A stretch of 28,618 bases of DNA, taken from the IMG/VR virus record IMGVR_UViG_3300010375_000045, positions 1 to 28,618 of that record, one strand, 5' to 3'. This document shows positions 1 to 28,618 of the stretch, in pieces. Position numbers and translations under genes: made by a program. This DNA comes from a virus. The notes below the pieces were generated by a model. That model was not told the DNA's origin. It did not search any database and saw nothing but the letters and a program-made list of their open reading frames with translations. Numbering within the stretch: position 1 is the stretch's first letter; every line of letters starts with the position of its first letter.

Positions 1-181
1 CCCCGATCTCGCGGGGTACCTCACCGATCTCGGTCTCATCGACGAATACCATCTCTACTTCCGCCCCTTCGTACTCGGTGGCGGCAAGCCATTCTTCGCC
101 GGCCCCCGCCCACCCCTCCGCCTTATCGCCACTGACCAAATCGGCGAGGACGCCACAAGGCTGAAATACGTCCCGACGTGA
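1..181 (+). CDS. RibD C-terminal / dihydrofolate reductase-like protein (3' end only)
   Basis: The window opens inside this gene. The reading frame starting at base 2 gives about 59 residues before a TGA at 179-181. The segment contains GLIDEYHLYFRPFVLGGGK, which fits the conserved C-terminal part of RibD_C/dihydrofolate-reductase-like proteins (a GL-[IV]-DE strand followed by P-x-VLGGGK). Members are NAD(P)H-dependent reductases, some in riboflavin synthesis and many uncharacterised 'dihydrofolate reductase family' proteins; the fragment cannot tell these apart. It looks like an ordinary chromosomal gene and marks the non-phage side of the window. It converges on the minus-strand gene that ends at 217. 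Confidence 0.75.
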   Translation, partial: PDLAGYLTDLGLIDEYHLYFRPFVLGGGKPFFAGPRPPLRLIATDQIGEDATRLKYVPT

Positions 182-216
182 TGGCCATCACCTTCGACGC
201 AGCAACTTAGGTGGTC

Positions 217-729
217 CTAACGGGGCGGGTTCAATTTGGGCGGATTGCGCTCCCATTCACGGAATTGTTCCAGCGACAACCAAGAAGCGGGGTCACCGGC
301 AGCCAATGCAGCTACGATTTGTTCGTCCGTCAGACCAAGCTTTTTCTGATTGAGACGAAACTCAAAATAAGAGATCGCAATATCGTTCGTGATAAATGCG
401 ATGTCGTCGTTGTTGATAGTACCGACCTTGCGCCCCTCTTCTATGCGAGCGGGATCCAACATGAATGTTTTCAAATAGAGGCCAAGTTCAAACGGCGCAT
501 AGTTGGGATGCCGCTGTTCGTCACCTTTTGCGGCCGCTGATATGCAGTCGCTGAAAGCAAGCTGCTCGATTAGGTTGTCAAGGTGGCAGTGAAACGCCGC
601 TGTGTCTCCTCTTCTGATTTCGCTTGCAATGGTCGGCGTGTCGTTCAGCGGCGCGTTGATATCGGCGGCGAACGCCGGCGCCGCCATTACTAGCCATAGC
701 GTCAACAAAAGCTCGTGCCTGGATCGCAT
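217..729 (-). CDS. Small secreted protein of unknown function
   Basis: This 170-aa protein begins with a clear Sec signal peptide: MRSRHE, a hydrophobic core of L, W, V and A, then a cleavage-type APAFA/ADIN site near residue 22, so it should be periplasmic or secreted. The mature part is about 148 residues, mixed charged and helical, with two cysteines (within FHCH and FSDC) that could pair. I do not recognise a family. The start is supported by an AAGGG-like ribosome site about ten bases upstream. It is divergent from the phage protease gene with only 62 bp between the start codons, and convergent with the RibD-type gene. It is probably a host gene, which makes it important for placing the edge of the phage cluster. 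Confidence 0.7.
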   Translation of the reverse strand: MRSRHELLLTLWLVMAAPAFAADINAPLNDTPTIASEIRRGDTAAFHCHLDNLIEQLAFSDCISAAAKGDEQRHPNYAPFELGLYLKTFMLDPARIEEGRKVGTINNDDIAFITNDIAISYFEFRLNQKKLGLTDEQIVAALAAGDPASWLSLEQFREWERNPPKLNPPR

Positions 730-791
730 GCTGCGCGCCCTTCTATTCGCGGTCTGAATTCACATCGCCGGATGGCGGGAGAACGGAAACA

Positions 792-1340
792 ATGGACAGC
801 TTAGCCGATCCGACCGCGCGGACAAAGAACATCACCCCTGCCTCCGTACATGTCGCGGGGCCTATGAGAGCCAAAACATTCAAGGCCGCGATGAGCGAGG
901 ACGACGTCAAGAAAGACCGACCGTTCTTCCGGATCGCCAAGGTCGATGAATCGCTGGGTATCGTGTTCGGCTGGGCGGTGATCTGCAAAGTCGCGGGCCA
1001 GGACTATTACGACTGGAACATCGATCACGGCGGCGCGCATGCCGGCCAGCGGATCCCCGAACACATCACTGAACCGGCGATGCTGAAAAGCGCTGCCGCG
1101 TTCATGGCGTCCGAGCGTCCCGGCAACGAGATGCATGCGGGCGACGATGTCGGGAAATTCCTGTTCGCGTTCCCGCTCACGACCGAGATTGCGAAAGCCA
1201 TGGGCATCGCCTGCGACAAGACCGGGCTGATGGTCGGCTATCAGGCGCCCCCCGCGGTGCTCGCGAAGTTCAAATCTGGCGCCTACACCGGCTTCAGCAT
1301 CGAAGGGTCGCGTGGCGCGGACGCTGTGGAGCACGATTGA
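792..1340 (+). CDS. XkdF-type phage prohead protease
   Basis: This 182-aa protein resembles the XkdF-like putative phage serine proteases (Peptidase_S78_2 type). Supporting segments are the early strand GIVFGWAVI, the D-x-x-x-DHGG region, and the C-terminal pattern LMVGYQAP followed by AKFKSGAYTGFSIEGSR; the last is the typical ending of this domain. The family is thought to mature the prohead by cutting scaffold and capsid proteins. The ATG at 792 follows a GGGAG-like ribosome site. The frame is open farther upstream but has no better start. It is the first structural gene of the plus-strand operon. In related phages the portal and terminase genes come immediately before it; here a divergent secreted-protein gene stands there instead. 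The stop overlaps the next start (TGATG). Confidence 0.8.
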   Translation: MDSLADPTARTKNITPASVHVAGPMRAKTFKAAMSEDDVKKDRPFFRIAKVDESLGIVFGWAVICKVAGQDYYDWNIDHGGAHAGQRIPEHITEPAMLKSAAAFMASERPGNEMHAGDDVGKFLFAFPLTTEIAKAMGIACDKTGLMVGYQAPPAVLAKFKSGAYTGFSIEGSRGADAVEHD

Positions 1341-2359
1341 TGACCAAGCGCATTCTGAATTCGCTCACGATCGGAAAGATCGCCGCGGTCGATGTCCCGT
1401 GCCAGGAAGGCGCGCAGGCGTTGATCGTGAAGCGCGCCGCGACGGCCGATGCCTCCAGTGCGGAGACAGGCGCGGAAACACCCGCGGAAAATTTCGAAGG
1501 CCAGCTCGCGGAGCAGAACCTCTGGGACTGTTACGGCAGGGCGCAAAGCGCACTTCAACAATCCATCGAGTCCATCATGGGCGACGACAGCATCACCGAC
1601 AAAGGGGCGATGATTCAGCAGAGCCTCGATGAGTTCTCTGCCTATGTCGGCCAGCTCGTCCCCTCCGATTCCGCCAATGCCTCGGCCCAAGGCCTTCAGG
1701 CAATGCTCCCGGCTCCGGCCGCCAACGCAGAAAACCCAACAACCCAAGCGCTGAAAAAAGCACTGGGTCTTCCTGCCACGGCGACCGGGGCCGAGATGCT
1801 CGAAACCGTTGAAACGCTTACCAAGGCCGACAACAAACGCAGCGGCGATGACGACATCGCGAAGATGCTCGCTGTCGGAGACGCGTTCGAAGCGCAGGAC
1901 GGCAGCATCGTCTTCAAGAGCAAAGTCGGCGACGAAACCTTTGCGATCCTGAAGGCACAGAATGCCGAGATCGCAAAGCAGGCCGCTGAACTGGCCAAAC
2001 GCGACGAAGCCGAAGCCACAGCAAAGTTCGAGAAGCGCGCCACCGATCTCGGCTTCGAGCCGCAATTCGGCGCCACCATGCGGAAAGCCTATGGTGGCGA
2101 CGCCGCGGCACAGACCAAAGTCGAAAAGCGCATCGCCGGCCTCAACCGCCAGATCGAGGAGGGCGCGTTGTTCATAAGCTTCGGCAAATCGAACCCTAAA
2201 GAGGGCTCCGCCGAATCCGAATTCCTAGGCAAGGTCGAAGCCGCGCGCAAAGCTGACCCCAAACTCACCCACGCCCAGGCCTACGCCCGCATCTACAAAG
2301 CCAAAGAAAACGCCGATCTCATCAAACGCATGACCGCGGAGCAACGCGCAGGCAACTAG
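1340..2359 (+). CDS. Probable capsid scaffold protein
   Basis: This 339-aa protein starts at the ATG overlapping the protease stop; a TTG one codon earlier is a less likely start. The N-terminus (LTIGKIAAVDVPCQEGAQAL) resembles the strand-rich segment often linked to XkdF proteases. The middle is acidic and alanine/glutamine-rich. Residues about 190-240 form a charged helix that could be a coiled coil (repeated AKQAAELAKRDEAEA pattern), and the end is helical (LTHAQAYARIYKAKENADL). Size, low complexity, coiled-coil region and position between protease and capsid genes all fit a scaffolding protein, which would nucleate capsid assembly and be removed by the protease. No single motif proves it, so the role is inferred from context. 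Confidence 0.65.
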   Translation: MTKRILNSLTIGKIAAVDVPCQEGAQALIVKRAATADASSAETGAETPAENFEGQLAEQNLWDCYGRAQSALQQSIESIMGDDSITDKGAMIQQSLDEFSAYVGQLVPSDSANASAQGLQAMLPAPAANAENPTTQALKKALGLPATATGAEMLETVETLTKADNKRSGDDDIAKMLAVGDAFEAQDGSIVFKSKVGDETFAILKAQNAEIAKQAAELAKRDEAEATAKFEKRATDLGFEPQFGATMRKAYGGDAAAQTKVEKRIAGLNRQIEEGALFISFGKSNPKEGSAESEFLGKVEAARKADPKLTHAQAYARIYKAKENADLIKRMTAEQRAGN

Positions 2360-2387
2360 CGCCCAGCATATCTGCGCCATCCGATTC

Positions 2388-2440
2388 TCACGCGGAGCCG
2401 CGGAGGATTGGATCTCTGCGAACTCCGCGGCTCCGCGTGA
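2388..2440. repeat. Palindromic intergenic repeat, copy 1 of the CGCGGAG type
   Basis: A perfect 18-base inverted repeat: TCACGCGGAGCCGCGGAG at 2388-2405 and its exact reverse complement at 2423-2440, separated by 17 bases. The right side continues into CTTCTTGAT, and a very similar right end occurs in the repeat before the gene at 4444. It lies between the scaffold and decoration-protein genes. The hairpin lacks a T-tract, so it is not a classical terminator, but it could slow transcription or protect RNA ends. It looks like a dispersed chromosomal repeat, not phage sequence. Confidence 0.75.
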
Positions 2441-2480
2441 ACCCTCTTCTTGATTCACAACCCCCCGAAGGAGAATCTCT

Positions 2481-2858
2481 ATGGCAACATCCGGCACCGG
2501 GCTGGAGGAGGGCGGGAATCTGACCGCCAATTCCGATCTCAGTTCGTCGCAATATTGCGCGGTGAAGCAGACCTCCACCGATCGCGCCGTCGATTTGGCG
2601 TCCACCGGCGGCGAGGCGATCACCGGCATCCTGCTCAACAATCCGAAAGCGGGCGAATCCGCGATCGTGAAGTATGTCGGCTTCACGCCCGCGGTCATCG
2701 GCACCGGTGGCGTCACCGCGGGCCAGGCGCTCATGACCGAAGCCGCGACCGGCAAGCTCATCACGCAGACCTCGACCAACGCCAAGGTCGCGGTTGCGAT
2801 CGAGAGCGCAAACGCGGGCGAACTCGCGCTGGTGCGCCTCGTTCCGACCGCTGGTTGA
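2481..2858 (+). CDS. Capsid decoration protein, DUF2190-like
   Basis: A 125-aa protein rich in A, G, T and S with alternating hydrophobic strands, for example GILLNNPKAGESAIVKYVGFTPA and later AVAIESANAGELALVRLVP. This pattern, the length, and the place directly before the major capsid gene fit DUF2190-type head decoration or stabilising proteins, which sit on the outside of HK97-fold capsids. The start is set by a strong GAAGGAG ribosome site eight to ten bases upstream of the ATG. A longer ORF in another frame (2450-2965) overlaps it but has arginine/histidine-rich shadow composition and was discarded. It is flanked on both sides by palindromic chromosomal repeats. Confidence 0.65.
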   Translation: MATSGTGLEEGGNLTANSDLSSSQYCAVKQTSTDRAVDLASTGGEAITGILLNNPKAGESAIVKYVGFTPAVIGTGGVTAGQALMTEAATGKLITQTSTNAKVAVAIESANAGELALVRLVPTAG

Positions 2859-3023
2859 TCCTTCGAGGCTCGGAGCTTCGCTCCTCGCACCTCAGGATGA
2901 CGCGTTTGGAGCGTCGTTATCTTTCGCGTTCTTACGCGGCAGCGCCAGCGTCACGGCGCGATTGAACAAACACCCAACTCGTCATCCTGAGGTGCAAGCC
3001 GAAAGGCGAGCCCCGAAGGACTT
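2857..3023. repeat. Palindromic intergenic repeat, copy 1 of the CACCTCAGGATGACG type
   Basis: Inverted arms GCACCTCAGGATGACG at 2887-2902 and CGTCATCCTGAGGTGC at 2980-2995 are perfect 16-base complements. Outer parts also pair: CCTTCGAGGCTC near 2859-2870 with GAGCCCCGAAGG near 3008-3019. The palindrome nearly fills the gap between the decoration gene, whose stop overlaps its left edge, and the major capsid gene. A second member lies at 10086-10150. I recognise it as a type of dispersed intergenic repeat of alphaproteobacterial chromosomes, from memory and without a search. Confidence 0.75.
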
Positions 3024-3037
3024 AACGGAGAACCCCC

Positions 3038-4036
3038 ATGCCCTCACCCAACCTCAGTCAGGTCCATTCGTCCACGCCGCTCACAAACGTGGCCGTGGCC
3101 TATATGCAGGACCACGACAATTTCATCGCCGACAAGGTATTCCCGGTCGTCTCGGTGAAGCACCAGTCCGACCTCTATTACAAATGGAACAAGGACGATT
3201 TCTTCCGTGACGAGGCGCAGATCCGCGCCGACGGTTCGGAATCGGCCGGCTCCGGCGTCGATCTCACGACCGACTCTTACGCCGCCAAGGTCTGGGCGCT
3301 GCACAAGGACATCGGCGACCAGATGCGCGCCAATGCTGATCCGGCGGTCGATCTCGCGACCTCGATCTCCGAATATTTGATGCAGAAGCTGTTGCTCCGC
3401 CGCGACCGGCTGTTCGCGTCGAACTATCTCACCACCGGCAAGTGGGGCACCGACATCACCGGCACCGCGTCCACCAGCGATGCCACCCACACGATCCAGT
3501 GGAGCGACGACGCGAGTTCCGATCCCTTCACCGACATCGCCAACCAGCAGACCACCATCCTGCAGAACACCGGCATGATGGCGAACACGCTGACGCTCGG
3601 CTGGCAGGTGTATCAGGCGCTGCGCAAGCACCCGCTCGTCATCGACCGCGTGAAATACACGATGCAGGCCGATGCCAAGAACATCGCGCCTGAGCTTCTG
3701 GCCTCTGCCTTTGACGTCGAGAAGGTTGTGGTGGCGAAGGCGTCCTACAACAGCGCGAAGAAGGGCGCCGCGGGCGCTTACAGCTTTGCGGTCGGCAAGG
3801 TGGCGCTTCTGTCCTATGCGCCGCCCGCGCCCAGCTTGATGATCCCGTCCGCGGGCTACATCTTTGGCTGGGACGGTCTCGAAGGCCAGAACAGCCTCGG
3901 TATTTCGTCCTGGACCGAGCCGGTGCCGAACCGCGGCACGCCCGGCTCGACCACACGCGTCGAAGCCGAGATGGCTTTTGATATGAAGTTGGTCGGCGCC
4001 GACCTTGGCGTCTTCTTCACCGCGATCGTCGCGTGA
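3038..4036 (+). CDS. Major capsid protein
   Basis: This 332-aa protein forms the icosahedral shell. Diagnostic stretches are FIADKVFPVVSVKHQSDLYY near residues 28-47, then WNKDDFFRDEAQIRADGSES and LHKDIGDQMRANAD, followed by helical LMQKLLLRRDRLFASNYLT around residues 122-142. I recognise these as a conserved phage major-capsid pattern, presumably with the HK97 fold. The C-terminal half has the expected mixed strand pattern (YIFGWDGLEGQNSLGIS). There is no long N-terminal delta-domain, which agrees with a separate scaffold gene upstream. A CGGAG ribosome site precedes the ATG. The downstream 64-aa gene starts one base after the stop, suggesting translational coupling. Confidence 0.9.
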   Translation: MPSPNLSQVHSSTPLTNVAVAYMQDHDNFIADKVFPVVSVKHQSDLYYKWNKDDFFRDEAQIRADGSESAGSGVDLTTDSYAAKVWALHKDIGDQMRANADPAVDLATSISEYLMQKLLLRRDRLFASNYLTTGKWGTDITGTASTSDATHTIQWSDDASSDPFTDIANQQTTILQNTGMMANTLTLGWQVYQALRKHPLVIDRVKYTMQADAKNIAPELLASAFDVEKVVVAKASYNSAKKGAAGAYSFAVGKVALLSYAPPAPSLMIPSAGYIFGWDGLEGQNSLGISSWTEPVPNRGTPGSTTRVEAEMAFDMKLVGADLGVFFTAIVA

Positions 4037-4037
4037 C

Positions 4038-4232
4038 ATGAACACCCCAACCGAAATCGCGCACGCCGGCGGCGCCTATGTGCGCCGTCCTTTCACTCTC
4101 GGCCAGCGCACGGTAACGAACGGCGATGTTCTTTCCGCGACGCAAGTTCGCGCGATCCCGAAAGGCAATTTGCGTGCACTCATCAACCTGGGAAAGGTCG
4201 ATCTCTTCCCGAGCGCTCCTACCGACCACTGA
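4038..4232 (+). CDS. Small head-module protein of unknown function
   Basis: A 64-aa protein whose ATG comes one base after the capsid stop, so translation is probably coupled. An upstream ATG at 4005, inside the capsid gene, was rejected because it would overlap by 32 bases and has no ribosome site. The sequence is basic and strand-like (YVRRPFTLGQRTVTNGDVLS) and ends in a leucine-rich part (NLRALINLGKVDLFP). Short proteins of this style, a 'gain-of-strand then residue-to-residue helix' pattern, are frequent after phage capsid genes, but I cannot assign a function. It is followed directly by a nested chromosomal repeat. Confidence 0.6.
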   Translation: MNTPTEIAHAGGAYVRRPFTLGQRTVTNGDVLSATQVRAIPKGNLRALINLGKVDLFPSAPTDH

Positions 4233-4235
4233 TTT

Positions 4236-4403
4236 CACGCGGAGCCGCGGAGGACGCGGAGGTCATCGGACCCTAATCGTCATGGCCGGGGCTTGACCCG
4301 GCCATCCATCAGCGAGCGATAGCGAGCAAGTGACTCCTGGATGGCCGCCTCAAGGGCGGCCATGACGAACAGAGCTACTCCGCGAACTCCGCGTCTCCGC
4401 GTG
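4236..4403. repeat. Nested palindromic repeats (CGCGGAG type with a CGTCATGGCCG type inside)
   Basis: The outer arms are CACGCGGAGCCGCGGAG from 4237 and CTCCGCGTCTCCGCGTG at 4387-4403, complementary with one mismatch. They match the repeat at 2388-2440, including the downstream CTTCTTGAT. Inside the loop lies a second palindrome with CGTCATGGCCG at 4278-4288 and CGGCCATGACG at 4357-4367, plus inner CGGCCATCCA and TGGATGGCCG arms. The layout suggests that one repeat type inserted into the other. It fills the 211-bp gap between the small protein and the gene at 4444. Confidence 0.7.
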
Positions 4404-4443
4404 CATTTCTTCTTGATCTCCACCACACCAACACGAGGGCGTC

Positions 4444-4905
4444 ATGGCCACCGGTTTCGTTACGCGCATCAAGGGCAAGATCAAGGCCCACACTTTATAT
4501 GTGGGCAGCGGCGGGATCGCCGACGACAAGAGCGGCATCGCGGGCAAGTCGGTGCTGTCGCTGCGCGTGCCGCTTTCAGTCACCGCGACCGCCAACACGG
4601 ACATCGCGCCCATCTCGCTTCCGCCTGGCGCCACGCTTGTGCGTGCGACGGTCTACACGACCACGGCCTTCCTCGCCGCCACCGATGCGAAAATCGAGAT
4701 CGGATCGTCGGCCGGTGACGCAAGCTATGTCGCACAGACCTCGATCAAGGCCTTGGGCATGGCTTCGCTCACGCTTGTGAACGCCGCCGCGGCAACGCTC
4801 GCATCGCTCGGCGCCACGCCGAACCTCTATGTCCGCATCGTGCAGACGGGCACCGCATCCGCCACCGGCGCCGCTACGCTGGTCCTTGAATATGTGATGC
4901 CGTGA
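4444..4905 (+). CDS. Probable virion surface protein of unknown function
   Basis: A 153-aa protein dominated by T, A, S, G and V in alternating patterns (SVLSLRVPLSVTATANTD, LVRATVYTTTAFLAATDAK), typical of an all-beta, jelly-roll-like structural protein. It has no signal peptide or membrane segment. The position, after capsid genes and before the connector, suggests a second head decoration or head-fibre protein; this is inference. A GAGGG ribosome site precedes the ATG. The stop TGA overlaps the GTG start of the connector gene, so it is co-translated with the head-completion genes even though a chromosomal repeat separates it from the capsid genes. Confidence 0.55.
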   Translation: MATGFVTRIKGKIKAHTLYVGSGGIADDKSGIAGKSVLSLRVPLSVTATANTDIAPISLPPGATLVRATVYTTTAFLAATDAKIEIGSSAGDASYVAQTSIKALGMASLTLVNAAAATLASLGATPNLYVRIVQTGTASATGAATLVLEYVMP

Positions 4906-5369
4906 CCTGGACCTACGATCCCACCCAGCTCCTCACCACGCCAATGATGCAGGTGCGTTACCTCATCGGCGACACGCGCGACACCGACCGCCAGGTCCAG
5001 GATGAGGAGATCGCGTTCGCGCTGACCGAGCGGCCCTCGGTCTATGGCGCCGCCGCCATCGTGTGCCGTGCGCTCTCCGCGCAGAAGTCGCGCCTGGTCG
5101 ATACCGTCGATAACGATCTGCGCACGACCTACAGCCAGCAGGCTTCGGCCTATGCGCGCCAGGCGATCTATTACGAACAGCGCGACGCGAAATTCGGCGG
5201 TGTGATCCCGGTCGCCGGCGGCCTCAACCGGTCGAACAAAATCCAAATGGAATGCGATCCCAATCGCCTGCCGCCCGCCTTCAACATCGGCATGCAGGAC
5301 AATTATTTCCCCGTGGCACCCGAAGGCAACGAGCTGACACCGCCCGCAGTGCCGGATGGCACGCTATGA
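4902..5369 (+). CDS. Head-tail connector (adaptor) protein, gp6-like
   Basis: A 155-aa protein starting with GTG inside the previous stop. The N-terminal half is helical, with the typical adaptor pattern MQVRYLIGDTRDTDRQVQDEEI (residues about 16-37): a helix leading into 'GDT-D---VQDEEI', as in HK97 gp6-like connectors and related head-completion proteins. A second helical block follows (AAAIVCRALSAQKSRLVDTV, then AYARQAIYYEQRDAKFGG). In the virion it would form a ring below the portal. The C-terminus is proline-rich and probably flexible. It overlaps the next gene (ATGA), as expected for a tightly coupled head-completion operon. A ring that binds the portal makes the absence of a portal gene in this window more striking. 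Confidence 0.7.
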   Translation: MTWTYDPTQLLTTPMMQVRYLIGDTRDTDRQVQDEEIAFALTERPSVYGAAAIVCRALSAQKSRLVDTVDNDLRTTYSQQASAYARQAIYYEQRDAKFGGVIPVAGGLNRSNKIQMECDPNRLPPAFNIGMQDNYFPVAPEGNELTPPAVPDGTL

Positions 5370-5887
5370 TCGATGTGCGTTTCGAGGTCCACGGGCTCGA
5401 GCAGGTTCAGGCCAGCCTGTCGTCGCTGCCCCAGGCCGTCTCCACGCGGCTGCGCGGATATATGACCGAGGCCGCCGCCACGCTGCGCGGCATGGTGCAA
5501 CAGAACATCGCAAGTTCTTTTCACACGACGGGCGCGCTCACCCAGGGCCTCAAATCCGAAATCGTCGAAGAGGGCAGCGGCGTCAGCGCACGCATCGCGA
5601 TCGAGGGCGTTCCATACGCCCGTATCCAGGAAGAGGGCGGCACCGTCCAAATCCCGGAGATTGTGCCCGTCAACGCCAAGGTCCTCGCTTTCTCAACCCC
5701 GGCCCGCAGCGCCGTCGCCGCCATAGCCGCACGCGGCGGCAGCGCAACCGGCTTCGCCATGCGCGCTAAAGCCCACCCGGTCACCATCCCCGAACACGCC
5801 TACGCCCACCGGGCCCTCACCGACTACCGCCAACCCTTCGAGACCGGAATTCGAGAAATCGTACGCGCAGCGCTGAGTGGGATGTAA
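5366..5887 (+). CDS. HK97 gp10-like head-tail joining / tail completion protein
   Basis: A 173-aa protein whose ATG overlaps the connector stop; an earlier ATG in the same frame (5252) lies deep in the connector gene and was rejected. It starts with a strand, VRFEVHGLEQVQASLSSLPQ, then a long helix with ARGININE/ALANINE spacing (MTEAAATLRGMVQQNIASSF), followed by YARIQEEGGTV near residue 87. The last is the usual 'Y-A-x-x-x-E-x-G' signature of HK97 gp10-like proteins. The end carries PEHAYAHRALTD, also typical. The family acts at the head-tail junction or in tail completion. It is the last gene of the uninterrupted head operon before the minus-strand insert. Confidence 0.75.
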   Translation: MIDVRFEVHGLEQVQASLSSLPQAVSTRLRGYMTEAAATLRGMVQQNIASSFHTTGALTQGLKSEIVEEGSGVSARIAIEGVPYARIQEEGGTVQIPEIVPVNAKVLAFSTPARSAVAAIAARGGSATGFAMRAKAHPVTIPEHAYAHRALTDYRQPFETGIREIVRAALSGM

Positions 5888-6084
5888 CCAATTAAGATTG
5901 GCGGAATCACGCGAGCACAAACGCGATTGGGCGAATGGGCCTGAACGATAACGACGAGAACACAGCACGAATTTTGCAAAAGCTAACGCTTCTCATTTGT
6001 CAGTCATGATTTGTTCGCAACTCCAAATGAGATGAGGGCGAATCGAGTCGCCAATCGGCCCGCTGGCAGCATGGGGGTTCGAAT

Positions 6085-6276
6085 TCAGCTCGAACTTTGC
6101 TGGAGGAGCGCGGCCAGGTCGCGCCAGCCTTTGGCGACACGTTGCCACTCTTCGCGGCGGTCCTGGTCCCGCATCTTGCGGGCACGTGTCTCGGCGGAGT
6201 CCGCAGAAGCCATGTAGTTGTCGTAGCGCATCTGCAACGGTTCCGGCAGCGGGTCTGGAAGCTTGTGTTCCAACAT
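6085..6276 (-). CDS. Small helical protein, member A of a three-gene family
   Basis: A 63-aa protein, highly charged and helical, with QMRYDNYMASADSAETRA and EEWQRVAKGWRDLAALL. It aligns well with the protein ending at 6690 (shared HKLP start, RYD-x-Y, SAE, W-x-RVA-x-GWR-LA). It belongs to a general type of small alphaproteobacterial proteins (Y-x-x-x-A...R-x-x-W-x-x-x-A-x-x-W-x-x-LA) of unknown function. I chose the ATG at 6276 because the upstream bases (CGGGAAACCGCC) match the paralogue's upstream bases. A TTG at 6306 is an alternative, and the frame stays open to about 6408 without a good start, possibly a remnant of a longer N-terminus. It runs against the phage operon. Confidence 0.55.
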   Translation of the reverse strand: MLEHKLPDPLPEPLQMRYDNYMASADSAETRARKMRDQDRREEWQRVAKGWRDLAALLQQSSS

Positions 6277-6431
6277 GGCGGTTTCCCGGCGCAATCGTTC
6301 TTCCAACGATTCACAAACGGGCTCGATTGCCGGGAGTTTCAGATGTTCCAGAGCCCGATGCGGATTTTTTTGTCCCGCGGGCGATGCTCCGTAGGCGGAA
6401 AGTATTTCTTAAGGTTCCCGCTCCACAGGCG

Positions 6432-6689
6432 TCAATCACTCGCCGGAATCGGATCGGGCATATAGGTGTTCTCCATCGCGCGCGCCAGCATGTCGTAATC
6501 GGCGGCGACGGCCATCAGTGTGTCGCGCGCGGCCGCGTCCACCGTCGCTTTCGCGATCGCGCGCACCTGTTCCGACCTGCGCCGGTAATGCACGGCGCGT
6601 GCATCTCTGTCTGTCACTGGCCGCCCCGACCGGATGCCCAAACCAACGTAACTTCGGAACCGCCCGAGTCCCGATGAAGGATTGAACAC
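6432..6689 (-). CDS. Small helical protein, member B of a three-gene family
   Basis: An 85-aa protein that starts with GTG immediately after the TGA of the upstream member, so translation is probably coupled. A later GTG near 6619 is also possible, since the first 20 or so residues (FNPSSGLGRF...) look less conserved. The core AVHYRRRSEQVRAIAKATVD followed by MAVAADYDMLARAMENT is the familiar 'HYRRRAEE-x-R-x-LA ... A-x-x-YD-x-LA' pattern of small alphaproteobacterial helical proteins, more divergent than the other two members. No enzyme motif, signal or membrane segment is visible. The function is unknown. Confidence 0.55.
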   Translation of the reverse strand: MFNPSSGLGRFRSYVGLGIRSGRPVTDRDARAVHYRRRSEQVRAIAKATVDAAARDTLMAVAADYDMLARAMENTYMPDPIPASD

Positions 6690-6956
6690 TCACAGCCGCG
6701 AACCGCGCAAGAGTTTTGCCGCGAGCTCTCGCCAGCCTTCGGCGACGCGCCGCCACGACTCGCGCACAAGCGGATCGGCACTGGCGCCTGCTTGTGCCTC
6801 GGCGCTTTCGGCGCGCGCGATATAGCGGTCGTATCGCTGCTTCAGCAGGTCCGGCAGTTTGTGGCTCACATACGCGGTTCCCGATGCAACAGCCCCTTTC
6901 GACAAGTCATCTTTAGCTAACGGCAATGGCTGCCGAGCGTTTCGGGGTTCCAGCAA
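6690..6956 (-). CDS. Small helical protein, member C of a three-gene family
   Basis: The open frame gives 88 aa from a TTG at 6956. A GTG at 6869 (VSHKLPDLLKQRYDRY) corresponds exactly to the start of member A and has nearly the same bases before it (CGGGAACCGCGTAT), so a 59-residue product is equally plausible. The core RYDRYIARAESAEAQA plus RESWRRVAEGWRELAAKLL closely matches member A. It is the first gene of the three-gene minus-strand run. The longer form would overlap the possible early start of the plus-strand tail terminator; the shorter one leaves room for divergent promoters. The function is unknown. Confidence 0.5.
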   Translation of the reverse strand: MLEPRNARQPLPLAKDDLSKGAVASGTAYVSHKLPDLLKQRYDRYIARAESAEAQAGASADPLVRESWRRVAEGWRELAAKLLRGSRL

Positions 6957-6979
6957 ATGATTTTCAAAAGCGAGTGAGC

Positions 6980-7540
6980 ATGGCCGATTTGCCGGAACTC
7001 ATCACGCGAGAGCAGATCTACCAGGCGCTGTTCACGCTGCTCACGCCGCTGCTCGCGCCCGGGGCCGAGGATGGCTCGCCGGATGGCGAGCAGGGGCAGA
7101 ACGGTGCGGCCCGGCCGGGCACACCGACCATGGAACGCCCGTTCAATCTCATCAGCCGCGAGGTGATCGAGGTGCAGCGCGTGCCGCCGGCGCTGCAGCC
7201 CGTACTCTTTATGTATGAGATGGACGAGGAGTTCGGCGACAGCGGCCCGGGCCTCATACCGCTCAGCTTCACGGTCGTGCTGATCTTCGGCGTGACCGCG
7301 CCGAAGGGAACGCCGGGCCAGACCCTCCTCAATCCACTGATCGACCGCGTGCTCGATGCGCTCCAGCCAGACAATGGCGAGGACGAGCAGCAGCTCCTGG
7401 ATAGCGATAGCAACGCGCTGGTCGAATGGGTCCGCGTCAAAGGCAAAGCCGGCAAGAACCACGGCAACAACGCCACCGACCCCGACTGCCGCCAGGCGTC
7501 GTATTATCTGCCGCTAGAAATCAAACTTGCTGCGCCATAA
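6980..7540 (+). CDS. Probable tail terminator protein
   Basis: A 186-aa protein. The ATG at 6980 is preferred over one at 6926, which lacks a ribosome site and overlaps the minus-strand gene. The N-terminus (LITREQIYQALFTLLTPLL) has the 'R-E-x-I-Y-x-A-L-F-x-L' helix typical of tail terminators and related minor tail proteins. The centre has strands (RPFNLIS, VLFMYEMDEEF), and the end ASYYLPLEIKL looks like the closing strand of the fold. Order also fits: it follows the gp10-like gene and precedes the tail tube. Such proteins form the ring that ends tail polymerisation and binds the head. The glycine/glutamate-rich insert near residues 28-50 is unusual. The call is inferred from position and pattern. 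Confidence 0.6.
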   Translation: MADLPELITREQIYQALFTLLTPLLAPGAEDGSPDGEQGQNGAARPGTPTMERPFNLISREVIEVQRVPPALQPVLFMYEMDEEFGDSGPGLIPLSFTVVLIFGVTAPKGTPGQTLLNPLIDRVLDALQPDNGEDEQQLLDSDSNALVEWVRVKGKAGKNHGNNATDPDCRQASYYLPLEIKLAAP

Positions 7541-7548
7541 AGCACCAC

Positions 7549-7729
7549 CTGTCATCCCCGGCTGAGCGCTGCGGAGCAGCGTGAAGGGAAGGGGGACCCC
7601 AGGTCGTGGCAACAAGAATGGTCGTCCGAGCCTTCGACCGAACTCAATATCCGGCGAGCAGGTATTATTCGATGCACCTGGGTTCCCTACTCTTCGCATT
7701 GCTTTGCAATGCTCGGCCGGGATGACAAG
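7549..7729. repeat. Palindromic intergenic repeat of the TGTCATCCCCGGC type
   Basis: The arms TGTCATCCCCGGC (7550-7562) and GGCCGGGATGACA (7715-7727) are complementary apart from small differences. Inner arms pair around GGACCCCAGGT (near 7594-7604) and ACCTGGGTTCCC (near 7676-7687). The element occupies almost the whole gap between the tail terminator (+) and the GFA-family gene (-), which converge here, so its RNA hairpins could end transcription from both sides. It differs in sequence from the other two repeat types in the window, which makes at least three repeat families within this one phage cluster. Confidence 0.7.
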
Positions 7730-7734
7730 TCGCG

Positions 7735-8145
7735 CTACGTCTTCGGCTCATACCCCGGCACCCATTTGGCGTGCTGGGGAAGATCGTCCGCGATCGTCCA
7801 CCACGGCGCGCATGACAACGTGAACACGTGCAGCATCGGGCGCACGCCCGGATCGTCGTCCAGAAGGCCGGCGGCGATGCTGACGGTGGGCAGATAGCTC
7901 GCCTTTCCCGGCGCGAGGCACCCGCAAACCTTGCAGCGCTTGCGGAAGCTGCCGGGCGAGGATTCGTATTCCACCATCATGTCGTCACCCGCGACCAGGC
8001 GGAATTTGTCCGCGTCGACATGCGCATAGGTGGCGAACGCCGCACCCGTGAGTTTGCGGCAATTGACGCAATGGCAATGCGTGAGCCCACGCACCTTGTC
8101 GATCTCGAACCGAATGCTCCCACACAGACAGCTTCCCCGGATCAT
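7735..8145 (-). CDS. GFA-family (glutathione-dependent formaldehyde-activating enzyme-like, CENP-V fold) protein
   Basis: A 136-aa zinc protein. Family marks are CLCGSIRFEI at residues 6-15, HCHCVNCRKLTGAAF near 23-37, and a CKVCGC cluster near residue 71: the CxC, CxxC-like and CxxCG cysteines that bind zinc in GFA/CENP-V proteins. The C-terminus APWWTIADDLPQHAKW matches the usual ending of the family. Some members react with S-hydroxymethyl glutathione, but most, probably including this one, have unknown substrates. The ATG at 8145 has an AGGAAGG ribosome site; the longer open frame to 8625 overlaps the plus-strand gene and was rejected. It stands alone on the minus strand between two tail genes and is therefore an accessory (moron-like) or inserted host gene. 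Confidence 0.85.
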   Translation of the reverse strand: MIRGSCLCGSIRFEIDKVRGLTHCHCVNCRKLTGAAFATYAHVDADKFRLVAGDDMMVEYESSPGSFRKRCKVCGCLAPGKASYLPTVSIAAGLLDDDPGVRPMLHVFTLSCAPWWTIADDLPQHAKWVPGYEPKT

Positions 8146-8221
8146 CGTTGGGCCTTCCTGGTTATTGGCTTCGTTGCATAGCGAGCCTTGAAGAGGGGCG
8201 CAATTCTTCCAAGGAGATACC

Positions 8222-8521
8222 ATGAAATACCGGATGATCAGCGCGTCCGCGCTGCCGCTTGCGCTTGGCGTTGCGGGTGGTGGGGTGGCGCTCAAAAAGC
8301 GGGGCGACAGTGTTGCGGTCGAACTCAGCCCGCGCGCGGCCGAGCGCATTGCGCGGTATGGCGCTGTTCGCTTCGAGACGATCTCAGAACCTGCGCCAGC
8401 GCCAAAACCAGCAGAGCCCGAGCACGCGGGGCCGATAGCGTTCGCGCACGCGCGCTTCACGCCTTTCGAGATCGCCACCGAAACACCGCCACAGGCAGAC
8501 GCCGACGCGGCAACCGAATAA
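8222..8521 (+). CDS. Small tail-module protein of unknown function
   Basis: A 99-aa protein with a strong AAGGAGAT ribosome site. The first 25 residues are hydrophobic (ISASALPLALGVAGGGVAL) but lack a clear cleavage site. They are followed by KKRGDSVAVELSPRAAERI and ARYGAVRFE, a pattern like many short phage structural-region proteins ('G-x-x-V-x-L-S-x-x-x-A-x-x-x-x-x-x-G-A-V'). The C-terminal half is rich in A, P and E and probably disordered. It is divergent from the GFA gene, with 76 bp between starts, and begins the second uninterrupted run of tail genes. Nothing identifies a function. Confidence 0.55.
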   Translation: MKYRMISASALPLALGVAGGGVALKKRGDSVAVELSPRAAERIARYGAVRFETISEPAPAPKPAEPEHAGPIAFAHARFTPFEIATETPPQADADAATE

Positions 8522-8536
8522 CAGAGGAGAATATCG

Positions 8537-9232
8537 ATGACCGTCCCTACTGAAGACCAGCTTGCCACCGCCGTTGCCACTTGGCGCGACGCCAGCGTCG
8601 GCATCGACGCCATTGCCGCGAACACGCCCGCCTACAATCAGATCTTCGTCACGCTCGACAGCCTGGTCGATGCGATGTTCGCCGACATCGACGATGTCGG
8701 CGAGGCAGCGGCCACGGCGGTGCTCACGTCGTCCGCCAACTATGCCGATGGCGAAACCGTCGTGATCGGCCTGCTCGCGGGTGGCACCAAGACCTATACC
8801 TTCCAGTCCACGCTCACGGACACCGACGGTCACGTCCATGTCGGCGCGAGCGAGGCGGCATCGATCCTCAATCTGCATCACGCCATCAATGGCACGGGCG
8901 GCACCGCGGGCACCGACTACGCGGCCTCGACCACGGCGCATCCCGACGTCATCGCCACCGACAACGGCACCCATGCGCTCACGATCACCGCCAACGAAGT
9001 CGGTGCGGCCTACAACGCCATCACGACGACCGAGACATCCGCCAGTGCGAGTTGGGGCGGCGCCACAATGACCGGCGGCGCCGGCGACGATCTCGATACC
9101 GTTTTGGGCGAGATTGACCTCTGGCGCGACACGCTGCGCTGCTACCCGCTCAACGCGGATTCCGGCGCCGAGGACCAGCTCGACGACGCGATCCCTGGCC
9201 TCAAGACAGCGGTCGCCGCGCTGTTCACCTAA
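8537..9232 (+). CDS. Tail-module structural protein with an inserted beta-domain
   Basis: A 231-aa protein with an AGAGGAG ribosome site. Residues 1-60 are helical (AIAANTPAYNQIFVTLDSLV) and the last 50 or so are helical again (LDTVLGEIDLWRDTLRC). Between them, about residues 70-180, lies a strand-rich T/A/G domain with ADGETVVIGLLAGGTKTYTF, VHVGASEAAS, ILNLHHAINGTGG and YAASTTAHPDVIATD. I recognise this as the widespread 'ADGETVTIG...YTF...LTDADG...AAIN' module of phage structural proteins. Insertion of such a module into a helical tail-completion or tube-associated protein would expose it on the virion. The role is inferred; the protein just precedes the tail tube. Confidence 0.55.
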   Translation: MTVPTEDQLATAVATWRDASVGIDAIAANTPAYNQIFVTLDSLVDAMFADIDDVGEAAATAVLTSSANYADGETVVIGLLAGGTKTYTFQSTLTDTDGHVHVGASEAASILNLHHAINGTGGTAGTDYAASTTAHPDVIATDNGTHALTITANEVGAAYNAITTTETSASASWGGATMTGGAGDDLDTVLGEIDLWRDTLRCYPLNADSGAEDQLDDAIPGLKTAVAALFT

Positions 9233-9274
9233 CCGCCCGCGCAATCCCATCTCAACATCGAGGAGAAATCACAC

Positions 9275-10054
9275 ATGGCCACCACCCCCGTGAAACCGTC
9301 CAAGGCGTTCGGCGCCGGCGACTTCTTCGGCGTCAACAACGTACAGAGCCCGACGCCGACATCGTTCGACACGCCGCAGGATATGTCCCTGTCGGTGAAG
9401 CGCGAACTCAAATCCATCACCGGCGTCAACCTGTTCCCGGATGATGTGAATGCCGGCGCGGCCTCGATCACCGGCAAGGTGACGATGGGCTCGCTCAACG
9501 GCCGTATCTGGGGCGATCTCGTCGCCGGCGTCGGCGCGTCCAAGGTCGCCAATATTGTAAGCGTCGCCAAGCGCGAGAAAGGCGTCGTCAGCAACGCAGA
9601 AAAAATTCGCGTCAAGAACTATGGTTCGGGCGTGTTCCTGCGCGATCTCGGCGTCCGCGGTCCGGAGAACCTCCCGTTCATTCGTGTCTCGAAAGCCAGC
9701 GCCATTGCGCATCTCAACCATTATTCGGTGACGACGGCGGGCGAGTACCAGTTCCACCACGACCGTGACGGCGATACGGTCGACATCACTTATGAGTGGC
9801 AGGGTAACGTCAACGGGCTGGGCGCGGTCTACAACATCACCAACCAGCCCCAAGGTGCGATCGGCGATTTCACCGCGGTGCTGGCGACGCGCTGGCGTTC
9901 CGAAGAGAACGTCTTCACGCTCAATTCCTGTATCGTCTCTGATTACGAAATCGCGACCAAGGGCGGCGATTACGCGAAGCCGACGCTGTCCTACCAGGCG
10001 CAGGCCGATGCCTACGACAACATCGGCACGTTCAGCTTTGCGCAGAATAGGTAG
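9275..10054 (+). CDS. Major tail tube protein
   Basis: A 259-aa protein with a GAGGAGA ribosome site. It is strand-rich with regular hydrophobic alternation, has an N-terminal arm (FGAGDFFGVNNVQSPTPTSF) and the segment MSLSVKRELKSITGVNLFPD, which sets up the tube-type beta-sandwich (strand, long loop, strand). Internal ITGKVTMGSLNGRIWGDLVA and a C-terminal SYQAQADAYDNIGTFSFAQ are typical of long-tailed phage tube subunits. Hexameric rings would stack along the tape measure. The size is in the usual range. The placement, after the terminator and before the chaperones and tape measure, is the normal position. A repeat of chromosomal type follows. Confidence 0.75.
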   Translation: MATTPVKPSKAFGAGDFFGVNNVQSPTPTSFDTPQDMSLSVKRELKSITGVNLFPDDVNAGAASITGKVTMGSLNGRIWGDLVAGVGASKVANIVSVAKREKGVVSNAEKIRVKNYGSGVFLRDLGVRGPENLPFIRVSKASAIAHLNHYSVTTAGEYQFHHDRDGDTVDITYEWQGNVNGLGAVYNITNQPQGAIGDFTAVLATRWRSEENVFTLNSCIVSDYEIATKGGDYAKPTLSYQAQADAYDNIGTFSFAQNR

Positions 10055-10085
10055 GTTGCGTTTTTCGGCGCACCGCTTTGCGGTG

Positions 10086-10150
10086 TACCTCAGGATGACG
10101 ATATCTCAACTCTCGTCACCCTGAGGTGCGAGCGGAGCGAGCCCCGAAGG
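10086..10150. repeat. Palindromic intergenic repeat, copy 2 of the CACCTCAGGATGACG type
   Basis: The arms TACCTCAGGATGACG (10086-10100) and CGTCACCCTGAGGTG (10114-10128) are complementary at 13 of 15 positions, with a 13-base loop. The right side continues as CGAGCGGAGCGAGCCCCGAAGG, the same ending as the repeat before the capsid gene. It lies between the tail tube gene and the gene at 10159, whose likely Shine-Dalgarno sequence GAAGG (10146-10150) is part of the repeat end. Confidence 0.7.
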
Positions 10151-10158
10151 GTCAATAG

Positions 10159-10554
10159 ATGAGCGCTGTTACCGAAGAACGCCTACGTCTTGGCGAAAGC
10201 CGCCGCATGGCCTTCCTCAATTTCTGCAATTTCATCCCGAAGGAAGACATTGCGGCCGCCCTCAGGATGTCGGTGCAGGAGGTCGAGCGGGCGCTTAGTT
10301 TTGTGGCCCGCAAGATCTGCGAATACCGGCACCGCCGCTGCATCCAGCCCAATCCAGAGCAAGGGATGCTGCCGCCAATCCCGTGCGACAATGAGGCGGA
10401 GATTCTCCAGAACCGACGCGCGCTGCTCTGGACGCTCGACTACATCTCCGACGACGCGCTTTCGACCGAACTCCTTCTTCCCAATCTCCGCAGTCAGATC
10501 GTCGATCGTCCGCAAGGCGTGATCGAAGCCGCGCGCGCCGTCCGCGCGATGTGA
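10159..10554 (+). CDS. Tail-module protein of unknown function with helix-turn-helix-like segment
   Basis: A 131-aa helical protein located between the tail tube and the assembly chaperones. Residues about 28-55 (PKEDIAAALRMSVQEVERAL followed by SFVARKI) look like a helix-turn-helix: an 'E-D-I-A-A-A-L-x-M-S' helix, a turn, then a second amphipathic helix. This is unexpected for a virion component. It also has cysteines near YRHRRCIQP and PIPCDNE. It is not a convincing small terminase, since it lies in the tail block and is followed by chaperone genes. It may be a regulator, an assembly factor or an inserted gene. The GAAGG ribosome site comes from the preceding repeat. The stop TGA overlaps an upstream ATG of the next frame; the downstream gene uses its own GAGGA ribosome site. 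Confidence 0.5.
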   Translation: MSAVTEERLRLGESRRMAFLNFCNFIPKEDIAAALRMSVQEVERALSFVARKICEYRHRRCIQPNPEQGMLPPIPCDNEAEILQNRRALLWTLDYISDDALSTELLLPNLRSQIVDRPQGVIEAARAVRAM

Positions 10555-10562
10555 GGAACAGT

Positions 10563-11045
10563 ATGACAGAGCCTGCACATTACGATCCGAACCGCACACC
10601 CGTTGTCCTCTGGGCCGGAAAGAAATGGCCCGTCCCGCCGCTGGTCGCCGATCAACTCGACATGGTGTGGGATAGCATTATCGAACTCACCGATGTCCTT
10701 GCCCGCCAGGAATCCCGGCCGCTTCCCGACGAAGCGCTCGCAGGCCTAAGCGAGGACAGAAAGCGCGAACTCGCCATCGGCAAGGCGCTTGCCGACCGGG
10801 TGTTTTCGCTTTCCGGCGAACAGTACAAGAAGCTGCGCGAGGTCGTGTTTTATGGCCTCACGCGCGCGCATCGCGATCTGACCCACGACGAATTCCGCAA
10901 CACGCCGACGACGCCGTTCGAGATGCTGGTCGCGTTCTGGGAAATCCGCCGCCAGTCCGGCATGTATGGCCCGGCGCGCGGAGGAGATCACGACCCGGGG
11001 GAAGCCCCGGCGACGGATGGGCGAAGCCAGACTTCGATTTCATAG
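10563..11045 (+). CDS. Tail assembly chaperone (gpG-like)
   Basis: A 160-aa helical acidic/basic protein directly upstream of the tape measure, the standard position of tail assembly chaperones in long-tailed phages. The ATG at 10563 has GAGGA five bases before it; an in-frame ATG at 10551 overlaps the preceding gene. It contains helical EDRKRELAIGKALADRVFSL and LREVVFYGLTRAHRDLTHDEF, and the last 20 residues become low-complexity (GPARGGDHDPGEAPATDGR). A -1 frameshift near 10994-11004 would fuse it to the next ORF, as in the lambda G/GT pair. Chaperones keep the tape measure soluble during tail growth and are not in the final virion. Confidence 0.6.
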   Translation: MTEPAHYDPNRTPVVLWAGKKWPVPPLVADQLDMVWDSIIELTDVLARQESRPLPDEALAGLSEDRKRELAIGKALADRVFSLSGEQYKKLREVVFYGLTRAHRDLTHDEFRNTPTTPFEMLVAFWEIRRQSGMYGPARGGDHDPGEAPATDGRSQTSIS

Positions 11046-11251
11046 TGGTTGACTGCTGCCGGTTCTTCGGCGGATCGCCGGAATATTGGTGGCACAATCT
11101 CACCCTCCGTCGCCTTCGCGACATGGAGCGCAGCTTAAGGCGCGTTCCCCCCGTCGAATATTTCGCCGCGGGCTATTTCAAATACGAACCGCCCTCCGAG
11201 ATTTCCGGCGAAGACGCCGAGAAACCCGAACCCCTGCCCCTCTACGAATGA
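11045..11251 (+). CDS. Second tail-chaperone ORF (gpT-like, probably made by -1 frameshift)
   Basis: A 68-aa frame starting with a GTG that overlaps the TAG of the previous gene (TAGTG). No ribosome site precedes it, and the same frame is open far upstream with plausible coding (GDGWAKPDFDFIVVDCCRF), so the product may exist mainly as a -1 frameshift fusion to the chaperone. The sequence is rich in W, Y and R (FFGGSPEYWWHNLTLRRLRD) and ends with a proline/glutamate tail. In lambda the corresponding T domain binds the tape measure. Whether it is translated separately, by coupling or by frameshift cannot be settled from sequence alone. Confidence 0.6.
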   Translation: MVDCCRFFGGSPEYWWHNLTLRRLRDMERSLRRVPPVEYFAAGYFKYEPPSEISGEDAEKPEPLPLYE

Positions 11252-11263
11252 CCGGGAGAAACG

Positions 11264-14200
11264 ATGTCCGACAACGTCATCGAAATCCGCATCACCGGTG
11301 CGGTGGATTCTTCGCTGTCGTCAGCGGTGTCTGAGGCCAAGGCGACGATCGGCACGATCGGCGATCAGACCGGTACGGCTGCGGCGGCCATAAGCGCTAC
11401 GCTCAAAGCCGTCGGCGACGATATTGGCAGACTAACGTCCCAACTGAGCGCCCTCGGCAGCGCAGCCGCGACGGCGGGTGCCGGCGTCACATCTGGACTG
11501 AGCACCGCCGAGCAAGCGGCACGCAACCTCGGCAGTACGGCCACGACATCGGGTACCCGGGTCGCTTCCGGATTGAAGACCGCTGAAGACGCCACGCACA
11601 GCCTCCACTTCGCGACCGCAGGCGCCATACAGGATTATTTCCGTCTCGGGCAAGCAGCAGCGAGCGGAAATCTTCCGGCCATGGCCAGCACGCTGGGCAG
11701 TCTCGCGAGCGAGACCGGCGTTTTCGATGCCGCTCTGGCCACGATGGGCACGGAAGCAGCAATCGCCACCGGCGGGCTGGCGCTCGTCGCCGGTGCAGTC
11801 GGCTATCTCGCCTATCAGGAATTTGCGGCGGAGCAGAAAGCACGGGCCTTGGCCGCAGTTTTCGAAATCACCGGCCGCGGCGCTACCATGACCGAAGATG
11901 CGGTCAAGGGCGAGATGGCCCAACTCGAAAAAATGCCGGGTGTCACAAGCTCGATCGCGGAAGCGATTGTCCAATGGGAAGCGGCGCACGCGAACATCAA
12001 CAATCTGATCGATGAAAGCGTCAACGACCTGGCGCCGAAATTCATCAAGGCCTGGGGTGACGACGCACCGAACAAGCTCGGCGACCTCAAGCAGGCGTTC
12101 AACGACATCGCGACCGGCTCGATCCCGCAGGCAACGGATGCGCTGGACAAATTTCAGGAAGAGTTCGGAAAGCTTGCGCCGAAGGAGCAGGCGCACATCG
12201 TCGCGCTAATTACGGCTGGCCAGCGAACCGAAGCGTGGCAGCGTTTGCTTACCGACCTGGCCTCGCGATCCGGAGAAAGCCTGACGGATCTTAAAACCAA
12301 GATTGCGGATACCAGCGCCGCGCTGAAGCAGGCAGAGGATGCGGCTGCGGCGCTGCATGCCCAGGTCAACCAGGCTGGCGATCCACAAGAACTCCGCGTG
12401 ATCGCGGTCATGGCCGGGAAGGCCGACGAGCAGGTGAAAGTGCTCACCGGGGATTTGCACCGTTTGCAGGCGGATGCCGCAACCAAGGCCGCGCCCATCC
12501 AGATTTCCGACGACGAGGTCCGGCAGAATCTCGACAAGATTGCACAGGACATTTCCAAGACCGATACGCAGGTTTTGGCCGGGCAGATCAAATACCTCGA
12601 GGGCGTGACAAAGTCCTCCCGCGCATCCGCCTCCGAGATCAGGAACGCCGAAACGGAACTGGGACACCTGCGGGTGCAACTCGCCAAAGCGACCAGCGAT
12701 GAGGTCGTCGAAACGGCGCGTGCAACCACTGCTGCTCTGGGCCTGACCGGCGAACAGCGCACGCGATCGGAAATAGCCACCGATCTCGCACTTCTGAAGG
12801 ACACGCGGGTATCAGCCCAGCGGAAGCTCGAAATCTGGAAAGATTACGGCAGCAAACTCTCCCAACTCCACGAAGAGCAGGCGCAGGGTGAAAAGGCCGC
12901 CGGCCGTGAAGGTGCCCAGCAGCAACGCACTGGCGCCGAAGAGGCGATATCCGCTGCGCATGACGCAAGCCAGGAAATCCTCTCCAACGACCGTCTGAAT
13001 GCGAGCGAGCGCGGCGTCCTCGCAAAGCAGGTCTGGGATCTCCTGTCCAGTGGGGAGAAGACCAGCGCCGATCAGCGCGCCCAGGCGGCTGCGGCACTGG
13101 CGCAGCGCATCGCCAAAGAAGAGGGGCTTTCCGCCGAACAGCAGAAAGATGTCGAGGCGCAGATTTCATCGATCCTTATCGGCAGTGCGCGGATAACCGC
13201 ACAAGAACGCGCGCAGGCTGTGAAAGACGGTGCCAGCGCCGAGAGCGAAGCGCGCCGCAAAGCTGCGACCGAAACCGAGCAAATCGCCAAGCTTTCTCAG
13301 CAGGCAACGGTCGACGCAGCGAAGGACGCGTTCGAGGAAACCTCGACGCTGGAGGACCGCAAACTCGCCTATTTCCAGGAAACCGAGGGCGAAAAGATTG
13401 TGGCGCTGAGGGATGCAAAGCAGGCCGAGCTCCAGGTTGAGATCGACGGCTATAGGGAGCAGCTCAAAAAGCTGGAAGACTCCAAGCAGACCGAAACTAC
13501 ACTCTATACTCAAACCAAAAACAAGATCGAGGAACTGAACCGCCAGAAGAACCTTGCTATCGAGCAATCGGACACGCAGGCCGCACAGCAGGCGGTGAAA
13601 AACTGGCAATCGATCATTTCGCCGATCGAATCCGGCATGTCGAGCATGGTGTCCTCGCTGATCGGCGGGCAGACGAAATTCGGCGCAGCAACGCGGCAGC
13701 TTCTGGTTCAGGTCGTCTCCGACTGGGTCAGCGCGCGCATCAAGATCGAATTCGATTGGCTCGCGGGCGTTCTGGCAAAGGAATTGGGCGACCAGAAATG
13801 GGCGCAGAAAAGCATTCTCGAGGCGCTCTTCGCCGCCAAGACCGAAACCACCATTCAGAAGGGATCGGAAGCCGAGAAGACGGCCACGACGGCCGCTGGA
13901 ACCGCCGCTCGTGATGCGCTCGGCGCAACCGAGAACACCGGCTTCTTTGGCCGTATCGTCGACCAGGTCGCGCAATGGCTCGGCCTGGAAACCACGAAGA
14001 CAGCGGAAACAGCCACCGGCACCGCCGCCCGTGTTACGGCGGCTGGCGCGGAAACCGCGGCTACGATTGCGGCCACCAAGGCACAGGCCGCAGCGGAAAT
14101 CCCCGCTTACACCGGTATCGCCGCGATGGAAGCGGCCTCGGCTGTCGCGGACATCCCGATCATCGGGCCGGGCCTCGCGATTGCTGCTGCCGAGGCGATG

Positions 14201-14698
14201 AACACGCAAGGCGCGTTCGAAATGTCGCTCGCAACGGCCGAAGGCGGCATGGAAAGCGTCGACGCGGCGGAACAGGCCGTGTTGGTTCACCGCAAGGAAT
14301 CCATTCTGCCTGCGCGAATATCGGTGCCGTTAATGTCCTTCGTCGGCGATCTGCCGGCGATAGCTGGACGCGTCAAGCAGAACAGTGTGCCCGATCTCCG
14401 TTCGATTGCCGATGTCGGAGAACTCCTCCCGGTCATGAGTCCAAGCGAATCGGTGCGCTCGTCGTCGCCGAGCCACACACCGCAATCGGATGCAGATTAT
14501 GTGGCGAGCCGGGTCGGCGGTGGCGGACGTATGAGTGCATCGCCATCATCCGCGCCATCCAAAACCCGCGGCGGCGACATTCATATCCATGCCTGGGACG
14601 CATCCTCGATGAACCAGTTTTTCCGCAAGCCAGCGAACCGGCGGACAATGGACCAGATCTCGAAGGACCGCGCCCGCGCCGGTTTCATGCCGGGCTGA
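11264..14698 (+). CDS. Tail length tape measure protein
   Basis: An 1144-aa protein with a GGGAGA ribosome site, by far the longest of the cluster. It begins with low-complexity A/T/G/S-rich helices (residues 1-150), has a hydrophobic segment at about 165-182 (GGLALVAGAVGYLAY), then a conserved helical section up to about residue 340 that ends with LAPKEQAHIVALITAGQRTE, like the TMP_2-type tape measure domain. Long charged coiled coils follow (about 340-800) with many Q/E/K residues, and a further A/T/G-rich, mildly hydrophobic part (about 860-980). The C-terminus carries GGDIHIHAWDASSMNQFF, usual for the end of these proteins. The length sets the tail length, and the hydrophobic parts may form the DNA channel through the inner membrane. 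Confidence 0.9.
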   Translation: MSDNVIEIRITGAVDSSLSSAVSEAKATIGTIGDQTGTAAAAISATLKAVGDDIGRLTSQLSALGSAAATAGAGVTSGLSTAEQAARNLGSTATTSGTRVASGLKTAEDATHSLHFATAGAIQDYFRLGQAAASGNLPAMASTLGSLASETGVFDAALATMGTEAAIATGGLALVAGAVGYLAYQEFAAEQKARALAAVFEITGRGATMTEDAVKGEMAQLEKMPGVTSSIAEAIVQWEAAHANINNLIDESVNDLAPKFIKAWGDDAPNKLGDLKQAFNDIATGSIPQATDALDKFQEEFGKLAPKEQAHIVALITAGQRTEAWQRLLTDLASRSGESLTDLKTKIADTSAALKQAEDAAAALHAQVNQAGDPQELRVIAVMAGKADEQVKVLTGDLHRLQADAATKAAPIQISDDEVRQNLDKIAQDISKTDTQVLAGQIKYLEGVTKSSRASASEIRNAETELGHLRVQLAKATSDEVVETARATTAALGLTGEQRTRSEIATDLALLKDTRVSAQRKLEIWKDYGSKLSQLHEEQAQGEKAAGREGAQQQRTGAEEAISAAHDASQEILSNDRLNASERGVLAKQVWDLLSSGEKTSADQRAQAAAALAQRIAKEEGLSAEQQKDVEAQISSILIGSARITAQERAQAVKDGASAESEARRKAATETEQIAKLSQQATVDAAKDAFEETSTLEDRKLAYFQETEGEKIVALRDAKQAELQVEIDGYREQLKKLEDSKQTETTLYTQTKNKIEELNRQKNLAIEQSDTQAAQQAVKNWQSIISPIESGMSSMVSSLIGGQTKFGAATRQLLVQVVSDWVSARIKIEFDWLAGVLAKELGDQKWAQKSILEALFAAKTETTIQKGSEAEKTATTAAGTAARDALGATENTGFFGRIVDQVAQWLGLETTKTAETATGTAARVTAAGAETAATIAATKAQAAAEIPAYTGIAAMEAASAVADIPIIGPGLAIAAAEAMNTQGAFEMSLATAEGGMESVDAAEQAVLVHRKESILPARISVPLMSFVGDLPAIAGRVKQNSVPDLRSIADVGELLPVMSPSESVRSSSPSHTPQSDADYVASRVGGGGRMSASPSSAPSKTRGGDIHIHAWDASSMNQFFRKPANRRTMDQISKDRARAGFMPG

Positions 14699-14699
14699 C

Positions 14700-15359
14700 A
14701 TGGCGCTCCCGCAACCCGTCGTCCCAGCCCGCAGTGGAATCGTCCTCAGTCCCGATCTCGCGGACAATCCGGATGTGTTTCCGTTCCTGCGCGGCGCGGG
14801 CTACAAGCAGAAATCCTGGCTGTGGTCGACGACCGACCTGGTCTCGAAAAGCGGACGCCGCTTCAAGAAGCGGAATTTCAGCTATCCCACGACGAAATTC
14901 TCGATCGGCTACAACAGCGGCCATGGACTTTCGCAGCGCGCGACGCGTAAGGACCTCGACCGCATCGTCGCGTTCTTCAACGCGCGGGGCGGCCAGCTCG
15001 GTGATTTCTATTACTTCGACGCTACCGATAATCTGGTCGCAGGCCAGACCCTCGGCGTCGGCAATGGCGTGACAACCCAGTTTCAACTCGTGCGCTCGAA
15101 ACGGACCTGGACCGAACCCGTGTTCGCGCTGAACGGCGTGCCGGAGGTCACGGTCAACGGCCTCAAGGTCACGAACTACACCATCGCCGCGCCAGGCGTG
15201 GTCAAGTTCAATTCCGCGCCCGCCGATGGCGCGGTGGTCGCATGGTCAGGCTCGTTCCTTTATTGGTGCGAGTTCACGCAGGACGAATTGACCGCGCAGC
15301 AACTGACCGCGCTGCTCTGGGAAAGCGACGGGCTTTCCTTCCAGACGATCCGGCTCTGA
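14700..15359 (+). CDS. DUF2460 distal tail protein (GTA ORFg12-like)
   Basis: A 219-aa protein of the DUF2460 / TIGR02217 type. Diagnostic parts: RRFKKRNFSYPTTKFSIGYN (the 'S-Y-P-x-x-x-F-x-I-x-Y' strands), DLDRIVAFFNARGGQLGDFY (helix plus 'F-x-x-R-x-G-x-x-x-x-F'), and VAGQTLGVGNGVTTQFQLVR. The last is the well-known 'G-x-G-x-G-V-T-T-x-F-Q-L-V-R' module of this family. The homologue in gene transfer agents forms the distal tail ring that connects the tube to the tip hub. The ATG starts one base after the tape measure stop, and the order that follows (DUF2163, NlpC/P60, tip protein) is the same as in the gene transfer agent. Confidence 0.85.
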   Translation: MALPQPVVPARSGIVLSPDLADNPDVFPFLRGAGYKQKSWLWSTTDLVSKSGRRFKKRNFSYPTTKFSIGYNSGHGLSQRATRKDLDRIVAFFNARGGQLGDFYYFDATDNLVAGQTLGVGNGVTTQFQLVRSKRTWTEPVFALNGVPEVTVNGLKVTNYTIAAPGVVKFNSAPADGAVVAWSGSFLYWCEFTQDELTAQQLTALLWESDGLSFQTIRL

Positions 15360-15363
15360 ACCG

Positions 15364-16239
15364 ATGCTGGACTGCACCCCGGAACTGGCCGCGCTGCTCG
15401 ATGCCTGGCGCAACGACACCACCGTCGAGGTCTATGTCGCCGGGATTTACACCTTCACGCTGTCGAGCGGCGCGAAAATCCGGTGGTCCGCCGAAGACCA
15501 AGACATCGCGTGGAACGGCAATACTTGGCTGCGCGGCCCCGGCATCACCTCCACACCGATCACGCGTCAGATCGGCACGCAGGTCTCGCAGAAAGATATC
15601 TCTCTCGTCTTTGATGACGACGTGACCGTCAACGGCGTTCCGCTGGCGAAGTTCATCGCATCCGGCGGCCTGTTCAATTCCACCATGCAGTTCGAGTCGG
15701 CCTATGCCACGTCGCCGGACCAGCCGATCATCGGCACGTTGCCGGAATTCTTCGGCCGGCTGACACAGCTTCGCGATACCGGGGAGACGCGGGCGACGCT
15801 GTCGATCTCGGACATGCGGTCACTTCTCAATGTGCAGGTTCCGATCAACCTTTGGCAGCCTTCCTGCCTTCACACCGTATTCGACAGCGGGTGCAAACTG
15901 AACCGCACCGACTTCGCGAAGAACGGCACCGTGCAGAGCGCGCCTGATGCGCTGACCATCGTCACCGACCTCTCGGGTGCCACAGATAGCTATTACGACC
16001 TCGGCAAGATCACGATCACCAGCGGCGCCAATGACGGACAATCGCGCTCGATCAAGACCCAGAGCGCCAACGTTCTTTCGCTGGTGCGCGCACTGCCCGC
16101 ACCCCTGCGGCCCGGGGACACCTTCACGGTCTATCCAGGCTGCGAACTCACGATGGCGACGTGCAAGGGCAAATTCAACAATCTGGCGCATTTCAAGGGC
16201 TATCCGTTCATCCCCACCAATGAGCAGGCCGCCCCGTGA
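15364..16239 (+). CDS. DUF2163 / phage BR0599-family tail hub protein (GTA ORFg13-like)
   Basis: A 291-aa protein. The C-terminal signature is very clear: YPGCELTMATCKGKFNNL followed by AHFKGYPFIP, matching the DUF2163/BR0599 pattern 'G-C-x-x-x-x-x-x-C-x-x-K-F-N-N-x-x-x-F-x-G-x-P-x-I-P'. Two further cysteines (QPSCLHTVFDSGCKL, near residues 165-180) also belong to the family and may bind a metal cluster. I recall that the homologous GTA hub protein binds an iron-sulfur cluster with such cysteines, but I cannot check this here. It would form part of the tail-tip hub. The stop overlaps the GTG start of the peptidase gene (GTGA). Confidence 0.85.
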   Translation: MLDCTPELAALLDAWRNDTTVEVYVAGIYTFTLSSGAKIRWSAEDQDIAWNGNTWLRGPGITSTPITRQIGTQVSQKDISLVFDDDVTVNGVPLAKFIASGGLFNSTMQFESAYATSPDQPIIGTLPEFFGRLTQLRDTGETRATLSISDMRSLLNVQVPINLWQPSCLHTVFDSGCKLNRTDFAKNGTVQSAPDALTIVTDLSGATDSYYDLGKITITSGANDGQSRSIKTQSANVLSLVRALPAPLRPGDTFTVYPGCELTMATCKGKFNNLAHFKGYPFIPTNEQAAP

Positions 16240-16694
16240 CGAAACTCACCTATTCCGGTCAGACCGAAGAGCAGGGCAGGGCGGCGATCGTCGCGGAAGC
16301 TAAGATGTGGCTCGGGACAAAGTACCATCCCGGCGCCCGCGTCAAAGGCGTGGGCGTCGATTGCGGGATGCTGATCGCCGAAGTCTATGAGCGCGCGGGC
16401 ATCATCCCGCGCATGGAAATTCCGGCCTATCCCGCCGATTGGCACAAGCAAAAGAAAGACGAGAAATACCTCGGCTTCATTCTCAGCGAAGGTCACTTCA
16501 TTGCGCCCGGCCAGCAGAAGCCCGGCGACGTCGCGATGTGGAAGTTCGGCCATGTCCGCAGCCACGGCGGCATCATCGTGGAGTGGCCGAAGATCATCCA
16601 TGCCACGTTTCAGGAAAAGACGACGTGGCTATGCGACTGCTCGGACGATGTGCGCTATCCGGCCGGCGCGGCCACGTTCTATTCGTTTTGGTGA
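16236..16694 (+). CDS. Tail-tip NlpC/P60 family peptidase (GTA ORFg14-like)
   Basis: A 152-aa cysteine peptidase. The catalytic residues expected for NlpC/P60 are visible: Cys43 in GVDCGMLIAEVYERAG, His110 in SHGGII, and His122 in IIHATF as the likely third residue. The motif KPGDVAMWKFG before the histidine is also typical. It would cut peptide bonds of peptidoglycan locally as the tail penetrates the wall. It starts with GTG overlapping the hub gene and is placed between hub and tip genes, which argues for a virion-associated enzyme and not for the free endolysin of the lysis stage. Confidence 0.85.
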   Translation: MTKLTYSGQTEEQGRAAIVAEAKMWLGTKYHPGARVKGVGVDCGMLIAEVYERAGIIPRMEIPAYPADWHKQKKDEKYLGFILSEGHFIAPGQQKPGDVAMWKFGHVRSHGGIIVEWPKIIHATFQEKTTWLCDCSDDVRYPAGAATFYSFW

Positions 16695-16697
16695 GCC

Positions 16698-19271
16698 ATG
16701 GGCGGCTCTAACACGGAGAACAAGGGCAACCGGATCAACAGCTATCAGATCCAGTCCAGCGCCTATGGCAATCCAATCCCATGGGGCTGCGGTGCGGGGC
16801 GCGTCGATATCAACCTGATGTTCCTCGACGGTTTCACGTCGCACGAGCACCAGCAGCACAATGGCGGCAAGGGCGGCGGCAATTCGACAACCGATACCTA
16901 CACCTACACGGCAGACGTGTTGCTCGGCATCTGCGACACGGCAAGCGGGCCGATCCGCGGCATCAACCAGATATTCCGCGACAAAAGCGTGTTCCCCGGC
17001 TTCACCGATGGGAATAACGACGCCGATCCCGATCTCTGCGTAAAAAAAGCCGGCCTCAGTGCACTGCGCGTCGGCACGTCGGGACAGAACCCGTCGACCT
17101 TGTTCGACAAATATCCGGATAAGGCGCTCGGCTACGACACGACTTCCTATCTCGTCGGCTCGCAATACCTGCTCAACGATCAGGGCGGATTACAGAACCA
17201 TTCCGTCGAGGTTTATTTCGCCTGTCAGGTCGGCGGCGGTATCGTCGATGCCAATCCCGGCGATTACGCGGGCGCGAACGGCATCGTTCATACCTTCCTC
17301 GACGCCATGATCCCGCAATGGACCGATGCCAATATCGGCGATCTCACCGACTACGGCACCTATTGCCTGGCTGCGGGGCTTTTGCTGTCACCCGTGCTCG
17401 ACTCCCGGCAACAGGCCAGTTCCGTACTCGACGAGATCATGCTGGCGTCGAACTCGGAATGCTGGATGCGCGGCGATGGCACCCTGCAGGTCAAGACCCG
17501 CGCCGATGCGCCGATAACCGGCAATGGCGTCACATACACCCCTGACCTGACGCCGATTTACGATCTCGACCAGGACGACTTTATCGTCGATAACCCCGAC
17601 GACGATCCGATCAAGGTCGATACGCCGCAACTCGACGACCTCTACAACTATGTGCAGGTCACCTACAAAAACCGCCAGCATCAGTACAATGACGAAACCA
17701 CGCCGGGCTTCGACCAGGCCAGCATCGACGAGATCGGGAAGCGCAAACAGGACCCGACCTCGATCCCCTCGATCAAGGATCCGGCTGTTGCCCGTCTCGT
17801 CGCGCAGCTGCTGGCGCAGAAATCCTCCAGCCTCGCCCGCCCGTTCACGTTCAATCTGCCATGGTGCTTTGCGCGTCTCGAGGAAATGGACCTCGTCACG
17901 CTTACGAACGAGTCCCAGGGGCTCGATCGCGTTCTGTCGCGCATCACCGAAATCGACAAGGCCGGCGACACCGGCAAGCTGACGATCAAGGCGATCGAGG
18001 TGCTTGTCGGGACCGCCAACTCGCCGGTTTATCCGAGCCAGACGGCCGGCGGCGTGGTGACGGACCCGCAAGCCGATCCCGGCAGTGTGAACACGCCGGT
18101 TCTGTTCATCCCGCCCACCACGATCACGAATGGCGCCCTTGAGGCTTGGGCCGCGGTCGGCAGCACGAATTCCAATTGGGGCGGGGCCGACGTCTGGATT
18201 GCCTTCGATGACGGGGCCTTCACCAAGGTCGGCACGATCACGGGCCGGGCGCGCTACGGCGTTTCCACCAGCGATCTGCCGTCACATGCCGATCCCGACT
18301 TCGACGACAGCCTGGGTGTCGATATCTCCATTAGCGGCGGCGAGGCCCTTCTCAGCGCCTCGCAGGCAGAGTTCGACGCCTTGGTGTCGCTCTGCTGGCT
18401 GGGCGGAGAACTCATCGCCTACAAGGACGCCACGCTGACAGCCGAGGGGGTCTACACCCTCGGCACCGAACTCCACCGCGGCGCCTATGGCTCGCCTATC
18501 CAGGAGCATCCGGCCGGAACACCGTTTGTCCGCCTCGACGATGCGATCTTCAAGTTCGCGTTTCTGTCGGGACAGTTGGGCCATACCATTCATGTCCGCT
18601 TCGCCAGCTTCAACGCCTTCGGCAACCAGACGCAGGACTATGCCGACGTTGTGGATTACACACTCACGCTCACCCAGCCCGGCACGCTTCCCGGTTCGAC
18701 AACGGTTTCGCTGCAATCGGCATGGGCTGGCCTGCAGTTCACGGTGGCATGCTCGAGCGCAAGCGGCGCGCTCAGCTATATCTTCCGGGTCTATACGGTG
18801 GATGGTCTGACCTTGCTGCGGCAATCCAACGCCACACCGGCCCAGACCTTCACCTATACGCAGGATATGGCAGTCCAGGACGGCAATGTTGCGCGCTCCT
18901 ATGCCGTGACGGCGCAGGCCGTGAATTCGTCGGGAGACGGGGCAGAATCGACCAACCTTGTCGTGAGCAACCCCGCGCCGGCGATCATTACCGGCGTCGG
19001 TCACACCGGATCGGGCGGCAGCGTCACGATCAATTGGACCGCAAACACGGAGTCCGACAAGGCCGGTTATGTCGGCTACTACTCGCAGACCAGCGGATTC
19101 GATCCGACGCTTGGTGCCGGGGCCCTGTTCTATGAGGGCATCGCGAACACCGCGACACTGTCCGGCCTCACCCACGGTCAAACCTACTACGTGCGCATCG
19201 CGGCATTCGATACGTGGTCGGATGACGTTCGCGGCCTGAATTTCAGCGCGCAGCACAGCATCACGGCGTGA
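16698..19271 (+). CDS. Large tail-tip / host-specificity protein (GTA ORFg15-like)
   Basis: An 857-aa protein. The N-terminal part has the 'N-P-I-P-x-G-x-G' entry (YGNPIPWGCGAGRVDINL) typical of central tail-tip proteins. The middle (about 200-430) matches the phage tail-tip type with PFTFNLPWCFARLEEMDLVT and a 'D-R-V-x-x-R-I-T-x-I' strand (LDRVLSRITEID). A strand-rich part at about 480-650 includes LHRGAYGSPIQEHPAGTPFV, the usual 'R-G-x-x-G-T/S' feature. Two fibronectin-III-like domains close the protein (about 664-755 and 760-857; note GLTHGQTYYVRIAAFDTWS). It is the receptor-binding and baseplate core of the tail. It is shorter than the GTA homologue (I recall about 1300 aa). Its stop TGA overlaps the early part of the next gene. 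Confidence 0.85.
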   Translation: MGGSNTENKGNRINSYQIQSSAYGNPIPWGCGAGRVDINLMFLDGFTSHEHQQHNGGKGGGNSTTDTYTYTADVLLGICDTASGPIRGINQIFRDKSVFPGFTDGNNDADPDLCVKKAGLSALRVGTSGQNPSTLFDKYPDKALGYDTTSYLVGSQYLLNDQGGLQNHSVEVYFACQVGGGIVDANPGDYAGANGIVHTFLDAMIPQWTDANIGDLTDYGTYCLAAGLLLSPVLDSRQQASSVLDEIMLASNSECWMRGDGTLQVKTRADAPITGNGVTYTPDLTPIYDLDQDDFIVDNPDDDPIKVDTPQLDDLYNYVQVTYKNRQHQYNDETTPGFDQASIDEIGKRKQDPTSIPSIKDPAVARLVAQLLAQKSSSLARPFTFNLPWCFARLEEMDLVTLTNESQGLDRVLSRITEIDKAGDTGKLTIKAIEVLVGTANSPVYPSQTAGGVVTDPQADPGSVNTPVLFIPPTTITNGALEAWAAVGSTNSNWGGADVWIAFDDGAFTKVGTITGRARYGVSTSDLPSHADPDFDDSLGVDISISGGEALLSASQAEFDALVSLCWLGGELIAYKDATLTAEGVYTLGTELHRGAYGSPIQEHPAGTPFVRLDDAIFKFAFLSGQLGHTIHVRFASFNAFGNQTQDYADVVDYTLTLTQPGTLPGSTTVSLQSAWAGLQFTVACSSASGALSYIFRVYTVDGLTLLRQSNATPAQTFTYTQDMAVQDGNVARSYAVTAQAVNSSGDGAESTNLVVSNPAPAIITGVGHTGSGGSVTINWTANTESDKAGYVGYYSQTSGFDPTLGAGALFYEGIANTATLSGLTHGQTYYVRIAAFDTWSDDVRGLNFSAQHSITA

Positions 19272-19276
19272 GGAAT

Positions 19277-20890
19277 ATGAAAGCACAATCTCTGCTCGCC
19301 TTCGCTGCTTGGCTGCTGTGCTCGGGCCCGTCGGCTGGTGCTTCGGTCTCGTCGATCCCAGTTCCGATCCCTGAGACCTATATCCAGCACGACGTTTCGC
19401 TTCAGGGCGCAAACGGTCAGCTCGGGGTCAACGGCACCGTCACAGCCCGCCTCGACACAGCGAACACCTGGGCGCTGACGCAGACCTTTACCCTGGCTCC
19501 GGTCTTTACCGACCAGCCGGGAACGCGCACCGCCCTTGGCCTCGTGATCGGAACGAATGTCGAGGCATGGGACGCCGATCTGGACGCGCTCGCGGCGCTG
19601 TCGTCGACCGCTGGGATTTTGAAGCGCACGGGCGCGGGAGCGTTTGGGCTCGCCGTCTCCGGAACCGACTACGCACCGGCCACGAGCGGAAGCGCGGCGC
19701 AGCTCGGCAATGGGGCGGGCGGGTTTTCGGCCTACACCGGGACGGTGTGCACCGGACAGTTCGTCCGCAGCCTGTCCGCTGTAATCGTTGCCACCTGCAA
19801 TGCGGTTTCGCTCACCGCCGATGTGACGGGGGTGCTTCCGATCGCAAACGGGGGCTGCAATGCCTCTACGGTCGCGGGATGCCTGACCAACCTTGGAGTC
19901 GCACCGCAAAATCTGCTTGCCAATCCTTCGTTCGATGTCTGGCAGGAGAACACGACCTATTCGCCGAACACCGGCGTCAACACATTCATCGCCGACCGCT
20001 GGAAGGCGCGCACATTCACCACGGCGACCAATGGCACGCGCACCTATTCGCGTGTCGCTGGCTTCTCCGGCGCGCAGTACGCCGTCAAGATGCAGCGCGC
20101 GAACGGAAACGCCGAAACCGGCTCGGCAACGATCGGACAGCAGATCCTGTCATCCGACGCGATCCCGCTTGCCGGTAAAACCATCCACCTTGCGTGCGAC
20201 GCGAGTTTCGGGGCGAACGCCAGCAATTCCGCGATGACGGCGGTGCTGTTCTATGGGACCGGCATAGACGAAGTCGTGAATCTGAGTACCGGCTTCGCAA
20301 CGGGCGCGGGTAACTCCAACTTCTCGTCATCGCCAACCGTCACGGCCTCGACCACGGCCCACGTCGACTTCGGAACGGTCAGTGTCAACAGCGGCGAAAC
20401 GGAAATCGCAGTTCGCATCTCGTCTGGAACTTATTCTGGTACAGCGGGCGCTGACGACAGCATTTCGCTCACGAATTGCAATCTGACTGTCGGTAGCGGC
20501 GACGTTCCCTTTGCACATCCGCCCCTCGTCGAGACGATGGCGCGCGCGCAGTTCACCTATCGAAAATCGTTCGTCTACGCGACCGTTCCAGCGCAGAACG
20601 TCGGCACCGGCACCGGAGAATTCAAGTGGGGTGCTGAGATTGCGGGCACGGGGACCGAGCGCGCGACCGTCGTGTTCGGAAGCGCCATGTTCGCGGCGCC
20701 GACAATCACCCTCTACAACCCCGCCGCCGCGAATGGCGCCTGCCGTGACGAGACCGTCCCTGGCGATGGTGGCACGGCTGCGGCCGGGAACATCACCGAA
20801 AAGGGTTTCGAGGTCACGTGCACCGGAAACGCCAGCACGGCAGTCGGTAATCCTATAGCAGTCCACTACGTCGCCGATATCCGCAGATAA
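19277..20890 (+). CDS. Tail fibre-like protein with apparent signal peptide
   Basis: A 537-aa protein. The ATG at 19277 has GAGGA five bases upstream; a GTG at 19268 is possible but weaker. Residues 1-22 look like a Sec signal peptide (MKAQSLLAFAAWLLCSGPSA), unusual for a virion fibre. The stalk contains standard fibre modules: NVEAWDADLDALAALSSTAG and LTADVTGVLPIANGG followed by LTNLGV. A carbohydrate-binding-like domain follows (NLLANPSFDVWQENTTYSPN and FIADRWKA, about residues 213-240 onward). The C-terminal part (about 415-537, with ARAQFTYRKSFVY, AGNITEKGFEVTCTG) is related to the C-terminus of the next gene. It probably recognises a surface glycan. Confidence 0.7.
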   Translation: MKAQSLLAFAAWLLCSGPSAGASVSSIPVPIPETYIQHDVSLQGANGQLGVNGTVTARLDTANTWALTQTFTLAPVFTDQPGTRTALGLVIGTNVEAWDADLDALAALSSTAGILKRTGAGAFGLAVSGTDYAPATSGSAAQLGNGAGGFSAYTGTVCTGQFVRSLSAVIVATCNAVSLTADVTGVLPIANGGCNASTVAGCLTNLGVAPQNLLANPSFDVWQENTTYSPNTGVNTFIADRWKARTFTTATNGTRTYSRVAGFSGAQYAVKMQRANGNAETGSATIGQQILSSDAIPLAGKTIHLACDASFGANASNSAMTAVLFYGTGIDEVVNLSTGFATGAGNSNFSSSPTVTASTTAHVDFGTVSVNSGETEIAVRISSGTYSGTAGADDSISLTNCNLTVGSGDVPFAHPPLVETMARAQFTYRKSFVYATVPAQNVGTGTGEFKWGAEIAGTGTERATVVFGSAMFAAPTITLYNPAAANGACRDETVPGDGGTAAAGNITEKGFEVTCTGNASTAVGNPIAVHYVADIRR

Positions 20891-20939
20891 TTCGCGCAGC
20901 CGCAACGCGCACCATCCATCGACAAAATGAGGAAAGACG

Positions 20940-23054
20940 ATGCAGTTCGTCCAATACCTTTGCACGCTTCCGAGCAACGACACCTACGGCTATATCCAGG
21001 CCCTGCCGTTGGCGAAGGTGTATGTATATGTGACCGACGATACCGGCGTGAGCGGCGCGCTTGCGCAACTCTACGATGCCGCAGGCGGCGCGATCGGAAA
21101 CCCCGTCACCGCGGATATCAATGGTTTCGCCGGGTTCGCGGCAGACGACGGGCTCTACAACATCCAGGTCACGGATGCGGACGGCGTGCGCAATGCACCG
21201 CTCGCGGTCAAGGTGCAGCTGTTCGATCAGACATCTTTCACTGCAGTCGCTGGCATCATCGAGCAGGCCGTGATCGGTCCTGGCTCGTCTGCGGACGGCC
21301 ATTTCATGCTGTTCGACGGAACGACTGGTGCGGCAGCAAAAGACACCGGGCTCTCGCTCTCCACTGACGGGACGCTTGGGGCGAACAGCGACAGCCGTCT
21401 TCCGAGTGAGAAGGCCGTAAAGACAGCCATTGCCGCCGCCCAGCAGGTCAAGCTTTCTGCCGATACCACCTACTATGTCCGCACCGATGGCAATGACAGC
21501 AACACCGGAACTGCGAATACATCGGGTGCAGCATGGCTGACACTTCAGCATGCCGTGGACTATGCTGCGACGCTGGACCTCAACACCCATACACTGACGA
21601 TTCAGGTCGGAGACGGGACGTATTCGGCAGGCGTGCTCAAGAGCACAGCCTTCAACCGCAATGGAACCGTTGTCATTCAGGGCAACACGACCACTCCATC
21701 AAACTGCATCATCAGCGTCGCGTCTGGCGATTGCCTGCAATTTACGAACTGCACATGCACGATCAAAGGCTTCAAACTTGTTTCGACTGCAGGTTATGGT
21801 CTGAATGCCGTGCGCTCGCTCATCACCGTAGGTGGGGCGATGGAATACGGCGCTTGCGGTCTTGGCCACATCAACGCCACACAGACTGCCACGATCTCTA
21901 TCGCGGCGAACTACACGATCTCAGGAGGCGCGCCAAATCATCTTATAATCACCAATTCCGCGATCACGTTCGCAGCTGCTTTGACCATTACGCTGACTGG
22001 TACGCCGGCGTTTTCAACAGCTTTTGTGACCGTCACGTTTCTTGGACTTCTCAGTCTCCCGACGAACACGAGTTTCTCGGGAAGTGCGACCGGTAAAAAG
22101 TTCATTGTCAACGATATGTCCGCCGTGAGCGTCGGCCAAAGCAGCACGACCGGAACGTCTTTGATCGATATCTTCCCAGGCGATATTTCAGGTGGCTATG
22201 GCCAGCGCCAAGACGGTATGCGCTCGTTCCGTAACCTGATCTATAACCCTGACGGCAGGGTGCAAGAAGGCCCTTCGAGCGCCATAGGAGATATCGCGTA
22301 TGGTCTTCACAATCGCTGGTACGGGCTGACCCAGACCTCCACGATGACGCCGACCACAATTTTGGACGTGACCGACGGGGTCACCCATCTCATTGAACTT
22401 ACCAATGGCTCCAGCGCTCAGCGCTTAGGCTATGCCCAGGTCATCGAGGGCAAGCAGTGTAAATATCTGCGCGGGGCTGACGTGACGCTTTCTGGCCAAG
22501 CCCAGCGCAATCAGACGGGCGGCGTGGGCGTCGCGATTATCGAATGGATCGGAACTGAAGACAGCGTCACCAAAGAAATCGTCAATGACTGGACCAACGC
22601 GACGCTCACGGCTGGAAACTTCTTCGTTTCTTCGAACATCATAGTAGACGGGGCGTTGGCCCTAAATCCAAGCGCTGGCGTCCTTACAAATTTTCTTCTT
22701 CAGGTGACGCTTGGCGAGACTTTCAACAATCTCATTGTGTTCATTTGGGCGCGCGGCAACGCGACGGCCAATACCGGAACCATGGATTTCCGGATGCAAC
22801 TAGAGAGCGGCAGAAAACCAACATCTTTCGAGCGGCGCCCGATTGAAGTGGAAGAAAACTTGTGCCACCGCTTTTACGAGTCATTCACGGTCCAGTCGGA
22901 GAATGGTGCGCGCAATATCCCGCTTCTGAAAAAGCGCATAACCCCGAGCATTACCGTTGGTGTCGGATCGGCAAGCGCTATCACGAAGAACGGATTTGAA
23001 CTGACCCATAGCGCAGCGGCGGCATGCACGGTAATCGCGAACGCAGAACTCTAG
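20940..23054 (+). CDS. Tail spike / fibre protein with probable beta-helix
   Basis: A 704-aa protein with an AGGAAAG ribosome site. The N-terminal anchor (FVQYLCTLPSNDTYGYIQAL, LAKVYVYVTDDTG, then GFAGFAADDGLYNIQVTDA) is a classical tailspike head domain. After SRLPSEKAVKTAI comes a pectate-lyase-like beginning, TTYYVRTDGNDSNTGTAN and AWLTLQHAVDYAA (about 178-208), then repeated short strands with N/T/S-rich turns up to about residue 390. This suggests a right-handed parallel beta-helix that may bind or cut polysaccharide. A second domain (about 420-640) and a C-terminal module (ENLCHRFYESF ... GFELTHSAAAACTVIANAEL) finish it. Catalytic residues cannot be identified. Its TAG overlaps the sulfotransferase stop in CTAG. 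Confidence 0.7.
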   Translation: MQFVQYLCTLPSNDTYGYIQALPLAKVYVYVTDDTGVSGALAQLYDAAGGAIGNPVTADINGFAGFAADDGLYNIQVTDADGVRNAPLAVKVQLFDQTSFTAVAGIIEQAVIGPGSSADGHFMLFDGTTGAAAKDTGLSLSTDGTLGANSDSRLPSEKAVKTAIAAAQQVKLSADTTYYVRTDGNDSNTGTANTSGAAWLTLQHAVDYAATLDLNTHTLTIQVGDGTYSAGVLKSTAFNRNGTVVIQGNTTTPSNCIISVASGDCLQFTNCTCTIKGFKLVSTAGYGLNAVRSLITVGGAMEYGACGLGHINATQTATISIAANYTISGGAPNHLIITNSAITFAAALTITLTGTPAFSTAFVTVTFLGLLSLPTNTSFSGSATGKKFIVNDMSAVSVGQSSTTGTSLIDIFPGDISGGYGQRQDGMRSFRNLIYNPDGRVQEGPSSAIGDIAYGLHNRWYGLTQTSTMTPTTILDVTDGVTHLIELTNGSSAQRLGYAQVIEGKQCKYLRGADVTLSGQAQRNQTGGVGVAIIEWIGTEDSVTKEIVNDWTNATLTAGNFFVSSNIIVDGALALNPSAGVLTNFLLQVTLGETFNNLIVFIWARGNATANTGTMDFRMQLESGRKPTSFERRPIEVEENLCHRFYESFTVQSENGARNIPLLKKRITPSITVGVGSASAITKNGFELTHSAAAACTVIANAEL

Positions 23055-23806
23055 GCAACGGTTTCGCAGGCGTTGAACGGCTCATAGCCCAGCAGCGGCA
23101 GTGCATCCGGGAAGCGGGTCATAAAGGCACGTGCCAGATCATCGTCGAACACGTCGCGCCACTGCTTGGCGGCGCCGGATCTGATGTGGCCGGGATGGGC
23201 GGCACTTCGTTTCGCGCCACCGGCAAGCGAGTTGGCCAGAAAGGCTGATACTGCAACGTCAATTTCACCGCCGGTTAGGCCGAGATGCTTTGCCGCCTTT
23301 GGAAACTCATCAGTACCATTGGTCAACAGCGTCTCATACTTCGTTTCGAAACATTCAGGCCGGCTGTATTTCCACGCGCACATGCCGCTTATGGTTTCTG
23401 CTGAGGAGTGGTCCATCTCGAATAGCATTCGCGACTTATCGTCCGGGAGGCTATTCAAAGCCTGCTGATAGGTTTTCCCGCCGAACCGATCTTCTGGACG
23501 GTGCAGCCACTTCTCAACCGATGCTCGATGATAGTGCATCGCTGATATCACTACATCGCGCGGGTCTCTGATGACGTGAAGAACACGATCTCCATTCTCA
23601 GGCGACGCCTTCGCAAACCACTGAGAGTGCATGTCCCGCACAAAGCACGCCGAGGTCGGCAGCGCCCAAGCGGTATCCTTTGGCGAAGGCTTTACGTAAG
23701 GAACGCGGATCGCGGTGGCGATGGCCAGAAACACGCTGTCCATCCAGACCGTTCCGGTCTTGTGATGCGTGCAGATAACTGCCCGGTTTTTCATGGGCCG
23801 GACCAT
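23051..23806 (-). CDS. Sulfotransferase family protein
   Basis: A 251-aa enzyme. Both PAPS-binding signatures are visible: the 5'-phosphosulfate loop CTHHKTGTVWMDSVF (Lys16, Thr17, Gly18, Thr19) and the 3'-phosphate site HVIRDPRDVVISAMHYH with Arg80 and Ser88, as expected for sulfotransferases moving sulfate from PAPS to a hydroxyl group. The acceptor is unknown; in this position, next to tail spikes, a surface polysaccharide is a reasonable guess. I chose the ATG at 23806; one at 23794 is possible. Only 39 bp separate its start from that of the divergent hydrolase, so promoters overlap. It is on the strand opposite to the fibres and is probably expressed in the lysogen. Codons look somewhat less GC-rich than in the head genes. 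Confidence 0.8.
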   Translation of the reverse strand: MVRPMKNRAVICTHHKTGTVWMDSVFLAIATAIRVPYVKPSPKDTAWALPTSACFVRDMHSQWFAKASPENGDRVLHVIRDPRDVVISAMHYHRASVEKWLHRPEDRFGGKTYQQALNSLPDDKSRMLFEMDHSSAETISGMCAWKYSRPECFETKYETLLTNGTDEFPKAAKHLGLTGGEIDVAVSAFLANSLAGGAKRSAAHPGHIRSGAAKQWRDVFDDDLARAFMTRFPDALPLLGYEPFNACETVA

Positions 23807-23845
23807 ACCGCCCGTCACAATTCCTGACAAACGCGAGGGTTCGCT

Positions 23846-24553
23846 ATGCTGGTTGATGGGGCGACAGTGATCGCAGCCGGGCGAAAGAGAACGGATTTCG
23901 GCTATCGGCTGCTGGTGATACCGGTCGAGGAACCAGGCCTCTACGTGTATGGCAACCCGGTCCCGGTGCTGGACGCGTGGGCGACGTCGCGAAACGTGAA
24001 CACACCATACCGCTATCTCGACACCGTGGGACGCACCTGGGGCTGTAATCACCCGACCGACCCGACATTGCAGGACGAGGACACCATTGTCGCCGCAGCG
24101 AACGGTTGGACCGACGAACTGACGGCGGCGGGCAAGGCGGCATGGCCTATACTGCTGCTCGGGTTCAGCGCGTCAGGCTTTGCGTCGATGTCGCTTTTGG
24201 AGCGCCACCCCGATGTGTTCGCAGGCGCCATCGTGTTCGATTGCCCGCTCGATGAGCAGGACATCTCAGTATCGCCACACTGGGATATGCTGACGTACTT
24301 CGAAAACCAGGACTATTTCGCGGCTAACTATCGGCTGACAGACCTGAGCCGGCTTGGCACGCTAGCAGGGAAGAATGTCGCGCTCAACTTTCGGGCAGAC
24401 GGTACAAACGAGTTCCTGCCGCAGATGATCGCGTTCGCCGGCCTGCTTTGCAGCAGTCATATAAACCACACCGCGCGTTTCACAGACTCATTGCATCGCT
24501 GGGACAGCGGATGGGTTGAAGACGCGCTCGATAATTTCCTAGTGGATTATTGA
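23846..24553 (+). CDS. Alpha/beta hydrolase (putative esterase)
   Basis: A 235-aa protein with a GAGGG ribosome site. The nucleophile elbow is LLLGFSASGFASMSLLERHP: Ser108 in GFSASG, where Ser110 replaces the usual first glycine, followed by the helix and the strand AGAIVFDCPL. A late histidine in SLHRWDSGWVEDALDNF is a fair candidate for the triad, and an Asp may be in RADGTNEFLP. N-terminal strands YRLLVIPVEEPGLYVY fit the fold. No signal peptide. The substrate is unknown. On the same strand as the fibres and next to them, it could be a deacetylase-like enzyme acting on a receptor glycan, or a surface-modification enzyme paired with the divergent sulfotransferase. The role is inferred. Confidence 0.65.
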   Translation: MLVDGATVIAAGRKRTDFGYRLLVIPVEEPGLYVYGNPVPVLDAWATSRNVNTPYRYLDTVGRTWGCNHPTDPTLQDEDTIVAAANGWTDELTAAGKAAWPILLLGFSASGFASMSLLERHPDVFAGAIVFDCPLDEQDISVSPHWDMLTYFENQDYFAANYRLTDLSRLGTLAGKNVALNFRADGTNEFLPQMIAFAGLLCSSHINHTARFTDSLHRWDSGWVEDALDNFLVDY

Positions 24554-24599
24554 GGGTGAACGTATCTACGGCCCCGCAACCTGCGTGCGGGCAAACCAG

Positions 24600-26312
24600 T
24601 TATGAGCCACCACTGCGGCTTCGCAACATCAGAAGAAGGCGTCTTAGGTGCGATGGCCGACTTTGGCGGGAAGGGAGCATTTGAAGCAGTTGGGTCACAC
24701 GCTGTTGCGCCGCTTTCGTTTCGGGAATCGCCTCGCGCAATATTGAAGCCGCTTCGGAAAAGCGCTTTCTTTCGATCAGGAATTCAGCGAACTCGATGGA
24801 GGTCGAGCAGGCGCCCTTACGAATATCGAGAGCTTTGCGGTAGGCTGCTTCGGCCTGTGCGTCGTCACCTCGCTTGGCGTGAATGTACGCGATGCGGGCC
24901 ACCGCGTCCCAACGCTCGCCTCCAGCTTTCAACAAATTCCAGCGGATCGTGGCGGCAAGCGCGTCGTCCCAGCGTTCTGCTTCTATCAATGCCTCCGCCA
25001 GTGTACGCGGAGGAATGCCCCATTTTGGAAACCGCTCCATCAGTGCATTCAGTTCGGCGATTCCTTCTGCGGTTCGTCCATCCAGAAGTTTGATCCGGGC
25101 GTCGATAAATCTCCGCTGTCTGTCGTCGTCCGCCGCGGGAGGCAGTTTCGCCAGTACCGCTAATGCATCTTTGAGACGTCCGACGCGAAGGCAGCAATCG
25201 ATATAGAGATGCGCTGCGGATGGATCGAGATGCGCGCTATCGCGGATCGGCTCCAGGCATCGGATCGCACCAAGCGGGTTCCGCATCTGGATTTGTTCAT
25301 TGGCTTCCGTCAGCGCGGCGGCGATATCCGCTAGTTCCGCAATGCGGGACGTCGGGCTGTAAGCTTCGATCATACGCTCTACATTGACGTCCACGAGCTC
25401 GCGCGTGACATGAACCTGATCCTCTGCCCAAGCGATCGAGCGCTCGCTGAGAGTCACGCTTTCGTAAGATGGATAATAGTCGACATGCCCATGCTGCGTG
25501 GCAATGTGTTCCGCCGCGGCACGCAGAACGGACTTGGAATAGCAGTTCGCGACAATGGCATCGTTTTCCGTGTGCGTTGTGGCTAACGGGACGGGAGAGA
25601 CGATCAGCAGAATGCGCTGATCTTGCCGGCAGTGTCTCTTGAGCAGCCCGATCGTGCGTTCAAGCGAGGCAAGCGTGTCCGCGAAATTCAGAATATGGAG
25701 CTGAAAGCGCTCAGGTGCTTTTGCCATCATCGATCGCGGCGGTCCGTGGTTGAGGTAGCACTGATTTAGCGTATCGAACCAGACTTCGCCGAAATCCAGT
25801 GTCATTATGACAATGCGGCAATCGGTGACGTGGCGCGTGACTTCGGTAACTGCCTTGCGATAGACGGTTATTCTTTCAAGCGGGAAAGCATAGTGCCTTC
25901 CGATGTTCGGATCGATGAAGCGCCCTGGGGCAATTTCCAGGAACTGCTTCTCAGGATCGAAAGGGTGATCACTATCGAGCGCCCAACGAAATTCGTTCTC
26001 GATGGATGTCACGCTATAGTTGTTCAGGGCCTCAATACCGATCGTATTGATGGCGTCATCCGGCCACGTGACTGTGGAAGTCGCAATATCGTAGCCGCGA
26101 TGAAATAGCGCCCTCTCGATGTGCCTCGCGAAACTGGAGCCAATTGCGAATATGCGGTCGCCGAATTCGATCTGAAATCCCGGAGTGAACGCCGGCTTGC
26201 AGATCGGTTCGATGCGGTTCGCGTCCGGAACGTCCCGGCGCGGAATCTCGCCGAACAGGTTGTGACGGACATTCTCGACAGCGTCGGAACTCGAAATCAC
26301 GCGAAGCGGCAT
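24600..26312 (-). CDS. GSCFA-domain protein with C-terminal TPR repeats
   Basis: A 570-aa protein, ATG preceded by GGGACGGG. The N-terminal 320 residues fit the GSCFA family: IFAIGSSFARHIERALFHRG (residues 54-73, here GSSFA instead of GSCFA), followed by NTIGIEALNNYSVTSIENEF, IVIMTLDFGEVWFD and LIVSPVPLATTH near residue 240. GSCFA proteins are related to SGNH-type hydrolases/acyltransferases and are often found with polysaccharide genes. The C-terminal 230 residues are helical TPR-like repeats (for example RLKDALAVLAKLPP, GDDAQAEAAYRKALDI). The fusion suggests a glycan-modifying enzyme held in a protein complex. There is no membrane segment. It converges on the hydrolase gene. Exact activity is unknown. 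Confidence 0.75.
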   Translation of the reverse strand: MPLRVISSSDAVENVRHNLFGEIPRRDVPDANRIEPICKPAFTPGFQIEFGDRIFAIGSSFARHIERALFHRGYDIATSTVTWPDDAINTIGIEALNNYSVTSIENEFRWALDSDHPFDPEKQFLEIAPGRFIDPNIGRHYAFPLERITVYRKAVTEVTRHVTDCRIVIMTLDFGEVWFDTLNQCYLNHGPPRSMMAKAPERFQLHILNFADTLASLERTIGLLKRHCRQDQRILLIVSPVPLATTHTENDAIVANCYSKSVLRAAAEHIATQHGHVDYYPSYESVTLSERSIAWAEDQVHVTRELVDVNVERMIEAYSPTSRIAELADIAAALTEANEQIQMRNPLGAIRCLEPIRDSAHLDPSAAHLYIDCCLRVGRLKDALAVLAKLPPAADDDRQRRFIDARIKLLDGRTAEGIAELNALMERFPKWGIPPRTLAEALIEAERWDDALAATIRWNLLKAGGERWDAVARIAYIHAKRGDDAQAEAAYRKALDIRKGACSTSIEFAEFLIERKRFSEAASILREAIPETKAAQQRVTQLLQMLPSRQSRPSHLRRLLLMLRSRSGGS

Positions 26313-26453
26313 TCCCGTCCCCGTTGCTAAGCGGTCAGCCTATGATGGCACCCGCGGTCCCGCAACGGACGGCATTTACGGATAACATGACATGGCAGCC
26401 GCGTGTGGCCTGCCAGAAGACAGAGTGAACGTTGCTGGCGTGAGCAAGCGCCG

Positions 26454-26672
26454 CTAGGTGCTTGAGGAAGCCTGCGGCTTGCGCGATCCGCCGCCTGGCA
26501 GGTCCAATCTATGCCATGCGCGCCGCTCTTCGTCGGATGGCAGCGCGCGTTCGCGGGCGAACGCTTCTGCGCGCTGTGGCGGTCTCGAGGCTTCCAATTC
26601 GTCGAGTGTGCGCAGGAAGTCGAAATGCACCGGTGGATTGTGAAGGAACGGGACGCGTTCGCAATCTATCAT
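26454..26672 (-). CDS. Small protein of unknown function
   Basis: A 72-aa protein (ATG at 26672 with a GAGAG ribosome site). The sequence MIDCERVPFLHNPPVHFDFL, then RTLDELEAS and AFARERALPSDEERRAWHRL, is helical and charged and looks like real coding sequence. The frame stays open upstream: an ATG at 26885 would give 143 aa, and one still farther up (27140) overlaps the lipoprotein gene. The extra part (for example GLCFWVGGGSVPEIPCINL) has less GC-rich third codon positions and I am not sure it is translated. It lies 141 bp upstream of the GSCFA gene on the same strand. No family is recognised. Confidence 0.45.
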   Translation of the reverse strand: MIDCERVPFLHNPPVHFDFLRTLDELEASRPPQRAEAFARERALPSDEERRAWHRLDLPGGGSRKPQASSST

Positions 26673-26973
26673 GGGCTCTCTCCAATCGACGCCCCGAACA
26701 GCTGCCCCAATAAAGTTCCCACAGTTTAGCCGTAAGCGAGTTCCGTCGCCAGAGACATTGAGGGCCCGGCGGCGCTTTGGTTCCAGGTTGATACAAGGGA
26801 TTTCGGGCACGCTGCCTCCCCCAACCCAGAAGCACAGGCCTTCCTCTCGCCACATCGGTGAGCCGTCGACGTTGGCTTCGCGCATGACCCGCGAGGGTCG
26901 TGCCGCGACGCGCGGGCGCTGACGGTTCAGCCCGTGTTGCGGATGGTCCGCAGCATCATTCCCGGAGAACATC
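26673..26973. other. Region without a confident gene
   Basis: About 300 bases between the small minus-strand gene and the lipoprotein gene. A minus-strand frame is open through it (see the alternative start at 26885). No repeat, tRNA or strong hairpin was seen. It must hold the promoter for the plus-strand lysis genes if they are not read from upstream, since all genes from 24600 to 26672 run the other way. I could not pick a convincing -35/-10 pair. Confidence 0.4.
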
Positions 26974-27303
26974 ATGAAACGAAGGCTGGCGGCCGCACTG
27001 GCCGCATGCGTGGCCGTTGCCTTTGCGGGTTGCGGCACGCTTACCACGCAAACGCCGAAGCAGGCGCTGACCGCGGCGCACCAGGCGCATGACGGCCTCG
27101 CCAAAGAACTCGATCTCGCCGCCACCAATGGCTGGATCAAGGGCGAGGCGGCGGCGACCGCGGCGCGGGTTCTCGCCGAAAGCGAGAGCTATCTCACCAA
27201 AGCCGACGACGCACTGGCCGCGGGGCAATCGATCGATGCGCTCCTCGCGCTCGCGAACGCCGACATCGCCAAGGTTCAAACGCTCATTCCGGAGAAAAAC
27301 TGA
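26974..27303 (+). CDS. Phage lysis-region lipoprotein
   Basis: A 109-aa protein with a GGAG ribosome site. MKRRLAAALAACVAVAFAGC is a lipoprotein signal with the lipid-modified Cys20 (lipobox FAGC), so the mature protein should be anchored in a membrane, most likely the outer one. The rest is helical: TPKQALTAAHQAHDGLAKEL and AESESYLTKADDALAAGQS, a pattern I know from small lipoproteins next to holin genes in proteobacterial prophages ('T-P-x-Q-A-x-x-A-A...A-D-x-A...A'). The function is unknown; an outer-membrane disruptor or spanin-like role is possible but unproven, since there is no proline-rich Rz1-type stretch. The stop overlaps the next start (TGATG). Confidence 0.7.
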   Translation: MKRRLAAALAACVAVAFAGCGTLTTQTPKQALTAAHQAHDGLAKELDLAATNGWIKGEAAATAARVLAESESYLTKADDALAAGQSIDALLALANADIAKVQTLIPEKN

Positions 27304-27521
27304 TGGATTATCTCGCGCTCCTGCAAACCATCCTCGCCGCGTTGTCTCAGGCGCCCGAGGCCATCCAGATCGCCGAGGACGCGTATAATGGCGTGCGCGC
27401 ATCCTTCGGCATGGAAGATCAGGCCACGCTCGACAAGATGTTCGCCGACGCGAAATCGACCGACGCCGCCGATACGGCAAAGGCCGTCGCAGATCTCAAC
27501 CAGGCCGCACAGGAGAACTGA
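27303..27521 (+). CDS. Small lysis-region protein of unknown function
   Basis: A 72-aa soluble, acidic, helical protein (MDYLALLQTILAALSQAPEA, then DQATLDKMFADAKSTDAAD). Its ATG overlaps the lipoprotein stop and its stop TGA is one base before the ATG of the holin-like gene, so the three are probably translated together. No membrane segment is evident, although the first 16 residues are hydrophobic and amphipathic. No family is recognised. It may support or regulate the holin; this is only from position. Confidence 0.6.
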   Translation: MDYLALLQTILAALSQAPEAIQIAEDAYNGVRASFGMEDQATLDKMFADAKSTDAADTAKAVADLNQAAQEN

Positions 27522-27522
27522 C

Positions 27523-27723
27523 ATGATCGTGGACGACAGCAAAAGCATCTTCGCATCGAAGACCGCATGGGTGGGCGCGGCGGTGACCATCGTCGGCGCG
27601 CTGCAGGCGCTGAATTGGACGCAGCTCATTCCGAGTGGTGCGGCGGCGGGCTACATCGCCTCGGGTCTCGGCGTCGTGATGATCGCGCTGCGCTTCCTGA
27701 CGTCGAAGCCGGCAACGCTCTAG
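27523..27723 (+). CDS. Holin-like small membrane protein
   Basis: A 66-aa protein with two likely membrane helices, about residues 15-33 (AWVGAAVTIVGALQALNW) and 43-60 (AGYIASGLGVVMIALRFL). The start SKSIFASKTAWVG and the end RFLTSKPATL are the pattern of a common group of two-helix prophage proteins ('S-K-T-x-W...V-x-x-x-x-R-x-x-T-x-x-P'), often annotated as holin or holin-like. It would make holes in the inner membrane at lysis. The size suits a pinholin-like or class II holin, but no functional proof is visible. An ATG at 27388 in the same frame was rejected because it lies within the previous gene. Confidence 0.65.
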   Translation: MIVDDSKSIFASKTAWVGAAVTIVGALQALNWTQLIPSGAAAGYIASGLGVVMIALRFLTSKPATL

Positions 27724-27765
27724 CGTGCGCTGAAGCGCCCCCGCGTGTAGTATCGGGTGATCGCT

Positions 27766-28272
27766 ATGACGCTAGACCCGCCAAAAGGTCGTGTGATCGC
27801 CAACGATCCGAAGGATGAAGCGATCGCGGCCGTGATCGAGACGGCCTCGAAGCTCGCGAAGCCGAAGCGCACAGTACGGATCCTGGGCTTTGAGGTCGCG
27901 GTCGATCCGAACCTCAACACGATCATCGCGGCGCTCACGCTTATCGGCCTTCTGATAACCGCGACGGGTTCTGTCTACGCCTTCATCAACAAGCCCCTCG
28001 AGAATGCGCGACGCATCGAAGACGTGCAGAACGAGATCGGAAAGCCGGGCACGCCGGGATACCTGCCCGGCGTGGTGCGCGGCATGGCGCATCGCATGGA
28101 CCGCGTCGAGCAGATGGTGAAGCAGAACCACGACGACACGCTTCAGGCGCTGCGCGATATCGAAGCCCAGCTGAAAGACCAGCGCCGCGAAAATTCCGAC
28201 CGCTTCGACCGCCTCGACAACCGCATCGACCGCTTCGTGGAGCGCACCAAGCCCGATCCCTATCCGCGCTGA
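27766..28272 (+). CDS. Membrane-anchored coiled-coil protein
   Basis: A 168-aa protein; ATG at 27766, with a GTG at 27757 as an alternative. Residues 1-50 are charged and cytoplasmic-like, 53-74 form one membrane helix (TIIAALTLIGLLITATGSVY), and 80-168 are strongly charged helix with heptads (VEQMVKQNHDDTLQALRDI, RFDRLDNRIDRF), a likely coiled coil. It ends in PDPYPR. One membrane helix plus a long periplasmic coiled coil resembles i-spanins in layout, but orientation and order are not certain. It is the last gene before a strong terminator, so it belongs to the lysis unit. An endolysin is absent from this unit in the window. Confidence 0.65.
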   Translation: MTLDPPKGRVIANDPKDEAIAAVIETASKLAKPKRTVRILGFEVAVDPNLNTIIAALTLIGLLITATGSVYAFINKPLENARRIEDVQNEIGKPGTPGYLPGVVRGMAHRMDRVEQMVKQNHDDTLQALRDIEAQLKDQRRENSDRFDRLDNRIDRFVERTKPDPYPR

Positions 28273-28298
28273 CTGACCGCAGCGCAGATCGAACGACC

Positions 28299-28334
28299 AA
28301 AGCCCGCTGGCCTAAAGGCCGGCGGGCTTTTTTA
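28299..28334 (+). terminator. Strong intrinsic terminator of the lysis operon
   Basis: AAAGCCCGC-T-GGCC, a TAAA loop, then GGCC-G-GCGGGCTTTTTT: a 13-pair GC-rich stem with one mismatch, followed by a run of six T. It ends the plus-strand unit that finishes at 28272. The left AAAG flank gives only a short T-run on the other strand, so it works mainly in the plus direction. Confidence 0.9.
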
Positions 28335-28480
28335 GTTTGGCTCGAGGCTCACGGCAGTTCGACCGTTGCATGCACATGCCGCGGCAGGCTGTCTTTGGAT
28401 CGCGTTGTCCTCTATGTTCGTTACCAGACAGTCGACGTGTCACAGACCGCCGCGCCGCGACGGTGAAATCCGGAAACGTT
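28335..28480. other. Intergenic region after the terminator
   Basis: 146 bases between the terminator and the next start codon. No attachment-site copy, repeat or tRNA could be recognised. The promoter of the following gene should be here; the candidate boxes are too weak to state. Confidence 0.35.
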
Positions 28481-28618
28481 ATGAGCGAAACCCACATGCT
28501 CTTCGCCTGCCCGAACTGTGGGCAGGCGGGCGGTATGGTGTGGTCTGGCGAGGGCGCAAACCGGGTTTTGGTTCGCGTGACCGGCGGCTTCCATACCGAG
28601 AGCAGGTTTGCCGGCGTA
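28481..28618 (+). CDS. Zinc-ribbon-type protein (5' part only)
   Basis: The first 46 residues of a gene that continues past the window. ATG at 28481 with a GGAAA ribosome site. It carries FACPNCGQAGGMVW, a CxxCG zinc-knuckle half; the second pair of cysteines would lie beyond the end. It follows a strong terminator and starts a new transcription unit. It may be a host gene, which would make the terminator region the right edge of the phage cluster, but there is no direct proof. Confidence 0.55.
   Translation, partial: MSETHMLFACPNCGQAGGMVWSGEGANRVLVRVTGGFHTESRFAGV

Follow-up and report, generated by a model that had tools for sequence, protein, structure and literature searches.

A likely variable accessory slot beside the spike of a soil phage, holding a sulfotransferase, a probable esterase and a GSCFA-TPR protein

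Main finding

The soil phage record IMGVR_UViG_3300010375_000045 (28,618 nt, called the window here) carries three accessory genes at positions 23051-26312, between its receptor-binding spike and its late genes. The GSCFA-TPR gene is the occupant in common with the nearest relative that has this region, and the sulfotransferase-hydrolase pair was gained or lost independently of it. Judged from sequence, the chances are about even that this region, in a siphophage or prophage, serves as a slot for variable accessory (moron) genes, which mostly receives polysaccharide-altering enzymes and would thereby change the phage's own receptor.

Gene order and the phage backbone

As stated in the first-pass annotation, the region holds three intact open frames, two of them on the minus strand, and its upstream neighbour is a tail fibre or spike (Table 1). 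The middle of the spike is repeat-rich and appears by inspection to be of the beta-helix type. Compared with the spike of the nearest relative (L054), the protein is 73% identical at the amino acid level with a divergent middle, and divergence is fastest in the central part (about 58-63% identity vs 80-100% at the ends). The preceding tail-associated protein matches no Pfam or PHROG family. The slot genes and the spike have a lower GC content (0.56-0.59) than the backbone (0.62-0.63). The downstream genes had been called lysis genes, which holds in part: they have no confident Pfam or PHROG family, and an endolysin-type gene (Rv2525c/PHROG 291) lies just past the matching stretch in L003, the only relative to show one.

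Table 1. Features of the spike region and its surroundings in the window.
Feature	Position	Strand	Evidence
Tail tip/host-specificity protein (Phage-tail_3, Rcc01698_C, fn3)	16698..19271	+	PF13550 7.9e-20, PHROG 1101 5.6e-80
Tail-associated protein, no family	19268..20890	+	Open frame, strong phage codon score
Tail fibre/spike, receptor-binding	20940..23054	+	PHROG 4492 8e-23
CTAG in which the stop codons of the convergent spike and sulfotransferase genes overlap	23051..23054		GAACTCTAGG in both phages
PAPS-dependent sulfotransferase (Sulfotransfer_1), about 247-251 aa	23051..23806	-	PF00685 3.1e-9
Alpha/beta-hydrolase-like protein, 235 aa	23846..24553	+	GFSASGF elbow, HRWD, remote homology
GSCFA (SGNH clan)-TPR protein, 570 aa	24600..26312	-	PF08885 6.3e-35, TPR_19 1.5e-12
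Late, probably lysis-region genes; conserved phage backbone resumes	26974..28272	+	86-92% aa identity to L054, 90% to L003

The junction with the nearest relative

The nearest phage with this region is IMGVR 3300025924_001061 (L054), whose major capsid protein is 98% identical and whose slot contains the GSCFA-TPR gene as the sole one of the three. There, the same CTAG junction (GAACTCTAGG) links the spike directly to GSCFA-TPR, and in the window the sulfotransferase and the hydrolase lie at exactly this point. The exact placement of the pair between spike and GSCFA-TPR indicates that it came or went separately. No repeats of note flank the inserted pair, and scans for promoters and terminators stayed at chance level, with no promoter beating chance.

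Slot contents across related phages

With the tail tip gene as anchor, the same slot was located in relatives. It holds a sulfatase (PF00884, 1.3e-29, with SGSH_C) in L066, an esterase of the sialate-O-acetylesterase type (SASA, PF03629, 3.8e-15) together with the toxin-antitoxin pair BrnT/BrnA in L055, a methyltransferase (PF08241, 5.4e-9) in L062, and a 401-aa membrane protein without family in L069 and L061. For the membrane protein, a reading as GT-C glycosyltransferase found no Pfam, PHROG or PDB support and was dropped. Sulfatase and SASA run parallel to the tail genes in these relatives, as does the hydrolase in the window; methyltransferase, membrane protein and BrnTA run antiparallel, as do the window's sulfotransferase and GSCFA-TPR. 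A recognisable slot enzyme is absent from 6 of the 12 inspected relatives.

The three genes had been proposed to form a cassette, a view that the comparison does not bear out. Of the three, the closest relative with this region has GSCFA-TPR alone, and no other locus examined holds two of them together, so they do not form a set; the sulfotransferase is found in none of the 38 related records. Single-sequence searches of viral contigs and 50,697 annotated phages returned no relatives of the three proteins, and a two-sequence GSCFA profile retrieved the known relative only. None of the three matches a PHROG family at a useful score, and a sequence search of solved structures gave weak SULT, TPR and hydrolase matches only. 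Since the slots of relatives contain other, mostly sugar-modifying enzymes, the locus looks like an exchangeable slot and not like a fixed three-gene cassette. It is not devoted to glycans either, given the relatives without a recognisable enzyme and the one with a toxin-antitoxin pair.

These contents also bear on a reading that we regard as possible though unlikely, in which the slot is a landing place for any short host gene and its occupants are functionally unrelated morons serving different ends, such as small-molecule or lipid sulfation, detoxification or defence. The separate histories of the pair and GSCFA-TPR fit such a reading, as do the BrnT/BrnA genes and the settings of sulfotransferase homologues, one of which, the closest relative on a named plasmid, is embedded in a succinate dehydrogenase operon; authors working on other phages have called the role of phage sulfotransferases unclear (PMC10580990). 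However, a sulfatase, a SASA esterase, a sulfotransferase and an SGNH-clan protein in a slot beside the spike seem more alike in chemistry than genes drawn at random would probably be.

The three slot proteins

The sulfotransferase was correctly named, its match to PF00685 lying above the curated cut-off (37 bits against 22). The open frame extends over 23051-24052, and its upstream part overlaps the hydrolase; the true start is most likely the ATG at 23806 or 23794. The 5' and 3' PAPS-binding motifs and the C-terminal RxG...W are all present, and the motifs THHKTGTVWM, IRDPRDVVISAMHYH and HIRSGAAKQWR are kept in five aligned homologues. Homologues that share the motifs are 37-44% identical, and a sulfotransferase homologue is situated in a polysaccharide cluster with an O-antigen ligase and glycosyltransferases.

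The hydrolase gene is divergent from that of the sulfotransferase, with 39 bp between the starts, and its product is probably an esterase. This label of the first-pass annotation stands in a weakened form. Matches to Pfam, PHROG and NCBIfam families all fall short of the respective cut-offs, the best being Hydrolase_4 (E=0.17), Esterase (E=0.21) and an NCBIfam model (0.12). A protein from a Streptomyces plasmid is 30% identical to it across 175 aa and shares both the GFSASGF elbow (with Ser in place of the second Gly) and the HRWD...W end, and the gene of this homologue adjoins a sugar-phosphate nucleotidyltransferase. An AlphaFold model from the one sequence was too poor for use (pLDDT 34).

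The GSCFA-TPR protein matches PF08885 above the curated cut-off (121.5 bits against 25), with the TPR match in Table 1. The acyl-type activity ascribed to it goes further than the literature: in a review of 2022, GSCFA appears among the SGNH families that have no known activity (PMC9487903). The protein is 51% identical to its counterpart in L054 and has a C-terminal tail about 20 aa longer. Its signatures are altered (GSSFA for GSCFA, TLDFGEVW for TLGLxExW), whereas the L054 copy has both unaltered; Ser59 and D298..H301 are retained despite these changes. Conservation between the two phage GSCFA domains is 0.72, 0.80 and 0.47 at codon positions 1, 2 and 3, and the excess at the first two positions over the third indicates that the gene is kept under selection. 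In the AlphaFold model (pLDDT 69) the TPR half matches TPR folds in the PDB, and nearly every match listed for the whole model is a TPR protein or another protein built of helical repeats.

None of 385 alphaproteobacterial genomes showed the trio together in a metabolic setting; the sulfotransferase matched four of them, the long GSCFA-TPR form two and the hydrolase none. In a single genome (G319) the sulfotransferase and GSCFA-TPR each have a close relative; the two lie on different contigs, and that of the sulfotransferase adjoins an integrase. For host assignment, the major capsid protein gave matches of only 28-39% in the same genomes.

Temperate or lytic lifestyle

The minus-strand genes had been taken to be active in the lysogen. 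Strand is no guide to this, since relatives have, downstream of their late genes, replication-type genes that are likewise on the minus strand, and integrases are rare (tyrosine integrase in 1 of 21 records searched, serine recombinase in 0 of 21). No integrase was found in the 28.6-kb record itself. Its left end carries a host-like, bacterial-type RibD_C fragment where relatives have terminase and portal, so the record may be a truncated prophage. Together with the tyrosine integrase, found in a relative of the same capsid family, this fragment makes it probable that some phages of the group, if not all, are temperate.

This evidence weighs against a role of the genes solely during infection, which we consider rather improbable. 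There, the hydrolase would be a late esterase associated with the virion or with lysis, which removes acetyl groups from the receptor glycan or breaches an envelope layer at lysis, and the minus-strand genes would be early. The hydrolase does run parallel to the late genes, like the SASA and sulfatase genes of relatives; most relatives lack integrases and have minus-strand replication-type genes; and esterase activity belongs to the SGNH tail fibres known from Klebsiella prophages and G7C (PMC13123978). Such a role nevertheless explains a minus-strand transferase poorly.

A decaying prophage, whose three genes would be passenger remnants without current function, seems very improbable. The window does lack terminase and portal next to the abutting RibD_C fragment, the close relative L003 has two large internal deletions, and the GSCFA protein has lost two signature residues and carries a C-terminal tail. 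Against this, none of the three frames is shortened, the sulfotransferase keeps its motifs, and metagenome misassembly could explain the left junction, near position 781, equally well.

Possible role of the slot

Under the preferred reading of a receptor-altering accessory slot, the sulfotransferase would transfer sulfate from host PAPS to a cell-surface polysaccharide or its precursor, and the GSCFA protein would add or remove an ester group on a similar substrate, with the TPR part as docking surface. The plus-strand hydrolase may act late on glycan ester groups. Jointly or singly, the genes would alter the receptor that the spike recognises and so make re-infection by phages of a similar kind harder, as in serotype-converting phages. 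The reading draws on the families and motifs, the shared junction, the slot contents of relatives, the lower GC content, the codon conservation of GSCFA and the polysaccharide-related neighbours of homologues. Against it stand the slots with no recognisable enzyme, the toxin-antitoxin pair, the sulfotransferase relatives in a succinate dehydrogenase operon and next to an integrase, the altered GSCFA signatures and the promoter scan at chance level. The surface-glycan role proposed earlier is partly retained, for the slot and its position beside a fast-diverging spike, with sulfatase, SASA esterase and methyltransferase in the slots of relatives, but not for a conserved trio. The polarity first proposed, with modification in the lysogen and removal during infection, stays hypothetical. 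More speculatively, and doubtful at present, phages of this group may use the slot to sulfate the surface polysaccharide through the sulfotransferase or de-sulfate it through a sulfatase as in a relative, GSCFA-TPR providing a second ester modification and spike specificity co-evolving with slot content. If the slot works as the preferred reading has it, phage-driven surface conversion would take in sulfate besides acetyl and glucosyl groups, the uncharacterised GSCFA family would gain a testable biological setting, and the pairing of slot enzymes with spikes would offer a comparative handle.

Comparison with known systems

Precedents for phage-borne change of surface polysaccharides are the O-antigen acetylation and glucosylation by D3, P22 and Shigella phages (PMC11436027) and prophage Wzy (PMC13228068). 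Like the genes of the window, Oac of D3 and GtrABC of P22 and Shigella phages are accessory genes outside the structural core that alter a receptor polysaccharide, an effect that is predicted here. They are O-acetylases or glucosyltransferases with proven products, whereas the genes of the window would sulfate their substrate and catalyse a reaction of the SGNH clan; neither a gtr nor an AT3 acyltransferase gene was found. Burkholderia prophage morons encoding PAPS reductase/sulfotransferase (PMC2920897) likewise place a sulfotransferase-type moron in siphovirus-like prophages, but in another host group and without link to a spike or GSCFA. The Klebsiella prophage receptor-binding proteins and G7C gp63.1 share with the window an SGNH-clan enzyme at the spike region that is expected to act on acyl groups of surface glycans; these are virion tail-fibre domains of other SGNH families, whereas GSCFA-TPR has a minus-strand gene of its own and contains TPR repeats. 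The sulfotransferase LpsS, cited in PMC12445080, adds sulfate to the LPS of the alphaproteobacterium Sinorhizobium meliloti. It belongs to the Stf0 family, is chromosomal and is regulated with symbiosis genes, whereas the phage protein matches Sulfotransfer_1. The same domain order and length occur in chromosomal GSCFA-TPR proteins of Alphaproteobacteria (34-43% identity), which differ in their non-phage context: G397 has two divergent copies among SGNH-like genes, and in G319 a lone gene stands amid housekeeping genes.

A Variable Slot Next to the Receptor-Binding Spike

The position between the receptor-binding spike and the small late genes of this soil phage is a variable slot that holds mostly sugar- or ester-modifying enzymes, a finding that is real but more modest than the glycan-conversion cassette proposed in the first-pass annotation. 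The three genes described there are indeed all present and intact (Table). The sulfotransferase and the alpha/beta-hydrolase-like gene have divergent starts 39 bases apart, and the latter is recognised as a putative hydrolase only by its elbow motif, by an HRWD conserved at the C-terminal end and by remote similarity to a Streptomyces protein. Relatives were gathered as 51 viral contigs with capsid-protein relatives and 4 contigs with tail-tip relatives. Among 38 related records, many of them fragments that stop short of the slot, PF08885 was found in one and PF00685 in none. The single PF08885 record is L054, a 32 kb phage contig with a capsid 98% identical to that of the window, and it carries the GSCFA-TPR gene alone (minus strand, directly after the spike, 51% identical to the window protein). 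No further locus among those compared has two of the three genes, and the trio is thus no conserved set.

The last bases of the spike, GAACTCTAGG, are common to the window and L054, and CTAG serves as the shared stop codon of both converging genes, the partner being GSCFA in L054 and the sulfotransferase in the window, where GSCFA extends about 20 residues past the end point of the L054 protein. On the simplest account, the sulfotransferase-hydrolase pair would have been inserted at the spike/GSCFA junction in the window, or deleted there from L054.

With the tail tip as anchor, the slot was located in twelve relatives. Besides a sulfatase (L066, capsid 80% identical) and a toxin-antitoxin pair beside a SASA-type esterase (L055), it holds a methyltransferase in L062 and a membrane protein of about 400 residues without family in L061 and L069; in six of the twelve (L060, L063, L064, L065, L067, and L068) nothing recognisable was found beyond tail and late genes. 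Sulfatases usually have the motif Cys/Ser-X-Pro/Ala-X-Arg, and the L066 enzyme has CAVSR, without the usual Pro/Ala. The most suggestive single observation, with one case of each, is that two phages sharing a capsid family have at this position a sulfotransferase and a sulfatase, respectively.

Features of the window and of compared loci
Locus	Feature	Position	Strand	Remarks
Window	RibD_C-type (dihydrofolate reductase-like) fragment	1-178		E=4e-7
Window	Unrelated ORF	217-729	minus	
Window	Intergenic inverted repeat, 'cctcaggatgacg' type	2860-3030		upstream of major capsid gene
Window	GFA-type gene (formaldehyde-activating enzyme-like)	7738-8094	minus	antisense inside tail module; PF04828, 8.9e-16
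Window	Sulfotransferase	23051 to ~23806	minus	above PF00685 cut-off; PAPS-binding motifs kept
Window	Alpha/beta-hydrolase-like protein, 235 aa	23846-24553	plus	between the other two
Window	GSCFA-TPR protein	24600-26312	minus	PF08885 passed by wide margin
L003	GFA-type gene	8913-9305		
L055	BrnT/BrnA pair	14675-15209	minus	
L066	Sulfatase	3160-4545	minus	directly after tail genes; PF00884, SGSH_C (N-sulfoglucosamine-sulfohydrolase C-terminal domain)
L102 (G397)	Two divergent GSCFA-TPR genes	9752-17972		
L057	Short GSCFA neighbourhood	9647-12339		
L107	Short GSCFA neighbourhood	7511-10039		

Possible Lysogeny and the Left End of the Window

The minus-strand orientation of two slot genes had been taken as a sign of activity in the lysogen. 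This is a weak argument, because what follows the late region in the relatives is also encoded on the minus strand and includes genes of replication type (on inspection, helicase-like and ParB-like ones), and the minus-strand slot genes may therefore simply be early genes. Among 21 records, many of them fragments, a tyrosine integrase is present in one (G008, whose slot has a methyltransferase) and serine recombinases in none.

The window, an entire IMG/VR record of 28,618 bases, contains a siphophage late region from about 781 to about 28,355, with a cement protein, major capsid (PHROG 1005), neck protein, long tape-measure-like protein, tail tip (PHROG 1101), spike (PHROG 4492), the three slot genes and small late genes. 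Homology to all related phages begins abruptly at 781, upstream of which the relatives carry terminase and portal and the window instead the RibD_C-type fragment and the unrelated ORF. This left end is the best sign of lysogeny within the window itself and suggests a truncated prophage adjoining host DNA, or a misassembly.

Elsewhere in the window, the inverted repeat has a related inverted match in L020, and the GFA-type gene recurs in L003 (IMGVR_UViG_3300025949_001124), a close relative that has lost two large internal segments. One deletion fuses the portal to the next gene; in the other, window position 8172 meets the equivalent of 27635, and a glycoside-hydrolase/endolysin gene of the Rv2525c type comes next.

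Homologues Outside Phages

Of 385 sampled alphaproteobacterial genomes, 2 encode long GSCFA-TPR proteins with their domains in the same order (34-43% identity); shorter GSCFA proteins are commoner, and the hydrolase has no relative in this sample. The closest sulfotransferases within the sample (41-44% identity) are in the alphaproteobacterial genomes G319, where the gene adjoins an integrase-like gene, and G105. On plasmids, one relative lies within an sdh operon of Ruegeria; another, more distant, is part of a polysaccharide cluster that includes an O-antigen ligase.

In G397, proteins with SGNH (GDS) motifs stand on either side of the two adjacent GSCFA-TPR genes. The short GSCFA proteins of a Phaeobacter and G319 (L057, L107) adjoin a phosphoglycerate-mutase-type gene and a second small protein whose start is GNSH-like, an arrangement that is recurrent.

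Proposed Function and Comparison With Known Systems

No member of the GSCFA family has a known activity (PMC9487903), so the role given to GSCFA-TPR is a guess from the SGNH clan. The window signature is changed at two positions (GSSFA, TLDF), both kept in the L054 copy, and activity may be different or weakened. Judging from the identity of codon positions 1/2/3 between window and L054 (0.72/0.80/0.47), the gene is under selection. The observed steps of the proposed mechanism are the families, the intact motifs, the slot next to the spike, its exchangeability, this selection, and the rapid divergence of the central part of the spike. The sulfotransferase would transfer sulfate to surface polysaccharide, the GSCFA protein and the hydrolase would carry out ester chemistry, and the benefit would be an altered receptor.

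When tested for being conserved as a unit, in the manner of serotype-converting modules, the three genes were found not to be, and their membership of such a module is putative. In concept they resemble phage surface-conversion genes such as D3 Oac, P22 Gtr, and prophage Wzy, as well as esterases near receptor-binding proteins.
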